Positions 1-64,000 of a stretch of DNA of 64,000 nt are shown piece by piece (the first letter of the stretch is position 1; every line of letters begins with the position of its first letter). Source of the stretch: Bacteroidota bacterium (GTDB lineage Bacteria > Bacteroidota > Bacteroidia > Bacteroidales > Paludibacteraceae); the NCBI GenBank assembly GCA_017860295.1, contig JAFNAS010000002.1, forward strand, positions 186,001-250,000, written 5' to 3'. The notes beneath the pieces are model-generated. The model did no database searches. It was not told where the DNA came from and worked only from the letters and a program-made list of their open reading frames with translations. A program made the position numbers and the translations under genes.

Positions 1-799
1 CAAAAATAACACCTGGATACGTATCGATGGTAAACCGGGCCGACTGCCCCATGTGTAATGTTTCCATTTTAGTCTCTTCCAGATAGACCAAAATCCAGAA
101 CTTCTTATTGTTATTCACCGTATAGATCGATTGCCCGGGTTGAGCAATATCGCCCGGCAATAACCATCGTTTAGCAATAACGCCATCCGTCGGAGCATAC
201 AATTTGGTATTATTCAACTGAGTAGAAACAACCCCGATCTGAGCATCGGCGGCAACAATTGCTGCTTCAGCTGTTTTAATCTGTGTTTTCGACACCTGCA
301 ACTGAGCCTTGGCAGCTTCGTATTGTGCCTGTGCCGTTTCTAAAGCTTTCTTGCTATGATCGTATTGCTCTTTCGTAACAACACCTCCGCTGTACTGTTT
401 CTTTGCCCGATCAAAATCATCCTGTGCTTTTTCCAGCCCGATTTGCAGTACTTTGATATTTTTCTCATCATACTGAAATTTCGCTTCCGTCTGCACTTTG
501 TTGGCTTCGGTTTGGCTCTTACCGGCAATCATCTGCTTTTTCTGAGCCAGCAGGTCAACACTATCCAACTCGGCCAACAGTTGTCCCTGTTTTACCGAAT
601 CACCTTCCTGCACATATAAATGCGATATACGTCCCATTATTTTCGAACTGACCGAAATATTATCGGATGCTACATAGGCATCATCCGTTTTCAGATAACT
701 CGCATAATCGGCATACCACAACGCCCCTCCAACTACAACTGCAATGACTACTACAGCAAGAGGCACATACACTTTCCAATCTTTTTTTACCTTACTCAT
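1..799 (-). CDS. HlyD/EmrA-type membrane fusion protein, C-terminus outside window
   Basis: Periplasmic adaptor subunit of a multidrug efflux or secretion pump, linking an inner-membrane transporter to an outer-membrane channel. Reading the minus strand from the ATG at 797-799 gives a short cytoplasmic start (MSKVKKDW), one transmembrane helix at about residues 10-28 and a biotinyl/lipoyl-like half (KIMGRISHLYVQEGDSVKQG). A long Gln/Ala/Lys-rich coiled-coil hairpin follows, then the second lipoyl half (APTDGVIAKRWLLPGD) and the start of the beta-barrel domain. The frame is open to the window edge, so the end is missing. It follows the MarR regulator on the same strand with a 41-base gap, the usual order of EmrRAB-like operons, so a transporter gene probably lies beyond the edge. 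The substrate is unknown. The family assignment is firm and the EmrA subtype is likely. Confidence 0.9.
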   Translation of the reverse strand, partial: MSKVKKDWKVYVPLAVVVIAVVVGGALWYADYASYLKTDDAYVASDNISVSSKIMGRISHLYVQEGDSVKQGQLLAELDSVDLLAQKKQMIAGKSQTEANKVQTEAKFQYDEKNIKVLQIGLEKAQDDFDRAKKQYSGGVVTKEQYDHSKKALETAQAQYEAAKAQLQVSKTQIKTAEAAIVAADAQIGVVSTQLNNTKLYAPTDGVIAKRWLLPGDIAQPGQSIYTVNNNKKFWILVYLEETKMETLHMGQSARFTIDTYPGVIF

Positions 800-840
800 G
801 TCTCTCAAATTATTACGCAAGCACTATCGCGGCTTGCAAG

Positions 841-1341
841 TTACACATCTATTTCTTTCTTGCACTCACTAGACGAACTGCAATTCTGAATCATCGTTTT
901 ACCAACCTCTGTCAATATCTCGTTGATATACTGTGCGCTTTCGTTCAACTTGTGCAATTTTTCTTTATCTACCAACAACAAACTGGCACGCAGCGATTCG
1001 GTCATTATCTGCTTAATTTCCCAAAACCGCTCCCTGCCTTTCTCCGTCAACTGAATATAAATAATTCGTCTGTCATTCTCGTCGTTCAATCGTTCCACCA
1101 TCTCTTCGGCAATCAGTCTATCCACCAAAGCAGTCACATGCGGTTTCGGAACCGACAAATGATGTCCGATGCCAGTCATCGTCAATTTACCATGATGCCA
1201 CAAAGCACCCAATGTTTGTAACGTTTGTTGAGTCATATTTGTCTTAGACCGAACGCCCTTAATAAAGATTCGGCCTAAAATAGGAACCACGTGAGACAGA
1301 TTGTCGGAGATCGATTTTATTTCCTGATCCAGATCATCCAT
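841..1341 (-). CDS. MarR family transcriptional regulator of the efflux operon
   Basis: A 166-residue winged-helix repressor of the MarR family. The recognition region reads SVPKPHVTALVDRLIAEEMVERLNDENDRRIIYIQLTEKG (split over residues about 65-105), with the DxR of the wing (NDRR) intact. It is the first gene upstream of the HlyD-type adaptor on the same strand, so it most likely represses its own operon and is released by a small ligand or by oxidation. The C-terminus holds two cysteines in a short Ser-rich tail (QNCSSSSECKK), which could be redox-active or metal-binding; that part is speculation. A short inverted repeat lies just upstream in the promoter region. Confidence 0.9.
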   Translation of the reverse strand: MDDLDQEIKSISDNLSHVVPILGRIFIKGVRSKTNMTQQTLQTLGALWHHGKLTMTGIGHHLSVPKPHVTALVDRLIAEEMVERLNDENDRRIIYIQLTEKGRERFWEIKQIMTESLRASLLLVDKEKLHKLNESAQYINEILTEVGKTMIQNCSSSSECKKEIDV

Positions 1342-1593
1342 ACTATTTCATTGTTATAATTATTACTCTCAATTAATGGTTACAAAATTATAACTATTAT
1401 CATTACAAAACAATTAATCTGAAAATATTTTTGTAAAATAAATACAACAAACTAATAACAAACAGATTAAAAGACGAACAAACAGTCTAAAAATGCGATA
1501 TCTATATACAAAAATGCCCTTCAAAGTCAACTTTGAAGGGCATAATCAGAAAAAAAATTCTTATTTTATCATCCAAAAGAGAAAACCGGCATC
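1342..1593. promoter_or_regulatory. Divergence-free spacer with MarR promoter region and possible operator
   Basis: Very AT-rich spacer upstream of the MarR gene. It contains the arms GTTATAAT (1353-1360) and ATTATAAC (1387-1394), an 8-bp perfect inverted repeat around the expected transcription start. This could be an operator for the MarR protein, but AT-rich DNA gives such repeats by chance. The left part of the spacer as read from guaD holds that gene's terminator (listed separately). No open reading frame is convincing here. Confidence 0.35.
1510..1543 (-). terminator. Rho-independent terminator of the nadE-guaD transcript
   Basis: A perfect 13-bp inverted repeat, ATGCCCTTCAAAG (1514-1526) and CTTTGAAGGGCAT (1531-1543), with a TCAA loop. 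Read on the minus strand it is followed by a run of five T. It sits 50 bases beyond the stop of guaD and closes that transcription unit. Confidence 0.85.
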
Positions 1594-2076
1594 TTAATAT
1601 TCTGTTTTATCCGGTTTGTTTGCCCAGGCTTCAAAAGCGACCAAGGCCTCTTCTCGTAGAATGCTACTAATTGGCAAATTACGCATCGCTGGATTCAGTT
1701 TCAGTTCTTCGTAAATAAATGAATCGTCAAATCCGATATTTTGAGCATCGGTTTTGGTATTGGCATAAAACAGTTTATCGAAGTGAGCCCAGTAGATAGC
1801 GCCCAAACACATCGGGCAAGGCTCGCACGAACTATAAATGATACACCCCGACAAATCGTATGTATTCAACTTTCGGGCAGCCTCTCTGATCGCAATAATT
1901 TCGGCATGAGCTGTCGGGTCGTTGTGCTGGGTCACACTATTAGACCCTGTAGCCACCACTTCTCCGTTTTTTACAACAACCGCCCCAAAAGGACCGCCTC
2001 CCCTCTCAACACTCTCAAGCGACAGCCGAATGGCCAACCGCATAAATTCCATATCATCAGTCATGCTCAAATTCAT
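1594..2076 (-). CDS. guaD: Guanine deaminase (cytidine deaminase-like fold)
   Basis: Zinc hydrolase that converts guanine to xanthine and ammonia in purine salvage. The 160-residue protein has the HAE zinc/proton-shuttle motif (PTAHAEIIAIREA) and the second zinc motif CEPCPMCLGAIYWA. The C-terminal half (GFDDSFIYEELKL) and ending (NKPDKTEY) match the Bacillus GuaD subfamily as I remember it, rather than the tRNA adenosine deaminase TadA. Domain-swapped GuaD has the same length. It follows nadE by 60 bases on the same strand, so both are probably co-transcribed, and a strong terminator lies downstream. Substrate specificity is inferred from similarity by eye; another nucleobase is possible. 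Confidence 0.85.
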   Translation of the reverse strand: MNLSMTDDMEFMRLAIRLSLESVERGGGPFGAVVVKNGEVVATGSNSVTQHNDPTAHAEIIAIREAARKLNTYDLSGCIIYSSCEPCPMCLGAIYWAHFDKLFYANTKTDAQNIGFDDSFIYEELKLNPAMRNLPISSILREEALVAFEAWANKPDKTEY

Positions 2077-2136
2077 TAAAGATCAAATACGGCTACTGTC
2101 GCACGACAATAGGCCTTCCGCTGCACAAAACACGCC

Positions 2137-4068
2137 CTACAATTCATCAAGATCTTTCAACCACAAAGAAGCAACAGCATCGCTGGGCATACGCCAATCC
2201 CCGCGAGGAGACAGGTTGATAGAGCCCACCTTGGGTCCATCGGGCAAACAGGAGCGCTTAAATTGTTGCGAGAAAAACCGACGGATAAATATTTTCAGCC
2301 ATTTACGAATAACCTCATCGGCATATTTCCCTGCAAAAGCATGTTGAGCTAGATAGAATATTTTGGAAGGAGAAAATCCGTAACGAACCATGTAGTACAG
2401 ATAAAAATCATGCAACTCGTACGGACCGATAATATCTTCCGTCTTCTGAGCAATATCACCATTGGTATCGGTCGGCAAAAGTTCAGGGCTGACGGGCGTA
2501 TCCAGAATGTCGCGCAAGGTATCGGCACTCTTTCCACCTACCTTGTGGTTAGCCACCCAACTCACCAGATAACGAATCAGCGTTTTGGGCACACCTGAGT
2601 TGACACCATACATCGACATATGGTCGCCGTTATAAGTACACCACCCCATCGCCAATTCCGACAAATCGCCGGTACCAATCACAAGACCACCCTCTTTATT
2701 GGCAATATTCATCAAAATCTGAGTTCGCTCGCGCGCCTGCGTATTTTCATACGTCACATCGTGGATATCTTCGGAATGGCCAATATCGTTAAAATGCTGC
2801 AGGCTGGCAGCTGTAATATCAATTTCGCGGATGGTTACACCAAGCGAATTCATCAGATCAATCGCATTGTTATATGTTCGACCCGTAGTACCGAAGCCCG
2901 GCATGGTAATGCCAAGAATATTCGTTCGGGGAATCGACAGTTTATCGAATGTCAGCGCTGTCACCAAAAGAGCAAGCGTAGAGTCCAGACCGCCGGAAAT
3001 GCCAATCACGGCCGTTTTCGATTGGGTATGCATAAAACGTTTGGCCAAACCACCGATTTGAATCGAGAATATCTCTTCGCACCGCTTATCCAGTTCAATA
3101 CCTGATGGAATAAATGGCGTCGGCGAAACTGTACGAGTGAGAGCGAACGTATCTACCGCCGGTATCGGACATTCGATCAGACGATACTCCGGCAAGGAAG
3201 AAAAAATAGCCGTACCATCCTGCGAAAAACCAGAATTATGTTGCCTTTCGTTGGTTAATAAATCCACATCTATTTCGCTAACGAGTAACTGCTCGTCGAA
3301 CGAAAAACGATCGGCCATCGACAAAACACGACCGTTTTCGGCAACAATTCCCTTGCCGGCAAAAACCACATCCTGGCTCGACTCTCCGAAACCTGCTCCG
3401 GCATACACATAACCCGCGATGCACCGCGCCGACTGCTGAGCAATAAGCGATATGAGGTAATCGTTTTTAGCGATAATTTCGTTGCTGGCCGATAAATTAA
3501 AAATGAGTTGAGCACCCATAAGCGCATGCAACGAACTCGGAGGAACTGTAACCCATAGATCTTCACATAGTTCAATAGAAAAATGGAAGTTACCGGAACC
3601 TATCAACAAATGAATTCCAAATGGCACCGATTGACCTGCCAATGTAATGGTATCCACAACAGCATCTTTGGCAGAGACGAACCAGCGCTTCTCATAAAAC
3701 TCGTTATAGTTGGGCAAATGCGTTTTAGGAACTACAGCATAAATACGCCCCGATCCGAAAACCACAGCGCAATTAAACAATCCGGAACCGACCCGGACAG
3801 GCAATCCCACGATCGAAACAATATTCAGCTGTTTCGTCTCTTCAACCAGGCGGGCCAACGATTTCTCTGCCTCTTCAACAAGCAGTTGCTGCTGAAACAG
3901 ATCGGCACAGGTATAAGCCGTAATGGATAATTCGGGAAAACATACAATCTGAACATTTTGTCTGGAAGCCTGTTCAATCAGTTTTTTGATGCAGATTGTA
4001 TTGTAAGAGCAGTCGGCAACCTGCACACGAGGTATTGCTGTGGCTATTTTTAGAAATCCATTATTCAT
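2137..4068 (-). CDS. nadE: Glutamine-dependent NAD+ synthase
   Basis: Makes NAD+ from nicotinic acid adenine dinucleotide, ATP and glutamine, the last step of NAD biosynthesis. The 643-residue length fits the long, glutamine-dependent form. The N-terminal nitrilase-type glutaminase domain shows the full catalytic triad: Glu46 in FPELSITAY, Lys115 in VVPKTHLPN and Cys168 in IELCEDLW. The C-terminal synthetase domain has the PP-loop VIGISGGLDSTLALLV at about residues 353-368 and a GTGDLSELAMGWCTYNGDH stretch typical of the family. It lies 13 bases after the DUF5683-like gene and ahead of guaD on the same strand. Nothing unusual was seen in the sequence. Confidence 0.96.
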   Translation of the reverse strand: MNNGFLKIATAIPRVQVADCSYNTICIKKLIEQASRQNVQIVCFPELSITAYTCADLFQQQLLVEEAEKSLARLVEETKQLNIVSIVGLPVRVGSGLFNCAVVFGSGRIYAVVPKTHLPNYNEFYEKRWFVSAKDAVVDTITLAGQSVPFGIHLLIGSGNFHFSIELCEDLWVTVPPSSLHALMGAQLIFNLSASNEIIAKNDYLISLIAQQSARCIAGYVYAGAGFGESSQDVVFAGKGIVAENGRVLSMADRFSFDEQLLVSEIDVDLLTNERQHNSGFSQDGTAIFSSLPEYRLIECPIPAVDTFALTRTVSPTPFIPSGIELDKRCEEIFSIQIGGLAKRFMHTQSKTAVIGISGGLDSTLALLVTALTFDKLSIPRTNILGITMPGFGTTGRTYNNAIDLMNSLGVTIREIDITAASLQHFNDIGHSEDIHDVTYENTQARERTQILMNIANKEGGLVIGTGDLSELAMGWCTYNGDHMSMYGVNSGVPKTLIRYLVSWVANHKVGGKSADTLRDILDTPVSPELLPTDTNGDIAQKTEDIIGPYELHDFYLYYMVRYGFSPSKIFYLAQHAFAGKYADEVIRKWLKIFIRRFFSQQFKRSCLPDGPKVGSINLSPRGDWRMPSDAVASLWLKDLDEL

Positions 4069-4081
4069 TTAACATCACAAT

Positions 4082-4966
4082 TTATTTACCACCAATCTGG
4101 TACGTAATTTTCACCCCTGCATAACCCGTTTCGGGAATATACTGCCCGTTAGTAGCATAAAGATAATCAACATTCGGCCTCATTATAAAACTACTACGCT
4201 TGTATTTTCTTCTTGCAATTGCACGTTGACTGTTCAATGTTGTAGACCGAAAAGGAGCCTCAATAATATTGCAAAGATAGGATGCCAATGCAATATACCC
4301 AAAAGCTGATGATAACTTCGCATTCGTTTCTTTTGCCTGTGCCGATATGATAAGTGGGATAAATGTTGTAGCCATGAAAGTGACACCTTTGGCAAGTTCG
4401 CCATTATAAATCTGTCCGAGTCCTGGGACAAGAGCAGAAAAGGCACAAGCCAGCAATGGATCTCTCTCCGCTAGTATCTTAGGAATTGAGGTTGGCTTTT
4501 TTTGCACAATATTTACCTTTTGCGCAACCTCCTCCTTCTTTTTTTCAACAACAACGGTATCTCTTTTAGCAACAATCAAACGGACTCTGGTCAGGCTATC
4601 TGGTGCTACAACTACTTTTTCAGTAGCAACAGGCACCTCTTCTTTAATGATCTTCTCAATTTCATCCATATTAAAAACCCAGAGATTCCCATCAACCGAT
4701 TTTATTTTCACTATTTTACCGATTTGTTCTACTACAACACTGCTGGATGGGGTCGTCACAGACTGTGCTTTCCCATTTTTAGATTTTATAGTCCTTGTCG
4801 TTGCCGCTACAGTTTTAACTGTCTTCGTTACAGTCTGCTCTATACTGGTTATTGTTCCTTTTATAATGCTTCCATTTTTTAGATACAAAACATCCAAAGA
4901 ATTGGATTGACCATAAAGAGCAAAAGCAAAGGAACAAGCGACTAAGGTCAGAAAAAACTTACTCAT
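4082..4966 (-). CDS. Exported/membrane protein of unknown function, DUF5683-like C-terminus
   Basis: I do not recognise a function. The 294-residue protein starts with a signal peptide (MSKFFLTLVACSFAFALYG). Next comes a domain of the type seen in Bacteroidetes periplasmic proteins (DVLYLKNGSIIKGTITSI), then a Thr/Lys/Val-rich linker. The C-terminal part has two hydrophobic segments around ACAFSALVPGLGQIYNGE and GVTFMATTFIPLIISA. The motif LVPGLGQIYNGE followed by a helix pair is typical of the DUF5683/TM2-like membrane family. It begins the nadE-guaD unit, with 13 bases to nadE, but no functional link is known. The start was chosen because it gives a clean signal peptide. Confidence 0.6.
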   Translation of the reverse strand: MSKFFLTLVACSFAFALYGQSNSLDVLYLKNGSIIKGTITSIEQTVTKTVKTVAATTRTIKSKNGKAQSVTTPSSSVVVEQIGKIVKIKSVDGNLWVFNMDEIEKIIKEEVPVATEKVVVAPDSLTRVRLIVAKRDTVVVEKKKEEVAQKVNIVQKKPTSIPKILAERDPLLACAFSALVPGLGQIYNGELAKGVTFMATTFIPLIISAQAKETNAKLSSAFGYIALASYLCNIIEAPFRSTTLNSQRAIARRKYKRSSFIMRPNVDYLYATNGQYIPETGYAGVKITYQIGGK

Positions 4967-5249
4967 AAATAAAAATTAATATTATTCTACGTTCTCAAAC
5001 AACCTTCTATCAACCAGTAGTATTAACCTCTTATAGGGTTATTCAATACAAAAATACAACAATAATTTTATTAACACCAGATTTACATTTAATTCTTGGA
5101 ATATTCTTGTATATAATCCGTGAAAAACAGAGCTCAATGCATTTTTGTTTTATTTCTTTGCGGCTTTGGTCTGAAGCAAGAGCACTACAAACTAACCATT
5201 GACGCTCTACAATCACAGAGAATAGACAATTGTATCCATCAATAAGTCC

Positions 5250-5285
5250 AAAAAAAAAGGCGCCAAAACGAAAATTGACACCTTT
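5250..5285 (-). terminator. Terminator at the end of the Bat operon
   Basis: On the minus strand the RNA can form an 11-bp stem from AAAGGTGTCAA and TTGGCGCCTTT with two G-U pairs, followed at once by nine T. It begins about 20 bases beyond the batE stop. This marks the end of the long moxR-bat transcript. The rest of the 338-base spacer up to 4967 contains no gene that I can support. Confidence 0.85.
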
Positions 5286-5304
5286 CCATGCAAGTCTAAA
5301 ACGA

Positions 5305-6054
5305 TTATATTTTTTCAATATTCGTAGCCGGAATAAATCCGGCATTGCCATCAGGAAGTTCAACTTCAGTCCAACCTGATACATTATTTCTGATTGTAAC
5401 CTTCGTACCGGCATGCATAACAAACATATCTTTGCCATTTAACGAAGGCGAGTCTTTGGCAGTAACAGAACCAACCATAATGATTCCATCAGACGAATTG
5501 ACAATTTTATTGCTTTGCTTTAATGCATAGCTAAGCGAAATCAAAGCGATCAGCAAAGATGCCACGGCAAAATTAAAGGTAGTTTTTCGGAACGAGCGAT
5601 AACGCCCGAAGACAAAGCACAAAAATGAAGTAAGCGACAAAACAAATAGAATGATGCTGAAGACTGCCCATCCGTTAGAGGACATCAAATCACCAAAATC
5701 ATTTATCCATTGCTTCAAAAAGAAGACGGATGTAACATCTACATTATCGACAACCCTTTTTTGTGCTATTTGCAAGTTAAACTTAGCGTCTTCATAATTA
5801 GGTTTCAGAAGCAACGCCCGATTGTAATTCAAAATGGATTGAGCTATATCACCCGAACGGTAATAGGCATTTCCAAGATTGTAGTATAATTCAGGCGAAC
5901 TTCCCTGAGATTGCAAAATAGCTTCATATTGTTGAATGGCCGTCACATAATTTTTTTGAGCATACGAAACATTTGCATCTTTTACAGATGCCTGTTGCGC
6001 CAACGCCACTACCGCCAATAAAGCAAAAACACCCGCCATCAATGCCTTCTTCAT
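5305..6054 (-). CDS. batE: BatE: TPR and SH3-like membrane protein
   Basis: Last gene of the aerotolerance (Bat) operon. A start at 6054 (MKKALMAGVFALLAVVALAQ) gives a proper signal peptide; the longer frame from 6081 adds nine residues without one. Two to three TPR repeats follow (NYVTAIQQYEAILQSQGSSPELYYNLGNAYYRSGDIAQSILNYNRALLLKPN, in pieces). Two transmembrane segments lie around residues 125-180, and a C-terminal bacterial SH3 domain ends the protein (GTKVTIRNNVSGWTEVEL, GFIPATNIEKI). In Bacteroides fragilis the Bat proteins were linked to aerotolerance, and in other bacteria to envelope stress. The biochemical role is not known. Confidence 0.88.
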   Translation of the reverse strand: MKKALMAGVFALLAVVALAQQASVKDANVSYAQKNYVTAIQQYEAILQSQGSSPELYYNLGNAYYRSGDIAQSILNYNRALLLKPNYEDAKFNLQIAQKRVVDNVDVTSVFFLKQWINDFGDLMSSNGWAVFSIILFVLSLTSFLCFVFGRYRSFRKTTFNFAVASLLIALISLSYALKQSNKIVNSSDGIIMVGSVTAKDSPSLNGKDMFVMHAGTKVTIRNNVSGWTEVELPDGNAGFIPATNIEKI

Positions 6055-6085
6055 ATCGGTTTTATTTCTAAAAACATTCATTTCG

Positions 6086-7906
6086 TTACTTTTTAATGCT
6101 ACCTTCCAATGCTTCGATCACAGCCACCGCTTCGACAAAAACAGTATCCAATTCATCAGTGGAAGTGACTGGAGCATAACGTGCAAATTCACATGTGTTA
6201 AGTAAATCCATATACCTGTTAATCAATGACTCGTCAACAGCATGAAGAACCAATTCCGATTGCATTTTTTCTTTTGTAAGATCGGCTACCGGAATATTGA
6301 GTTTATAACTTAAATACCCCCAACAAGCCTTCAAAATCTCATCATAAAACTGTTCCTTTTTCTGTTCCTTCAAATGGATTGAGGCCAACTTCAATCGCTT
6401 TAAGGCCATTTTATTTGCCTTACGATTACGGACCAATGCCATATTAGCATTATCAAGAGCTTGTTTGCGGAATAAGAAATACAAAACTATTGCCAACAAC
6501 AACGGAATAAGATACAACAGCCAGAACCAATACGTTTTAACAAAAAATTCGGGTTGCTTCGACACTGTGAAATTATCCGTATTGATGTATCGAATATCTT
6601 TGTTCAGCACCTTAATATTTTCTTTTTGTGTATTATCCACCACAGTCGATGAGCTGCCCGATCCCTTATCCACATGCAGTTTATATTCTGGAGTCGAAAT
6701 AGTTTTGTACGAATGAGTGGATACATCGAAGTAAGAAAACGAAACCGGTGATATCACAAAATCGCCTGGCTGGCGGGGAATTGCAAGAAATTCCATAGTT
6801 TTGGTTCCCGTAACACCCGATGCCGAAGGCCTGTAATTATTATCAACCTTAGGCTCATAAGCCTCAAAATCAGCTGGAAATTTAAGCGGCAACGTGTTTA
6901 TTAACTTCAAGTTACCCGTGCCTGAAATGGTAACCCGAACCGTTACAGGCTCATTGGTTTTCATTGTGTTCTTATCGACCTGAGCACTCATGTGGAAATT
7001 ACCGACCGCTCCCGAAAATGTTGCCGGTTTACCGGCTGTGGGCAAAGGTGTAACATTGATACGGATCGATGGAGCCACCAACGTTCGTTTTACATCCTGA
7101 TACGTATCGAAGAAATCGTCGAAAATACTCCGAACTTTCCGCTGGCTTCGCAACCGGAGGCCGAATGTTCCAGACGCTTTTTCAATGTCATATGTCCCAG
7201 GCCTCTGCGGGAATAATAAGACCTGATACAAAACAAATGTAGTATAATTATGCCCGTTATACCGTTCGAGCTGTGGACGCTGATCGGTAGGCAAATCAAT
7301 TTTTTGCATCACAAAGCCTTTAAATTCGGGCAATTTAAAGTTCTCAACACCAAGAACATCGGGCAATGAATAGAGTTTATACGTCACCAAAAATGCTTCC
7401 TGCTCATATACACGTGTTTTAGTGACATTGGCTTTCATAAAAACGTCACCTGACGAAATGGATACTTGCGAGCTTCCTTCATTTTGAGACTCACCACCAC
7501 CTCTCCTATTGTTCTTTGAATTTTTATCCTGAGGTAATACTCTTATTGTTAATCCATTAGACACATGTCGCTGTCGGGAAATCATGATAGATGCCGGACC
7601 TACGGAAAAAGTACCCAACTTACGAGCCTGCAAAGTATAGGTAATGGTCATTGAGCCACTATACTGCCCGTTAATAATCTGCTGAGAACTGGAGGTGTAC
7701 GGCCCGGCCAAAGTTTCAAAGTTGCTCAAATCCGGCAAACGTAATTCATCTGCGTCAGCGGCCGTATTGATAACGTAAGACAATTGAAACGGAGTACCCA
7801 ATATAACAGTCGGAGGTGCTTTTGCAACAAACGTAATTTTTTGAGCATTTCCTCGGACAACACCTAATATTAACAACGCTACTAAAAATAAAATATACTT
7901 TTTCAT
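6086..7906 (-). CDS. batD: BatD: large periplasmic protein with C-terminal membrane anchor
   Basis: About 606 residues from the start at 7906 (MKKYILFLVALLILGVVRGNAQ), preferred over 7960 because it opens a signal peptide. The body is a run of Ig-like beta domains with the typical BatD phrases KITFVAKAPPTVILGTPFQLSY, FVLYQVLLFPQRPGTYDIE and KTNEPVTVRVTISGTGNLKLI (quoted in parts). A single transmembrane helix follows near YWFWLLYLIPLLLAIVLYFLF, then a cytoplasmic helical tail (about 110 residues) resembling that of the gene at 10904. It lies between batC and batE, with 31 bases to the latter. It probably works at the periplasmic face of a BatA/BatB complex; this is inferred from operon conservation. 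Confidence 0.88.
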   Translation of the reverse strand: MKKYILFLVALLILGVVRGNAQKITFVAKAPPTVILGTPFQLSYVINTAADADELRLPDLSNFETLAGPYTSSSQQIINGQYSGSMTITYTLQARKLGTFSVGPASIMISRQRHVSNGLTIRVLPQDKNSKNNRRGGGESQNEGSSQVSISSGDVFMKANVTKTRVYEQEAFLVTYKLYSLPDVLGVENFKLPEFKGFVMQKIDLPTDQRPQLERYNGHNYTTFVLYQVLLFPQRPGTYDIEKASGTFGLRLRSQRKVRSIFDDFFDTYQDVKRTLVAPSIRINVTPLPTAGKPATFSGAVGNFHMSAQVDKNTMKTNEPVTVRVTISGTGNLKLINTLPLKFPADFEAYEPKVDNNYRPSASGVTGTKTMEFLAIPRQPGDFVISPVSFSYFDVSTHSYKTISTPEYKLHVDKGSGSSSTVVDNTQKENIKVLNKDIRYINTDNFTVSKQPEFFVKTYWFWLLYLIPLLLAIVLYFLFRKQALDNANMALVRNRKANKMALKRLKLASIHLKEQKKEQFYDEILKACWGYLSYKLNIPVADLTKEKMQSELVLHAVDESLINRYMDLLNTCEFARYAPVTSTDELDTVFVEAVAVIEALEGSIKK

Positions 7907-8068
7907 CCGTATATAATTGTTTTTTAATGGACGGATGGAATTCCTTGTTGCTGCAATCATGTTTTCATCCTACACAACAACATGTTCATTTCATCGCTCT
8001 ATACAATTTTTGACCCAAATGGGCAAATACAACCCAAAAAAGAAGATTTGTTTTTGTTCTCATTCAGC

Positions 8069-8791
8069 CTACCAATCTTTTTCTGCCGATTGCGACCGGG
8101 CTCTGGCTTTTCTGTCATTCATTTTTTGTTGTACATCTTTTTCGTTTTGTTGGATGGCATTGAGAATCTGCTCTGCATTTTGCTTCGACATTCCACCACC
8201 TTGTGCCTGTTGCTGCTGATTCTGCTTCTGCTGATCTTTATTATTCTGGTTCTGATTATTATTTTGTTGGTTGTTATTTTTCGGGTCCGGCTTGTTCTGA
8301 TTTTTCTTATCCTGCTGTTTTTGTTGGTCTTTATTATTTTTGTCTTTATCCTTATTCTTGTTTTGCTGATTCTTCATCATCGCTTTTGCAAAAGCATAAT
8401 TGAAGCGCGTTTCATTGTCATTCGGATTAAGTATCAACGACTGCCGGTAGGCCTCAAGCGCCTTATCGTACTGACGTTGGGTCATTAACGAATTACCCAA
8501 ATTATGCATGGTCGATGCCATTCGTTTTTTATCCCGAGTCAATGACAAAGCCTGCTTGTAAGCATTCAACGCGTCAGAATATTTGTTTTGTTTATACAGA
8601 GCATTTCCTAAGTCATAATTAGCCTCAAAAGACTTTTTATTTTGCTTAATGGCATCTCTGTAAGCACGTTCAGCCTCAACATATTTTTGTTTATTATAAA
8701 GTTTGTTTCCGGTATTTACATTCGCACTCTCTTTTTGTGCAAAAGAAGGAACGAAGGCCAATAGTCCGAGTAAAATAAAAAGAGTTCTCAT
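8069..8791 (-). CDS. batC: BatC: TPR protein with Asn/Gln/Lys-rich tail
   Basis: A start at 8791 (MRTLFILLGLLAFVPSFAQ) gives a signal peptide; the longer frame from 8854 would overlap batB and adds an unlikely leader. Three TPR repeats follow (YNKQKYVEAERAYRDAIKQN; ANYDLGNALYKQNKYSDALN; TMHNLGNSLMTQRQYDKALEAY). The C-terminal 90 residues are a low-complexity tract of Asn, Gln, Lys and Asp ending in a short basic helix, common in BatC of this phylum. It lies between batB and batD. It probably serves as a protein-protein scaffold in the periplasm for the VWA proteins BatA and BatB. Confidence 0.87.
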   Translation of the reverse strand: MRTLFILLGLLAFVPSFAQKESANVNTGNKLYNKQKYVEAERAYRDAIKQNKKSFEANYDLGNALYKQNKYSDALNAYKQALSLTRDKKRMASTMHNLGNSLMTQRQYDKALEAYRQSLILNPNDNETRFNYAFAKAMMKNQQNKNKDKDKNNKDQQKQQDKKNQNKPDPKNNNQQNNNQNQNNKDQQKQNQQQQAQGGGMSKQNAEQILNAIQQNEKDVQQKMNDRKARARSQSAEKDW

Positions 8792-8844
8792 AATTTTCAG
8801 CGATGATATTTCATTGCAATTAATATATTCGGCAAATTGCAATA

Positions 8845-9861
8845 TTAAAACCATTTAAACCGGTTCACCCATTTGTTCTGACGCCCCAAAATAAGGATAT
8901 CAATAACCAACAGAAAAAATGCCAACCAGGCCATTATTGCAAACTGTTCATCACGGGACGAATAAATCTTACTTTCGACTGGAGCTGTAGCCAGTTTGTC
9001 AAGCGACGCAGATACAGCACGTAAGGCAGTATTAGAGTTGTCGGCTCTGACATAAATTCCTTTACCTGCGGCAGCAACTTCTTTACCCATCTGTTCATCA
9101 AGTTTCGATATAATTACGTTCCCATTAAGGTCTTTTTTGTAGCTCATCGTACCGGCAGCCGGAATCGGAGAACCTTCCAGCGTCCCTATTCCCACTACAT
9201 CGACCAAAATCCCTTTATCGGCAGCCAGTTTTGCCGCATCAATAGCATTGTCTTCATGATTCTCGACATCAGTTATAACAATAATCGCTTTTCCCGTCTT
9301 ACTATTAGTCGATAAACCTTGGATTCCAAGATCTATTGCAGATCCGATAGCGGTACCCTGACGAGAAATCATGCCAGTTTCGATGGAAGAAAGAAACATT
9401 TTCGCTGCCACATAATCTGCCGTAAGCGGAATCTGCATCTGCGCCTCGCCCGCGAAAACAATCACGCCTACCTTATCGTTATTTAACGTTTCGGATAGTT
9501 TCGAAAGCATTTGCTTCGCCTTTTCAAGACGGCTGGGCGAAATATCTTTTGCCAGCATAGAATTGGAAACATCAAGAGCAATCATCACCTCAATGCCTCT
9601 ACGCTTCACCGATTCCGTGCTAGATCCGAATTGAGGACGAGCTATGGCTAATACAATAAGCGTTAGAGCAGCTAGAGCCAGATAAAATTTGATGCGTTGA
9701 CGTGTTTGCGAAACGTTGGGCATCAAATCTTTCAGCAATTGATGATCGCCAAATTTCGCCAATTTCCGCTTTCTGATCATGTTGCTATAAACAAACAATG
9801 CCAGAAACAAGGGAATCAACAGCAATAAAAAAAGATAATGTGGTTGTGCAAAATGAAACAT
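8845..9861 (-). CDS. batB: BatB: membrane-anchored von Willebrand factor A protein
   Basis: 338 residues: two N-terminal transmembrane segments (FLLLLIPLFLALFVY; FYLALAALTLIVLAIA), a VWA domain at about residues 90-290, and a C-terminal transmembrane helix. The metal-ion-dependent adhesion site is intact (ALDVSNSMLAKD, with DxSxS), and the second ligand loop shows GTAIGSAIDLG. It is a close paralogue of the adjacent BatA and is spaced 31 bases from it. The two are thought to form a membrane complex together with the TPR partners and a MoxR ATPase. The role in aerotolerance is taken from the Bacteroides literature, not from the sequence. Confidence 0.92.
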   Translation of the reverse strand: MFHFAQPHYLFLLLLIPLFLALFVYSNMIRKRKLAKFGDHQLLKDLMPNVSQTRQRIKFYLALAALTLIVLAIARPQFGSSTESVKRRGIEVMIALDVSNSMLAKDISPSRLEKAKQMLSKLSETLNNDKVGVIVFAGEAQMQIPLTADYVAAKMFLSSIETGMISRQGTAIGSAIDLGIQGLSTNSKTGKAIIVITDVENHEDNAIDAAKLAADKGILVDVVGIGTLEGSPIPAAGTMSYKKDLNGNVIISKLDEQMGKEVAAAGKGIYVRADNSNTALRAVSASLDKLATAPVESKIYSSRDEQFAIMAWLAFFLLVIDILILGRQNKWVNRFKWF

Positions 9862-9892
9862 CGTGTCTAATTTTTAATCTTCACCTGACGCT

Positions 9893-10876
9893 TTACGGAA
9901 CCCTGCGCAACAAAGTGTAACGCAATGCCAACTCTCCACCCAAGAGAAGCAGAGCCAACAACGCAAATCCGGTGTATGTATCGCTTCGACGATTATATTC
10001 TTTTACTTCAAGTTTATGCTTTTCTAGTTTATCAATATCCTGATAAATAGACTGTAACGTATTATTGTCGGTTGCACGGTAATACTTACCGTGCGTCATC
10101 TGAGCGATTTGTGACAACGTACTTTCATCAAATTCTACAGGCATATTCTGATATTGCAGGCCGAAAGGTGTTTGTACCGGCATCGGAGCTACGCCGCGCG
10201 TCCCGACTCCGATGGTATATACCCGGATTCCGAAACTCTTCGCGATCTCTGCCGCTGTCAAAGGAGCTATATCGCCCGTATTATTTGAACCATCCGTCAG
10301 CAAAATAATCACTTTCGATTTGGCTTTACTACCTCTCAACCTATTCACGGCAGTTCCCAGCCCCAGTCCGATAGCAGTTCCATCGTCGACCATCCCAAAT
10401 TGTACGCTATGCAACAAACTAATCAAGGCGGCATGATTTGTAGTCAAAGGACACTGGGTAAAACTTTCACTGGCAAAAATCACCAGACCGATGTTATCGT
10501 TCGGACGACTGTTTATAAACTCCGTAGCAACTGCTTTGGCGGCATCAATGCGATTCGGACGAAAATCTTTAGCCAACATCGTTCCCGAAATATCCACCGC
10601 CATCATTATGTCAATACCTTCGGAAGTTGAATCGGTCACCGAATCAGATGTTTGAGGCCGCGCAATAACAATTATCAAGGCAATCAATGCAAGCATCCGA
10701 AGTGCAAACGGAATGTGCCGGAGATAAAGCCTCTTAGTTTTTTTAAAACCAGCAAAATAACGTGTCGACGATATTTGCAGACTGGCATCCGATTTGCTCA
10801 ATCGCATGACATACCCCACAATAAGAGGTATCAAGACGAAAAGCAAAAACAAATATTCCGGGTTTTTAAAAATCAT
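9893..10876 (-). CDS. batA: BatA: membrane-anchored von Willebrand factor A protein
   Basis: 327 residues with the same plan as BatB: an N-terminal hydrophobic pair (YLFLLFVLIPLIVGYV; FALRMLALIALIIVIA), a VWA domain and a C-terminal transmembrane helix near ALLALLLLGGELALRY. The metal site is DxSxT (AVDISGTMLAKDF), and LLTDGSNNTGD gives a further ligand. It is followed by batB after 31 bases and preceded by the 339-residue membrane gene after 27. The pairing of two VWA proteins with MoxR and DUF58 is the diagnostic Bat operon arrangement. Confidence 0.92.
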   Translation of the reverse strand: MIFKNPEYLFLLFVLIPLIVGYVMRLSKSDASLQISSTRYFAGFKKTKRLYLRHIPFALRMLALIALIIVIARPQTSDSVTDSTSEGIDIMMAVDISGTMLAKDFRPNRIDAAKAVATEFINSRPNDNIGLVIFASESFTQCPLTTNHAALISLLHSVQFGMVDDGTAIGLGLGTAVNRLRGSKAKSKVIILLTDGSNNTGDIAPLTAAEIAKSFGIRVYTIGVGTRGVAPMPVQTPFGLQYQNMPVEFDESTLSQIAQMTHGKYYRATDNNTLQSIYQDIDKLEKHKLEVKEYNRRSDTYTGFALLALLLLGGELALRYTLLRRVP

Positions 10877-10903
10877 AGTCTGTGATAAATTTTCAATTCA
10901 ACG

Positions 10904-11896
10904 TTAATGAAGCTTGGGCTCCGACGGTAGTGTGCCTTCATTTTTCTTGTCCGCAGGAGTTGCTTCGGAAGAAGATTCTTCTTCTTTCGTCTGATTAACA
11001 AACAAATAGCATATATTCAGACTCAGTTCATTTTCCTCTGCTACAGGATGCAATTTGGCAAACTTCACCAAATCACCCACTTGTAACAATTTTTCCAGGC
11101 TATCATAAGCTGCCGGATATTCGGTTTGAATCATCATTGCCTCTTTCAATATTTCAGCTGAGGTCATTTCAAGTGCCGAAATATTAAACCGCGCTTGCAT
11201 ATACTCTCGAATAACTTCGGTTAAACGGGTATAGTACTCTTTTTCTCTCCCGTGTTGCCACAATTTTTGGGAACTGATATGATCGAGATCCTGAATGGCT
11301 CTTTGATGAGGCAATAACACTGCATTACCCTTTTCGATAAACGGAATGGGCTTTTTCAAAATATACTTCCAAACGACATAAATTACGACCGCCAAGACGA
11401 TCAATATCAGAGCAATAATTAACATCAGGCGAAAGAATGCCGCCCAATCGAACGGAGGTGAATACACTTTTTTTATGTCAAAGATGGATTGCTTGGCAGT
11501 ATCCACATTGTAGGTAATTACTTTCAATGACATTGGATTAGTCTTGAAAGTATCACGACCCGCAATTAATTTGTATGATGGAATATAATAGAGCGCAGAA
11601 TCGAACGAAGTAATAGTATAAGTTTGCTTTACCTGAATACGGTCGTGTCCGAGATCAACGGTATCCATTCTTGGTTTTCCCAACACATTGATACCCTTTA
11701 CCAAGGTGTCGGCAAATAGCGGAAACTGGACAACCACATGTTTGGGTTGAGCTACTTCGAAAGACAAATGCGATTGTTTCCCTATCAGTATTAATGTTGA
11801 ATCGATGGATGCTCTCACCGAAACTTGCTGGCAATACACATTGTGAGCAAAAAGGATGGCAAAAAAGAAAAGCAATAATCTGTAAATTGTTCTCAT
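10904..11896 (-). CDS. Bat operon membrane protein of unknown function (DUF4381-like tail)
   Basis: About 330 residues from the start at 11896 (MRTIYRLLLFFFAILFAHNVYCQ), which opens with a signal peptide; the frame from 11923 adds nine residues ahead of it. The exported half is an Ig-like beta domain (VSVRASIDSTLILIGKQSHLSFE). One strong transmembrane helix follows (LMLIIALILIVLAVVIYVVW). The cytoplasmic tail (LTEVIREYMQARFNISALEMTSAEILKEA) resembles the tails of BatD and of DUF4381 proteins. It sits between the DUF58 gene and batA, a fixed position in Bacteroidales Bat operons as I recall. The precise function is unknown. Confidence 0.65.
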   Translation of the reverse strand: MRTIYRLLLFFFAILFAHNVYCQQVSVRASIDSTLILIGKQSHLSFEVAQPKHVVVQFPLFADTLVKGINVLGKPRMDTVDLGHDRIQVKQTYTITSFDSALYYIPSYKLIAGRDTFKTNPMSLKVITYNVDTAKQSIFDIKKVYSPPFDWAAFFRLMLIIALILIVLAVVIYVVWKYILKKPIPFIEKGNAVLLPHQRAIQDLDHISSQKLWQHGREKEYYTRLTEVIREYMQARFNISALEMTSAEILKEAMMIQTEYPAAYDSLEKLLQVGDLVKFAKLHPVAEENELSLNICYLFVNQTKEEESSSEATPADKKNEGTLPSEPKLH

Positions 11897-11933
11897 GTTT
11901 TTTAAGCTTGTTAAGCAAGTCATTCACTCAGCA

Positions 11934-12800
11934 TCAATTTCTCAACTTGAAAAGCCGCATTAATGATTTTACATAATCCTCATCGGTACTGATCGATACA
12001 TAATCAACATTACATTTTGCCAGCACCTGTTGCAACGAAATCTGATTCTCGCCCCACCAATTATGATACGCCATCCGTAAGCGACGATCGGAAGTATCGA
12101 CCCACAAACGTTCCCCGGTTTCGGCATCCTTCAGTTTAACCAACCCGATATCAGGCATTTCGGTTTCGCGCGGATCGTATACCTGAAGAGCCACAACGTC
12201 GTGTTTCCGGTTTGCAATCATCATGGCACGTTCAAATTCACCGTCAATAAAATCAGAAATCAGAAAGGCCGTACAACGCCGTTTGATAGCGTTTGTAAAA
12301 TATTGCAATACCGTTGCAACATCCGTACGCGAACTCTCAGGATGAAAATCGAGCAATTCGCGAATGATGTACAAAATATGTTTTTTCCCTTTCTGAGGAG
12401 GAATGAATTTTTCAATTTTGTCCGAAAAGAAAATCACCCCGATTTTATCTTTGTTCTGAATCGCCGAAAAAGCCAGCGTGGCAGCAATCTCGGTAATCAG
12501 ACTACGTTTGGTCTGGTTAACAGTACCAAAATCGCGACTTCCCGATACGTCAACCAAAAGCATTGCCGTCAGTTCCCGTTCTTCTTCAAAAACTTTGATA
12601 TAGGGATGGTTGAAACGTGCCGTAACATTCCAGTCGATACTACGAATATCGTCTCCATACTGATATTCGCGTACTTCCGAAAAGGTCATACCACGCCCCT
12701 TAAAAGCCGAATGATATTCGCCGGCAAAAATATTGCGCGACAACCCACGGGTTTTTATTTCAATCTGCCGAACCTTTTTTAATAATTCTGCTGTTTCCAT
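11934..12800 (-). CDS. DUF58 protein with VWA-like fold, Bat operon
   Basis: 288 residues. It carries the DUF58 signature YQYGDDIRSIDWNVTARF at residues about 46-63 and a degenerate VWA fold (MLLVDVSGSRDFG with a DxSxS-like site). There is no signal peptide and no clear membrane segment, so it is cytoplasmic. It lies between moxR (114-base gap) and the 339-residue membrane gene. MoxR ATPases and DUF58 proteins nearly always pair, and are thought to act as chaperones or to insert metal into or mature VWA partners, here BatA and BatB. That role is an inference from family context. Confidence 0.9.
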   Translation of the reverse strand: METAELLKKVRQIEIKTRGLSRNIFAGEYHSAFKGRGMTFSEVREYQYGDDIRSIDWNVTARFNHPYIKVFEEERELTAMLLVDVSGSRDFGTVNQTKRSLITEIAATLAFSAIQNKDKIGVIFFSDKIEKFIPPQKGKKHILYIIRELLDFHPESSRTDVATVLQYFTNAIKRRCTAFLISDFIDGEFERAMMIANRKHDVVALQVYDPRETEMPDIGLVKLKDAETGERLWVDTSDRRLRMAYHNWWGENQISLQQVLAKCNVDYVSISTDEDYVKSLMRLFKLRN

Positions 12801-12914
12801 GCAATTGTTACTCCAATTTCAGGTTTCAAGTTCCAAAATTTCAAGATGCCTTATGTCCAATTTTCAGAAATAAACACATGCACACATTGACCAATACCTT
12901 ATTGGCACATTCAA

Positions 12915-13910
12915 TTAGGGAACCTCTACGGCATTCAGAATTTCACTGATAATTTCTTCCGAAGTCAGGTTGTTTGCTTCGGCTTCATAGCTCAGACCTA
13001 TACGGTGACGTAGCACATCGAAACAAACGGCACGTACGTCCTCCGGAATCACATATCCACGGCGTTTGATAAAGGCATAGGCTTTCGAAGCCAAAGCCAA
13101 ATTGATAGAAGCACGGGGTGAACCGCCGAACGAAATCATACTGGAAAGATTTTTGAGTCCGTACTCATCCGGGAAACGGGTAGCAAAAACGATATCGACA
13201 ATGTAACGTTCGATCTTTTCGTCAATATAAACTTCGCGAACCACGTTGCGAGCACTCACAATATCTTCCGGTTTCAACATCGGCTGAATCTTAGGCAACG
13301 ATTCCGACATGTTGAGGCGGATAATGGCTTTTTCTTCTTCTTTCTTTGGATAGTTGATAATAACCTTCAACATAAAACGGTCGACCTGAGCCTCAGGCAA
13401 TGGATAAGTCCCTTCCTGTTCGATAGGGTTTTGAGTCGCCAATACCAGAAATGGTTCTTCAAGCTTGAAAGTCTGATCTCCGATGGTCACCTGACGTTCC
13501 TGCATGGCTTCGAGCAGCGCACTCTGAACCTTTGCCGGAGCACGGTTAATTTCATCGGCAAGTACAAAATGGGAAAAAATCGGCCCTTTTTTAATGGCAA
13601 ATTCTTCTTTTTTCTGACTATAAATCATCGTACCGATAACGTCTGCCGGCAACAAATCGGGCGTAAACTGAATGCGACTATAATTGGCGTCAATCAGTTG
13701 TGCCAGTGTTTTTATAGCAAGAGTTTTTGCCAAACCAGGTACACCTTCGAGCAATACGTGTCCGTTTGAAAGCATACCTATCAGCAAAGATTCGACCAAA
13801 TGTTTTTGGCCGACAATCATCTGATTCATACCCATGGTCAGGGCATCCACAAACGCACTCTGCTTTTCTATGCGCTCATTTAAGTCTCTGATATCAACTG
13901 TTGGATTCAT
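12915..13910 (-). CDS. MoxR-type AAA+ ATPase, first gene of the Bat operon
   Basis: 331 residues. The Walker A loop is LLEGVPGLAKTLAIKTL at about residues 53-69 and the Walker B is FVLADEINRAPAKVQSALLEAMQERQVT (quoted to show DEIN). Sensor 1 is VLATQNPIEQEGTYPLPEAQ, and an arginine finger region DRFMLKV follows. These are the exact MoxR-family phrases. It heads an eight-gene minus-strand operon running to 5305 with small gaps throughout. It probably uses ATP hydrolysis to remodel the VWA proteins BatA and BatB together with the DUF58 protein. Confidence 0.94.
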   Translation of the reverse strand: MNPTVDIRDLNERIEKQSAFVDALTMGMNQMIVGQKHLVESLLIGMLSNGHVLLEGVPGLAKTLAIKTLAQLIDANYSRIQFTPDLLPADVIGTMIYSQKKEEFAIKKGPIFSHFVLADEINRAPAKVQSALLEAMQERQVTIGDQTFKLEEPFLVLATQNPIEQEGTYPLPEAQVDRFMLKVIINYPKKEEEKAIIRLNMSESLPKIQPMLKPEDIVSARNVVREVYIDEKIERYIVDIVFATRFPDEYGLKNLSSMISFGGSPRASINLALASKAYAFIKRRGYVIPEDVRAVCFDVLRHRIGLSYEAEANNLTSEEIISEILNAVEVP

Positions 13911-14305
13911 TATAAAATAGTTTGTTGATTATAGAATGAAGCAACCCGATTCTCCGGGATTTTCTTCTTTGTTTATTTCAATAAATAGAGATTTGAAGCT
14001 ACGCTTCAGACCACATGCAAATAAATGTTTACCTTAACTTTCGTAAGTTGTCACTTTCTTTTAACATTTTACGCAGAGAAACCAACACTCACAATTAACC
14101 CAAACAACTAAATATCAGAAATATACCAAACACCTTGATTTAACATTTGAGTCAAAAACAAAATTATCCTGCTATGCCATAACCTGTCCACCATACCCGT
14201 TAAAAAACACTAAGCCGTTTCATAATAAATACAAAAAGCTCATTTCCATCATTATATCAAGCCATCACACAGGACCAATCGACACAGTTTCGGTGCTTTA
14301 TCGTC
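13911..14305. other. Gene-free stretch upstream of the Bat operon
   Basis: 395 bases between the start of moxR and the end of yidD. It must hold the promoter of the Bat operon on the minus strand. A CAAAATTA (minus TAATTTTG, a good -7 box) lies at 14159-14166, but no matching -33 box is seen at the right distance. A small hairpin GAAGCTACGCTTC is at about 13996. I see no gene. Confidence 0.4.
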
Positions 14306-14527
14306 TTACGGCACTGGGTCATATCCATGTCCACCCCAGGGATGACATCTCGCTATTCGTTTAATTGCAAGATATATTCCTTTCAAGGGACCATATTTAT
14401 GTATGGCCTCCACTGCATATTCCGAACAAGTCGGTACAAACCGACAGGTAGGTGGTTTCAAAGGAGAAATGCAATAGCGATAGAAATAGATGGGCAACAG
14501 CACAATCCACGATACGATTTTTTTCAT
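14306..14527 (-). CDS. yidD: Membrane protein insertion efficiency factor YidD
   Basis: 73 residues, the full family length. The diagnostic motif is [19 protein letters not shown] with the following [16 protein letters not shown]. YidD assists YidC-dependent insertion of inner-membrane proteins. It overlaps the rnpA stop by four bases (14524-14527), the classic rnpA-yidD coupling. The C-terminus ends right after GYDPVP with no extra tail. Confidence 0.95.
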
Positions 14528-14910
14528 ACAGATTTTTTCTGCAAGGCATCTAATGCTTCAATCATTTTACGTTCAATTACCGGATAGGCTAGCGGCTCAT
14601 TCGCCACGTACGTAAATGCGACATTTATCGTCTGTTTATTATCACACAAAACATTGTTCAGCCTCGATTTATGCAAACGAAAAGCCTCCCTCATACGTCG
14701 TTTCAGCAAGTTGCGTTTATTGGCTCGTTTAAATCTCCGTTTAGGCACGCTAAACAACGCCTGCAAAGGAATCGACCGTGGTTCATCTGGTAGAAACACG
14801 ACCTTCAGCGGATACACCAAAAAAGAATTCCCTTCGGTAAACAAACGCTTCACTCGTATTTCTCCTGTCAATCGTTCTTTTTTAGAGAAAGGAAATAGAT
14901 TATCTGACAT
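14524..14910 (-). CDS. rnpA: Ribonuclease P protein component
   Basis: Protein subunit of RNase P, which trims the 5' leader of tRNA precursors. The core begins [20 protein letters not shown], and the RNA-binding RNR motif is [19 protein letters not shown]. The start at 14910 ([14 protein letters not shown]) gives 128 residues, matching usual length. The frame is open further upstream to 15006 and an intermediate ATG at 14964 would add 18 residues; those extensions look unlike the family. It is translationally coupled to yidD. The usual rpmH neighbour is not in view; the next upstream feature is the tRNA-Ser on the other strand. Confidence 0.93.
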
Positions 14911-15130
14911 TGTATTGGCTTCGGAATCATTTTCAACTGTTGCAAAGATAACTGTTTTTCCCATACTCACTTTCAATAGAATTGCCGTTTTCAATAAAAA
15001 CAACACTTCAACTTCGTTTTACCACGCAAAAGTCAAAAAAGCTTTACGATTAATTTCCAAAAGCTTACACAAGAACATAGATAATAAGGGGTCAAGAATC
15101 GCCCTTTAACCGTATTTTTCATGCTCAATA

Positions 15131-15162
15131 TTTGCGTCGATCAAATAAATCTTTTATCTTTG
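15131..15162 (+). promoter_or_regulatory. Bacteroidetes-type promoter of the tRNA-Ser gene
   Basis: A -33 box TTTG (15131-15134) and a -7 box TATCTTTG (15155-15162) are separated by 20 bases. This matches the TTTG-N19-21-TAnnTTTG consensus of the primary sigma factor in this phylum exactly. The tRNA begins 12 bases further on. Confidence 0.85.
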
Positions 15163-15173
15163 CACCCGCTTTT

Positions 15174-15261
15174 GGAGAGATGGCAGAGTGGTCGATTGCG
15201 GCGGTCTTGAAAACCGTTGAACTGTGAGGTTCCAGGGGTTCGAATCCCTTTCTCTCCGCCA
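15174..15261 (+). tRNA. tRNA-Ser (anticodon TGA), insertion site of the element
   Basis: 88 bases including an encoded CCA. The acceptor stem is GGAGAGA/TCTCTCC, and the anticodon stem GCGGT/ACCGT encloses loop CTTGAAA, giving anticodon TGA. A long variable arm is present, as expected for serine, and the T-loop is GGTTCGAATCC. The last bases (15245-15262) are the left attachment site of the element that follows; integration has kept the tRNA intact. A hairpin terminator follows at 15282-15314. Confidence 0.95.
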
Positions 15262-15262
15262 A
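15245..15262 (+). repeat. attL: 3' end of tRNA-Ser, left end of the integrated element
   Basis: TCCCTTTCTCTCCGCCAA, the tRNA T-stem and acceptor end. It recurs with one mismatch at 41599-41616 as TCCCTCTCTCTCCGCCAA. A tyrosine recombinase gene begins 249 bases downstream, pointing away from the tRNA, which is the standard layout for tRNA-targeted elements. Confidence 0.85.
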
Positions 15263-15281
15263 AAGAATTTCAAAAACTAAT

Positions 15282-15314
15282 AAAATCCTGTAAAATCATT
15301 GATTTACAGGATTT
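15282..15314 (+). terminator. Hairpin terminator after tRNA-Ser
   Basis: Arms AAAATCCTGTAAA and TTTACAGGATTTT around a short ATCATTGA-containing loop, followed by a T-rich stretch. It belongs to the element side of attL, so the element brings a replacement terminator for the tRNA. A sequence-related but not identical hairpin stands after attR at 41648-41683. Confidence 0.75.
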
Positions 15315-15370
15315 TCTATTTTTAGGAGTATCTCAAAATTTGCAATATCTGCCAATCTTTAGGTGGCAGA

Positions 15371-15410
15371 TTCGGTGGAGTTGAAATTGAAAGCTCCATT
15401 GTCCACCGAA
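15371..15410. repeat. Inverted repeat near the left element end, candidate integrase arm site
   Basis: TTCGGTGGA (15371-15379) and TCCACCGAA (15402-15410) form a perfect 9-bp inverted repeat with a 22-base spacer, in the gene-free stretch between attL and int. TCGGTGGA also appears near the right end at 41532-41539, where GGTGGACAA is tandemly repeated with a 12-bp period. Sharing of the motif between both ends fits arm-type recombinase binding sites. This is an inference. Confidence 0.5.
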
Positions 15411-15457
15411 TTTCGACTAAAAGTGTTTATAATCAAGTAGTTCAAATATTGAACGTC

Positions 15458-15488
15458 TTGACTGGGAATCTTAGAAAAAGTATTTTTG
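15458..15488 (+). promoter_or_regulatory. Promoter of the integrase gene
   Basis: TTG at 15458-15460 and TATTTTTG at 15481-15488 with 20 bases between, matching the Bacteroidetes consensus. The integrase start codon is 23 bases downstream. Confidence 0.65.
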
Positions 15489-15510
15489 TAAACTTTTAAA
15501 GGTAACCACA

Positions 15511-16758
15511 ATGAACACAAAGCTGTCCGTTCTCTTTTTCGTAAAGAGAACAAAAACCAATTCCAACGGGTTATTGCCCATTTTCTTTCGCGTAACTGTC
15601 GATGGCGCACGTATCGAATTCTCAACCAAACGCTACGCCCACCCCGACAAATGGTCGGTGGAAGGCAACCGGATGAAAGGCACTTCTGCCGAGGCCAAAG
15701 CCACAAACTCTTATCTCGATGCACTCAAAGCTAAAGTGTACGATTACCAGCAGCAACTTATTCGGGAAGATGAACTCGTCAACCTTGAGAACATGCGTAA
15801 CAAAATTCTGGGTATTGATAAACGAAGTTATATGCTCGTGCCCATCTTTCAACAGCACAACGATGAAATCAAAGCCCTGATAGGAAAAGAGTATGCACCC
15901 GCCACTTTGATACGCTACGAGACTTCGCTCAAACACACGGTCGATTTTATGAAATGGAAGTACAAGGTGTCGGATATGGACATACGGAAAATCGACCACG
16001 AATTTATCACCGGATATGAGTTTTACCTGAAAACCGTTTGTAACTGCTGTCAAAACACCACGGCCAAGTACATTAAAAATTTCGGTAAAATTATCCGCAT
16101 TTGCCTTGCCAATGGGTGGATAGTAAAAAATCCATTTATCAACTACAAGAGCAAAGTAGTGGAAGTGGAACGGGCATTCCTTTCACAGGAAGAAATTGAA
16201 ACAATGTACAACAAGACATTCATTACCGCCCGCCTCAATCAGGTGAAAGATATTTTCCTGTTCAGTTGCTTCACAGGTCTGGCTTACGCCGATGTAAAGA
16301 AACTATCCCGAAGGAATATTGGCATTGGCGTGGATGGTGAGCGTTGGATTTTTATCAACCGTACCAAAACCGATACCCGATCCAATATCCCGTTGTTACC
16401 CATAGCATCAACTATTTTGGAAAAATACGAAGACCACCCCCAGGTTGTCAATCAGGATAAGCTTTTACCATTACTCAGCAATCAAAAAATGAATGGCTAT
16501 CTGAAAGAAATTGCCGACTTATGCGGAATCAACAAAGAGCTGACCTTTCACATCGCCCGCCATACCTTTGCCACCACCGTCACCCTTTCAAACGGTGTTC
16601 CGATCGAAAGCGTTTCCAAGATGTTGGGTCACAAGAATATAAAAACAACCCAGCATTACGCCAAGATACTTGATTTGAAAGTGAGTGATGATATGAAGAT
16701 TTTGAGGGAGAAGTTTGGAGATGGAAATCGGATGAAACTAAAAAAGTCAGTGGGATAG
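15511..16758 (+). CDS. int: Tyrosine recombinase (integrase) of the tRNA-Ser island
   Basis: 415 residues in the layout of Bacteroidetes element integrases. The N-terminal arm-binding domain is LSVLFFVKRTKTNSNGLLPIFFRVTVDG (start). A SAM-like core-binding domain lies around residues 110-200, and the catalytic domain covers 210-405. Catalytic residues visible are Arg in FSCFTGLAYADVKKL (the Arg position is replaced by the usual TGLAYAD form of this family), His-x-x-Arg in LTFHIARHTFATT, and the tyrosine in KTTQHYAKILD. It catalyses integration at, and excision from, the tRNA-Ser 3' end. It reads away from the tRNA with its promoter between attL and the gene. Confidence 0.93.
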   Translation: MNTKLSVLFFVKRTKTNSNGLLPIFFRVTVDGARIEFSTKRYAHPDKWSVEGNRMKGTSAEAKATNSYLDALKAKVYDYQQQLIREDELVNLENMRNKILGIDKRSYMLVPIFQQHNDEIKALIGKEYAPATLIRYETSLKHTVDFMKWKYKVSDMDIRKIDHEFITGYEFYLKTVCNCCQNTTAKYIKNFGKIIRICLANGWIVKNPFINYKSKVVEVERAFLSQEEIETMYNKTFITARLNQVKDIFLFSCFTGLAYADVKKLSRRNIGIGVDGERWIFINRTKTDTRSNIPLLPIASTILEKYEDHPQVVNQDKLLPLLSNQKMNGYLKEIADLCGINKELTFHIARHTFATTVTLSNGVPIESVSKMLGHKNIKTTQHYAKILDLKVSDDMKILREKFGDGNRMKLKKSVG

Positions 16759-16967
16759 CAACTTTATCAATTGGTTTTATCAATTTTCTCATTCTATACC
16801 GATAGTATATCACGAAGCCACAAAATAAATTATTAGTAGAAGAACTTACTCAGCTAATCGGATTTTAATCAATTATTTGAGTGTGTTTTATCCTAAAAAT
16901 GGATACCGAATACACACAAACAGATCAGTTAGAGTATGTATCTTCGGGAATAGAAAACAAATCAGAA

Positions 16968-17321
16968 TTACTTAAAAGCAGTGTTTTCCAAAAAAACATT
17001 TTTATGTTTATCGCCCCACTCCCTAAGTTTTTCAATAATTGGAATCAATTCTTTTCCTTGATCTGTGAGATAATATTCTACTTTTAAAGGTAAAACGGGG
17101 TATATTTTTTTCTCCAATATACCTATTTTTTCCAGTTCTCCGAGTTGCTTTGTCAAAACTCTTTTAGGCGCAATGCTAATGCTGCGTTGTAAGTCGCATG
17201 GTCTTACAATACCCTTATGGATTTCCAAAATCAGCCATGCATTCCAACTTGACGATAAAATATCAATCGCGATGCGTACCGGACAATCGGCATAATCCAT
17301 TGGATTCTTTTTTATGTACAT
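16968..17321 (-). CDS. HxlR family transcriptional regulator
   Basis: 117 residues. The HxlR signature is complete: a conserved cysteine near the start (YADCPVRIAIDIL), then SSSWNAWLILEIHKGIVRPCDLQRSI, the HTH with APKRVLTKQLGELEKIGIL, and YYLTDQGKELIPIIEKLREWG. It is divergently arranged with the UvrA-like gene, so it most likely controls that gene and itself from the shared 136-base intergenic region, where an inverted repeat is present. HxlR proteins respond to small electrophiles or drugs. Confidence 0.9.
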   Translation of the reverse strand: MYIKKNPMDYADCPVRIAIDILSSSWNAWLILEIHKGIVRPCDLQRSISIAPKRVLTKQLGELEKIGILEKKIYPVLPLKVEYYLTDQGKELIPIIEKLREWGDKHKNVFLENTAFK

Positions 17322-17367
17322 AAAAAACTTTTAGATCACAAAGATAATGAATTCTATATTAAATAGG

Positions 17368-17398
17368 GATAAACTTATCACCCGGTGAAAGATTTATC
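17368..17398. promoter_or_regulatory. Candidate HxlR operator
   Basis: GATAAA (17368-17373) and TTTATC (17393-17398) are the outer arms of an imperfect inverted repeat with an inner CAC-ccg-GTG. It lies between the divergent HxlR and UvrA-like genes. A TATATTTTCG -7-like box for the UvrA-like gene follows at about 17427. The assignment rests on position and symmetry only. Confidence 0.45.
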
Positions 17399-17457
17399 AC
17401 TTATTGTTCAGTAAATTAGAAAGTTATATTTTCGCAGTATAATATAAAATAACTAGC

Positions 17458-19716
17458 ATGAACAGGCAAAAAATAATTGTAAAAGGAGCGAGAGAGAATA
17501 ACTTAAAAAATGTATCGGTAGAGATACCAAAGCACAAAATAACTGTGTTCACCGGAGTATCGGGTTCGGGTAAATCTTCACTGGTTTTTGATACGATAGC
17601 AGCAGAATCACAAAGAATGCTAAATGAGACATACGATAGCTTTATTCGCCATAGGTTACAACAATATGGGAAACCAGATGTCGATAGCATGAAAAACTTA
17701 TCGGTTGCTGTTATTGTAAATCAAAAAAGAATAGAAGGAAATGCACGTTCAACAGTAGGCACCGTAACGGATATATACTCACTGCTTAGATTGTTGTTCT
17801 CACGAGTTGGAGAACCATTTATAGGACACTCTACCATTTTTTCTTTCAACAATCCCCAAGGTATGTGTTCATGCTGCGAGGGGCTTGGGAAAGTGAGTAC
17901 TGTTGACTTAGAAGAGCTAATAGATAAGAACAAATCTCTAAATGAAGGAGCAATAAGATTTCCGACTTTTGAGGTTGGAGGATGGCGTTGGACTCGTTAT
18001 GCATACTCAGGATTATTTGATAATGATAAGAAAATAAAAAATTATAGTCCTGAAGAGTGGTACAATCTTATTTATGCAGATGGAATTATGTTAAATAATC
18101 CAGACCCACGATTTCCCAAAACATCGATATACGAGGGAGTATTACCTCGTTTTGAACGGTCATTTTTCAAAAAAGAATCAAGAGAGATTGCCGGAAAAAA
18201 TGAATCAAGATATAAAGAAGTTGTAAAACAAGATACCTGTCATGAATGTAATGGCACACGCTTAAATCCAAAGAGTATGTCATGTAAAATCAAAGGAAAA
18301 AATATAGCTGATTGTTGCAATTTTCAGATTGATGATTTGCTTGAATTTATCAACACAATAAATGAAGATTCGGTTGAGCCACTAATAGATGCAATTAAGA
18401 AAAGCCTTCAAAACTTAGTAGCAATAGGACTGGGGTATTTGACCCTGAGCAGGGAGACATCCTCATTATCGGGTGGAGAGTCACAACGGGTAAAACTTGT
18501 TCGACACTTGGGAAGTAGCTTAACTGACCTTATTTATATATTCGATGAACCAAGTATTGGGTTACATCCGGATGATGTACAGAAACTAAATAAGTTATTG
18601 ATAGAACTTCGGGATAAGGGAAATACAGTCTTGATTATCGAGCACGACCCAGATGTAATAGCTATTGCCGATCATGTTGTAGATATGGGAACAGGTGCGG
18701 GTAAAAGTGGTGGAACCATCGTTTATGAAGGAGATATTAAAGGTTTATTGGAAGCAGATACACTCACGGGGAAATATTTGATACATAAAAATCAATTAAA
18801 AATGCAATACAGAGAAAATACAAGCCATCTAACAATCGATAATGCCATGCTCCACAACTTAAAAGATGTATCTATACGAATACCCAGACAAGTATTAACG
18901 GTTATAACAGGTGTGGCAGGTTCAGGTAAAAGCTCGCTTGTAAAATCACTAATAAAAAAGAACAAAGAAATTGTAATGATAGATCAAAGTTCGCTACGTG
19001 GCAGTAAACGGTCAAACATTGCTACTTATACAGGTATATTGGATATAATAAGGATTTTGTATGCCAAACAAAATAAAGTAAAACAATCGCTATTTAGTAG
19101 TAATTCGGACGGAGCTTGTCCTGAATGTAAGGGCTTAGGATTTATATCTACTGACCTTGCATTTCTAGATACAGTTGAAGTCCGTTGCGAACATTGTAAG
19201 GGCAGTGGATTCAAACTGGAAGTCTTGAAATATCGTTTACATGGTAAAAGTATCACAGACATAATGTCAATGACGATTAGCGAAGCACGTATATTTTTTA
19301 AAGAACCGGAAATCGTAAAACCTCTCGAGTTACTTTGTAAAGTTGGACTGGACTATATTACTATAGGTCAATCTTTAAATACATTTTCAGGTGGAGAACG
19401 TCAAAGATTGAAATTAGCCAATGAATTAGGGAAGAAAGGGAATATTTATGTTTTTGATGAACCTACAACAGGTCTTCATGGTTCGGACATATCCAAATTA
19501 ATCAAACTGTTTGATAAACTTGTAGACAATAAGAATACAGTGATAATAATTGAGCATAACATGGATATCATAAGTCAGTCAGATTGGATAATAGACATGG
19601 GCATAGGTGCCGGAAAATATGGTGGCAACGTTATTTTTGAAGGAATACCCAAGGATATTTTGAAAAATCCAACCTCACTCACAGGGAAATACTTGAAAAG
19701 ATATTTAGAATTGTGA
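17458..19716 (+). CDS. UvrA-like ABC ATPase (drug-resistance type UvrA paralogue)
   Basis: 752 residues, about 190 shorter than excinuclease UvrA, so a UvrA2/DrrC-like protein rather than the housekeeping enzyme. Two ABC modules are present: Walker A FTGVSGSGKSSLVFDTIA and TGVAGSGKSSLVKSL, signatures LSGGESQRVKL and FSGGERQRLKL, Walker B YIFDEPSIGLHPDD and YVFDEPTTGLHGSD. The zinc-finger CxxC pairs remain (CSCCEGLGK, CHECNGTRL, CPECKGLGF, CEHCKGSGF). Members of this group are known to protect against DNA-intercalating antibiotics. A drug-inducible role under the divergent HxlR regulator fits, but the ligand is unknown. Confidence 0.85.
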   Translation: MNRQKIIVKGARENNLKNVSVEIPKHKITVFTGVSGSGKSSLVFDTIAAESQRMLNETYDSFIRHRLQQYGKPDVDSMKNLSVAVIVNQKRIEGNARSTVGTVTDIYSLLRLLFSRVGEPFIGHSTIFSFNNPQGMCSCCEGLGKVSTVDLEELIDKNKSLNEGAIRFPTFEVGGWRWTRYAYSGLFDNDKKIKNYSPEEWYNLIYADGIMLNNPDPRFPKTSIYEGVLPRFERSFFKKESREIAGKNESRYKEVVKQDTCHECNGTRLNPKSMSCKIKGKNIADCCNFQIDDLLEFINTINEDSVEPLIDAIKKSLQNLVAIGLGYLTLSRETSSLSGGESQRVKLVRHLGSSLTDLIYIFDEPSIGLHPDDVQKLNKLLIELRDKGNTVLIIEHDPDVIAIADHVVDMGTGAGKSGGTIVYEGDIKGLLEADTLTGKYLIHKNQLKMQYRENTSHLTIDNAMLHNLKDVSIRIPRQVLTVITGVAGSGKSSLVKSLIKKNKEIVMIDQSSLRGSKRSNIATYTGILDIIRILYAKQNKVKQSLFSSNSDGACPECKGLGFISTDLAFLDTVEVRCEHCKGSGFKLEVLKYRLHGKSITDIMSMTISEARIFFKEPEIVKPLELLCKVGLDYITIGQSLNTFSGGERQRLKLANELGKKGNIYVFDEPTTGLHGSDISKLIKLFDKLVDNKNTVIIIEHNMDIISQSDWIIDMGIGAGKYGGNVIFEGIPKDILKNPTSLTGKYLKRYLEL

Positions 19717-19958
19717 TATGAAAAATTTCAATGATGCGTAAATAAATAAGCCAATATTGTCGAAGCAATACCTAAGGATTTTAGCCGCTTTTTGGTCACT
19801 TTGGCACAATTCAACTTAGAAAATTATATTTACAACTAATTGATTATAACATATCAGAAAACATATTAAGGATTCGAAATAGTGATATCTCTGACTCTTA
19901 TGCTAATTTTCCACATAAAACTATGAACCCAAATAGATAATCATCTGTCAAATGTGCT

Positions 19959-20804
19959 ATGAAACAGTTTATTAGTAAGCTAAACAAGGACCTTCACATC
20001 CAATTACAAGCAATTGATTTGGAAGAATCAGATAATATCAGGAAAGCTCAAAAATCTGTAACCTACATAAAGAATGCCTTGACACAACTCAAGGCATTTT
20101 GTGTCCAATATACTTTTACTGACGAAGCCGAAGAAATACATTTTTTCAAAAAATCGAAACCCGAACTCTTCAGTAAACTTATTTACTACGTGAAAATTTT
20201 CAATATCGAGAGTCGCAGGCCAACCGGAAGCCAAGAGATTCAAGAAGATTATCTGAAACATGAGCTTGAAAAACTGACGTTTTTCTTCAGTAACCACTTG
20301 GAATTTTATCAATACCATCGGATGAATTCAACTTACCTGGACGATAGATATTTTGTCAGAGGGAAGGAAGATATTCACCTTTTTCAAGATAGCCTCATGT
20401 TTTACGTTGATCCGGATTTTTCCACAAGCCACGATTTTGCTGTCGCTAAAATCTTGGCACACGACCGTCTCGAGGTTTATCTCAATAGAGAATTGGAAGC
20501 GCTGTCAATTAAAAACTCAAATCCCAATTGGGGACAACTTGGGTATTGTAACAATACGTCACTTCAATGGACAGATAGTAAAACAGCATTAGTCGAATTG
20601 ATTTATGCTTTATATGCCATGGGGTCTATCAACAATGGACGTTCAGAGATCAGAGAATTAGCCGCTTTCTTTGAACAGGCGTTTAATATAAGGCTTTCAG
20701 ATATTTATCGGACTTATCTTGAAATTAAAATCCGATCTACACCAACAAAATTTATTGATTCTCTCAAAACAGCATTGCTTCATAAAATGGAGGAAGATCT
20801 TTAA
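19959..20804 (+). CDS. rteC: RteC-like regulatory protein
   Basis: 281 residues resembling RteC of the Bacteroides conjugative transposon CTnDOT, where it activates excision genes downstream of the RteAB two-component system. Recognisable features are the helical N-terminal half, YQYHRMNSTYLDDRYFVRG in the middle, and a C-terminal HTH-like part (LVELIYALYAMGSINNGRSEIRELAAFFEQAFN). No rteA or rteB gene is in the window, so an external signal or another regulator must act upstream if the protein is active. It is separated from the UvrA-like gene by 242 bases with no obvious content. Confidence 0.82.
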   Translation: MKQFISKLNKDLHIQLQAIDLEESDNIRKAQKSVTYIKNALTQLKAFCVQYTFTDEAEEIHFFKKSKPELFSKLIYYVKIFNIESRRPTGSQEIQEDYLKHELEKLTFFFSNHLEFYQYHRMNSTYLDDRYFVRGKEDIHLFQDSLMFYVDPDFSTSHDFAVAKILAHDRLEVYLNRELEALSIKNSNPNWGQLGYCNNTSLQWTDSKTALVELIYALYAMGSINNGRSEIRELAAFFEQAFNIRLSDIYRTYLEIKIRSTPTKFIDSLKTALLHKMEEDL

Positions 20805-20895
20805 TTGATATTCATATTTTTTCTTCTCCCAATTGGGAATAACTTGTGAATATTATCCACCAAAATCCACCAATTTTGCCAAAACTAATAATCGT

Positions 20896-20950
20896 CTTTG
20901 TTCTTTGCTCTGAACATTGGCACATTAGCATATTTTCAAATTAGCACATT
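20896..20950 (+). repeat. Repetitive leader before the lysozyme gene
   Basis: Contains TTTGTTCTTTGCTCTGAAC followed by GCACATTAGCATATT and a second GCACATTAG. Similar words recur before the next genes: CTCTTTGTTCTTTGATCT at 21507-21523, GGCACATTAACCCATTAGC at 21845-21864, and CTTTATTCTTTGCTCT at 22791-22806. They are shared spacer or leader elements of the module from 20.9 to 22.8 kb. Confidence 0.55.
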
Positions 20951-20955
20951 AGTTT

Positions 20956-21492
20956 ATGGCAAACTTCAAAATTTCACTTCAAAAAACGCTTACCCATGAA
21001 GGAGGTTATGTCAATGACCCCGACGACTTGGGCAAAGAAACCTACAAAGGCATTTCGCGGCCTAACCATAAAAACTGGCAAGGCTGGCCGATTGTTGACA
21101 ACTACAAGAATAAACCGGATTTTCCGGCTTCCCTTGAGAAAAACATGGAACTACAAAAACAGGTTGAACTTTTCTATCTGTATGAATTCTGGCTACCGAT
21201 CAAAGGCGATTTAATCGCTAACCAGACAAATGCCGACTCCATTTTTGATTTCGCGGTCAATGCCGGAGTCAAAATAAGCGTTCAATTGGCACAATCCATA
21301 ATCGGCACTACTGCGGATGGTATTGTAGGAGAACAAACGCTCAAAAAGCTCAACTCATTTGAATTTGGCTATTTCCAACCGGCTTTCACTGTCTCCAAAA
21401 TCACGCACTATATAGCCATTATCAAAAAACGGCCGATATATAAAAAATACCTCTATGGCTGGATTATCCGGGCATTGGAATATCTCAGATAG
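20956..21492 (+). CDS. GH108-type lysozyme with peptidoglycan-binding region
   Basis: 178 residues. The catalytic motif of glycoside hydrolase family 108 is near the N-terminus: TLTHEGGYVNDPDDLGKETYKGIS, with the glutamate of HEGGY as the likely acid. The C-terminal part (ADGIVGEQTLKKLNSF) resembles the PG_binding_3 domain. There is no signal peptide, so export would need a holin or secretion channel. A 63-residue holin-like membrane protein is encoded elsewhere on the element (34900). Such enzymes occur on Bacteroidetes phages and integrative elements, where they may open the wall for DNA transfer or host lysis. It is preceded by repetitive spacer DNA. Confidence 0.82.
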   Translation: MANFKISLQKTLTHEGGYVNDPDDLGKETYKGISRPNHKNWQGWPIVDNYKNKPDFPASLEKNMELQKQVELFYLYEFWLPIKGDLIANQTNADSIFDFAVNAGVKISVQLAQSIIGTTADGIVGEQTLKKLNSFEFGYFQPAFTVSKITHYIAIIKKRPIYKKYLYGWIIRALEYLR

Positions 21493-21562
21493 TCTTTTGT
21501 CTTTACTCTTTGTTCTTTGATCTAATTCGTAAATTGTAAATAATGAAATCGTAAATAGTTGT

Positions 21563-21829
21563 ATGCCTGCACAAATCATTACCACAGACGACCTTCGGGA
21601 GTTCAAAATGGAACTACTCGAAGAAATCACCAAACTATTTGAAAATAGGGGTGAAAACAAAGTAAAGAAATGGTTGAAATCTTCCGAAGTCAGGAAGTTG
21701 CTCAATGTCTCTCCCGGAACATTGCAAACGCTTCGGGTCAACGGCACATTGCCCTCCACCAAAATCGGCGGCACACATTATTTCAATTTCAACGATATTG
21801 AAAAACTTCTTTCTCAAAAAAGGCCTTGA
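21563..21829 (+). CDS. Helix-turn-helix (excisionase-like) DNA-binding protein
   Basis: 88 residues. An N-terminal coiled stretch (TDDLREFKMELLEEITKLFENRG) is followed by a MerR/excisionase-type winged HTH: KWLKSSEVRKLLNVSPGTLQTLRVNGTLPSTKIGGTHYFNFNDIEKLL (parts). This HTH_17 type is common next to integrases of Bacteroidetes elements, where it acts as a recombination directionality factor or regulator. It precedes the regulator-like gene by 46 bases. The role in excision is an inference. Confidence 0.75.
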   Translation: MPAQIITTDDLREFKMELLEEITKLFENRGENKVKKWLKSSEVRKLLNVSPGTLQTLRVNGTLPSTKIGGTHYFNFNDIEKLLSQKRP

Positions 21830-21875
21830 TTTTCATTGGCATATTGGCACATTAACCCATTAGCATATTGATTTT

Positions 21876-22685
21876 ATGAATTACATTCTTCAACTCAGCG
21901 GTTTTTTCCAGCGCGTTGCTTCCGACAAGCACCTCAACCCGACACACGTCAGCCTCTACATGGCTATTTTCCAGTACTGTAATGCCGGACACTTTCAAAA
22001 CCCCGTCTCCATTTCCCGGCAGGAGCTGATGCGCATCAGCAAAATCAGCGCGAAAGCCACCTATCACAAGTGTATCAAAGATCTGCACAACCTCGGATAC
22101 ATCCAGTATATGCCATCCTACAATCCATTCAAGGGTAGCCTTGTTTTCCTGTTCGATTTTCAGTCAGGTGCGAAACAGGTTCTTGTCCAAGACCGTACTA
22201 AAATCGAAACAAGCATTGAACAAGCATTAGTACCTTATATAAACAATATAAACGTTTTAAACGAAAATAATGAGAGTGAAAGCACCCAACCAAAAAATGA
22301 TATTGTGTTGAAAGTATCTAAAAACAGGGTCAAAGTTGTGGAGATAAACGGTGAAAAAGTTTCACCACCAACAGACAAAAATCGGGACAAGCAAATTCCG
22401 AATCGCTTAGCTGCCCAGATTCCTCCAAAACCGGAAGAAGTGCTAAGTTTTTTCTCCGAACAAAACAGTTCTGAAACAGAGGCCAACAAGTTTTACAACT
22501 ACTTTCAAAGCAACGGGTGGAAAATTGGAGGCAAAGCCCCCATGCGCGATTGGCAAGCCGCTGCCCGAAACTGGCTGCTCAACACGCCTCGGTTTTCACC
22601 GCAACCACAGGTTTCGGCACAAAAACAACCCGATCCCGGCAACCTCAACACGGTGGCCGAGAAAAACTATTCCGAACCATTATAA
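21876..22685 (+). CDS. Winged-helix regulator/replication-like protein of mobile elements
   Basis: 269 residues. The first 90 residues are a winged-helix domain (LNPTHVSLYMAIFQYCNAGHFQNPVSISRQELMRISKISAKATYHKCIKDLHNLGYI, in parts), like the N-termini of phage and plasmid replication initiators. The C-terminus has the phrase WKIGGKAPMRDWQAAARNWLLN, seen in replication organisers that work with a DnaC-type loader. The middle is low-complexity and polar. The next gene encodes a DnaC-like ATPase, supporting an initiator-plus-loader pair. No specific family name is certain. Confidence 0.6.
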   Translation: MNYILQLSGFFQRVASDKHLNPTHVSLYMAIFQYCNAGHFQNPVSISRQELMRISKISAKATYHKCIKDLHNLGYIQYMPSYNPFKGSLVFLFDFQSGAKQVLVQDRTKIETSIEQALVPYINNINVLNENNESESTQPKNDIVLKVSKNRVKVVEINGEKVSPPTDKNRDKQIPNRLAAQIPPKPEEVLSFFSEQNSSETEANKFYNYFQSNGWKIGGKAPMRDWQAAARNWLLNTPRFSPQPQVSAQKQPDPGNLNTVAEKNYSEPL

Positions 22686-22825
22686 TTGTTGAACCGGTTC
22701 AAAAACAACTGATAGAATATGCAAAACGTGATCTTGTTAGTGTCTTACTCAAGTCAACTTTTAGTTAACATAAACTACTCTGTTACTTATCTTTATTCTT
22801 TGCTCTATAATCTTTGGCCTGAACA

Positions 22826-23434
22826 ATGAACGATAACCTGTCCATATTACAGACCAAAGGCAAAGAACTGTTCGGTGATCATTTCCAAATAATACCCGAC
22901 GATTACGAAGTAGTTCATAAATTACTCACGTGGTTTTTACAGGACGAAAAGCAAGCCCGGCAGTTCGGGATCAATCTCCACAAAGGCATATTGCTGACCG
23001 GCCCTGTCGGATGTGGAAAAACCAGTCTGATGATACTTATTCGCCTCCTGATTCCACCGCAACAACGCTTCGGGATAAAATCCTGCCGTGAAATCACGTT
23101 CGATTTTATCAAAGACGGTTACGAAGTCATTCAGCGTTACAGCACCTATGCCTACACTAACACGGTTACTCCGTCCAGACCGCACACCCATTGTTTCGAT
23201 GACTTGGGAGCCGAAAACGCACTCAAATATTACGGCAATCAATGCAATGTCATGGGCGAGATACTTCTTTCCCGTTACGACCACTTTATCAACAACCACA
23301 TGATTACCCATGCCACCACCAACCTTTCTGCATCCGAGATCGAAAGCTACTACGGCAACCGTGTCCGATCCCGTATGCGTGAAATGTTCAACCTTATTGC
23401 CTTTGACAGTACTGCCAAGGACAAAAGAAGATGA
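22826..23434 (+). CDS. DnaC/IstB-like P-loop ATPase
   Basis: 202 residues. The Walker A is GILLTGPVGCGKTSLMILI at about residues 50-68, and the Walker B is THCFDDLGAENALKYYG with the DDLG form typical of DnaC/IstB proteins. Sensor 1 is ITHATTNLSASEIESYYG, and the arginine finger region is NRVRSRMREMFN. Proteins of this size and sequence are found in Bacteroidetes mobilisable elements after the winged-helix gene. It probably remodels an initiator-DNA complex or loads the replicative helicase. It is followed by a gene-free structured region of 578 bases. Confidence 0.8.
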   Translation: MNDNLSILQTKGKELFGDHFQIIPDDYEVVHKLLTWFLQDEKQARQFGINLHKGILLTGPVGCGKTSLMILIRLLIPPQQRFGIKSCREITFDFIKDGYEVIQRYSTYAYTNTVTPSRPHTHCFDDLGAENALKYYGNQCNVMGEILLSRYDHFINNHMITHATTNLSASEIESYYGNRVRSRMREMFNLIAFDSTAKDKRR

Positions 23435-24012
23435 AAAATACATTCGCAATCCTTGACAAATTGCGTAGTGGTTTGCAAATTCAAATTCAAGAAAAACACA
23501 ACAAATATGGCAATAAACACCACTCATTGCCAAGTATGTTATACTTTATGTTCTTTATGCGTAAGAGGTAAAATATCAAGTATTCTGTACTATCGACTTG
23601 ACATATTCGTGCTTATTTCTACCGTATATTCAGATAAGGAAAGGATGTGCCGAGAGTAATAAATTGCGACAAATACCAAAAATTGGTATTTATCGCAAAA
23701 AATCACTCCTGTTGGCAGGAATGGATTTGTCAAGTATTTTGCGCCATTTACTTGACATAGCATCATTCTCAGTGTCTCTAAAGTCAAGCCAAATACAAGT
23801 TAAATTGTCCCGTTTTTTTACGTAAAAAACAGGACAAATATTTTACTTATACGATTGCCTCCAATATAAAGGTATATTTTGCTCCAATAATATCCGAAAA
23901 CTAATTATAATTGCAGCCATTTTATAGAATCAACGATAGAATTCCATCTAATTTGTCTTTTTCAATTCAAATTCAAAATAATTCGATAAATTTGCAGCAT
24001 ACTACAAATAAT
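23435..24012. other. Gene-free region with a cluster of inverted repeats
   Basis: No gene that I can support. It contains palindromes: CAAGT/ACTTG arms (23577-23600), the near-perfect hairpin GCGACAAATACCAA/TTGGTATTTATCGC (23666-23696), TCCTG/CAGGA (23708-23719), the perfect 9-bp repeat TGTCAAGTA/TACTTGACA (23728-23757), and a 33-bp imperfect palindrome TTGTCC...GGACAA (23805-23837). A -7 box TAAATTTG at 23987-23994 stands 19 bases before the XRE gene. The CAAGT palindromes may be operators of that XRE protein. The whole could also be an origin of replication or transfer. Confidence 0.6.
23728..23757. repeat. Perfect 9-bp inverted repeat, candidate XRE operator
   Basis: TGTCAAGTA (23728-23736) and TACTTGACA (23749-23757) with a 12-base spacer. 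A degenerate copy with TATCAAGTA and CGACTTGACATA lies 154 bases upstream (23574-23605). Two copies of the same symmetric motif ahead of a helix-turn-helix gene suggest protein binding sites. Confidence 0.5.
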
Positions 24013-24225
24013 ATGCAGATAAAGACAATTAACAGGCTTAAAGCAGTGCTTGCAGAAAAGCAACTAACCAGCAAATGGCTTGCAGGGCAGTTAGGCAAAA
24101 GCCTGACGACTGTATCACGTTGGTGTACAAATGAAACTCAACCATCGCTTGAGATTTTGGTTGAGATTGCTACTATTTTAAAAGTAGATATAAAAGATTT
24201 ATTGGTTTCAACAAATAAAGAATAA
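24013..24225 (+). CDS. XRE-type repressor heading the candidate defence operon
   Basis: 70 residues from the ATG at 24013; the longer frame from 23911 would run through the promoter. It has a classic Cro/C1 HTH: LKAVLAEKQLTSKWLAGQLGKSLTTVSRWCTNETQPSLEILVEIATILKVDIKDLL (parts). The next gene starts three bases after its stop, so it is co-transcribed with the defence genes. Small XRE regulators of this kind restrain restriction or toxic genes until modification is complete. The palindromes upstream are candidate targets. Confidence 0.85.
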   Translation: MQIKTINRLKAVLAEKQLTSKWLAGQLGKSLTTVSRWCTNETQPSLEILVEIATILKVDIKDLLVSTNKE

Positions 24226-24228
24226 AAT

Positions 24229-25098
24229 ATGCGATTTTCAGGGCACGAAACCTTTATATGTAAACAATTCTGGTTAAAGAAAGGATATGACTTCCTTCAA
24301 AACGGAAATAAATTTGGAGATGAGAATGCTGTTGTAGAACTGGGTGTTGGTAAAAACATGGTTTCTGCAATCGGTTTTTGGATGAAAGCCTTTGGCTTAT
24401 GTGATGACAAATGGAACTTAACGGAAATTGCTCATTATATTTTTAGCGAAGAAGGCAAAGATAAATATAATGAAAGTATTGGTACTGCTTGGCTGCTACA
24501 TTATCTCCTAATCAAAGAGCAATATGCCTCCATTTATGATTTATTTTTCAACGGTTTTAGAAAGGCACGTTTTGATTTTACGACTTCTCAACTTCATGGT
24601 TATTTGAAAGTTATTGCTGAACAAGATGGAGTATATAATGAAAACACCATAAAATCAGATATTTCTGTACTACAAAGAATGTATCAGATCCCGGACAATT
24701 CGGATGCTAAATCAGAGCCAGAAGATGTATATTCAAGTATCTTCAATGATCTTCAACTAATAATCAAACTAAAGCATGTTGATAATGAAGGAATAACCGA
24801 AATAAATAGAATTCCAAATCAAAAAAGAGAAAGTCTTCCTTTTGAGATTGTATTATTCTCAATACTTGATAACTATCCAAATGAACAATCGATCAGTTTT
24901 AAAGAACTTGAAGTAGGACATAATGCACCTGGAGTTGTATTTGCCCTGAATAAAACAGGATTGTTTGATATGATAGAAAAAATTACCACAAGTTACAAAA
25001 GCATTAGATTTTCAAGCACTGCCGGTGTTCAGGTACTTCAATTCACATCTCCTATAAGCAAATGGGACGTTTTAAATGACTATTATGTTAAACGCTGA
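24229..25098 (+). CDS. DUF4007 protein, SspB-like candidate of a DNA phosphorothioation system
   Basis: 289 residues beginning MRFSGHETFICKQFWLKKGYDF, the hallmark start of DUF4007 proteins. Further family phrases are VVELGVGKNMVSAIGFWMKAFGL and WLLHYLLIK. As I recall, SspB, the DNA nickase of the SspABCD single-strand phosphorothioation system, belongs to this family. The gene order (DUF4007, large ATPase, PP-loop protein) is that of sspBCD, which supports the identification. It would nick DNA at a short motif so that sulfur can be placed in the backbone. The next gene overlaps its 3' end by 23 bases, indicating translational coupling. Catalytic residues cannot be assigned by eye. Confidence 0.75.
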   Translation: MRFSGHETFICKQFWLKKGYDFLQNGNKFGDENAVVELGVGKNMVSAIGFWMKAFGLCDDKWNLTEIAHYIFSEEGKDKYNESIGTAWLLHYLLIKEQYASIYDLFFNGFRKARFDFTTSQLHGYLKVIAEQDGVYNENTIKSDISVLQRMYQIPDNSDAKSEPEDVYSSIFNDLQLIIKLKHVDNEGITEINRIPNQKRESLPFEIVLFSILDNYPNEQSISFKELEVGHNAPGVVFALNKTGLFDMIEKITTSYKSIRFSSTAGVQVLQFTSPISKWDVLNDYYVKR

Positions 25099-28000
25099 TA
25101 TAAAATATTCACCATCTATAAATATTATTCGAGATTCACACAAGGAGCTCGATTACATTGTAACGCCTAATTCAGTTTTGGTTTATGACCAACTCATCAA
25201 CAATTATTTATCAGGAACACATTCATTTAACATTGTAGGTGCATATGGTACTGGAAAGTCTTCTTTTTTAGTTGCTCTGAAACATCACTTGTCCAATGAA
25301 CACAAATATTTTGCTGCATTAAATGGGAATTTTACACATATCAAAGGATTTGATTTTTTACCTATCATTGGTGATTATTCTTCTTTGTATGATACGTTTT
25401 GTAAAGAATTTGGATTGGTTGAGGATAATTATTCATCTCAGGATTTATTCAATCTGATTACAAAAAGATACGAATCTATTTGCGAAAAATCGTTCGGATG
25501 GTATATAGCCATTGATGAATTTGGTAAATTTTTGGAGTATGCAGCTAAAAATAATCCAGAAAAAGAGTTGTACTTCATACAGCAGCTGGCAGAGTTTGTG
25601 AATGACAATTCTAAGAATATAATTTTCATTACAACTTTACATCAAGGTTTTAATTCATACTCGCTTAATCTGAATAAAACCCAACAGAATGAGTGGGATA
25701 AAGTAAAGGGGCGACTAAAAGAAATTACATATAACGAACCTGTTGAACAGTTACTTTTATTGGCTGCCGACAGAATTTCCAGTAAACGGGAGAAAAGCGT
25801 AAAAAGCGAAAATTTAAATCAGTTACTGGAAATCATTGAAAAATCTAAAACTTTTCCTCTAAATGATTATTTCGATAAATCAACGGCTCAAAAGCTATTA
25901 CCATTTGACATTTTAGCTGCATCTGCATTGACTATTGCCTTTCAACGTTATGGTCAAAATGAACGCTCGTTATTTCAATTTATTGATTCAAATGATCATT
26001 TGGGTTTATCCGATTTTGATAAAGACAAAAATCAATTCTATAATCTATGCTGTGTTTATGATTATCTATGGTTCAACTATTTCACCGTTATAACATCAAA
26101 ATATAATCCAGATTATGGACAATGGGCAACCATTAGAAACTCTATTGAGCGCATCGAGTCCGAATTTTCTTCAAATACAATAGAGGCTATTAGAATTGTA
26201 AAGACCATTGGATTAATCAATATCCTTGCAAATCCGGCTGGTGTAGTTGACAAAACTTTTCTATCTGAATATTCTCGTTTAAGTTTGGATATCGAGAATA
26301 GTTCTGAGATAATTGATAAATTAATTAGTTTTAAAATCATCAGTTTCTCAAAATACAATAGGCGTTTCAAATTACTTGACGGTACCGATCTGGATATTGA
26401 GCAGGAAATTTTTGAAGCTGAAATTGAAAATATCAACGATTATATACCCTATCTAAAACGATATTTTGAATTTCCATATATTCAAGCGAAAGAACATTTT
26501 TATCAAACAGGGACACCTCGCTTCTTTGAATTCAAGCTAACTGAAAAGCCGTTGAATGAATCTGTTGAAGATTCAGACGGTATAATCAACCTGATCTTTT
26601 CGGATGAGGCCAGTGATGCCAACCTTATTGAACTTTCAGACAAAATTGACGAACCGATCTTATATTGTCTTTATTTGAATGCTGCTGACATCAAGAATCA
26701 CATCAACGAAATTGAAAAGGTTAATGTGATTAAAGACAAACATCCAAATGATAAAGTAGCCCAAAAAGAATTGGAGATATTATTAATGCAGTTGAAATCT
26801 GAATTAAACGGATTAGTATTAAGTGGCTTGTACGAAAAGAATTCTGTTATTTGGGTCTTCCGAGGTAATCAAATTTTTATTAACAATGAACGCAAATTAA
26901 ATCAAACATTATCAAACATCTGTGCATGGGCTTATCCTGGGACTCCTGTTTTCAAAAACGAGTTGGTCAATAAAACCAAGCTCTCAGGGGCTATGCAACC
27001 AGCTCGTAAAAACCTGATTAAAGCATTAGTTTCCGATTACGACAAGCCGAATTTAGGTTTCGATAATGATAAGTTTCCACCTGAAAAAACAATCTATTTA
27101 GCACTACTAAAGAAAACCGGTATTCATCAGGATACAGTTTTATCCCAGCCTATTGATCCCAGTTTTATGACATTATGGGGCACTTGCATCAATTTTATAA
27201 ACGAAGCAAAAAGTACTCGTATAAGCATTTCAGTTTTAATTGAACGGTTGTCTAAACGTCCATTAAAACTACGTCAAGGCTTTATTGATTTTTGGGTTCC
27301 GCTTTTCTTGTTTATTTGCAAGGATGATTTTGCTCTGTATAATGAGAATGGTTATATCCCTGATATTGATGATGAAACTTTATTTCTGATAAGCAAACAA
27401 CCACAAGAGTTCGAAATTAAGGCATTTGACATAAGTGGTATTAAACTTGATCTATTTAATAGTTATCGTACATTTCTAAACATTGAGGAAACAGATAACG
27501 TTACAAACGAAAGCTTTATTGAACTAATTAAGCCTTTTCTAGTATTCTATTTGCAGTTACCTGATTACAATAAAAAAACAAAACGTATTTCTAAAATGGC
27601 AATAGATTTGCGTAATGCTATTGCTTTATCTAAAGATCCGGAGAAGACTTTCTTTGAAGATATTCCAAATGCTTTAGGTATTCAATTGGACACTATTGCT
27701 AAAGATCCCACGTTAGTAAAAAAGTATATTGATAATTTACAAGCGCTTGTGCGCGAAATAAGATCAGCGTACGAGGAATTAATCAATAGGATTGAAGACT
27801 TCATTTTGACTGAATTTATTGGGGAGAACATCCCATTTGTAGAATATAAGTCGAAATTCCAGCACAGATATATGAAACTAAAGAAACACATGTTATTACC
27901 AAAACAGAAAGTGTTTCATCAAAGGCTTATGTCCGAACTGGACATTCGTAATTCATGGATTAATTCAATTTGCCAGGCGGTTATAGGAAAATCACTTGAA

Positions 28001-28303
28001 ATTATCACAGATGAAGACGAAATGATATTGTACGAAAACTTCAAAAGCATGGTTTACGAATTGGATAATCTGTGTACGCTTGTTAAAACGGATATAAATT
28101 TAGACAACGAAGATGTGTATAAATTTGAAGTTACCACATTCTTGAAAGGTTTGCAAAAGCAAATTCTACGTATTCCAAAAGGAAAATTAAAAGAAATAAA
28201 GAGCCTTGAAGATGAAATTAAAAGTAAATTGACAAGCAATGACAAATCAATGAATATTGCGCTGTTATTGAATTTATTACAAGATCAAATAGATGAAAAA
28301 TAA
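25076..28303 (+). CDS. Large P-loop ATPase, SspC-like candidate
   Basis: 1075 residues. The Walker A loop is GAYGTGKSS at residues 55-63, the Walker B is WYIAIDEFGKF at about 142-152, and a sensor-like IIFITTLHQGF follows near 178. Only the first 300 residues look like an ATPase; the remaining 750 are helical, charged and without a motif I recognise. Position between the DUF4007 and PP-loop genes fits SspC, the ATPase of the phosphorothioation machinery. BrxC-type BREX ATPases have comparable size and are the main alternative, but no PglX or PglZ is nearby. It starts inside the previous gene (an alternative ATG lies three codons on) and overlaps the next by 11 bases. Confidence 0.68.
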   Translation: MTIMLNADIKYSPSINIIRDSHKELDYIVTPNSVLVYDQLINNYLSGTHSFNIVGAYGTGKSSFLVALKHHLSNEHKYFAALNGNFTHIKGFDFLPIIGDYSSLYDTFCKEFGLVEDNYSSQDLFNLITKRYESICEKSFGWYIAIDEFGKFLEYAAKNNPEKELYFIQQLAEFVNDNSKNIIFITTLHQGFNSYSLNLNKTQQNEWDKVKGRLKEITYNEPVEQLLLLAADRISSKREKSVKSENLNQLLEIIEKSKTFPLNDYFDKSTAQKLLPFDILAASALTIAFQRYGQNERSLFQFIDSNDHLGLSDFDKDKNQFYNLCCVYDYLWFNYFTVITSKYNPDYGQWATIRNSIERIESEFSSNTIEAIRIVKTIGLINILANPAGVVDKTFLSEYSRLSLDIENSSEIIDKLISFKIISFSKYNRRFKLLDGTDLDIEQEIFEAEIENINDYIPYLKRYFEFPYIQAKEHFYQTGTPRFFEFKLTEKPLNESVEDSDGIINLIFSDEASDANLIELSDKIDEPILYCLYLNAADIKNHINEIEKVNVIKDKHPNDKVAQKELEILLMQLKSELNGLVLSGLYEKNSVIWVFRGNQIFINNERKLNQTLSNICAWAYPGTPVFKNELVNKTKLSGAMQPARKNLIKALVSDYDKPNLGFDNDKFPPEKTIYLALLKKTGIHQDTVLSQPIDPSFMTLWGTCINFINEAKSTRISISVLIERLSKRPLKLRQGFIDFWVPLFLFICKDDFALYNENGYIPDIDDETLFLISKQPQEFEIKAFDISGIKLDLFNSYRTFLNIEETDNVTNESFIELIKPFLVFYLQLPDYNKKTKRISKMAIDLRNAIALSKDPEKTFFEDIPNALGIQLDTIAKDPTLVKKYIDNLQALVREIRSAYEELINRIEDFILTEFIGENIPFVEYKSKFQHRYMKLKKHMLLPKQKVFHQRLMSELDIRNSWINSICQAVIGKSLEIITDEDEMILYENFKSMVYELDNLCTLVKTDINLDNEDVYKFEVTTFLKGLQKQILRIPKGKLKEIKSLEDEIKSKLTSNDKSMNIALLLNLLQDQIDEK

Positions 28304-29402
28304 AAAAGTAAGACATGTATTAGGAATATCTGGGGGTAAAGATAGTGCTGCACTGGCTATCTATATGAATCAAAAATATCCTGATCTGAATATAGAATAT
28401 TATTTCTGCGACACTGGAAAAGAGTTAGCAGAAACACTTGAACTTGTAAATAAGATTGAGATTTATCTTGGAAAAAAAATCACGAGATTAAAAGCAATTA
28501 AAAATGACCATTTTGAACCTTTTGATTATTATCTCAAATCAGTAGGAAATTTTCTGCCATCGGTTCAAGCTCGTTGGTGTACTCAAAAGCTAAAATTGGA
28601 ACCTTTTGAAAAATTCATTGGTGATGATTTGGCTATTTCTTATGTGGGGATACGTGGTGATGAAGATCGTGAAGGATACATTTCAACTAAACCGAATATC
28701 CAATCTGTCTTTCCTTTTAGGCGCAATATTTGGAGTATCGAAATTCTTTCAAAATTCTTTCAAAATGAGAATAATGAGTTGCACTTAAAATTATATCAAG
28801 AAATTGCCGAAAATTCCATATTTTTACGTGCTAAAGAAATCTTGAAAACGCCTAAAGATAATAAATTTACACTTTCAAAGAAATTTAATGCATTACTGGC
28901 TATTAGTGCTTCTACTTTTAATAAAGTAATGTTTGAGTTTCTAAAAGATAAAAACTATCCAATTTCTCATTTAAAAGAATTCTCATTGATAGAACACGAA
29001 GACAATCTAAATAGGGAAGATATTTTTAATTTACTCAGAAATAGTGGTGTTGGTGTTCCTTCCTATTATGAAAAAAGAACATTTACTGTTGATGGAATGA
29101 CCGGTGAATATGCCAGAAGTCGTTCTGGTTGTTTCTTCTGTTTTTTTCAACAAAAAATCGAATGGATTTGGTTGTATGAACAACATCCCGATTTGTTTAG
29201 GAAGGCCATTGACTATGAAAAAGATGGATATACATGGATTCAGGGAGAAAGGTTGGAAGACTTGATTAAGCCTGAACGCATTCGTGCTATTAAATTAGCT
29301 GCAATAAAACAAAACGAAAAGAATAATTCAAAAAAATCACCATATCTAATTGATCTATTAATTGATAGTGAAAATGTGATGTGTGCAAATTGTTTTATAT
29401 AA
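28293..29402 (+). CDS. PP-loop (PAPS reductase/DndC-like) protein, SspD-like candidate
   Basis: 369 residues of the phosphoadenosine phosphosulfate reductase superfamily. The PP-loop is LGISGGKDSAAL with SGGKDS at residues 13-18. YYFCDTGKE follows at 36-44, RWCTQKLK at 95-101 and VGIRGDEDREGY at about 118-129, all typical of DndC/SspD-type proteins. The C-terminal half carries two CxxC pairs, at about 280/283 (GCFFC) and 364/367 (MCANC), which could bind an iron-sulfur cluster as in DndC. It would activate the DNA backbone with ATP for sulfur transfer from a cysteine desulfurase. No desulfurase gene is in the operon, so the chromosomal IscS would have to serve. Confidence 0.8.
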   Translation: MKNKKVRHVLGISGGKDSAALAIYMNQKYPDLNIEYYFCDTGKELAETLELVNKIEIYLGKKITRLKAIKNDHFEPFDYYLKSVGNFLPSVQARWCTQKLKLEPFEKFIGDDLAISYVGIRGDEDREGYISTKPNIQSVFPFRRNIWSIEILSKFFQNENNELHLKLYQEIAENSIFLRAKEILKTPKDNKFTLSKKFNALLAISASTFNKVMFEFLKDKNYPISHLKEFSLIEHEDNLNREDIFNLLRNSGVGVPSYYEKRTFTVDGMTGEYARSRSGCFFCFFQQKIEWIWLYEQHPDLFRKAIDYEKDGYTWIQGERLEDLIKPERIRAIKLAAIKQNEKNNSKKSPYLIDLLIDSENVMCANCFI

Positions 29403-29411
29403 CTCTTTAAT

Positions 29412-31610
29412 ATGGCAGAAGAACACGATATTAAGAAAGTCGGATTTACTGTTGACGCAGGTCTTATTCAAAGATTAGGCTATGAACTTGTTGGTCGCGC
29501 CGAGACAGCCGTATCTGAGCTAATTAAAAATGCTTACGATGCTGATGCAACTATCGTTGATGTCAACTTCGCCGATTCTGTGTTTAAAGGAGGAACTCTT
29601 ATTATTTCAGATAATGGAGTTGGTATGACCGAAGACCAACTAATAAATGGATTTATGAGAATTTCATCTTCCGATAAAATTCATAATCCCATTTCAGAAA
29701 GGTTTCAAAGAACAAAAGCTGGTCGAAAGGGTATTGGCAGATTTGCTACTCAAAGACTTGGGGATAAGTTGACAATAGTCACCCAAACAAAAAACGAAAA
29801 AAAAGCTGTAAAAATTGTCATTGATTGGAATGAATATAGTGTTGATAAAGAGTTGGGTTCAATAACATTTCCAATTGAAGAAGTTGAAAAAGAAAAAGAG
29901 GAAGGTACAACTTTGACAATTGCTGGTCTTCGAGATGGATGGAGCTATGCAGCTATAAAAAGAATATATAGATATGTAATTGATTTGTTTCAACCTGATT
30001 ATTTATCAGAGAGAAGTAAAAATTATAATTCCGCTATTCAAAGCGAAAAATCATTTAAAGTCAATTTCAATCAAACTATAAATGAAGAAATTTATCCTAT
30101 TATTAATGAGAAAGTTTCTATTTTCGATAAATCTTTAGCTGTTTTTGAAGGTTATATAGATAATCAACATTCAGGTATTTTATCCATAAAGAGTGATTCT
30201 TTAAGAATAAATGATATTATTGAAATAGAATACTCTAAAGAAGAGAAAACATATCTGGAATTAAAGGATGTATATTTTAAAATTCATTACTTTATTTACA
30301 ATCGTCCAGAATATTATCAGGGAAAGATAACAAATCAAGATTTAAATAGTATTCAACAAGCATCTGCTACTGCAAGTGGTGTCCGTTTGTACCGTAATGG
30401 TTTTAGGGTCTTACCATATGGTGAATCAACTGATGATTGGACAGGAATTGATAGACGTTGGGCTAGTGAGTCAGGTCTTGTAAACGTACCACTGAATAAC
30501 AAAAATCTTTTTGGCTTTGTTGAAATAACAGCTCCTGACGGTAAAATATTTGAGGAAACTGCTAGCCGAGAAGGTCTAATAGAAAATGACGCTTTTAGAC
30601 AACTTTCTGACTTTATTCACAAGTCGCTTATTTCAGCAAGACAGAGAATAAGCGAAGCAATAACATCCTTCAAAGAAGATGTTAACATTGATGATTTTAC
30701 ACAGAAAACCATTAAACGGGAACTTTCTACAAAAGATAAACTTGAAGTACTTAGAAATCTATTCGATGATTATGCTGAAGATAAGGACGAATCTTCTGAT
30801 CAAGAAAAATTTAGATGGGAAAAATGGGAGCAAAATAAAGAAGAAGGGAAAAGAATAGTAGAGGAAATAAGGAGAGAGTTGGAAGAAGCAAGTATGTTAC
30901 GAGTACTCGCAGGGCTTGGCCTAACTATTGGCGAATTTACTCATGAAATAAAACAATTTCAACCTTCCGTGTATGGTCATATAAGCAAATTACAAAAAGA
31001 AGGACTTACTGAAAATGGTAAAGTTCAACTTAAAGGAATTGAAAAGAATTTTGATGACCTGTTTGCCTATACTGGCTATTTTAGTGCGACTGTGTCACAA
31101 AATATTAACAGAGAAACATCTCCTATTGATGTTCTAGTTGTACTTGATGACTTTCAGCAAGCAATATCTAATGACTTGGAAAGAAGTGAAATCAAATTTG
31201 ATATTGATCAATGGGACTTTAATGTCAAGACCATACCGATGCACCGATCTGAGTGGAGTTCAATCTTATTTAATTTATATACAAATGCCAAAAAAGCAAT
31301 AAAACGAGCCAAAGTTGAGGGTAGAATACTGATTGAAGTTGGTATTGTAGACAATAATATATTTGTTAATTTTCATGACAATGGAGATGGTATTCCGGAA
31401 GAGAACAAACATAGAGTCTTCAATGCATTCTTCACGACTTCTACTCCAGCAAGCTTTGATGCTCCAAGAGATGAACAAATGACAGGTACGGGGTTGGGGT
31501 TGAAAATTGTCAAAGACATTATTATCTCATACAAAGGCTCTATATTTGTCCATACTCCAAATGAAAAATACTCTACTTGTTTTAGAATAGAAATTCCACA
31601 ATTTAACTAA
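29412..31610 (+). CDS. Double GHKL ATPase with histidine-kinase-like core
   Basis: 732 residues. An N-terminal HSP90/MutL-like ATPase domain shows the N box ELIKNAYDADA, the G1 box DNGVGMT and the G2 box GRKGIGRFA in the first 115 residues. A charged helical middle follows. Then comes a dimerisation-helix motif LTIGEFTHEIKQF with His511 where histidine kinases carry the phosphorylated residue. A second ATPase domain ends the protein (LFNLYTNAKKAI, HDNGDGIPEENK, GTGLGLKIVKDI). There is no signal peptide or membrane segment, so it senses something inside the cell. The receiver-domain gene starts two bases after its stop. I infer a cytoplasmic phosphorelay or switch that detects phage or unmodified DNA. 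Confidence 0.82.
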   Translation: MAEEHDIKKVGFTVDAGLIQRLGYELVGRAETAVSELIKNAYDADATIVDVNFADSVFKGGTLIISDNGVGMTEDQLINGFMRISSSDKIHNPISERFQRTKAGRKGIGRFATQRLGDKLTIVTQTKNEKKAVKIVIDWNEYSVDKELGSITFPIEEVEKEKEEGTTLTIAGLRDGWSYAAIKRIYRYVIDLFQPDYLSERSKNYNSAIQSEKSFKVNFNQTINEEIYPIINEKVSIFDKSLAVFEGYIDNQHSGILSIKSDSLRINDIIEIEYSKEEKTYLELKDVYFKIHYFIYNRPEYYQGKITNQDLNSIQQASATASGVRLYRNGFRVLPYGESTDDWTGIDRRWASESGLVNVPLNNKNLFGFVEITAPDGKIFEETASREGLIENDAFRQLSDFIHKSLISARQRISEAITSFKEDVNIDDFTQKTIKRELSTKDKLEVLRNLFDDYAEDKDESSDQEKFRWEKWEQNKEEGKRIVEEIRRELEEASMLRVLAGLGLTIGEFTHEIKQFQPSVYGHISKLQKEGLTENGKVQLKGIEKNFDDLFAYTGYFSATVSQNINRETSPIDVLVVLDDFQQAISNDLERSEIKFDIDQWDFNVKTIPMHRSEWSSILFNLYTNAKKAIKRAKVEGRILIEVGIVDNNIFVNFHDNGDGIPEENKHRVFNAFFTTSTPASFDAPRDEQMTGTGLGLKIVKDIIISYKGSIFVHTPNEKYSTCFRIEIPQFN

Positions 31611-31612
31611 TC

Positions 31613-32719
31613 ATGATGACGACTTATATTTATATTGACGATGATAATTTAGACGCTGCTAAAGAGAAGGTTCAAGGATTTGAACAAAATGATTTGAAGA
31701 TAATTACAAATCAACATCAAGGTACTTGGGAAGACCAAATGAACTTTATCAAAGAAAATGAACTTACATTAGATGGGTTGTTATTAGACTTGAGATTAGA
31801 TGATTTTCCAAATGAGAACGGAGAGAGAGCTAATTTTAGAGGAACTTCACTTGCACAAGAAATTAGAACAAGGCAGAAAGAAGGTGAATTTAAATCTTTC
31901 CCTATTGTGCTTTTTTCGGGTAATGACAAACTCGAAAAATCTTTAGAAAATTCTGGACAAGATTTATTTGATATTTGTATAGATAAAGGCAAAGTAGAAG
32001 CGAGAACATTTGACACACTTACCCCTATATTAATTTCAATCGCAGAAGGTTACAAAAAGCTTTCTAAAAAAGGTAGCATATCCGACATCTTAGGTATCGA
32101 GGAATCTAATATTGATGAAAGATTTATATCTGAATTATACGATTTAAAAGATAAACCCGCCCATGTTATAACACATTTTCTTTTAAACGAATTCATTAAT
32201 AAACAAGGACTATTAATACATGAAGAAATTTTAGCAGCTAGATTAGGTATCAATATTAAAACTTCTCCAGATTGGTATAAAATTATTGAGTCTTTATCAC
32301 CTTCGAAGTATACAGGGATATTTTCTGCTGGTTGGCTACGTTGGTGGATGCCTTTGGTAGATAAATGGTGGAAATCAGTAATCAATGCACAAGTATATTT
32401 ACAATCTACGCCTGCTTCAGAAAGAGTAAGGTTGATTAAAGAAAAACTTGGTATTGAATATATAGAAGTTGCAAAAAAAATAGAAAAGGCTGATAGTGAA
32501 GAGTATTGGACTATTTGCAAGGGTTATAACACTCCTTTAGATCCTATTGATGGTTTGATGATTGAAGGACAAGAAAATCTTTATCCATGGCAAGATGCTG
32601 AATATGTCTCCATAGATGCTGCGCTAAAACGAAAGAATAATCAAGCATGGAAGAAAGTAGCAAAATTAGAAGAGGGACGTTTAGTTGATTTGGAACAACA
32701 ATTCAAGAAAAGCAGATAA
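31613..32719 (+). CDS. Receiver-domain protein paired with the GHKL kinase
   Basis: 368 residues. Residues 1-130 form a response-regulator receiver: acidic pair in YIYIDDDN (Asp9-Asp11), phospho-acceptor Asp59 in LLLDLRLDD, Ser102 in IVLFSGND and Lys125 in CIDKGK, so all canonical residues are present. The remaining 240 residues are not a DNA-binding output domain that I recognise; they contain Trp-rich phrases (GWLRWWMPLVDKWWKS). Such an output suggests an enzyme or a protein-protein effector rather than a transcription factor. It is packed two bases from genes on both sides. It is probably the partner of the upstream kinase. Confidence 0.72.
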   Translation: MMTTYIYIDDDNLDAAKEKVQGFEQNDLKIITNQHQGTWEDQMNFIKENELTLDGLLLDLRLDDFPNENGERANFRGTSLAQEIRTRQKEGEFKSFPIVLFSGNDKLEKSLENSGQDLFDICIDKGKVEARTFDTLTPILISIAEGYKKLSKKGSISDILGIEESNIDERFISELYDLKDKPAHVITHFLLNEFINKQGLLIHEEILAARLGINIKTSPDWYKIIESLSPSKYTGIFSAGWLRWWMPLVDKWWKSVINAQVYLQSTPASERVRLIKEKLGIEYIEVAKKIEKADSEEYWTICKGYNTPLDPIDGLMIEGQENLYPWQDAEYVSIDAALKRKNNQAWKKVAKLEEGRLVDLEQQFKKSR

Positions 32720-32721
32720 TT

Positions 32722-33483
32722 ATGAGTAAAGGTGCAGTAGGGGTAGCCCTAAATCTTCTATCCACAGAGCTAAAAAAAGCAGGATTATGTAATGATACAA
32801 AACCAATAAGAAATGCTCTTCAAGAATTAAATTCTCGTCATGATCCTGCAGGTTATTGGGGTTATAACCTCCAAAAGCTAGTATTCAATAATTTGGTAAC
32901 TCCAAGAGGAACAATGCCAAATAATATCAACTCTATTCAGATTGTATTGAACGTTGAAATTCATGAAAAATCTTTTAAACAAGACGAAATATTTAATCCA
33001 ATAATAGTAGATAAAAGGGCTGGATTCAGAAAAAATTATAATTTCTCCATTGAAATATCTGGGTTTTCTAACCAGAACAAAGTTTTGTCTCATTGGCATT
33101 TAGACTTTGACAAAGATCCAAGCAATGAATATATTCATCCAGATTTTCATTTGACTTTTGGAGGGAATGCAATGAAAGGAGAAGGAGAAGATGAAAATAT
33201 AGTATTTGGAAAGGTTTTACTTGTTCCCTCGCCAAGATTACCTTATCCTCCAATGGATGCTATTTTAGGAATCGATTTTATAATTAAAAATTTTGTCACA
33301 AAAGACGTAGCAGATAGGATTACGTCTAATTCTCAGTATAGGAACGCTATTAGAGCTTCACAAGAACGTTTATGGCGTCCTTATATGCTGGCAACAGCAA
33401 GACATTGGTGTAGCTTTACAGGTTGTAAATTTAAAACTGACTCTACTCTGAGTAAAAAATATCATCCATTTCTTGAAGGATAA
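32722..33483 (+). CDS. Protein of unknown family ending the candidate defence operon
   Basis: 253 residues that I do not recognise. It is soluble, with no signal peptide or membrane helix. Notable stretches are HDPAGYWGYNLQKLVFNNLV, SHWHLDFDKDPSNEYIHPDFHLTFGG (parts, His/Asp-rich) and LVPSPRLPYPPMDAILGIDFII. A C-terminal ARHWCSFTGCKFKTD has two cysteines and a histidine. The His/Asp cluster could bind metal, which would suit a nuclease or other effector, but this is a guess. It starts two bases after the receiver gene and is the last gene before the gene-free GC-rich stretch. Its position makes it the best candidate for an operon-specific effector or adaptor. Confidence 0.55.
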   Translation: MSKGAVGVALNLLSTELKKAGLCNDTKPIRNALQELNSRHDPAGYWGYNLQKLVFNNLVTPRGTMPNNINSIQIVLNVEIHEKSFKQDEIFNPIIVDKRAGFRKNYNFSIEISGFSNQNKVLSHWHLDFDKDPSNEYIHPDFHLTFGGNAMKGEGEDENIVFGKVLLVPSPRLPYPPMDAILGIDFIIKNFVTKDVADRITSNSQYRNAIRASQERLWRPYMLATARHWCSFTGCKFKTDSTLSKKYHPFLEG

Positions 33484-33792
33484 ATAAAAATATCTTGGCA
33501 TATCACGCTCGAATTAGCAAGATAAGTTCAAAAGTATTTTTAGAATCGAAATGGTACAATTGGACCATAGAATATTTTCAATGCAATGCGAATAGAGGCT
33601 GCCATTATATTATCCTTCCCACGCAGGATTTTAAACCGAACAGGTAAAAAGGTATTCGTCAATCACTCGTTTTGTTCGCAAATTTCGTGCAAGGCGAACG
33701 CAGAGCTCAGCTTGCTGAAGCTATGCTGAGCCGTCGCCGAAATTCTTGCACTCAAAAAAACATAGCTGCAAGGGTAAAACAAGCAGCCTGAA

Positions 33793-33860
33793 AAAAATCT
33801 CCACACCTCCGTTTCTCTACGGGTAGTATTTTTCTGTCTGCCCTTGACAGCTAACGCTTC
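33793..33860. repeat. Copy 1 of a conserved non-coding segment
   Basis: Shares AAAATCTCCACACCTCC, CGGGTAGTATTT (here ACGGGTAGTATTT) and CCTTGACAGC with copy 2 at 34670-34734. The space between them differs by small insertions that break any common reading frame, so conservation is at DNA or RNA level. Confidence 0.65.
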
Positions 33861-34669
33861 CACACTCACTCCTGCGCTCCGGTAGGTGCTCCTCGTGGCG
33901 TGTCAGCTTGTTTTGCTACACACGCTCGCTCATTCCTCATTCGCGGCTACTCATGTCCCCTGAAACCCCAATAAAGTATTCGCTTCGCTTGATTATTTTA
34001 GACAGGGGTCAGCCGCCGCTTATTGTTTTGCTCGCCTGCGGGTCGCTGCGGGCTAATCGGGCTGTCACAGTTTTTGCAGTTTCCGGCGTTTGGCTCCCAA
34101 CCCTTTTCAGCGGTCTTTGCCGTGTTCGTTAGGGTCGTTCCTCCCCGCACTCACACCGCACGTCATTGTTTATCCCAAGCAAGAGCTGTCTCTCTTTCTC
34201 TTCGTTCCGTTGCCCTCCATTCCGTTCTCTCGTTCCGGCACTTGCTCTTCCCGCCAAAACGCCTCCAAGCAAAAAACTCCGCCAGCCCTGCCGAAACGGC
34301 AGCCGTCCGCCGCCCTCATTCTTCAGGCTGTCTGCTGCCAGCGCCCTTGCTCCACTCGCAGACGGCTCGCGCCTCTCCACTACGCAGGCAAAAAAACAAC
34401 TTCGCTATTGCTCCGCTTGTTTTTTACCGCTCCGTTCCGGCTCAAGGCTGCTTTACCTGTTTCGGTTTAAATCCTGCTTCGCCCACACACAGCCCCCGAC
34501 CACCCCACCCCTAAAGAAATGCAGTTGAAATTTATTTTATAAGCCCTTCGGTCGGTGTTAATCAGTAAAATAGTAAGAGTTGATTATTATTCTGTCCGAC
34601 AAAAATGAATATGCAAAGATAGCCGTTTCGCTTACCGGTAGTAAAGGTCAAGCCCTCCGGGTTTTCGCC

Positions 34670-34734
34670 AAAATCTCCACACCTCCCTTTGGTCGGGTAG
34701 TATTTCGCCGAAAAACCTTGACAGCCGCCGCTTC
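34670..34734. repeat. Copy 2 of a conserved non-coding segment
   Basis: Second copy of the segment at 33793-33860. It is framed by an imperfect inverted repeat GGTTTTCGCCAAAAT (34660-34674) and ATTTCGCCGAAAAACC (34702-34717), so it could fold into a long hairpin. An 82-codon frame on the minus strand crosses it, but copy 1 does not preserve that frame. Confidence 0.65.
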
Positions 34735-34899
34735 ACTGGCTGAATGAAAGGCATATCCTTTTTTTCCTTTTTCCTTTCTCTTTTTCGGGGGAAAAATAAT
34801 CGTTGTTTAAAAGTGATTGCACAAAAAAACCTCCCCCGAAAATGAGGAAGGCTTTGTGCTACTGCAAAAGGTAACCACACCGAAAATACAGTAGTTTTC

Positions 34900-35091
34900 T
34901 TAATTCTTTTTACGCCGGATAAGGTACTTCAAGACCAACGAAACCGTGAAACTGACAATAGCCCCAACAACGGCAAGGATAATCGTCTTCAGGAGGTCTT
35001 GCACAAAGACATTGCTGAAAACAGACAGAAACATTCCCCCGAATGTTCCGGCATATACATTGCCGTTGGTGGTTGTGTCAAGGAGTCTCAT
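34900..35091 (-). CDS. Small holin-like membrane protein
   Basis: 63 residues with one or two hydrophobic segments (FGGMFLSVFSNVFV; TIILAVVGAIVSFTVSLVLKYL) and a basic tail LIRRKKN. The size, the hydrophobic run and the charged end are holin-like, and the element carries a lysozyme lacking a signal peptide. It overlaps the next upstream gene by 14 bases on the same strand (35078-35091), so the two are translated together. I cannot confirm a holin function from sequence alone. Confidence 0.55.
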   Translation of the reverse strand: MRLLDTTTNGNVYAGTFGGMFLSVFSNVFVQDLLKTIILAVVGAIVSFTVSLVLKYLIRRKKN

Positions 35092-35341
35092 CGTCGGTTG
35101 CTTTTGATTCAGTGGTGGCCACAGCTGTTTGGCTTACGGCGGTCATTACGCCACCGGCCAAAGTAACATAACCGGCAATCGTTACCAGCGCAGCCGGAAC
35201 TGCCACCGGTGCAGCCAATACGGCACCACCAAGGGCAGCCAACGCCAAACCGATAGTCCGTAAAGTTTTGAAGAATTTGGGAGTGGGAGCTTTTACACGC
35301 TCCACAACCGTCATTTGATTCGGATCTGTTTTTGTTTCCAT
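35078..35341 (-). CDS. Small hydrophobic protein, partner of the holin-like gene
   Basis: 87 residues. A polar start (METKTDPNQMTVVERVKAPTPK) is followed by two hydrophobic Ala/Val/Gly-rich helices (IGLALAALGGAVLAAPVAVPAALV and TIAGYVTLAGGVMTAVSQTA, in parts) and an acidic tail ATDDETP. It is probably an inner-membrane protein. It overlaps the 63-residue gene and lies 18 bases after the 274-residue gene, making a three-gene minus-strand unit. Function unknown. Confidence 0.6.
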   Translation of the reverse strand: METKTDPNQMTVVERVKAPTPKFFKTLRTIGLALAALGGAVLAAPVAVPAALVTIAGYVTLAGGVMTAVSQTAVATTESKATDDETP

Positions 35342-35359
35342 TTTTCAAACAATTATCGG

Positions 35360-36109
35360 TTACACAACTTCTACAATAGCCAACACGTTAAATGCGTTGT
35401 TCTTTAGGGAGTAATCGGCATTGTTCACCGATTGTACAAAATCAATTGACAACAGAAAGAAATGAATGCCGTCAACGGCGGGAGCATCTGCCGGTTTCAA
35501 TGATACGGCTTGCACGGCAGCATTCACGGCAATGCGCAAGGAATCCGAAACCGTAATTTCCGATTCTCCTGTGTCAAAATTCACGCTGGCGAATCCGCTT
35601 TTGAAAACAATATGGGTTGCACCTTCCGGCAAACTCATATCGTTCGGCGGAGCTAAAGCCGCAATACTGATTTCGCCCGTTGCGGTATCCACCTGGTAAG
35701 GTTTGTACAAAACCGCTCCGAGGATTGCCCCCGCATTGAAGTTGAACCCCTTCAAAAGCAATTTGGCTTCCGCCTTTTGTATGCCTTCGGCAACGCTACG
35801 TTCGCCACGGGCATTGGCTTCGTCCAGATTCTTAATTTGAGCCATAATTTGCGTTAAACGTGCAGTAACACGCCCGTCCGATGAATCTTTACCCAACACC
35901 CGCACCGCATCACGCAACAGTTTGCCGGCAGAAGCCGAATTTCCAAATTCCGCCCCGTTTTCACGGGTTCGGGCAAAACTTGCATCGTTCGCAATCCGGG
36001 AAGCGTCAACGCCTCCTTTTTCGCGTGCAAGGTAACCGTCCTGGGACTTGTAGAAAGTGATTCCGCCAATGGTTCCTTGCAATTTCAAAATACTTTTTTG
36101 TTGTGCCAT
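35360..36109 (-). CDS. Conserved protein of Bacteroidetes mobile elements, unknown function
   Basis: About 249 residues from the ATG at 36109 (MAQQKSILKLQGTIGGITFYKSQDGYLAREKGG); the longer frame from 36184 adds 25 residues that look non-coding. The start resembles proteins seen on Bacteroidetes elements, as far as I recall, always with small membrane proteins downstream. It has no signal peptide. The N-terminal phrase GTIGGITFYKSQDGYLAREKGG is followed by a helical part (FARTRENGAEFGNSASAGKLLRDAV) and a beta-rich C-terminus. It might be a structural or capsid-like protein of an unusual phage-type cassette, but I have no direct evidence. Confidence 0.6.
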   Translation of the reverse strand: MAQQKSILKLQGTIGGITFYKSQDGYLAREKGGVDASRIANDASFARTRENGAEFGNSASAGKLLRDAVRVLGKDSSDGRVTARLTQIMAQIKNLDEANARGERSVAEGIQKAEAKLLLKGFNFNAGAILGAVLYKPYQVDTATGEISIAALAPPNDMSLPEGATHIVFKSGFASVNFDTGESEITVSDSLRIAVNAAVQAVSLKPADAPAVDGIHFFLLSIDFVQSVNNADYSLKNNAFNVLAIVEVV

Positions 36110-36265
36110 AATTCTTAATTTTAGAATGTTCGCAACAAAAATAAAGCGTGCAATAGCAATTTGGGACACAGCCACTTCCGGCAACTGTCATTCCTGCCGT
36201 TTTTGCCCGAAAGGGTATTATTTATCTAAGAAAAAAGTGTAAATTTGCCCTGCAAAAGAGCATTT

Positions 36266-36463
36266 ATGGAAGCGAAACGCATTTGTATATACCCGAAGGA
36301 TGTACAGCGCATAACCGGCAAAAGCGAACGTTACGGCAGAACACTACTGGCTCAGATTAAAGGATATTATCAGAAGCAGGAACACCAGTTTGTAAGTGTT
36401 GAGGAGTTTTGCCAATATACCGGGCTGAAAGCCGAACAAGTATATCCTCTCATTGTCGGATAG
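36266..36463 (+). CDS. Small DNA-binding-like protein of mobile elements
   Basis: 65 residues from the ATG at 36266 (MEAKRICIYPKDVQRITGKSERYGRTLLAQIKGYY); the upstream ATG at 36245 adds seven residues that do not fit. It has an N-terminal helix-turn-helix-like arrangement and ends HQFVSVEEFCQYTGLKAEQVYPLIVG. Short proteins of this pattern are frequent on Bacteroidales elements. It is divergent to the 35360-36109 gene, with about 156 bases between starts, so it might regulate that cassette. The role is inferred. Confidence 0.65.
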   Translation: MEAKRICIYPKDVQRITGKSERYGRTLLAQIKGYYQKQEHQFVSVEEFCQYTGLKAEQVYPLIVG

Positions 36464-36567
36464 CAAACAGAAAAGCCACACTAGAAGTTAGTTATCTTCT
36501 TATATAACATATCCCAACTACACCAAAAAATAGTACGCAATCCACTTTTTATCAATATCAGAGACCA

Positions 36568-39500
36568 ATGGATATTCAACTTTTCAAATCACTTTTCAAA
36601 GGTAGAGATGATGTGTTTGCCATACGTTGGGAAAATGGCAAGAAAAGTGGATATATGCCGGCTTATAGTTACGATCCTTATTTATATCGTGCACATAAAA
36701 TGAGGGGTGGTACATTTCAAAACTATCCGGACAAAACATATTTGCCTTTGTCTGATAAAGAAATTGAAAAACATTTGAGGGGCGAACAATTAATCGGAAT
36801 ATACCCATTACTACCTGATAATACATCTTGGTTTGTTGCGGCTGATTTTGATGATGATAATTGGTTAGAGGAATGTAAAACATTTTTGAAAGTTTGTCGT
36901 GAGAACGAAGTACCGGCTTATTTAGAACGTTCTCGTTCAGGGCAAGGTGGGCATATTTGGATATTCTTTGAACAAGTATATCCTGCCATTCAAAGCCGAA
37001 AAATTATTCTTTCATTATTAGAAAAGTCCGGCGTATTTTCAGTGTTCGACAAGAGTTCAAGTTTCGACAGATTATTCCCCAATCAGGATTTTCTTTCGAA
37101 AAAAGGATTGGGTAATCTCATCGCATTACCGTTGTACAAAAAGACGGTTGAACAAGGGAATAGCTGCTTTCTTGATATAGATACTTTTCAGCCTGTTCAG
37201 AATCAATTTGAGTTTCTTAAAAACATCAACCGAATCACAACTGCTAAACTTGATGAACTTTATCAATCAACCTCTTCTTCAACCAATTTTGATTTAAATA
37301 ATCAAATCACGGCAAATGCAAAACTACCAGCAACATTTGGTAATAAGCTTACAATAACATTGAACAATGTGGTCAGGATCAACAGAAATGGCTTGCCTAC
37401 ATCATTGATAAGTTTTTTAAAAGAAGAACTGAATTTCGCAAATACAGAATACTTTATCAAGGCAAAAGCTGGAAAGAACACTTTTGAAACAGAACGTTAT
37501 TTTAAATTTGTAGAGGAAACGGAAAACGAGGTTGTTGTTCCACGTGGGTTTGTAGGAAAACTGATACGATTTTGTCATGGCCAAAACATTGAATACGTTT
37601 TCAAGGACATAAGAAAGAAACTCAATCCGGTTGAATATCTTCTTAATGCTCAACTTAGAGAACACCAACAAGCTGCTATCGAATCTGTTGCTAAAAAAGA
37701 TTTTGGTGTAATAGTAGCCCCTCCTGGTTCAGGCAAAACGATAGTTGGACTAAAAATTATCTCTGACAGAAAACAACCGGCTTTAATTATTGTCCATAGA
37801 AAACAATTGGTAGAGCAATGGATAGAACGTATTGAAACATTTTTGGGTATTCCAAAACATGAAATTGGAAGAATTGGGCAAGGTAAAAATAAAGCAGGCA
37901 AAAAGATTACCATTGCGACTATACAAAGTTTGTCTAAAGAACTAATCAATTCTGAATCTGAGCTTCTTTCGAACGTATTTGGAACTATTATCGTAGATGA
38001 ATGTCATCATGTCCCGGCCAAGACCTATAGAGATACTATCGGCAAACTGTCGACCTATTATTTGTATGGTTTGACTGCTACGCCTTTCAGAAAATATAAT
38101 GATGGAAAGATTATATTTTCTCATTTGGGTGAGGTTATTGTCGAAATCAAACCAACCGAAATTTCAACGTACAAACAAGCTAAAATTATCATCCGAAATA
38201 CTGAACTCGATGTTCCTTTTAATTCAAAGACAGATCAATTTGAAACTTTATCAAAAATACTAATTCATGATTCTGCGCGAAATAAACTCGTTTTGGCAGA
38301 TGTCGTTTCTGAGCTGAAACAAGGAAAGAGAGTAGTCGTAATTACAGAAAGAAAAGAACATATTGATACTTTAACCCAATATCTGAAACAATCTTTTGAG
38401 ACCGTTACTCTTTGTGGAGATGATTCGGAAAACAGCCGGAATTTCAAATGGAAGGTACTGAAAGATGGCAATTATCAAGTACTGATTACTACTGGACAGT
38501 ATTTTGGAGAAGGTTCTGATTTACAAAATGTAAACTCTCTTTTTCTTGTATATCCATTTGCTTTTGAAGGTAAACTTGTCCAGTACATAGGTAGGGTTCA
38601 ACGTTCAGAGATTACTCCTACAATCTATGATTATAGAGATGTCAAAATCGACTATCTCAATAAACTATTTCTGAAAAGGAATACCTATTACCGGAAAATA
38701 GAAAAACAAACTTCTTTGTTTGACGACCCAACAGAAGAAATGACAACTCTTCAAGACTACCACAAAATTGAGATTAAAATAAAGGTTTCCATTGATGATC
38801 TCGATTTTCGATATGGTAGTGTTGTTTTTAAATATTCAATTCCAGAAATAGCAAAACCAGTAGAGTTTGAAATTGAAAACCTGCAAATCAGACCGGAATT
38901 TGAAGTGCTAAAACCATACTTTGCAAAAGTGTTGAACACAAAGTTTATTTCATGTGATATTTATGCCGAATTTGAAAATACAGAATTAGTTTCACAATTA
39001 GCCACTTCTATCGACTTACAAAAAATCAATCAGGAGGTAATTGAGGGAGTGAAATTCAAATTTATATCAAATTCTTTTCTTGGTACAAAATCACGAAAAG
39101 ATAATACTCTGAAAACTATTGATGAGTTGCTTGAACGAAAAGGCAATGAACCTACTCTTTATAATGACGGGCAAGCCTTGTTGGGCGATTTGTTGAATCT
39201 TAAAACCTTTCGACATTCAAAGCAATTAAGATATTTAGCTGATAAACATGAAAGATCAATTCTCAAAATCAGATTTGTTCTTACTCCTTTTTCGTTTGTA
39301 TTTTTACTTGCCGGCGAGAATCAGTTTCATCTTGTTCTGGAAACTCTTGATACTGAAGAAGCAACTTATTTATGGCACATAGAAAAGGATAAGACACAAC
39401 TTAAATCCCAATTAAAAGCAATAGACGAACAACTCTCAATTATTCGAAACAAAGGAAGACAAACATTCCTCGAAACAAAGCCGGAAAATTTCAGTCGGAT

Positions 39501-39573
39501 TCTGCATGATTATTCTGATACAAAAAAAGGATTTGTTGTTTGGAAAGATTTATTAGAAGAACAAATAAACTAA
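36568..39573 (+). CDS. Primase-helicase fusion (AEP primase plus superfamily 2 helicase), TOTE-like
   Basis: 1001 residues. The N-terminal archaeo-eukaryotic-type primase domain shows the DxD motif in WFVAADFDDDNW (about residues 89-100) and the SxH-type motif in RSRSGQGGHIWIFFE (about 121-135). A later NQDFLSKKGLGNLIALPLYK contributes the third acidic position. The helicase has Walker A VIVAPPGSGKTIVGL at about 383-397, the DECHH box (IIVDECHHVPAKTY, about 474), motif III-like GLTATPF, and a C-terminal RecA lobe with YIGRVQRSE. This AEP-plus-helicase layout is that of TOTE-type conflict systems as I recall. It may be a one-gene defence factor. No partner gene is adjacent. Confidence 0.82.
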   Translation: MDIQLFKSLFKGRDDVFAIRWENGKKSGYMPAYSYDPYLYRAHKMRGGTFQNYPDKTYLPLSDKEIEKHLRGEQLIGIYPLLPDNTSWFVAADFDDDNWLEECKTFLKVCRENEVPAYLERSRSGQGGHIWIFFEQVYPAIQSRKIILSLLEKSGVFSVFDKSSSFDRLFPNQDFLSKKGLGNLIALPLYKKTVEQGNSCFLDIDTFQPVQNQFEFLKNINRITTAKLDELYQSTSSSTNFDLNNQITANAKLPATFGNKLTITLNNVVRINRNGLPTSLISFLKEELNFANTEYFIKAKAGKNTFETERYFKFVEETENEVVVPRGFVGKLIRFCHGQNIEYVFKDIRKKLNPVEYLLNAQLREHQQAAIESVAKKDFGVIVAPPGSGKTIVGLKIISDRKQPALIIVHRKQLVEQWIERIETFLGIPKHEIGRIGQGKNKAGKKITIATIQSLSKELINSESELLSNVFGTIIVDECHHVPAKTYRDTIGKLSTYYLYGLTATPFRKYNDGKIIFSHLGEVIVEIKPTEISTYKQAKIIIRNTELDVPFNSKTDQFETLSKILIHDSARNKLVLADVVSELKQGKRVVVITERKEHIDTLTQYLKQSFETVTLCGDDSENSRNFKWKVLKDGNYQVLITTGQYFGEGSDLQNVNSLFLVYPFAFEGKLVQYIGRVQRSEITPTIYDYRDVKIDYLNKLFLKRNTYYRKIEKQTSLFDDPTEEMTTLQDYHKIEIKIKVSIDDLDFRYGSVVFKYSIPEIAKPVEFEIENLQIRPEFEVLKPYFAKVLNTKFISCDIYAEFENTELVSQLATSIDLQKINQEVIEGVKFKFISNSFLGTKSRKDNTLKTIDELLERKGNEPTLYNDGQALLGDLLNLKTFRHSKQLRYLADKHERSILKIRFVLTPFSFVFLLAGENQFHLVLETLDTEEATYLWHIEKDKTQLKSQLKAIDEQLSIIRNKGRQTFLETKPENFSRILHDYSDTKKGFVVWKDLLEEQIN

Positions 39574-39645
39574 ATTTGTTTGCAGTTTTCCTCTCTCTTT
39601 TCCATGTTTTAATGCTTTGTCAGTTTGCAATATAAATGAAAAATG

Positions 39646-40902
39646 TTATGTCCGAAAAGCATTAGCCTTTCTTTCAATTTCTGAAGGTGATATTTTATAT
39701 TTTGCTGCAACTTTCCGCCATTGGAAAACCGCTTTAGTAACTTCCTCTTTTATTTCTTCAGCTCGTTTTTCAGAAAGAAGATAATAAGGAGCGGTATTCA
39801 TAACCAAATCAATATCCAAAGAGTTATCCGTTTCATCAATATTCAGTTTAAGAGCTGTTCCGGTTTCGTTCGGATTAATGTCAAATGCCGGAGACAGATT
39901 CCAACCGGCTTCGGTATATAGAAAGCCATGATTGCGCAAATGGTCATCCGTATTGGAAACGCGAACAGAAAACAGAACCCGTCGAAAAAGTTCTTCCAGA
40001 TTGCCGGTAACATTCGCACATTCCGACTTTATAAAGCCGACTAAATCCAAATAACTGACACCACTTTCCGCATCATCTCCGTCTGTTCGCTGTAATAATG
40101 TCATAGCCGAAGCATAATGAATTCGTTTATTATCCGCTGTCCGGTCAAAACGTTGTGATAAGTAGGTGTGATAGGAAGACGCCAGCTTTTTCACAAAGGC
40201 ATTTGGAACCGTAATTTTAGCCTGAATAGCCAATTCATGTACAACCATCTCCCATAAACCTGTATCCGAATCATCCTTTTTACTTGGAAATTTCGCAATC
40301 CATTGATTTCCGCGTGTATCAACGACATCTGCTTTTGGGCGAGCTCCTCCCAGCGATGAGCCTGGAGCAATCAGTTGATTCATCCATTTAAGGGAAGCTT
40401 CATCTAATTCATCGGCATTTTTTTCATATTGTGCCACTGCATATTCAAGATCTCTTAACGAAGTCCAGGGTGGAGCAGCTAATCGTTGGTCATTACTCAT
40501 AAATTCACCCTGTTCGGTTTCTTTGAAACGCAATCCACCCATACGGTGGCTATCATGTACTCCCAATAGGAAATCAATTTCGAATAAAGTGCGGGGTTCG
40601 GTTTTCTCAATTTTTGACAAGAGGACTTCCCTGCGCTTCATCAATAGCTGCCCCCATCGGTCAGGTGATGAATCTTTGAAAATACCGAAATTATTATTTG
40701 GAGTGGCATAATGTAGTCCGGAGAAAAGAGGCAGCTCAGGATCAATAGAGATACCGGTTTTTATCCACTCGTTGGCATATTCAAAAGAATACACAGCTTT
40801 ACCCCGAAGAGAAGTAAAATACAACTTTCCTATCAATTCAGGCGTACCGAGCATATACCAATCCGCATACACCAATATTTCTTTTTCTTTATTCTGCTTC
40901 AT
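39646..40902 (-). CDS. hipA: HipA-type serine/threonine kinase toxin
   Basis: 418 residues. N-terminal HipA phrases: LYFTSLRGKAVYSFEYANEW and SIDPELPLFSGLHY. Kinase part: the ATP-binding lysine region GNQWIAKFPSKKDD, catalytic loop RVSNTDDHLRNHGF with the Asp/Asn pair, and the DFG-equivalent SPAFDINPNE. SLGGARPKADV is the glycine-rich phosphorylated loop. It is the toxin of a type II system that phosphorylates a translation factor or tRNA synthetase to induce dormancy. The gene order is antitoxin then toxin with a six-base gap. It sits just inside the right end of the element, where it would stabilise the island. Confidence 0.92.
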   Translation of the reverse strand: MKQNKEKEILVYADWYMLGTPELIGKLYFTSLRGKAVYSFEYANEWIKTGISIDPELPLFSGLHYATPNNNFGIFKDSSPDRWGQLLMKRREVLLSKIEKTEPRTLFEIDFLLGVHDSHRMGGLRFKETEQGEFMSNDQRLAAPPWTSLRDLEYAVAQYEKNADELDEASLKWMNQLIAPGSSLGGARPKADVVDTRGNQWIAKFPSKKDDSDTGLWEMVVHELAIQAKITVPNAFVKKLASSYHTYLSQRFDRTADNKRIHYASAMTLLQRTDGDDAESGVSYLDLVGFIKSECANVTGNLEELFRRVLFSVRVSNTDDHLRNHGFLYTEAGWNLSPAFDINPNETGTALKLNIDETDNSLDIDLVMNTAPYYLLSEKRAEEIKEEVTKAVFQWRKVAAKYKISPSEIERKANAFRT

Positions 40903-40908
40903 AACAAA

Positions 40909-41286
40909 TTATTCAAATTCCGGTTTTTCAGAATCACCTTTGTCTATAACATGATCAATAGCCGATAGTGTCTTTTTCTTTTTCGGGGCTCTCTTTTTCA
41001 CGATCAATCCGGCATCCTGAATTTGTCTGCCTACAGGATCTTTATCTGCTATCAATAGTAAATCATCTTCAAGGCGTAAAACAGATAACACCTGCAAATA
41101 ACTTCCCAACGAAACGGATGGAGAGCCATCCTCAATATTGTTTAACGTAGATGTGGCAATACCGGCACGTTCAGCCATGGAGTGCATTGATAATTTCCGG
41201 CGCAAGCGGGCTAACTTAATATTCTCTCCCAGCGTGGCAAGCACATTCTTCTGCTTCTGAGTGTAATTTGTTCCTTTTGATTTCAT
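40909..41286 (-). CDS. hipB: HipB-type antitoxin (XRE HTH)
   Basis: 125 residues. HTH region: LGENIKLARLRRKLSMHSMAERAGIATSTLNNIEDGSPSVSLGSYLQVLSVL (parts). The C-terminal tail is Lys-rich (KKRAPKKKKTLSAIDHVIDKGDSEKPEFE in parts), typical of the flexible tail that is degraded by protease. It is located upstream of hipA in the same operon. It binds the operator and represses the operon with HipA as corepressor. A TATCAC/GTGATA palindrome is present 39 bases upstream. Confidence 0.9.
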   Translation of the reverse strand: MKSKGTNYTQKQKNVLATLGENIKLARLRRKLSMHSMAERAGIATSTLNNIEDGSPSVSLGSYLQVLSVLRLEDDLLLIADKDPVGRQIQDAGLIVKKRAPKKKKTLSAIDHVIDKGDSEKPEFE

Positions 41287-41324
41287 CTGCTCATAATTTT
41301 TTGGAAGCGATCACATGGAATTCG

Positions 41325-41341
41325 TATCACTTTCAGTGATA
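41325..41341. promoter_or_regulatory. Candidate HipB operator
   Basis: TATCAC (41325-41330), spacer TTTCA, GTGATA (41336-41341), a perfect 6-bp inverted repeat. It lies between the hipB start (41286) and a minus-strand -7 box (CAAAAGTA on the plus strand, 41371-41378). The known E. coli HipB site has the form TATCC-N8-GGATA; this one is TATC-N9-GATA, a related layout. Confidence 0.6.
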
Positions 41342-41520
41342 TTCGTTTTATAACAACCGATATTTCAGTACAAAAGTAGGTATTTATATTGAAATTCCAC
41401 ACATTATAATGAATTTATTTTACAGACTACACCAAAAAACAGTATTCCTGACATTGGATATCCGGAATAAATTCCGTATCTTTGAAGTATAAAGATTCCA
41501 CATTTTTAGCCGTTTTTTCG

Positions 41521-41541
41521 AGGTGGACAACTCGGTGGACA
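41521..41541. repeat. Tandem GGTGGACAA motif at the right element end
   Basis: GGTGGACAA occurs twice (41522-41530 and 41534-41542) with a 12-bp period; the second is part of CTCGGTGGAC, shared with the left-end motif TTCGGTGGA at 15371. Likely integrase arm sites; 60-75 bases from attR. Confidence 0.45.
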
Positions 41542-41598
41542 AGCCGATTTTACAGATATAACTTATTGAAATTCAAAATATAGTTGCGGAGGTACAAG

Positions 41599-41616
41599 TC
41601 CCTCTCTCTCCGCCAA
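41599..41616 (+). repeat. attR: partial copy of the tRNA-Ser 3' end
   Basis: TCCCTCTCTCTCCGCCAA matches the tRNA end at 15245-15262 at 17 of 18 positions. The bases before it (TTGCGGAGGTACAAG) look like a T-arm from a different tRNA-Ser allele, suggesting the element carried the site from a former host. It is not a functional tRNA: the acceptor 5' half and anticodon arm are missing. Confidence 0.82.
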
Positions 41617-41944
41617 CTAACGAAAATATCTAGCAGTAAAAAAAGTAGAAAGCCCTACAAATCATTGAATTTGTAGGGCTTTCCTATTATTGTACATTTT
41701 TCCGTAAAGGACAAAATAGATTCAATATCTATCAATCTGTAGGTGCTGAATGCAATGGACTTGAAAATTAGAATGACAACTCGACACTCACAGCTTAAAT
41801 CCACTCAAATGATTCTTATACTACAGCTCGAATAAGTTACCATCAAGATCGTAGAAATCACCCTATCGTATATTGCCAAGTTGCAATATGATAGGTGCAG
41901 ATCTAAAAAATACTGTCTCTGGTCTATCTTGAGACAGCCTCAAT
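41617..41944. other. Right flank of the element with two hairpins and a degraded copy of left-end sequence
   Basis: Contains the perfect 15-bp hairpin GAAAGCCCTACAAAT/ATTTGTAGGGCTTTC (41648-41683), probably the original or an ancestral tRNA terminator. A segment at 41723-41768 is related to the left-end sequence at 15343-15388. A second hairpin is at 41859-41896. The operon terminator for the metalloproteases follows at 41905-41937. No gene was seen. Confidence 0.6.
41905..41937 (-). terminator. Terminator of the SusCD-metalloprotease operon
   Basis: On the minus strand, stem CTGTCTC/GAGACAG (41913-41919 and 41931-41937 on plus) followed by TA and a run of six T. It begins eight bases past the stop of the last metalloprotease gene. 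Confidence 0.8.
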
Positions 41945-44365
41945 TTATATTATGGACAATGAATTAAGCTGAATCAGTATATCGTGATAATGATAAATTG
42001 TTTCCTTGTCATTGATTGTGGGTAAAATCTTATTGATTTTACTTTTCAAGGATAACAAATGTGCCCTTAAAACTCCTGTTAACGGACTGTTGGATGGATT
42101 GTTTTCGACAACAGTTGACAAAGAGCTAACATATTTCTGTTGTAAAGACATATGATAACCGCTAACAGACTTGCTTGTTAAAAGTTCGCTCCATATTCCG
42201 GCGTCCAAATCGGTCAGGAAATTTCCTATGGTATAAGTTTTTTCGCCGTACAATAACGTTGCGTTTTGCAGGTTTAGTAGCTTTTGAGTATTTAACAAAT
42301 TACCCAACACATCGTCTGCAATCAGTTTTGTCAGAGGCTCTGATGTGGAACTCCAGACCTGATCCAATACACTATCCGGTTGAATCCAAACCGGTTCTGT
42401 GGCAAACACTTCTTTGTTTAAGTAGGCCATTGCCTCCTGTTGTTTCTTCTTAGGAATCAGATAGAACACTTTTGTAGTATCACCTACTGTTGTGTTATTG
42501 TAATATCCTTTGCCGATTGTATTGATAACATGTTGATGATACATAAAAAGTTGAGATAGCAAGGCCGAGTAACTTCGCCTTAATCCATTGCCGGCATGTA
42601 AACCGAACAGGTCGGCAGGTATTTTTGTCCATTCGGGCAAATGCTCAAGTATCCTTTTTAGATTTTCAATGCCGTAGGAGTTTGCCACCATTACATTGTC
42701 GCTCAAATCTTCATTTTGGCATCGTGAGTCGGAAATTCCCAGAAAGCCTTGTTCTCCGTAATACAACCTTGGATTTGCTTTTAAGCTATCTGTAACCAAC
42801 TTAAATAACATTTTTGCTTCATCACGGGTATCTTTGATATCGGGATAGGCTTTATAGCCCCATTCAATGGCCCACTTGTCATAGTCGCCAATTCTGGGGA
42901 AAATTCCTTTTTCAGAAATACTATCCTCCGGTTGTGCCACATAATTGAAACGTGCATAATCCATAATCGACGGTGTATGACCATGTTCTTCCACCCATTT
43001 CTTGTCACGCAGTTTTTCCACGGGAACAACAGATGAAGCCCCGAAATTGTGCTTTAAACCCAATGTGTGCCCGATCTCGTGCGACGACACAAACCGGATC
43101 AGCTCTCCCATCAATTCCGTGCTGAATTCCTGATGATGTGCTCTTTCATCAATTGCACCGGCTTGTGTGAGATACCAATCATGCAAAAGAGTCATTATAT
43201 TGTGATACCAAGTTACATGCGAACCTATAATTTCACCGCTTCGGAGATCCATGATGGTAGGTCCTGCCGCATTTGCCATTAACGAGGGCTTATATACAAT
43301 GACACTATACCGGGCATCGTTGATATTCCAGGTTGAGTCGTCCTTCGGCACTTCAATAGCCCTTATCGCATTTTTAAAACCAGCCTTTTCAAAAGCCGCC
43401 TGCCAATCGTTCACACCAGCTATCAAATAAGGCACCCAAACTTTAGGCGTCGTGGGATCGATATAGAAAGTGATCGGTTTGATGGGTTCTACGAGTTCCC
43501 CACGTTTGTATTTTTCAATATCCTCGGGTTTGGGTTCCAATCTCCAACGCATAATTTTAAGCACCATTCCGGCACGTTGCGGATCGATATCGAAATCAAA
43601 ATTAAAAGGAGTGAAATAGCCAACCCGCTGATCGTTATAGCGTTCCCTCATAGGTGTGGAAGGCAGCAGCAAAAACGAAGTGTTGAGTATTAAACTCATC
43701 GTACTGTCATTTTTTCCCGTGCTATAGGTTTTTAGCCCCTGAATTTCAGTGTTTATCGGGAAGGAATAAATTTTATCGACGTAAGATTTATCTGCCTGAA
43801 ACGCTTTTGCGGTACTATACTGACCGGAAATAAGGTCGGAATTGCCAGAAATAAAATCGGTAACATCGATAATAGATGAATTTCCTTCAGAGCCATAAGC
43901 TTTTATATCGAAAGACATTAATACACCCTGAATATTATTTTTGTCAAATGCCCGTTTCAGGCCGTTTTCAGTAGAGTCGGTTGATCGCTCATCCTGAACG
44001 AGAGTTTGTATGTCAATGCGTTGCCCATGTCCTTTGTTGAAAGTGATCATATGCGACCCTAGTTCTTCTCCCGAATACCCTTCTTTTGCTTTATCGATGG
44101 CAGCAGAAGATTGCAATAACCGATTCACAATCAATACCGGACGGTTCAATATGGAATCTTTGATTTCAAAGTAATATCGGTTATTCAGGGAATATACATT
44201 GATCAATCCTTTATTAACCTTCGCCTCAGGAGTTATCAGCTTGCCAAAAGGCAGAGGCGTTGTTTCCGTATTAGGCAATGGCAGTGACGGATTTGTTTGC
44301 GCAAACAAGGCAAAAGGCAGCAGCAATAGAATTAAAATGCGTAAGAAAATTCTTTTATGTAACAT
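41945..44365 (-). CDS. Secreted zinc metalloprotease, catalytically intact
   Basis: 806 residues with signal peptide (MLHKRIFLRILILLLLPFALFAQ). Metzincin motif SSHEIGHTLGLKHNFGA at about residues 424-440 gives HExxHxxGxxH, and SIMDYARF is the Met-turn. The upstream half carries DUF5117/DUF5118-like phrases (YYFEIKDSILNRPVLIVNRLLQ; VRYNDQRVGYFTP-type stretches as RYNDQRVGYFTPFNF). It belongs to the large Bacteroidetes metalloprotease family often encoded after SusC/SusD pairs. It is the last gene of the operon and is 22 bases from its inactive paralogue. It probably digests external proteins or host proteins at the cell surface. Confidence 0.88.
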   Translation of the reverse strand: MLHKRIFLRILILLLLPFALFAQTNPSLPLPNTETTPLPFGKLITPEAKVNKGLINVYSLNNRYYFEIKDSILNRPVLIVNRLLQSSAAIDKAKEGYSGEELGSHMITFNKGHGQRIDIQTLVQDERSTDSTENGLKRAFDKNNIQGVLMSFDIKAYGSEGNSSIIDVTDFISGNSDLISGQYSTAKAFQADKSYVDKIYSFPINTEIQGLKTYSTGKNDSTMSLILNTSFLLLPSTPMRERYNDQRVGYFTPFNFDFDIDPQRAGMVLKIMRWRLEPKPEDIEKYKRGELVEPIKPITFYIDPTTPKVWVPYLIAGVNDWQAAFEKAGFKNAIRAIEVPKDDSTWNINDARYSVIVYKPSLMANAAGPTIMDLRSGEIIGSHVTWYHNIMTLLHDWYLTQAGAIDERAHHQEFSTELMGELIRFVSSHEIGHTLGLKHNFGASSVVPVEKLRDKKWVEEHGHTPSIMDYARFNYVAQPEDSISEKGIFPRIGDYDKWAIEWGYKAYPDIKDTRDEAKMLFKLVTDSLKANPRLYYGEQGFLGISDSRCQNEDLSDNVMVANSYGIENLKRILEHLPEWTKIPADLFGLHAGNGLRRSYSALLSQLFMYHQHVINTIGKGYYNNTTVGDTTKVFYLIPKKKQQEAMAYLNKEVFATEPVWIQPDSVLDQVWSSTSEPLTKLIADDVLGNLLNTQKLLNLQNATLLYGEKTYTIGNFLTDLDAGIWSELLTSKSVSGYHMSLQQKYVSSLSTVVENNPSNSPLTGVLRAHLLSLKSKINKILPTINDKETIYHYHDILIQLNSLSII

Positions 44366-44387
44366 GACTGGATTTTAATTTATCGAT

Positions 44388-46961
44388 TTAATATTGAACT
44401 GACTCGTTTTTCCAGAAGCTGGAGGTTTCCTGAATATTTCCCGACCCTTGCGGGGCTTTCAAAACAGGCAGAGCTGGAGTTGGCCTTTTGGGATCAGTCA
44501 GTTTATTTATTTGTGCCAATATATCCCGATAATGGTTTTTAGAATTTTGATCCGTAATTAATTTCAACGAATTGGCAACTTTTTGTTTTAAATCAATCAA
44601 ATGACCCCGTGAAACGGCTATTGTTGCGGTGTTGGTGATATCCCGTGGGGTGTCAATAATGGTGGCAATATTAGCGATATACATTTTTTGCAATATCATG
44701 TGATAGCTGCTAACCTTTTGTGATGTTCCTAATTCCGGCCAGATGCAAGCGTCAAGGTCAGTCAGGTACGAAACGAGTGTGTAAGTTTTGCTTTCGCCAA
44801 ATCGTTCCGCTGTTGCATTTATATTTTTCAGGCGTTTCAAATCAAGCAATGAACTAAGCATATTTGTTCCGGCACTGTACATATAATTGTTATAAGGAAA
44901 ATCTACCATATGGTTTATAATATCATCGGAGGCAATCCACCGGGGAGGAGCGTTAAATATCTCGGATTTCAAAAATGCCATTGACTTTTTTTGTTGATCT
45001 AATGATACGGGAGCGTACACCTTTTCATTCGATTCCGTACCATGAGGATGGTAGTAATACGTACCAAAAATATTGGCGACATTATTTAAACAGGCATCAA
45101 ATTGGGCGATAAGAAAATTGAAAGTCGCACCAAACTGACCTCCCTTGGCATCATATAACTTATCCGGTTGCGCCATCCATTCAGGTAAGTGCAGGGCGAT
45201 ATACTTCAGGTTTTTAATACCAAGAGTGCCGGATTCAATTGCATTGTCTCCCAGATTGTCTGCCAGATTTCGGGGATCAGAAACGAGCTCGTTTTTTTTA
45301 GGAGCTGCCCCATAATACAATCGGGAATTTACACGTACACTGTCGGCTATCATTTTTCGCAGATAATCGCGAATTTCTATTGGATTATCCATCTCGGGAA
45401 AATATTTATAACCAAATGAGATAGCCCATTTATCGTATTCGCCAACGCGCGCCATGATGCCATCCCGGGTAACCTTATCTTCGGGTTGAGCCACATAGTT
45501 AAACAGCGTACCTTGCATAATAGACGGACTGATGCCGTGCTTTGCAACCCAGTCTTTATCCCTTAACTTTGCAACAGGAACAACCGATGAGGCTCCGGGA
45601 TTATCGAGCAAGCCCAATGAATTACCCACATTTGCCGAAAGCTCCACGCGAAGCAGCTCACCCATCAACCCGGTACTATATTCTACATTTCTGGCTCTTT
45701 CATCAATAGCGCCTGCTTGTACTATATACGTGTCATGCAGCAGAGACAGTGTGTTATGGTTTATTTGGATGTTGGCCTGCAATATCTCACCGCTTCGGGG
45801 ATCGGTTACAAGATTGTGAAATATTCCGCTTACCATGGACGGAGCATAAACAATCGTATTAAATCGCCCGTCTTTTGTATTCCAGCAAGTGTCATCCTTT
45901 GCTATTTCTTTGGCATAAATTGCATTTTTGAAGCCGGCTTGTTCAAATGCCGGTTGCCAGTCGTTTACAGCCTTAATAATATAAGGTACCCATTTTTTAG
46001 GCGTAGTAGGGTCAATATAAAAAACAATGGGCTTAGCAGGCTCTACGAATTCTCCCATTGCATAACGTTCCATGTCTTCCGCTTTGGGTTCCAGGCGCCA
46101 CCGGGTAATCCGTTCAACTTTCTTGGCTCTTTGGCTATCCTGGTCGAAATCAGTCTGCAGTTGTGAATTATACCCTATTCGTTCATCGGAATATCTCACT
46201 TGCATGGGAATTTTTGGCAACAATACAAAAGACGTATTTATTTTGGTAGTGAGAGCTGTCTGATTGATGATATATGTTTTTATCCCGGAAACTTCCACAT
46301 TCGTAGGGAAGGCTTGCAGAGTATCAATATAAGACCGATCCGGCTGGAATGCCATCGCCTTGAACAGTTCTTTCACATTGCCAGATATGATGGACAAATC
46401 GCTGTTTATAAAATCGGTGACATCTATCACCACCGAATTTTTGCCATAAGCTTTAATATCAAATGCAAATAAAACCGGTTGCAAATCATTCATTTTTAGC
46501 GAATGGTATAATCCATTGTCAGAACTGTCATTGGCTATTTCTTCGTATATCAATTGTTTAATAAACAACTTATCGTTTGGCCCTTTAGAAAAGCAGATTT
46601 GCGTATTTCCCAACACTTTACCTGCAAAGCCTTCGGGATCACGTTGAAATAAAGCCGGTCCTTGTTCAATACGACTGATGACCTGAAAATCACGTTCTAA
46701 AATTGAATCGGGGATTTCAAAGTAATATCGGTCCTTTACTTTGTTGACGACAAAAACCCCTCGAGAGGATTTGGCGTCAGCTGTAATAACTTTATCGTAG
46801 GGCTGCGGTTTATTTAGAGCCGGCAAACTATCGGCTTTCATCGTTATTTTACTACTTTCTTTATTTTTAGACGTTTTCATATTTAACGAAAAAATATTGG
46901 TAACTCCGAGAGTCAATAACAGACTCATCAGAATTATCGGGCGACATTTGAAAATGTTCAT
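44388..46961 (-). CDS. Metalloprotease paralogue with lost zinc ligands
   Basis: About 857 residues from 46961 (MNIFKCRPIILMSLLLTLGVTNIFS), which opens a signal peptide; the frame from 47069 adds 36 residues and overlaps susD. It is colinear with the downstream metalloprotease, sharing VVPVAKLRDKDWVAKHG, FNYVAQPED, GEYDKWAISFGYK and the N-terminal region. But the zinc site HEIGHTLGLKH is replaced by SANVGNSLGLLDN, so none of the three histidines nor the catalytic glutamate remains, and the Met-turn SIMDY is SIMQG. It is an uninterrupted, full-length frame, so it is a maintained pseudoenzyme rather than a decayed gene. It may bind peptide without cutting or regulate its partner. Confidence 0.85.
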   Translation of the reverse strand: MNIFKCRPIILMSLLLTLGVTNIFSLNMKTSKNKESSKITMKADSLPALNKPQPYDKVITADAKSSRGVFVVNKVKDRYYFEIPDSILERDFQVISRIEQGPALFQRDPEGFAGKVLGNTQICFSKGPNDKLFIKQLIYEEIANDSSDNGLYHSLKMNDLQPVLFAFDIKAYGKNSVVIDVTDFINSDLSIISGNVKELFKAMAFQPDRSYIDTLQAFPTNVEVSGIKTYIINQTALTTKINTSFVLLPKIPMQVRYSDERIGYNSQLQTDFDQDSQRAKKVERITRWRLEPKAEDMERYAMGEFVEPAKPIVFYIDPTTPKKWVPYIIKAVNDWQPAFEQAGFKNAIYAKEIAKDDTCWNTKDGRFNTIVYAPSMVSGIFHNLVTDPRSGEILQANIQINHNTLSLLHDTYIVQAGAIDERARNVEYSTGLMGELLRVELSANVGNSLGLLDNPGASSVVPVAKLRDKDWVAKHGISPSIMQGTLFNYVAQPEDKVTRDGIMARVGEYDKWAISFGYKYFPEMDNPIEIRDYLRKMIADSVRVNSRLYYGAAPKKNELVSDPRNLADNLGDNAIESGTLGIKNLKYIALHLPEWMAQPDKLYDAKGGQFGATFNFLIAQFDACLNNVANIFGTYYYHPHGTESNEKVYAPVSLDQQKKSMAFLKSEIFNAPPRWIASDDIINHMVDFPYNNYMYSAGTNMLSSLLDLKRLKNINATAERFGESKTYTLVSYLTDLDACIWPELGTSQKVSSYHMILQKMYIANIATIIDTPRDITNTATIAVSRGHLIDLKQKVANSLKLITDQNSKNHYRDILAQINKLTDPKRPTPALPVLKAPQGSGNIQETSSFWKNESVQY

Positions 46962-47055
46962 ATAATGAATTTCTATTTTAGAAAAAACACGCAACGATAT
47001 GTTACGTGTTTCTCCATTTCTGTTTTTAATTTTATTGATTTTAAATTGGGATAAC

Positions 47056-48480
47056 TCAATAACCGTCATTCTGTGTTAGTTGAGGTGCGTTCTGTATTTC
47101 AGTTAGAGGAATAGGATATAATACTGCTGTTGATTTCCATGTGGCAGGTTTAAGTGCACCTAAAACAGCATCTGCACGGTTCGTTCGTTTTAAGTCAAAC
47201 CACCTATTGCCATATTCCAGAAAAAGTTCTACCCGTCGTTCTTGTTCTATACTGGTAAGGCATTGCGCTTGAGTCATATTTGCAGCATCAAGAGAAGCAA
47301 GACCTGCTCTTGTCCGTATCACATTTATATCTGCGACCGCACCTGCAGTTCCTGTGACATTGCTTTGCCGTGCTCTGGCTTCCGCACGTATCAAATACTG
47401 TTCGGATAATCTTAACACAATTGAGTACTCTAGAGGATCGGAACTTCCGTCGTAATCCCTATATTTAGCTCCATAATAATAGGTAGTACCACTATAATCA
47501 AAAGAACCTAGCCATGCGGTTTTTCGGACATCACCAATTTCAAAGGCATTTGCAAGAGAAGAAGTCAAAATGTAGTATAAACTCTGATATTGACTGCCAT
47601 AGTAATAATAATAATCTTCGTTAGTCAGCCAATGTCCTGTAGTCGTTTGAGGGTTGATAGCAAAAATACTTTCCTTGCTATCCTTTAAGAATACATTGCC
47701 TATGTCGGCTGTGGAGAGTAAACTATACAAACTAGTAGTATTAATTACTTCTGTTGCTTTTTCTTCTGCATTTACATAATCGTCCATATATAAGTATACT
47801 CTTGCCAGCAACGCGCTAGCAGCACGCTTATTAGGTTTATCCCTTTTACTACTATAGTTGCTATAATTAGCTGGAAGTTTGGTCTCCGCATCTTTTAAAT
47901 CAGAGACAATTTGTGCATAGACATCAGCAGTAGCAGCCCTAGCCAAAGCATTATTAGTTTTCACATCAGGTGTTACAGTAAGTGGCACGGGACCAAACAT
48001 ATTGACCAGATAAAAGAAATTCAATGCCCGAACAAATTTTGCTTGTCCAACAAATTGTGTTTTTATCGAATCACTCATCCCTGTCGAATTAGTCACGTTT
48101 TCTATAATATTATTAGCCTGATATATTGTTTTATAAAAACCTGTCCATAAATTGGAAGCACCGTAATCGGAAGCAGTTAGTGTATTCGTTCCAAAATCGG
48201 TAAATGGATAATCTGGATTACTTCCATCCGTTTCATCGGCAGAAAGACTACAAGCATATCCAATATTCATAAATGCAGAAGCCGTAACCATACTGCTATA
48301 CATGCCTACCAAAGCTGCATTTGCATTTGCGTCGGAACTAAATACTTGTGAAGCCAATACTTCTGTTGTAGGAGGATCTACTTCCAACAGGTTATCACAC
48401 CCAATAAGAAGCAGTGCCATAATCAGTTGCAAAAAGCCTACATATATTTTTTTGTATGAAATGAAATTATACTTTCTCAT
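47056..48480 (-). CDS. SusD/RagB-type outer-membrane lipoprotein
   Basis: 474 residues. Lipoprotein signal: FLQLIMALLLIGCDNLLEVDPP with the lipobox cysteine. SusD phrases: ANNIIENV, QAKFVRALNFFYLVNMFGPVPL, RASALLARVYLYMDDYVNAEEKATEVI (parts) and the C-terminal ERRVELFLEYGNRWFDLKR. It forms the lid over the SusC barrel and captures substrate at the cell surface. It is 18 bases after the susC gene. Because metalloproteases follow, the substrate may be peptide or glycoprotein rather than glycan; this is an inference. Confidence 0.92.
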   Translation of the reverse strand: MRKYNFISYKKIYVGFLQLIMALLLIGCDNLLEVDPPTTEVLASQVFSSDANANAALVGMYSSMVTASAFMNIGYACSLSADETDGSNPDYPFTDFGTNTLTASDYGASNLWTGFYKTIYQANNIIENVTNSTGMSDSIKTQFVGQAKFVRALNFFYLVNMFGPVPLTVTPDVKTNNALARAATADVYAQIVSDLKDAETKLPANYSNYSSKRDKPNKRAASALLARVYLYMDDYVNAEEKATEVINTTSLYSLLSTADIGNVFLKDSKESIFAINPQTTTGHWLTNEDYYYYYGSQYQSLYYILTSSLANAFEIGDVRKTAWLGSFDYSGTTYYYGAKYRDYDGSSDPLEYSIVLRLSEQYLIRAEARARQSNVTGTAGAVADINVIRTRAGLASLDAANMTQAQCLTSIEQERRVELFLEYGNRWFDLKRTNRADAVLGALKPATWKSTAVLYPIPLTEIQNAPQLTQNDGY

Positions 48481-48498
48481 AATAGTACTAATTATTAA

Positions 48499-51400
48499 TT
48501 ATAATGAAAATTGTATTCCACCAACAATGGCCGTCAGCGGAGGAACAGCACTTGTGCCTGTTTCCGGATCTATACCTGCATATGTTTTTCCTGAAAGCGT
48601 AAATTTAAATAAATTTTGCCCCTGTATATAAAATCGCATATTGGAAAGTTTTATGCGTTTGGACAGATTTTCCGGCAAATTATATGAAAATGATACATTC
48701 GTCAATCGACCGTATGACAGTTTCTGTAACATTGCATCAGATTGCTGAAATAATTTGAATGCTGTAGAATAAGAGGATGTGGTAAACAGTTTTTGAACAC
48801 CAAGAGCACGCATTGCCTGAACTACAGCTGATGGAAAATTCGACAATGTTCCCGGAGCAGAACTAAGAGTTGATAGTATACCAAGATCCTTGGCTCCCAA
48901 AGTGAAACGAGCAGAAATATCCAGTTGAAAGTTTTTATATTTAAAAGTATTCGAAAGTCCTCCGTATAAATCAGGATAAGACTTTCCTTCGTATACTAAA
49001 TCACCTACACCTGTATTAGCGCCTATCGTTGTAGTTATCTTACCATCTTTATCAACATCTTGATAAGTTGGCATTCCATCCTTATCCGTTCCTGTATAGT
49101 GCAACAAATAGAGAGAAGTTGTGGGTCTTCCAACAACATAAGTAGATGCATAAGACGACGACGCTAAGCCCGGAAATGAGAGAAGTTTATTTTGCGGAAG
49201 AGAGGCATTGGCCGAAGTGCTCCATGTGAAATTTTTAGTCCGAATATTAGTACTGGTTAATGTCACTTCCAATCCTGTGTTTTGTACCAACGCATTAAGG
49301 TTAGCTGTATAGCTAGAAAAACCTGTTTGTGTGGACAATGGATAATCTAATAATTGATTACTCGTTCTATTGCTGAAATAGGCAAAATTGAATAACAACC
49401 GATCTTTGAAAAAGCCAAGATCCGTCGCTATCTCAAACTTTCGCGTAGTTGCCCATTTATAATTAGGATTAGCTACTCTTGCAGGCGATAAACCGGAAGC
49501 CCCCGAATAATAGCTGGAACTGGTACCTGAATAAGAAGAGAGATAAGCGTAATTTTGAACATTATCATTTCCCACCACCCCATAACTACTCCTAATTTTT
49601 CCAAAACTAAACCATTCCGGTTTCCGGGTAAGAAACGGTTCACTGGTAAATATCCAAGCGAGCCCCACTGATCCAAAATTTGCATAAAGATTATTGGGCC
49701 CAAATTTGGACGAACCATCACGTCTGAAATTACCGTTGATAATATATCGTTCTTTATAGATATAATTTACGTTTCCAAAAAAAGAAACATATTTATATGC
49801 ACTATACCCATTATGAATAATGTAACTGGAGGCCATAGACAAATCTTTCATATATAAGTCAGATGAAAAGCCTGAAGCTATGATGAAAAATGGCTGTTCA
49901 TTGACCGTTTCCTGATAAGTTGCACCCAACAAAGCAGTTAAATTACCACCTCCAAGTAACGCGGAATAATTCAACTGTGGTTCAATCACCAAATTTCTAG
50001 CGTTAGATTCGGTATAAGTGGCCGTACGCGTAGAAACTAGAGACGTTGACTCTGGATTAGCCGAAGTACTTGGACTTAAATCACTTTGATTAGATTGCGT
50101 TCTATTATATCCTGCATTAACAGACAATTTAAGTTTGCGAGTTAAGGCATAACTTAAATTAATGCTAGTATTTAGCGTATTCATATTATTCTGATAACTT
50201 GAATTCAGAGCTGCTAATGGATTGGAAATGTTGGGTATACTTTTAGACCACCAATATAAAGATCCATCTGTATTACGTAGAGGAAAATTAGGTGGTAAAG
50301 AATAAGCATACTGATAAAATCCGGCACTTGCCAAATTACTGATATTAGAACCCATTATGATCGATAGCGTTGCTTTAAACTTTTCGTCGGGGCTGGTATA
50401 ACCAGAACTAAAATGAAGACCATAACTGCTCGAAGAACGATTGTCATCAAAAACAGAAGTATTACGAGAATAGTTCCCAGAAAGCATAAACGTTGATCCA
50501 TGACCACCTCCTGATACAGATACACCACCAGAGTAAGATTTGGATGGACTGCCAATTAATATTTTCTTGAAGTTTTGACCTTCTGTTTGACTCCAAAGCG
50601 TCAAATCTGGTGCATTGGTTGTTGTCGGTGTTTTATTATCGTTCGCAAAAGCTTCTTTTCTTAATGCCAGATAGTCGGTAAGATTAAGTGCCTGCATGCT
50701 AGTGTTCATAATACTCACACCTGAACTTAAATTGATGGAGACAACAGGCTTTCCAACGTTTCCTTTCTTTGTTTTAATTAAGATAACACCATTTGCTCCA
50801 CGCGATCCATAAAGGGCTGTTGCATTAGCATCTTTCAATATCTCAATACTTTCAATGTCACTTGGACTAATAGTTGCCAAAGGGCTACCATTACCACTAC
50901 CATTCGGTCCCTGCAAGTAAAAGTAAGATCCGGAAGTACTTTTGCTTGATGCTAGTTGATTAATGGCTGCCCCCGGAAAGGCAATACCATCAACAACATA
51001 AAGAGGGACATTTTTCAGAACATTAGTCGTTGAATTGCTAGGATCAAGAGAATTTTGCCCACGAATCTCTACATCAATATCCGCCCCATGCAAACCACTT
51101 GACTGATTAATAATCAAACCTGCGACTTTGCCTTGTAAAGCCTGCATCACGTTTTCAACAGGCTGTTTGCTAATGTCTTTACTTGTAATTTTTACTGAAG
51201 ATCCAGTGGCATAGCGATTGCTGGTAGTCAACCCATAAGCAAGCACTTCCACTTCATCAAGTTTATTTGTTTTCTGTGACAGTACAACAGTACCAATATT
51301 TGATCTGCCAACAACCGGAACCTCCAATTTTTCGTATCCGATAAAAGATATTACAACGACATCAGAAGCCGTTACACCCTGTAGATTAAAGGTTCCATCA

Positions 51401-51903
51401 GATTTTACTAAAACACCGTTGGTCGATCCTTTTACAAGAACTGTAGCTCCCGGAAGCGCTGCGCCATCATCTTCTGCACGTACAACACCCCGTAGTTCAT
51501 AAGTTCTTGTGAAAGAAGCTCCAAGAATCTTTGTGGAATTTTCCGAATCTTTGCTTATCACTATGGTTTTATTAACAATTGTAAACAGAAGACCGTGACT
51601 ATGAAGACACGCTGCTAAAGCTTGTCCTATGCTCACATTTTTTATTTGGACATCAATGTAATACTTTTTCAAATCAAGGTCTCCGGTAACAAAGACAAAG
51701 CCGGATTGGCTCTTAATTGATTTAAGTACTGTCGTAAGTTGTTCATGCTTGAAATTTAGACTTATAGTATTGCCTGATTGAGCTTTTACCGACTGAAGGG
51801 TTAAAGACAACAATAGAGTCAATAAAGTCAACTTAAAAAAAGGATGGAAGATTTTCCGTCTTTTTTTTATTCCTACTATTGATTGAGTTATATGATTATT
51901 CAT
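48499..51903 (-). CDS. SusC/RagA-type TonB-dependent transporter with STN domain
   Basis: 1134 residues. Signal peptide region FFKLTLLTLLLSLTLQSVKAQ (the C-terminal part of the leader). An STN signalling domain follows (LNFKHEQLTTVLKSIKSQSGFVF), then a carboxypeptidase-regulatory-like domain (LRGVVRAEDDGAALPGATVLVKG), the plug (PVENVMQALQGKVAGL; ALYGSRGANGVILI) and the beta-barrel ending GGIQFSL. The STN domain contacts the FecR anti-sigma factor encoded just upstream, so substrate binding can trigger transcription of the operon. It imports the ligand delivered by SusD, powered by TonB. Confidence 0.94.
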   Translation of the reverse strand: MNNHITQSIVGIKKRRKIFHPFFKLTLLTLLLSLTLQSVKAQSGNTISLNFKHEQLTTVLKSIKSQSGFVFVTGDLDLKKYYIDVQIKNVSIGQALAACLHSHGLLFTIVNKTIVISKDSENSTKILGASFTRTYELRGVVRAEDDGAALPGATVLVKGSTNGVLVKSDGTFNLQGVTASDVVVISFIGYEKLEVPVVGRSNIGTVVLSQKTNKLDEVEVLAYGLTTSNRYATGSSVKITSKDISKQPVENVMQALQGKVAGLIINQSSGLHGADIDVEIRGQNSLDPSNSTTNVLKNVPLYVVDGIAFPGAAINQLASSKSTSGSYFYLQGPNGSGNGSPLATISPSDIESIEILKDANATALYGSRGANGVILIKTKKGNVGKPVVSINLSSGVSIMNTSMQALNLTDYLALRKEAFANDNKTPTTTNAPDLTLWSQTEGQNFKKILIGSPSKSYSGGVSVSGGGHGSTFMLSGNYSRNTSVFDDNRSSSSYGLHFSSGYTSPDEKFKATLSIIMGSNISNLASAGFYQYAYSLPPNFPLRNTDGSLYWWSKSIPNISNPLAALNSSYQNNMNTLNTSINLSYALTRKLKLSVNAGYNRTQSNQSDLSPSTSANPESTSLVSTRTATYTESNARNLVIEPQLNYSALLGGGNLTALLGATYQETVNEQPFFIIASGFSSDLYMKDLSMASSYIIHNGYSAYKYVSFFGNVNYIYKERYIINGNFRRDGSSKFGPNNLYANFGSVGLAWIFTSEPFLTRKPEWFSFGKIRSSYGVVGNDNVQNYAYLSSYSGTSSSYYSGASGLSPARVANPNYKWATTRKFEIATDLGFFKDRLLFNFAYFSNRTSNQLLDYPLSTQTGFSSYTANLNALVQNTGLEVTLTSTNIRTKNFTWSTSANASLPQNKLLSFPGLASSSYASTYVVGRPTTSLYLLHYTGTDKDGMPTYQDVDKDGKITTTIGANTGVGDLVYEGKSYPDLYGGLSNTFKYKNFQLDISARFTLGAKDLGILSTLSSAPGTLSNFPSAVVQAMRALGVQKLFTTSSYSTAFKLFQQSDAMLQKLSYGRLTNVSFSYNLPENLSKRIKLSNMRFYIQGQNLFKFTLSGKTYAGIDPETGTSAVPPLTAIVGGIQFSL

Positions 51904-52080
51904 TTAATTGGGTGTTTTGATTACTAATGTCTACACTTTCTTTTTATACCGGGAATTAATAAATTCCAATTTGATTACCGCAATCGCTCAACTAACTTGC
52001 GGCTCTCGATTTATTGTACTAATGCTGTTTGTAAAAATATTCTCTCATAAAGCCGACGTTGTATGTAAATAAATTATTGA

Positions 52081-53226
52081 TTATTTGTTTTTTATAATAA
52101 GCCTATTTCCATCTAATTTGAAATTAACTCCTAAATTCTTTAAGATAATGAGTATCTGTGAACCATTCATATTTCTATAAATTTCGCCATTAATCATTTT
52201 GGTTGGAATAGTTCCTTCATATTCTATTTCGAGATTATACCAACGTGCAATTTGTCTCAATACTACAGACAACTGAACATCTTCGAAATGGAACAAATCA
52301 TTTCTCCATGCAAGTTCCGATTCAAAATTGGCTGGTTTCACCAAAATGGTACGACTCTCATCAGAGGTCAATGCTTTTTGACCTGGAATCAGCACTACCT
52401 CGTTCTCATTGTTTTTTACTTTCACACTACCTTCCACCAGAGTTACGATAGCAACTGGCTCATCATTATAAGCACTTACATTGAATGAAGTTCCTATATC
52501 TTCAATAATCTGATTCTTAACTTGCACTCTGAATGGCGACTTACTGTTATGAACAACTTCAAAATAAGCTTCACCAGTAAGTTTCACGAGTCGTTCTGAA
52601 CTATTAAATACTTCGGGGTATTGAAGTGTGGAACCGGCATTCATAAACACCTTGGTACCATCTGATAAGACGATAGTGAATTTATTTCCGTGTGGAGTGG
52701 TAAGTGTGTTGTAAACAAATCGGTCACTGATTGGACGATGGATATTTTTATACCGCAACAATCCATCAGAATAGTTGAAAATTGCAGCAAGGTTACTGTT
52801 ATTCATATCCACAGAAGCATGGGTTGCAAATTTTATTTCCTTGCCATCCGCCAAAGTCAAAATAGCTCCATTTGTCCCCGGAGCAATAACCACCCGTTCG
52901 ATAGCCATTGAATCGGAACTAATTATCTGTGACGATTTATATAAAAAGAGGGAGGTAAACAAAATGGCAACTATAATAGAAGCCGCAGCAACATAACGAT
53001 AGAAGTTAGGAGTTCGTCTACGAAACCGATGGTGAAAAATGCTTTTGCATATAACGTCGAACATCTCATTCTTTACCAACGTCTCTTCATCAGGAGACTC
53101 AGCCTCCCATATCTTCGTTTTCTGTTGCTGACTGCGATACCAAGCATCAAGTAATTCACGTTCTTGGGCAGTAGCAGTGCCATCAAGATACTTTTGCACT
53201 AAATAGTCTATTTCCTCAGGGTTCAT
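52081..53226 (-). CDS. FecR-type anti-sigma factor
   Basis: 381 residues. N-terminal cytoplasmic part with DYLVQKYLDGTATAQERELLDAWYR, one transmembrane helix near YVAAASIIVAILFTSLFLY, then the periplasmic FecR domain (TPHGNKFTIVLSDGTKVFMNAGSTLQYP) and a C-terminal domain (FEDVQLSVVLRQIARWYNLEIEY). It holds the ECF sigma factor inactive until signalled by the STN domain of the SusC protein. The order sigma, FecR, SusC on the same strand is canonical; 114 bases separate it from the sigma gene. Confidence 0.93.
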   Translation of the reverse strand: MNPEEIDYLVQKYLDGTATAQERELLDAWYRSQQQKTKIWEAESPDEETLVKNEMFDVICKSIFHHRFRRRTPNFYRYVAAASIIVAILFTSLFLYKSSQIISSDSMAIERVVIAPGTNGAILTLADGKEIKFATHASVDMNNSNLAAIFNYSDGLLRYKNIHRPISDRFVYNTLTTPHGNKFTIVLSDGTKVFMNAGSTLQYPEVFNSSERLVKLTGEAYFEVVHNSKSPFRVQVKNQIIEDIGTSFNVSAYNDEPVAIVTLVEGSVKVKNNENEVVLIPGQKALTSDESRTILVKPANFESELAWRNDLFHFEDVQLSVVLRQIARWYNLEIEYEGTIPTKMINGEIYRNMNGSQILIILKNLGVNFKLDGNRLIIKNK

Positions 53227-53340
53227 ATAAATATAGTCTATGCGGCATAAAAAAAAACAATTTTACACCTATTTCTATATATAAGTATCCTAAAGCTATG
53301 GATTACCCTTGCTTGTACAGAAAAAAGATTGATTTTTTAT

Positions 53341-53949
53341 CTATTGGCGAGAAAAAGTATCATGCAAATACATTGCATACAGTATGGTCAGGAGAAGCAG
53401 ATCGATCCTGAATTTAGCCCGAATGATTTTAAGGCCTTTAGTCAAATGCCCTTCTACTGTTTTTTCAGATATGTTCATCTTTTCCGCAATCTCAGAAATT
53501 TTCATATCATCCAACCGGCTATAACTAATTACCAATCTGCATTTTTCGGGAAGAGATTCTAAAAGATTTGAGAAATAGTCAGCACAAAAAAGAGTTTCTA
53601 TCTGCTCGTCCAATATGGCTTCATCCTGAGGGTCTAATTTTTCTTCTCGAATTATTCGTCTTCTTCGTTCTTTTTCTATATGCACAAAGAACGAGAACTT
53701 TATGGAAGTAGCCAGATAATTGCTAAAATTATTTATTTCAAGAGTATTACGACGATTCCAGAAACTAATAAACACATCCTGAACAATATCCTTGGCCTGA
53801 GATTTATCATGAGTGAGATTATAAGCAATACCTAAAGATTTATCCCAATACCGATCATACAGAACTGAAAATGATGACTCACAATCATTTAATCTAACGC
53901 ACAGAAGCAACTCATCATCAGTTTTTGTATATGGATAATCTCTGCTCAT
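53341..53949 (-). CDS. ECF RNA polymerase sigma factor (Bacteroides expansion type)
   Basis: 202 residues. Region 2 includes FSVLYDRYWDKSLGIAYNLTHDKSQAKDIVQDVFISFW, and region 4 includes LPEKCRLVISYSRLDDMKISEIAEKMNISEKTVEGHLTKGLKII (parts). It is the sigma partner of the FecR gene downstream and directs transcription of the SusCD operon. The C-terminal extension after region 4 ends in a hydrophobic stretch (LLLLTILYAMYLH), unusual but seen in some members. A -7-like box for its promoter is at 53979-53986. Confidence 0.93.
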   Translation of the reverse strand: MSRDYPYTKTDDELLLCVRLNDCESSFSVLYDRYWDKSLGIAYNLTHDKSQAKDIVQDVFISFWNRRNTLEINNFSNYLATSIKFSFFVHIEKERRRRIIREEKLDPQDEAILDEQIETLFCADYFSNLLESLPEKCRLVISYSRLDDMKISEIAEKMNISEKTVEGHLTKGLKIIRAKFRIDLLLLTILYAMYLHDTFSRQ

Positions 53950-54324
53950 CTATTTTTATCCTAATTGCATTACAAGCACAAAGATACGACTATTTACAAC
54001 ACAAAAGAAGTCGTTGTTAAGACTTATATATTATAATAGAAAGCAAACAGATGCAAATTGAATCATTTTGTCATACAGGCAACCAAATATTTTTTGAATA
54101 AATATAAAGTAAATCATAAATATTTAATTGCATATATCATAGACAACCTGATATTTATAATTTCGAATTTTGCATTTCCAATCGCTTCATTTGAATATCA
54201 ATTATTAATGCATTATTTATAAGCCAATTAGCACAATTACAATAAATATCCATACACCAATTTAAGCAATATTACGGATGTTCTACCCTAAAATAAAAGT
54301 CAAAAAAAGAAGATATCGTAACAA

Positions 54325-54364
54325 AATAAAAGCTCGTAAAATCAATTATTTACGAGCTTTTATT
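54325..54364. terminator. Perfect 16-bp hairpin, likely bidirectional terminator
   Basis: AATAAAAGCTCGTAAA (54325-54340) and TTTACGAGCTTTTATT (54349-54364) with an 8-base loop. A/T-rich ends on both sides allow it to terminate in either direction. It probably ends transcription from the tpx side. Confidence 0.75.
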
Positions 54365-54451
54365 ATCAACTTATAATATTTTAAATCGCCAAACAGGGTA
54401 AATCAAACCAGACGACCAATTTGATTTTTTCCAATTTCGAATTTTCATAAC

Positions 54452-54510
54452 AATCGACTCTCGAATCAGAATCAATTCAACAGAATTAACTTCTGATTCG
54501 AGAGTCGATT
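54452..54510. repeat. 20-bp perfect inverted repeat downstream of tpx
   Basis: AATCGACTCTCGAATCAGAA (54452-54471) and its exact complement TTCTGATTCGAGAGTCGATT (54491-54510), separated by 19 bases. There is no T-run after the stem on either strand, so it is not a typical terminator. The tpx stop is 38 bases away. It may be a small RNA hairpin, an mRNA-stabilising structure or an element footprint. Confidence 0.8.
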
Positions 54511-54547
54511 CTACAGTATTTTGCGAACTGAAAATTAATTTGCTGCC

Positions 54548-55051
54548 TTACTTAAGAGCGTCCAGAGCAGCAACATAGTTTGGTTCTTGTGTCACTTCGG
54601 GAACCAACTCGGTGTAAACCACTTTACCTGTAGCATCAATAACCACTACCGAACGAGCCAACAAACCTTTAAGAGGTCCATCTTCCATCAGCACACCATA
54701 GTTTTTTGCAAATTCAGGGTTACGGAAAGCCGATACGGTAACTACGTTTTCAATTCCCTCGGCAGCACAAAATCGGCCTGCAGCAAAAGGCAGATCGACT
54801 GAAACACCCAAAACAACAGTATTGTCTAGTCCTGCAGCATCCTTATTGAACTTGCGAACAGATGCGGCACAAACGCCGGTATCGATACTGGGAAAAATAT
54901 TCAACAATATTTTTTTCCCCTTAAAATCGGCTAAGGACACTTCGGAAAGATCCCCTTTTACCAATACAAATGCTGGAGCCACACTACCTTTTATAGGAAG
55001 TTCACCACCCACGTTCACTTTCAATGTACCTTGTAATGTTACTGTTACCAT
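54548..55051 (-). CDS. tpx: Thiol peroxidase
   Basis: 167 residues, the standard Tpx length. Peroxidatic cysteine in FPSIDTGVCAASVRKF at about residue 58, and the resolving cysteine in FCAAEGIENV near residue 92. It reduces hydroperoxides with thioredoxin. It is 78 bases downstream of the OhrR-like regulator on the same strand, which fits peroxide-responsive control. The N-terminal leader VTVTLQGTLKVNVGGELPIKG is typical of the family. Confidence 0.95.
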   Translation of the reverse strand: MVTVTLQGTLKVNVGGELPIKGSVAPAFVLVKGDLSEVSLADFKGKKILLNIFPSIDTGVCAASVRKFNKDAAGLDNTVVLGVSVDLPFAAGRFCAAEGIENVVTVSAFRNPEFAKNYGVLMEDGPLKGLLARSVVVIDATGKVVYTELVPEVTQEPNYVAALDALK

Positions 55052-55129
55052 AATTGTTTTTGTTTTAAATTTTCAAATTAACATCATTAATGTTTGCACG
55101 ATATTTTTGTGATTGACTATCGCTGAATT

Positions 55130-55570
55130 CTATTCCGATTCAAGTGTTGTTTCCAATATTTTTTTAAGATGATCGCGTAAAGTAATAATTTCGTAATCAC
55201 TCATTTTAAGCCTACATTTGATATGAGTCGGAATTTTTTCAGCTTCTCTTTCCAACAGACGTCCCTTATCGGTAATAGAAACAATTACAGAACGTTCATC
55301 TTCTAACGAACGTTCACGGGCTATCAACCCGCTGGCCTCCATTCGCTTCAACAAAGGAGTCAGAGTTCCACTATCCAACCAAAGCATTTGCCCCAGTTGC
55401 TTTACACTCGTCGACTCCATTTCCCACAATACCATCATCACCAAATACTGCGGATAAGTGACTCCCAACTGTTCCAAAAGAGGCCGATAAAAACCGGTAA
55501 TTTGCCTCGACAACGCATAAAGCGGAAAGCATAATTGATTATTGAGTCTTATATCGTCCGACATTTTCAA
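55130..55570 (-). CDS. MarR/OhrR-type organic peroxide sensor
   Basis: 146 residues. OhrR-like phrases LNNQLCFPLYALSRQITGFYRPLLEQLGVTYPQYLVMMVLWE (parts), with the redox-sensing cysteine in NQLCFPLY at about residue 14. Winged helix: LDSGTLTPLLKRMEASGLI and the wing RSLEDERSVIV. It acts as a one-cysteine repressor that releases DNA when oxidised by organic hydroperoxide. The usual target is ohr; here the neighbour is tpx, which likewise detoxifies peroxides. Confidence 0.9.
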   Translation of the reverse strand: MKMSDDIRLNNQLCFPLYALSRQITGFYRPLLEQLGVTYPQYLVMMVLWEMESTSVKQLGQMLWLDSGTLTPLLKRMEASGLIARERSLEDERSVIVSITDKGRLLEREAEKIPTHIKCRLKMSDYEIITLRDHLKKILETTLESE

Positions 55571-55956
55571 TCACTATTTTATATTTGGCAAAATTAATAT
55601 TCAAACCACGAAAATGCATCTTTTAAGTAGTTAAATAACAATAATACATTGTATATAAATTTATTTTCAACCATTTGCATTGTAACAAAAGATCTTTTTA
55701 TAATACCAATTTTAATTGTGCACAATTATTTTACAGCAATCTAACTTCACAATTCGGGCTTTATGTTACAATTTTCCATGCAAACATCCCATACTGCCCG
55801 TGAAGAATTGATGAAGATTACAAAAACACAAAAATAAAACTTGACGACAATCTCATTTTCCACTACCTTCGTATTGCTTTTGATTTCGATATTTTCAGGC
55901 TTCGCACCAGTAAAATTGCGCCGAGGCTTATTTGTTTTTATTTAAAATGCAACATT
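55571..55956. promoter_or_regulatory. Divergent promoter region between ohrR-like gene and pafA-like gene
   Basis: 386 bases. A promoter for the plus-strand gene: TTG (55841-55843), 20 bases, TACCTTCG (55864-55871), one mismatch from the -7 consensus. The minus-strand promoter of the OhrR-like gene must lie near 55600-55640. No gene was seen. Confidence 0.55.
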
Positions 55957-57606
55957 ATGACAAAAAAATGTTTTACCCTCCCTCTTATGCTAATTGCAAC
56001 TTGTACCGTACTGTTTGCGCAGAAAGGAACCACTATTTCTACTCAGCTCGAACGTCCGAAGCTGGTAGTTGGCATCGTTATCGATCAGATGCGATGGGAT
56101 TATCTCTACCGTTTCTACAACAAATATGAAAACGGAGGTTTCAAACGTCTACTAAACGAAGGTTATGCATGCCAAAACACGATGCTCAACTATATTCCTT
56201 CCGTAACCGCCATCGGACACTCCACTATCTTTACGGGTTCGGTCCCATCTATACACGGCATTGCCGGTAATGACTGGATAGATGAAAGGACAAACAAATC
56301 GGTATACTGTACAGACGACCCGACCGAAAAAGGAGTAGGTTCCGACACCAAAGCCGGAAAAATGTCACCTTGCAAACTATTAGCCACCACAATCACTGAC
56401 GAATTGCGCATGGCGACCAACTTTCAGTCGAAAGTAGTAGGAGTTTCACTAAAAGACCGAGCCTCAATTCTACCCGCCGGACACAATCCAACAGGAGCGT
56501 TTTGGCTTGATGATGCGACAGGACGTTTTATTACCAGTACATATTATATGAAAGAACTGCCGGCCTGGGTCAATACATTCAACGAATCAAAACCCATTGA
56601 CAAGCTACTATCCAACGGATGGAATACCCTATTACCCATCAACAAATATACAGAAAGTACCGACGACGACGTTTCATGGGAAGGTATTCTGAAAGGAGCC
56701 TCCCGACCCGTATTTTCTTATGATGTAAAAAAAGCATACGACCTTGATCACGGATCGTTACGCCAAATGCCTTTTGGAAACACCCTCACCCTTCAATTTG
56801 CACGTGCAGCCGTCGACGGTTACAAACTGGGACAGACAAACAGTTGCGACTTTCTCACTATCAACTGTGCATCGACAGACTATTGCGGACATCTGGTTGG
56901 CCCCAATGCCATTGAAATAGAAGACGTATATCTTCGTCTCGACCGCGATTTAGCCTCGTTTTTCAGCTATCTGGATCAAAAAATAGGCAAGGGCAATTTT
57001 TTGGTATTCCTTACCGCCGACCATGGGGCTGCTCATGCCGAAGGATTTCTCGAAACCAACAAAATGCCTACCGGTTTGCTTTCAAAAGGATTTGATGCGG
57101 CTATTGGCAACATGTTACAGAAACGATTCGGAGCCGAAGGGCTAGTATCTGCAGTAGATAATTTTCAAGTATACTTCAACAAAGCCCGCATCGACAGTCT
57201 CGCTCTCGATTTTGACAAGATAAAAATTGCAACGGTAGATTTCCTGCAGCACCAGGACGGCATTCAGTATGCTGCCGATCAGGACAAAATAGCGACCACT
57301 GCCATTCCTGCTGTCATTAAAGAGATGATGATAAACGGATACAACCAACAACGTAGCGGCTCAGTAGTAATGATTACCAAGCCCGGATGGCTACCCTACT
57401 ATTCCAAAACCGGCACCACCCATAGTGTTTGGAATCCCTACGACACCCACGTACCTCTTATTTTTATGGGATGGAAAATCCGTCACGGATACACTACCAA
57501 GCCAACATACATGACCGACATTGCAGCCACCATAGCAGCCCTACTACATATACAAATGCCAAACGGCTGCATCGGACAATCCATCACCGCAGTTTCAGAC
57601 AAATAA
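55957..57606 (+). CDS. pafA: PafA-like alkaline phosphatase/phosphodiesterase superfamily enzyme
   Basis: 549 residues with signal peptide (FTLPLMLIATCTVLFAQ). Alkaline phosphatase superfamily metal sites: VVGIVIDQMRWDYL (first Asp), nucleophile Thr in YIPSVTAIGHSTIFTGSVP, LTADHGAAHAEG (Asp-His) and the final GTTHSVWNPYDTHVPLIFMGW (His). PafA of this phylum is a secreted phosphate-irrepressible phosphatase that releases phosphate from many esters. It has its own promoter and is followed by a strong terminator, so it is monocistronic. PafA is favoured over nucleotide pyrophosphatase by the Thr nucleophile and length, but substrate range cannot be read from sequence. Confidence 0.85.
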   Translation: MTKKCFTLPLMLIATCTVLFAQKGTTISTQLERPKLVVGIVIDQMRWDYLYRFYNKYENGGFKRLLNEGYACQNTMLNYIPSVTAIGHSTIFTGSVPSIHGIAGNDWIDERTNKSVYCTDDPTEKGVGSDTKAGKMSPCKLLATTITDELRMATNFQSKVVGVSLKDRASILPAGHNPTGAFWLDDATGRFITSTYYMKELPAWVNTFNESKPIDKLLSNGWNTLLPINKYTESTDDDVSWEGILKGASRPVFSYDVKKAYDLDHGSLRQMPFGNTLTLQFARAAVDGYKLGQTNSCDFLTINCASTDYCGHLVGPNAIEIEDVYLRLDRDLASFFSYLDQKIGKGNFLVFLTADHGAAHAEGFLETNKMPTGLLSKGFDAAIGNMLQKRFGAEGLVSAVDNFQVYFNKARIDSLALDFDKIKIATVDFLQHQDGIQYAADQDKIATTAIPAVIKEMMINGYNQQRSGSVVMITKPGWLPYYSKTGTTHSVWNPYDTHVPLIFMGWKIRHGYTTKPTYMTDIAATIAALLHIQMPNGCIGQSITAVSDK

Positions 57607-57610
57607 AAAA

Positions 57611-57660
57611 AACGAATACTCCTGTCCTATGCTAAGTAGGATAGGAGTGTTCGTTTTTTA
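57611..57660 (+). terminator. Terminator of the pafA-like gene
   Basis: 19-bp stem AACGAATACTCCTGTCCTA (57611-57629) with TAGGATAGGAGTGTTCGTT (57637-57655), two mismatches, seven-base loop and six-T tail. Confidence 0.88.
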
Positions 57661-57787
57661 TCTTCCAGCCTCACCCGTCCTATTACGATATAGCTCTAAA
57701 TAGCTTAAATAAATATAAAATAACAAAAAGCGACGACATTCTCATTAATAGAATCAAAATAATCAATTATGTTTGCATAAACTTTTT

Positions 57788-57801
57788 CGTGTACGAACAC
57801 G
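57788..57801. promoter_or_regulatory. CGTGT-ACACG palindrome before the GH105 gene
   Basis: CGTGTACGAACACG, arms CGTGT and ACACG around a four-base centre. It is nearly identical to the perfect palindrome at 59277-59290 before the susC gene. The size and symmetry are those of LacI-family operators. It is about 150 bases upstream of a -7 box TATATTTG (57950-57957) and about 200 from the gene start. Confidence 0.6.
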
Positions 57802-58000
57802 TAGATTCCGACATCTCTAAAATTAAATAAAGAAAAGTTTGTCAACAGAATTGATTGCTACATATCGTTTAACATTTTTGAAAGCAAAGAGTTTAGCCTA
57901 AAAGACATATTTTAATCGTTCAAATAGTGGCATTCTCCATGAATTTACATATATTTGCACTATCAAGATATTACAACCATACAACTTTACTTAAACGACC

Positions 58001-59182
58001 ATGAAAAAAGCCGCATTGATGACACTATTGTGCTGTCTTAGTGTTTCTTTATTTTCTCAATCACGCACCTTATACCTCAATTGGGCTGCTGACGTAGCCA
58101 AATCGGATATGAAACGCAATCCGGAAGGTTGGATGATTGATTTTAATAAAACGCCGAAATGGGATTACTGCCAGGGGCTTATGTGCACGGCTTTACTCAA
58201 GTTGAGCACGCTCACCAAAGACAAGTCTTATTACGATTATGTACTTAAATTCGGTGATTATATGGTCGACAACAATGGCAATGTACTCACTTACAAAGCT
58301 TCAGAGAATAGCCTCGACCGCATTAATGGCGCCAAATTCATCTTCACTCTCTACGATAAAACCCTCAAACTAAAATATTACAAAGCGATTGAGGCTTTCA
58401 GGACTCAACTGAAAACACATCCACGCACCAGCGAAGGTGGATTTTGGCATAAAGCCATCTACCCAAACCAAATGTGGCTTGATGGCATTTATATGGCTTC
58501 ACCTTTTCTGTCCGAATATGCTAAACGTTTCAATGAAAAAGAGACTTTTGATGATGTGGCAAAACAAATCATACTGATAGGCAAACACACATACGATGCT
58601 AAAACAGGACTCTATTATCATGCATGGGACGAAAGCAAAACTCAGGAATGGGCAAATAAAATCACCGGATGCTCGCCCAACTTTTGGAGCCGCAGTATAG
58701 GTTGGTATATGATGGCAATTGTAGATGTGCTTGATTATATGCCCCTCAACCATCCGAAACGTCCGGCACTGAAACGCATTTTCAGTAATCTAACAAAAAG
58801 TCTACTGAAGTATCAGGACAAAACCACTGGCTTATGGTATCAGGTAACCGATAAACTTGGAGCCGAAGGTAATTATCTAGAGAGTTCGTCTACCGCCATG
58901 TTTATGTACGCCATTACCAAAGCAGCCAACAAAGGATATATCGACCCAAGCTATTTTGCCATTTCCAAGAAAACATTCACCCTTTTTATCAAGAATGCCA
59001 CCCGCATAAATGCCGATGGATCGTACAATATAACAAAGGCCTGCGCCGTTGCAGGATTAGGAGGAACACCTTATCGTAGCGGCACTTACGATTATTATAT
59101 TCACGAACCGCAACGCGACAATGATCCGAAAGTGATTGGACCGTTTATTCTGTGGTGTTGCCAACTGGCAATGATTAAATAG
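58001..59182 (+). CDS. GH105 unsaturated rhamnogalacturonyl hydrolase
   Basis: 393 residues with signal peptide (MKKAALMTLLCCLSVSLFSQ). GH88/GH105 phrases: WDYCQGLMCTALLKLS, QMWLDGIYMASPFLSEYAKRF with the catalytic aspartate of WLDG at about residue 160, GLYYHAWDES, and NFWSRSIGWYMMAIVDVLDYMP. It removes the unsaturated galacturonic acid that pectin lyases leave at rhamnogalacturonan ends. It precedes a SusC/SusD pair and shares a palindrome with it, so it likely belongs to a pectin utilisation locus. The exact sugar is inferred from the family. Confidence 0.9.
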   Translation: MKKAALMTLLCCLSVSLFSQSRTLYLNWAADVAKSDMKRNPEGWMIDFNKTPKWDYCQGLMCTALLKLSTLTKDKSYYDYVLKFGDYMVDNNGNVLTYKASENSLDRINGAKFIFTLYDKTLKLKYYKAIEAFRTQLKTHPRTSEGGFWHKAIYPNQMWLDGIYMASPFLSEYAKRFNEKETFDDVAKQIILIGKHTYDAKTGLYYHAWDESKTQEWANKITGCSPNFWSRSIGWYMMAIVDVLDYMPLNHPKRPALKRIFSNLTKSLLKYQDKTTGLWYQVTDKLGAEGNYLESSSTAMFMYAITKAANKGYIDPSYFAISKKTFTLFIKNATRINADGSYNITKACAVAGLGGTPYRSGTYDYYIHEPQRDNDPKVIGPFILWCCQLAMIK

Positions 59183-59276
59183 AAGACATCTGCCGCCTCT
59201 TTATCATGCATAATTACTTTTTCATATAAAGACTTTAAAATCAAGTTAACCTAAAATATAGAGATATATGTTGACT

Positions 59277-59290
59277 CGTGTTCGAACACG
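59277..59290. promoter_or_regulatory. Perfect 14-bp palindrome before the susC gene, LacI-type operator candidate
   Basis: CGTGTTCGAACACG reads the same on both strands. It stands 88 bases before the susC start codon. The same motif with two centre changes occurs before the GH105 gene (57788-57801). One repressor for both units is the simplest explanation. Confidence 0.7.
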
Positions 59291-59377
59291 TTAACCTATT
59301 TGATTGTAATGAAGAGCGCCAGCTATTGTTAACATATTTTTTAAAACAATCATTCTAATTACTTAAACTTAACAACC

Positions 59378-62300
59378 ATGCAGACAAACAAACGAAGAAA
59401 GATTACACATTATCTGTGTATGTGTGGCATGTTCATGATAACCGTATTGGCTTGGGGGCAAACCAAGTCAGTAAGCGGTGTTGTGAAAGATGCGAAAGGA
59501 GAAGCTATAATTGGTGCCAGCGTTGTGGCTAAAGGCAGTACCACCGGAACCATTACGGATGTGAATGGGAATTTTACGTTGTCAGTACCACCAGCGACAA
59601 AAGCATTAATCGTTTCTTTTATAGGAATGGATCAACAAGAAGTGGCTCTTACGGGAAAACAATTAGCTATCACACTGACAGAAAGTTCTGTTGCTCTGAA
59701 TGAAGTAGTAGCTATCGGTTACGGCACCATGAAAAAAAGTGACCTTACCGGAGCTATTTCAAGCGTTAATTCAGGGAAAATTACTGAAGCGGGAAGAAAT
59801 TCTGTACTCAGTACACTTCAAGGATCAGTACCCGGTGTACAAATCCAACAAACTTCATCCCGGGCAGGATCCGATTTCAGCATCATTGTTCGTGGACAAA
59901 ATTCAATATCTGGTAACACCACACCTCTCTATGTCGTCGATGGTATTGTCACAGGCTCTATTGAGTTTCTGAATCCTCAGGACATAGAAAAAGTAGACGT
60001 TTTGAAAGATGCATCTTCCAGTGCAATTTATGGATCAAGAGGTGCCAACGGTGTAGTCATTATCCAAACTAAAGGAGCACAAAATGCAAAATCAAGCAAA
60101 ACGACTATTTCTTATGACGGATATTACGGATCAACACAAAAAACTCGTATGCCCGATTTTATGAATACACAAGAGTGGATGCAATATCGCACGATGTGCT
60201 ATCAGACTGCAACTCCAAGCACTATTACCGGAGATTTGGCTTTCACCAAAACTAATCTTAAGACTGTTTGGTGTGGAAATAACACACTTAATGCGGCAGG
60301 TCAGCCTCTTTATTCCAATGGGACATTTAGCGGAAGTCAATTTATGCTAAATCGTTATATTAACAACCAGAGTACAGACTGGACTAATTTGGTTACGCAA
60401 ACAGGTCATCAACAAAATCACTACATCGGTATTTCGGGTAGTACAAAAGATATTTCTTATGTTATCGGAGCAGGATTTCAAAATGAGCAGGATATCTTCG
60501 TAAACACCGATTACAGCCGCTATAATCTGAAGGGAAGTCTATCTGCAACTCTCAACAAAAACTGGTCGGCAGGATTGAATATCAACATGGCCTATTCAAA
60601 ACAACAGTATGGTAGTAATAGGGCTATTTTGAATGCTTTCGCGATGTCTCCTATTTTTGTGCCCTATGCGAACGGCAATCTTGACGCTACGCTTAACACA
60701 TTAGTCGGCAATCTTATCCTCTATCCGGGTAAAACTACCGAAAGCGTGAAAGATGCTGCCGGAAATGCTATTTATGCAAACTCAATCGGACAAAGTGGTC
60801 CTACATCGACTATCAACCCCTTGGTAGATGTCAATAACACATCCAATGAAGCAAAAAAATACGTAGTTTTAGGTACCGCTTACTTACAATATTCTCCAAT
60901 TAAAAACTTTCAATTGAAGAGTTCGTTTTCGCCAAACCTCACAACCTACAGAAGCGGTTTCTACATGAGTAGCTTGGCTCAAGAGAATTTAGGTAAAGAT
61001 CCGGTTGCAAATGTAACTAACAATACAGACTTAACATATACTTGGGACAATCAGGCCAATTACAAATTTACAATCAACAAAGACCATAATTTTGATATTA
61101 TGGGGCTGTATAGTATTACTAAAGAAAACGATGAAAATTACTACATGTATACGGCTGGATATAACTGGGATTTTGACTGGTATAATACAGGCGCAGCGAC
61201 TACCACTACTAGCACTCAAGTATCCAGTTATTATTCCGAATATGCATTAATGTCATATGCACTTCGAGCCAACTACACTTACAAGGGGAAATATCTAGCA
61301 ACAGCATCTATGCGATATGACGGTTCTTCCAGATTAGCGGAAGGACATAAATGGGCAAGTTTTCCTTCTGTAGCCCTTGGATGGAGAGTAACGGAAGAAA
61401 AATTTATGGACTCCAGTAAAAAATGGCTCTCTAACCTAAAACTACGGCTCAGTTTGGGTTACACTGGTAGTACAAACATTAGCCCATTTCAAACACAAAC
61501 GTTAGCCAGCACCAAAACTTATTATAACTTCGGTTCTACCGTAGCAAACGGCACGGCAATAGGTTCTCCTGCAAGTACAGAACTGACATGGGAAAAAACT
61601 CGTGAATTCGATTTCGGATTCGATTTCGGTTTTTTAGACAATCGTATCAACGGTTCTGTTGACGTATACGATCGTCTCTCTTCTGGACTTTTGCAAAATA
61701 TAACACTGCCGCTTGAATCAGGAGCCGGCTCCATGGCAAAAAATTTAGGTAAAGTAAACAACCGCGGTATAGAAATTGCATTAAATGGTGTTATTATTCA
61801 AAGTAAAGATTTTACTTGGTCGGCCAACGCATCGTTTGCTTCTAACAAAAATAAGATTGTCGATCTTTTTGGCATCACAACTAACGGGTATACCTATATC
61901 AACAGCAGTTCTCAAAAATGGATTGTCGGACAAAACATTAATTCGATCTATGGATATGTTTACGATGGCGTTTGGACTGCCGCAGATTTGAAAGCAGCGA
62001 TTGCAGCTAAAGATCCACGCGCAGTTACGTCCTCCGGGAAAGTAATTGCTGGTGAAGGCCAAGCCAAAGTCAAAGATTTTGATGGTAACGGTATCGACAC
62101 GAATGACCGTAGAGTTCAAGGACACTCCGATCCTACATGGACAGGGGGTATCGGAACAACTCTTACCTACAAGGGATTCGATTTCAACATGAACATCTAT
62201 ACGGCTCAGGGTATGACTCAGTTCTCTCCGTTTATGGAAACATTCACTAACTTTAACGACCGTGGCACAAATAAATTGAACATCGATTATTATATTCCAG

Positions 62301-62674
62301 CTGGAATGTCGGTATTGGGTAATGACGGATTATTTACGACCCTTGCTACTTCGCACAATAGTCAATCATATCCTACCCCCTACAATTACGGCACATATTG
62401 GCATACTTCATCAGAAAGCGCCCGTGATATGCCTGGTGCTTGGGTAGATGCGTCTTATGTAAAAGTACGTAATATTGCTTTAGGTTATACCTTACCCAAG
62501 TCAGTTTTAAAGCTTCTGGGCGTTCAACAGTTCAGAGTATATTGCAATGTGCTAAATCCATTTGTATTTACGAAATACAAAGGTTTCGATCCTGAATGGG
62601 CAAGTGCATCTATGGGAAAAGACAATGGACCTAGTACCATTACCTATCAGGTTGGTGTAAATCTTAAATTTTAA
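59378..62674 (+). CDS. SusC/RagA-type TonB-dependent transporter of the pectin-type locus
   Basis: 1098 residues. Leader ITHYLCMCGMFMITVLAWGQ, then the carboxypeptidase-like domain (VSGVVKDAKGEAIIGASVVAKG), TonB box region SVALNEVVAIGYGTMKK, plug (QGSVPGVQIQQTSSRAG; IYGSRGANGVVII) and the beta-barrel up to GVNLKF. Unlike the SusC at 48499 it has no STN domain, so it is not under sigma/anti-sigma control, in line with the LacI-type palindrome upstream. The susD gene starts 26 bases after its stop. Confidence 0.94.
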   Translation: MQTNKRRKITHYLCMCGMFMITVLAWGQTKSVSGVVKDAKGEAIIGASVVAKGSTTGTITDVNGNFTLSVPPATKALIVSFIGMDQQEVALTGKQLAITLTESSVALNEVVAIGYGTMKKSDLTGAISSVNSGKITEAGRNSVLSTLQGSVPGVQIQQTSSRAGSDFSIIVRGQNSISGNTTPLYVVDGIVTGSIEFLNPQDIEKVDVLKDASSSAIYGSRGANGVVIIQTKGAQNAKSSKTTISYDGYYGSTQKTRMPDFMNTQEWMQYRTMCYQTATPSTITGDLAFTKTNLKTVWCGNNTLNAAGQPLYSNGTFSGSQFMLNRYINNQSTDWTNLVTQTGHQQNHYIGISGSTKDISYVIGAGFQNEQDIFVNTDYSRYNLKGSLSATLNKNWSAGLNINMAYSKQQYGSNRAILNAFAMSPIFVPYANGNLDATLNTLVGNLILYPGKTTESVKDAAGNAIYANSIGQSGPTSTINPLVDVNNTSNEAKKYVVLGTAYLQYSPIKNFQLKSSFSPNLTTYRSGFYMSSLAQENLGKDPVANVTNNTDLTYTWDNQANYKFTINKDHNFDIMGLYSITKENDENYYMYTAGYNWDFDWYNTGAATTTTSTQVSSYYSEYALMSYALRANYTYKGKYLATASMRYDGSSRLAEGHKWASFPSVALGWRVTEEKFMDSSKKWLSNLKLRLSLGYTGSTNISPFQTQTLASTKTYYNFGSTVANGTAIGSPASTELTWEKTREFDFGFDFGFLDNRINGSVDVYDRLSSGLLQNITLPLESGAGSMAKNLGKVNNRGIEIALNGVIIQSKDFTWSANASFASNKNKIVDLFGITTNGYTYINSSSQKWIVGQNINSIYGYVYDGVWTAADLKAAIAAKDPRAVTSSGKVIAGEGQAKVKDFDGNGIDTNDRRVQGHSDPTWTGGIGTTLTYKGFDFNMNIYTAQGMTQFSPFMETFTNFNDRGTNKLNIDYYIPAGMSVLGNDGLFTTLATSHNSQSYPTPYNYGTYWHTSSESARDMPGAWVDASYVKVRNIALGYTLPKSVLKLLGVQQFRVYCNVLNPFVFTKYKGFDPEWASASMGKDNGPSTITYQVGVNLKF

Positions 62675-62699
62675 TTCTTAACACACAACTTTTACGATA

Positions 62700-64000
62700 A
62701 TGAAAAAAATAATTATATTTTTGGTGGGAATACTTTCCCTCTCACTGGTCAGTTGTGCTGATTTTCTGACTGAGAACAACAAATCCAATACAACTGCTGC
62801 TGATTATTATTCAACCGATGCCGGATATGAATCTCTGGTAAATGCATGTTATTCGAACCTGCGTACGATTTTCGGAGGAAATTGTGAAATATTCGAAGCC
62901 GGCACGGACCTTTTTCAAATAGGGAAAAGCAATCTTAGCTCAACAAATAATGGCTTAGGAAATTATAAAAACCTTACAGCTGCCGATGGTGTCGTACTCT
63001 CCTTCTATACGAATCTTTACAGTGCTATCAAACGTTGCAATGACGCCATCTACTACAATACCGGCCATAGTGCAACGCGTTTAGCTGAAGTACGTTTTCT
63101 GAGAGCATTTTATTACTTTCAGCTAGTACAACAATTCGGAGGCGTTGCTTTGGTAACCGATTATCTTAACAAACCAATCACCGATTATCCCCGCAACACG
63201 ACAAAAGAAGTGTATTCGTTTATCATTTCCGAGATGGAAGCTGCATTAACAAACCTATCAGCTGCCGGTTCGACTCCCGATGGACGTGTAAACAAAAGAG
63301 TTGCCAATCACTATCTGGCATTGGCTTATTTAACAAGAGGCTGGGATAGCACTGCAGGGGGCACTTCTGATGATTTTACAAAAGCTATTAGCTATGCGAC
63401 AACAGCGATCAATAATCAGGGTTTAACACTTGCGTATGAAGGAACCGTCTCTTCTCAGGGTGTTTTCTGGCCTGGAAACGAAAAAAACGCAGAAGTCATT
63501 TTTTCCGTGCAGTATAGTTCAGCTTCTTTAGCCAGTACTACTAGCGGAAACGCTCAAAGTAATTATTTTGGAGCATATCTGGGTGGATCCGATGCTTCTG
63601 TGTTGGATGGTTGTCCTTCTATCAATACATCACTACAACCGACAGCTCGTCTTTATATGTTGCTAAGTGCTGATCCGACAGACACACGTTTTGCCGATAC
63701 ATTCATGCAAACAGTATATGGAAAAACGGCAACTCAATGTTCTTTTTATTCCTTTTTCAAAGCGTCTCCTCAAACTAAAAATGTAACACATTATTATCCA
63801 AAACCAGGTGCTACAACAACTGATGTTGCTGCATGGGTAGCTCTTGATCCTACAAATCGTTCAAGTACCATTGTTCATTATCCTGGTGCCAACGCCATAT
63901 CATGGCCAAGTGTTCTAGACTATGGATATCCTTGTATCAAAAAATTCACCGATCCTTCGGCAGCTTTTGGACAAAATACTAGTACACGCGATCTTTTTCT
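62700..64000 (+). CDS. SusD/RagB-type lipoprotein, C-terminus beyond the window
   Basis: The first 433 residues are visible. Start: MKKIIIFLVGILSLSLVSCADFLTE with a lipobox cysteine. SusD phrases: NLYSAIKRCNDAIYY, EVRFLRAFYYFQLVQQFGGVALV, KRVANHYLALAYLTRGW. It pairs with the SusC protein just upstream and would bind the oligosaccharide released by enzymes such as the GH105 hydrolase. The frame is open at the window edge, so truncation is by the window, not by mutation. Confidence 0.92.
   Translation, partial: MKKIIIFLVGILSLSLVSCADFLTENNKSNTTAADYYSTDAGYESLVNACYSNLRTIFGGNCEIFEAGTDLFQIGKSNLSSTNNGLGNYKNLTAADGVVLSFYTNLYSAIKRCNDAIYYNTGHSATRLAEVRFLRAFYYFQLVQQFGGVALVTDYLNKPITDYPRNTTKEVYSFIISEMEAALTNLSAAGSTPDGRVNKRVANHYLALAYLTRGWDSTAGGTSDDFTKAISYATTAINNQGLTLAYEGTVSSQGVFWPGNEKNAEVIFSVQYSSASLASTTSGNAQSNYFGAYLGGSDASVLDGCPSINTSLQPTARLYMLLSADPTDTRFADTFMQTVYGKTATQCSFYSFFKASPQTKNVTHYYPKPGATTTDVAAWVALDPTNRSSTIVHYPGANAISWPSVLDYGYPCIKKFTDPSAAFGQNTSTRDLF

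Follow-up and report, generated by a model that had tools for sequence, protein, structure and literature searches.

Enzymes that pair a working polypeptide with a catalytically dead homologue have been described in several settings. For the peptidase family M16B, two reports describe the mitochondrial processing peptidase (MPP), whose alpha and beta chains are homologous active and ligand-less subunits, the bacterial two-gene enzymes SPH2681/SPH2682, TTHA1264/TTHA1265 and AlbE/AlbF, which form active heterodimers, and a homodimeric member, BHP (PMC12731061; PMC11266112). In trypanosomes, active AdoMetDC is joined by prozyme, a dead paralogue that activates the live enzyme, and this arrangement is proposed to have arisen by duplication within a pre-existing homodimer-based mechanism (PMC5201418). 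Other systems couple proteolysis to uptake. FusA is the TonB-dependent receptor of FusC-type import. The peptidase FusC is periplasmic and tied to the import of ferredoxin across the outer membrane (PMC12731061).

The locus analysed here lies in a stretch of 64,000 nucleotides (the window) and comprises a tandem gene pair encoding the inactive paralogue PSE (44388..46961, minus strand) and its active partner ACT (41945..44365, minus strand), both delineated from open reading frames, Pfam matches, alignment and structure models. The pair resembles the two-gene M16B peptidases in that one active and one inactive homologue are encoded by adjacent genes, as in the window and in 27 pairs overall, although the M16B heterodimer is known whereas that of PSE and ACT is putative. 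The two groups differ in motif (HXXEH in M16, HExxHxxGxxH plus a Met-turn here) and in fold, and ACT carries an HExxH motif (HEIGH) in its PF16313 domain and is therefore not an M16 member. Unlike in M16B, the dead partner here had at least five origins in a single family. AdoMetDC/prozyme is eukaryotic and no peptidase, whereas PSE and ACT are encoded by bacterial tandem genes with repeated origins; FusC is a single-chain M16 peptidase for ferredoxin, whereas the window combines SusCD with a Met-zincin pair. By profile, PSE and ACT belong to the Pfam Met-zincins (PF16313, with PF17148 and PF17162), which are uncharacterised peptidases, PSE without the zinc site, and in contrast to metzincins such as karilysin, MMP-9, MMP-3 and the serralysins they possess additional DUF5118/DUF5117 and helical domains. 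A literature search found no functional paper on this PF16313/PF17148/PF17162 peptidase family.

The inactive paralogue and its active partner

PSE was initially annotated as a full-length metalloprotease paralogue devoid of zinc ligands, and closer analysis bears this out. All three zinc-binding histidines and the catalytic glutamate are substituted: HEIGHTLGLKH of ACT corresponds to ANVGNSLGLLD in PSE (residues 443-453, codons 45603..45635 on the minus strand, located by alignment) and SIMDY to SIMQG, with the aligned segments reading SHEIGHTLGLKHN and PSIMDYARFNY in ACT and SANVGNSLGLLDN and PSIMQGTLFNY in PSE. In ACT numbering, the changes are H429A, E430N, H433N, H439D, D469Q, Y470G, A471T and R472L. 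PSE thus lacks the HExxHxxGxxH/D zinc signature that, with a Met-turn, characterises active metzincins and that ACT has in full; PSE retains the methionine of the SIM motif and qualifies as a pseudoenzyme, an enzyme homologue without catalytic residues, which we predict to be inactive. The flanks of the changed segments are gap-free and each ligand is altered by its own codon, which rules out a sequencing or frameshift artefact.

Both proteins carry all three Pfam domains (PF17162, PF17148, PF16313), the PF16313 scores amounting to 247.6 bits for PSE, with DUF5117 and DUF5118 upstream, and 347.7 bits for ACT, against a cut-off of 24.2; no NCBIfam model matches either. They share 351 of 786 aligned positions (45%), with gaps at 16 of 786, and together comprise 1663 aa. 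The frame of PSE is open throughout and encodes 857 aa counted from the ATG at 46961, where a signal-peptide-like stretch begins; the longest ORF covering it starts at 47069 (893 aa). The signal peptide is followed by DUF5118, DUF5117, the zincin-like domain without zinc ligands, a C-terminal helical domain and a C-terminal tail (residues 837-857) of low model confidence, an architecture shared by ACT. The ACT gene starts 22 nt past the PSE stop codon and is followed directly by a terminator-like inverted repeat (CTGTCTC/GAGACAG) and TATTTTTT (41913..41937, minus strand), identified by eye and absent from the consensus-scan listing. A simple pattern finds no lipobox in PSE or ACT. Both are therefore probably periplasmic, and we reject their identity as surface lipoproteins; elsewhere, among rows with a rule-pickable start, a lipobox-like string occurs in only one inactive (L279) and one active (L294) protein.

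AlphaFold single-chain models of PSE and ACT are confident (pLDDT 87.7 and 89.9). The catalytic segment of ACT resembles karilysin (Z 9.0, rmsd 3.2 over 144 residues, 17% identity) and MMP-9 (Z 8.8), and a zincin-like fold is retained in the PSE model, which matches stromelysin-1 at rank 10 (Z 8.2, rmsd 5.1 over 150 residues); the higher ranks are taken by largely helical chains of no relation, aligned to regions elsewhere in the model. These Z values are middling, so the similarity informs the fold class only; moreover, it is visible only in the VIA re-alignment and applies to the families represented there. A Foldseek comparison of the PSE model with the PDB gave no matches at E 0.001 or better, and the ACT sequence returned one chance-level match among solved structures (E 0.45).

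Tandem pairing and repeated inactivation in the family

Relatives of PSE were matched in about half of the sampled genomes of the phylum (199/395), which, judged by the SusC and SusD genes, is probably Bacteroidota. A census of ORFs of at least 150 aa, with copies collapsed, comprised 259 distinct family members, 225 of them active, 27 inactive and 7 without a readable site. Whether inactive forms lie beside active ones had been raised as a check at the outset, and the answer is uniform: all 27 inactive members adjoin an active copy, and inactive members are absent (0/188) from the single copies, defined by the lack, in the stretch examined, of another family gene on the same strand up to 400 nt away (Fisher p 5.7e-19, in a sample in which inactive/active pairs are over-represented because several searches were queried with inactive proteins). 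The dead and live genes are separated by -4 to +29 nt in all 22 pairs measured, out of 27 in total, with gene starts picked by a signal-peptide rule. An earlier search with PSE as query gave 165 aligned rows, 152 of them with HEHH, and 116 loci of at least 7 kb; each of the five tandem pairs on one strand in this set combined an active with an inactive copy, three of them (L039, L040, L041) having been fetched because two adjacent matches were listed, and no single copy was inactive. Tandem pairs with two active copies also exist (L296, L297), and a third, broken tandem locus (L283) has HEHH in both copies. The census leaves out at least five listed tandem pairs (G1372:C7, G1369:C29, G1296:C1, G1311:C60 and G1275:C12, plus others), some of which are probably active/active.

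A quick 90-row tree calculated without the ligand columns, covering 24 of the 27 inactive and 38 of the 188 single active rows, contains five separate inactivations, one of them in the window, each forced by a starred branch; the remaining inactive rows are L254 (97% identical to L253), L259 (broken) and L270 (cut). A tree uniting all inactive copies in one clade is rejected (p-AU 3.5e-42). Two careful subtrees force three inactivations (in the f106 clade, in PSE, grouped with ACT at 100/100, and in the L088 pair, supported at 99/98; bootstrap not fully settled) and two inactivations (f113 and f87), respectively, and a single origin is found in 0% of 200 bootstrap trees in each. In the first of these subtrees, starred support joins PSE and the dead copy of the L088 locus each to its own live partner and not to one another. 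The 90-row tree, the AU test and the careful subtrees thus reject a single ancient pseudoenzyme lineage. Two of the five lineages, those of the window and L088, consist of one inactive sequence each. In f87, intermediates are preserved: two genomes of genus g206 (L296, L297) have both copies active, including the orthologue of the gene that is dead elsewhere, whereas four genomes of its sister genus, g116, have one dead copy. Judged from these trees, the pairing of a working with a dead copy is one that arose at least five separate times and was then kept. The dead copy is therefore probably functional, and its likeliest role is that of a subunit partnering the working copy.

A putative hetero-oligomeric peptidase in a SusCD operon

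The gene pair closes an operon with the order ECF sigma-FecR-SusC-SusD-dead-live, all on the minus strand. The SusCD pair noted initially beside the protease genes is real, consisting of adjacent genes, as in SusCD uptake operons, for a SusD-like outer-membrane protein (47056..48480; matches to SusD-like_3 and SusD_RagB) and a TonB-dependent transporter of the SusC/RagA type that carries an STN domain at its N-terminus (48499..51903; profile matches). Upstream of SusC follow genes for a FecR-type anti-sigma factor (52081..53226) and an ECF sigma factor (53341..53949), which, by their position, are probable regulators of the operon.

We favour, with reasonable though far from complete confidence, a model in which PSE and ACT together form a hetero-oligomeric zinc peptidase of the periplasm, with PSE as the subunit that takes no part in catalysis. 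This arrangement would have evolved repeatedly, on at least five occasions across the family: the gene of a homo-oligomeric peptidase was duplicated in tandem, and one copy was then released from catalysis. Within the resulting periplasmic assembly, ACT would cut, and PSE would contribute to structure or stability, form a portion of the substrate chamber or exert allosteric control. The operon would yield the pair together with the SusCD importer, probably under the control of the ECF sigma/anti-sigma factors, and this joint encoding suggests that the complex probably processes peptides or proteins imported by SusCD. The contact between PSE and ACT, their periplasmic location, the homo-oligomeric ancestor, the peptide substrate and co-transcription are elements that we infer. 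The trees of dead and live copies mirror each other closely (r 0.99, 0.96 and 0.98), a correlation that does not by itself establish contact because neighbouring genes share species history.

Alternatively, PSE could act alone by binding peptides or proteins, for their capture or for presentation to or reception from SusCD, and adjoin ACT only via their common uptake operon. This proposal, which we consider unlikely, would fit the zincin-like fold of the PSE model and the finding that 4/5 fetched tandem loci plus the window have SusC or SusD no more than 3.5 kb away, as against 23/107 single loci (Fisher p 0.0035 with the window, 0.012 without it, using profiles made from the window's own SusC and SusD that may have missed distant homologues). 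However, no SusC or SusD was found in the 16 kb of the L040 pair, nor was either recognised among the upstream ORFs, so that we reject SusCD as an obligate partner of dead/live pairs. Every inactive member read also has an active neighbour. Furthermore, the dead copies have lost residues beyond the zinc site, including F251, A366, W397 and Y470 in 5/5 lineages, N365 and R472 in 4/5, and the conserved NAxGP stretch, which disappeared together with the ligands; a plain presenter that binds but does not cut is thus the weaker reading. For the same reasons, namely the L040 pair and these losses, the original proposal that PSE presents or selects peptides together with SusCD is not supported as stated.

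Still less probable is a role of PSE as a regulator or decoy that, rather than forming a stable subunit, titrates away either an inhibitor or some autoinhibitory element of ACT, or signals to the anti-sigma factor. The FecR and ECF sigma genes in the operon and the STN domain on SusC would accommodate such a role, as would the activation of AdoMetDC by its dead paralogue (PMC5201418), but the sequence indicates no inhibitor.

Constraint and residue loss in the inactive copies

In 24 inactive rows, 25 columns are retained in at least 90% of the sequences, and PSE keeps 73/89 family-conserved columns outside the active site. Together with the fold retained in the model, the columns shared by the inactive rows could be taken to mean that the former cleft of PSE acquired a different activity, catalytic or ligand-binding, a notion to which we give very little credence. 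Near relatives differ in the residues at the ligand positions: the sequences from four congeneric species, 67-91% identical to the first of them, carry QESH, QEKP, QEKN and QRKP, as expected of release from constraint and not of a new shared site.

The initial view that the intact frame sets the loss apart from decay has held up. PSE has no stops over 857 codons at 45% identity to its sister copy, whereas random neutral point mutation of PSE (100 runs per identity level) produced on average 9.5 in-frame stops (minimum 2) at 80% amino-acid identity and 17.1 (minimum 5) at 62%. Orthologue comparisons within f87, f106 and f113, based on a GY94 likelihood script, rejected omega = 1 for the inactive copies in 10/10 cases, with omega ranging from 0.05 to 0.23 in the eight comparisons with finite dS and reaching 0.049, 0.232 and 0.123 in the three with dS < 2; these values are rough because most of the remaining dS estimates exceed 1.7 and some are infinite (inactive L041/L294 and L294/L295, active L278/L279). 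The inactive copies in these three other lineages are under purifying selection; for PSE itself, the indications are indirect and come from its conserved columns, its stop-free frame and the distribution of its divergence along the protein. No close orthologue of PSE was found (0/7 in the same genus), a contig scan with PSE gave 20 pattern matches of which none was confirmed as a relative, and its best match in another genome, G008, is itself active and 45% identical.

The dN of the inactive copies exceeds that of their partners in 10/10 comparisons (1.1-2.0 times), and the excess divergence is concentrated in the catalytic segment (1.4-2.9 times, 12/12 comparisons). It is smaller in the helical part (1.06-2.0 times, 9/9), which is relaxed as well in f113 (up to 2.0 times), and the N-terminal and DUF5117 parts of dead copies are no more diverged than those of live ones (3/3, all f87). 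The active comparators in these tests are often partial (~490-500 aa), as their loci carry a 1.5 kb flank, so that the dead and live columns are not identical. In the window, PSE likewise exceeds ACT in its distance to 10 relatives present as single copies, and most of the difference falls in the catalytic segment (0.49 vs 0.33). A functionless, decaying duplicate is the least probable explanation of all: the elevated dN in other lineages and an inactive relative interrupted by a stop (L259) would agree with it, but the stop-free frame, the retained family-conserved columns, omega values well below 1 in other lineages and five parallel cases speak against it.

Extending the subunit model to the family, we see about an even chance that DUF5118/DUF5117 Met-zincins act in the periplasm as homo-oligomeric peptidases, from which hetero-oligomers with one dead subunit repeatedly arose by tandem duplication. 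The repeated shedding of F251, A366, W397, Y470, N365 and R472 would then mark these residues as catalytic or substrate-binding, and the set common to the dead copies (Y301, W321, F325, G329, P374, G377-E378-I379, D496 and Y504) would mark the fold or an interface.

The retention of dead enzyme copies is usually argued from single cases, whereas one peptidase family here shows the step at least five times and supplies intermediates, orthologues close enough to test for selection, and a compact system of two genes that lends itself to biochemistry. The shed residues are candidate catalytic residues of the family, and the pairing of dead and live copies points to a putative peptidase complex coupled to SusCD import. 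If the model is correct, the family would represent a natural experiment, replicated at least five times, in the transition from a homo-oligomer to a hetero-oligomer with a dead subunit.

An inactive Met-zincin paralog in a SusCD operon

The minus-strand gene at 44388-46961, termed PSE, matches the family profile as a full-length DUF5118/DUF5117/Met-zincin protein. In pairwise alignment it is 45% identical to its active downstream neighbor ACT (41945-44365, minus strand) across 786 positions, 2% of which are gaps. Where ACT has the motifs HEIGHTLGLKH and SIMDY, PSE has ANVGNSLGLLD (codons at 45603-45635, minus strand) and SIMQG, and it lacks the catalytic glutamate and all three zinc histidines. 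The initial annotation, which described a full-length protein with lost zinc ligands and SIMQG in place of SIMDY, was exact in this respect. The PSE start codon at 46961 (ATG) opens a hydrophobic, signal-like stretch, and a longer open reading frame extends from 47069. No PF16313 match other than PSE and ACT was found in the source genome, and none of seven genomes from the same genus contained a match to PSE.

The minus-strand gene order is ECF sigma factor, FecR anti-sigma factor, SusC (with an STN domain), SusD, PSE and ACT, with 22 nt separating the PSE stop from the ACT start. ACT is followed by a terminator-like inverted repeat, spotted by eye and absent from the list produced by the scan. 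Third-position G+C content is 0.40-0.41 in PSE and ACT, as against 0.27-0.28 in SusC and SusD. Directly downstream of the peptidase operon, a HipA_C kinase gene and an adjoining HTH gene form a HipBA-like toxin-antitoxin pair (39646-41286, minus strand), and the plus-strand primase-helicase gene at 36568-39573 (domains AEP-TOTE, ResIII/DEAD and Helicase_C) resembles the core of a TOTE conflict (defense-type) system.

Distribution and origins of inactive copies

Used as a query, PSE had matches in 68 genomes out of 393 from the order and in 199 out of 395 from the phylum. Among 116 loci of at least 7 kb, five (L039, L040, L041, L056 and L088) contained inactive members, each adjoining an active copy in the same orientation; family-level searches with four inactive proteins from these loci added further members, for an overall tally of 259 distinct family ORFs, of which 225 are active, 27 inactive and 7 unreadable. 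All 27 inactive copies, PSE included, stand in tandem with an active copy, and none of 188 single copies (no same-strand family neighbor within 400 nt) is inactive. What stands is that inactive copies were seen only beside an active one. Tandem pairs with both sites readable comprised 27 active/inactive and two active/active cases (L296 and L297), a ratio limited to the readable among the tandem pairs listed, in which active/inactive cases are over-represented because the later searches favor inactive proteins; a third, broken locus (L283) has an intact zinc site (HEHH) on both sides.

Several other arrangements were observed. Six genomes of one f106 genus (G1408-G1413, g548) carry between 11 and 19 family matches apiece, with many of them arranged in tandem twos or threes, and represent a local expansion of the family, of which only loci of the L253-L258 and L260 kind were read. 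One inactive copy (L259:1462-3966, G1414) is interrupted by an in-frame TAG, reflecting either decay or an assembly error, and two active copies adjoin on opposite strands at L212:3635-8693 (G1098), the sole such case flagged in the locus survey. For a more distant branch, present in many genomes of the class, matches are weak and split into two pieces around query position 403-408, as though an insert lay at this point; the one member of this branch examined, L219, is HEHH.

With start codons picked by a signal-peptide rule, inactive and active genes were spaced by -4 to +29 nt in each of the 22 pairs measured out of 27 (+22 in the window). Pairwise distances among inactive copies correlate with those among their partners (r of 0.99, 0.96 and 0.98 in families f106, f113 and f87), which shows co-inheritance but is in part a product of species history. 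SusC or SusD lies within 3.5 kb in four of five fetched tandem loci and in the window, as against 23 of 107 single loci; neither turned up within the 16 kb of L040. At L041 and L056, DUF4843-like and PKD-like genes, two of the four matches falling under the Pfam cut-off, lie between SusD and the pair.

A 90-row tree built without the ligand columns requires five active/inactive changes, each of them forced by starred branches: one in the window pair, one in the L088 pair, and one each in groups of f106 (8 rows), f113 (10 rows) and genus g116 of f87 (4 rows). Constraining all inactive rows together cost 534 log-likelihood units on a quick tree, and a single origin was rejected (p-AU 3.5e-42; 0% of 200 bootstrap trees in each careful subtree). 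The first careful subtree, covering one half of the tree and with a bootstrap that had not fully settled, gave three origins (PSE and ACT united at 100/100, the L088 pair at 99/98), and the second, with bootstrap, gave two in the other half. Among the compared sequences, PSE is therefore a sister duplicate of ACT. In f87, two genomes of the sister genus g206 (L296 and L297) still have the duplicate in active form, and in four genomes of g116 it is dead, so that zinc-site loss came after duplication there. The inactive gene comes first in the window, L088 and f87, and the active one in f106 and f113, in line with separate histories. The third-ligand histidine is proline in 17 of the 27 inactive copies, spread over f106, f113, f87 and L088, a parallel change that perhaps arose merely since one base suffices.

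Constraint on inactive copies

Because no close ortholog of PSE was found, dN/dS was taken from f87, f106 and f113 rather than PSE. An omega of 1 was rejected in all ten inactive ortholog comparisons (2 delta lnL 34 to 677). Inactive omega was 0.05-0.23 in the eight comparisons with finite dS and active-partner omega 0.02-0.14 in nine of ten, many dS values being near saturation; the three inactive comparisons with dS below 2 gave 0.049, 0.232 and 0.123. Inactive copies had a 1.1-2.0-fold higher dN than their partners in ten of ten comparisons. The replaced ligands drift, reading QESH, QEKP, QEKN and QRKP across four species of one genus.

Divergence of dead relative to live copies is raised by a factor of 1.4-2.9 in the catalytic segment (12/12 comparisons) and of 1.06-2.0 in the helical part (9/9, peaking in f113). 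The N-terminal and DUF5117 regions show no such excess (3/3, all f87). The window follows this tendency, with PSE/ACT divergences to ten single-copy relatives of 0.57/0.64 (N-terminal), 0.55/0.61 (DUF5117), 0.49/0.33 (catalytic) and 0.72/0.68 (helical). Outside the zinc site, PSE retains 73 of 89 family-conserved columns, compared to 86 in ACT and 49-76% in other inactive rows. Dead copies in the window (44388-44460) and at L088 (8960-9010) bear a short extra C-terminal tail past the last conserved helix, which is of low confidence in the model of the window protein.

At a cut-off of 93% of active rows, 72 columns count as conserved. Of these, F251, A366, W397, H429, H433 and Y470 (ACT numbering) are gone in all five inactive lineages, two of which are single sequences, and N365, H439, R472, P490 and E552 in four. 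Both N365 and A366 fall within an NAxGP stretch ahead of the zinc helix that, judging from the metzincin fold, is perhaps the substrate-lining strand. Twenty-five columns are retained in at least 90% of inactive rows, including Y301, W321, F325, G329, P374, G377, E378, I379, D496 and Y504. AlphaFold gave confident models of PSE (pLDDT 87.7, pTM 0.86) and ACT (pLDDT 89.9, pTM 0.89). The modeled catalytic segments, with middling Z values, support a metzincin-like fold for both proteins (ACT, 9.0 to karilysin and 8.8 to MMP-9; PSE, 8.2 to stromelysin-1 at rank 10); a plain Foldseek search with the PSE model gave nothing significant.

A putative two-subunit peptidase

With moderate confidence, we favor the idea that the pair is a hetero-oligomeric peptidase. 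The gene for a homo-oligomer would have been duplicated in tandem and one copy inactivated, with both retained side by side, thereby turning the homo-oligomer into a hetero-oligomer in which ACT cuts and PSE acts as a non-catalytic partner, in the periplasm behind a SusCD importer. The repeated duplication, inactivation of one copy and retention of both is the pattern expected for such a transition; in this reading, we infer the PSE-ACT contact, the cellular location and the substrate. PSE could instead bind peptides independently, but this is unlikely, as a dead copy working alone hardly explains the repeated tandem pattern. A role as regulator or decoy appears less probable still, and a new activity of PSE improbable. 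That PSE is a decay product seems the most doubtful alternative, and a simulation of neutral drift led us to expect several stops in PSE on average.

The closest functional analogs of a hetero-oligomeric PSE-ACT peptidase are M16B peptidases, together with AdoMetDC/prozyme. M16B includes heterodimers that pair an active with a ligand-less subunit as well as bacterial two-gene versions (PMC12731061; PMC11266112); the DUF5118/DUF5117/Met-zincin family is not M16. In AdoMetDC/prozyme, a dead paralog activates the live enzyme, and the duplication is proposed to have taken place within a homodimer-based mechanism (PMC5201418). Literature searches on DUF5117/DUF4953, PF16313/PF17148 Met-zincin or SusC/SusD-linked zinc-dependent metalloproteases yielded no paper recognized, partly by title, as being about these proteins, and the sections consulted of a pseudo-metallopeptidase review do not mention them. 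The active/dead peptidase pairing is of a known sort, with unusually many independent origins.
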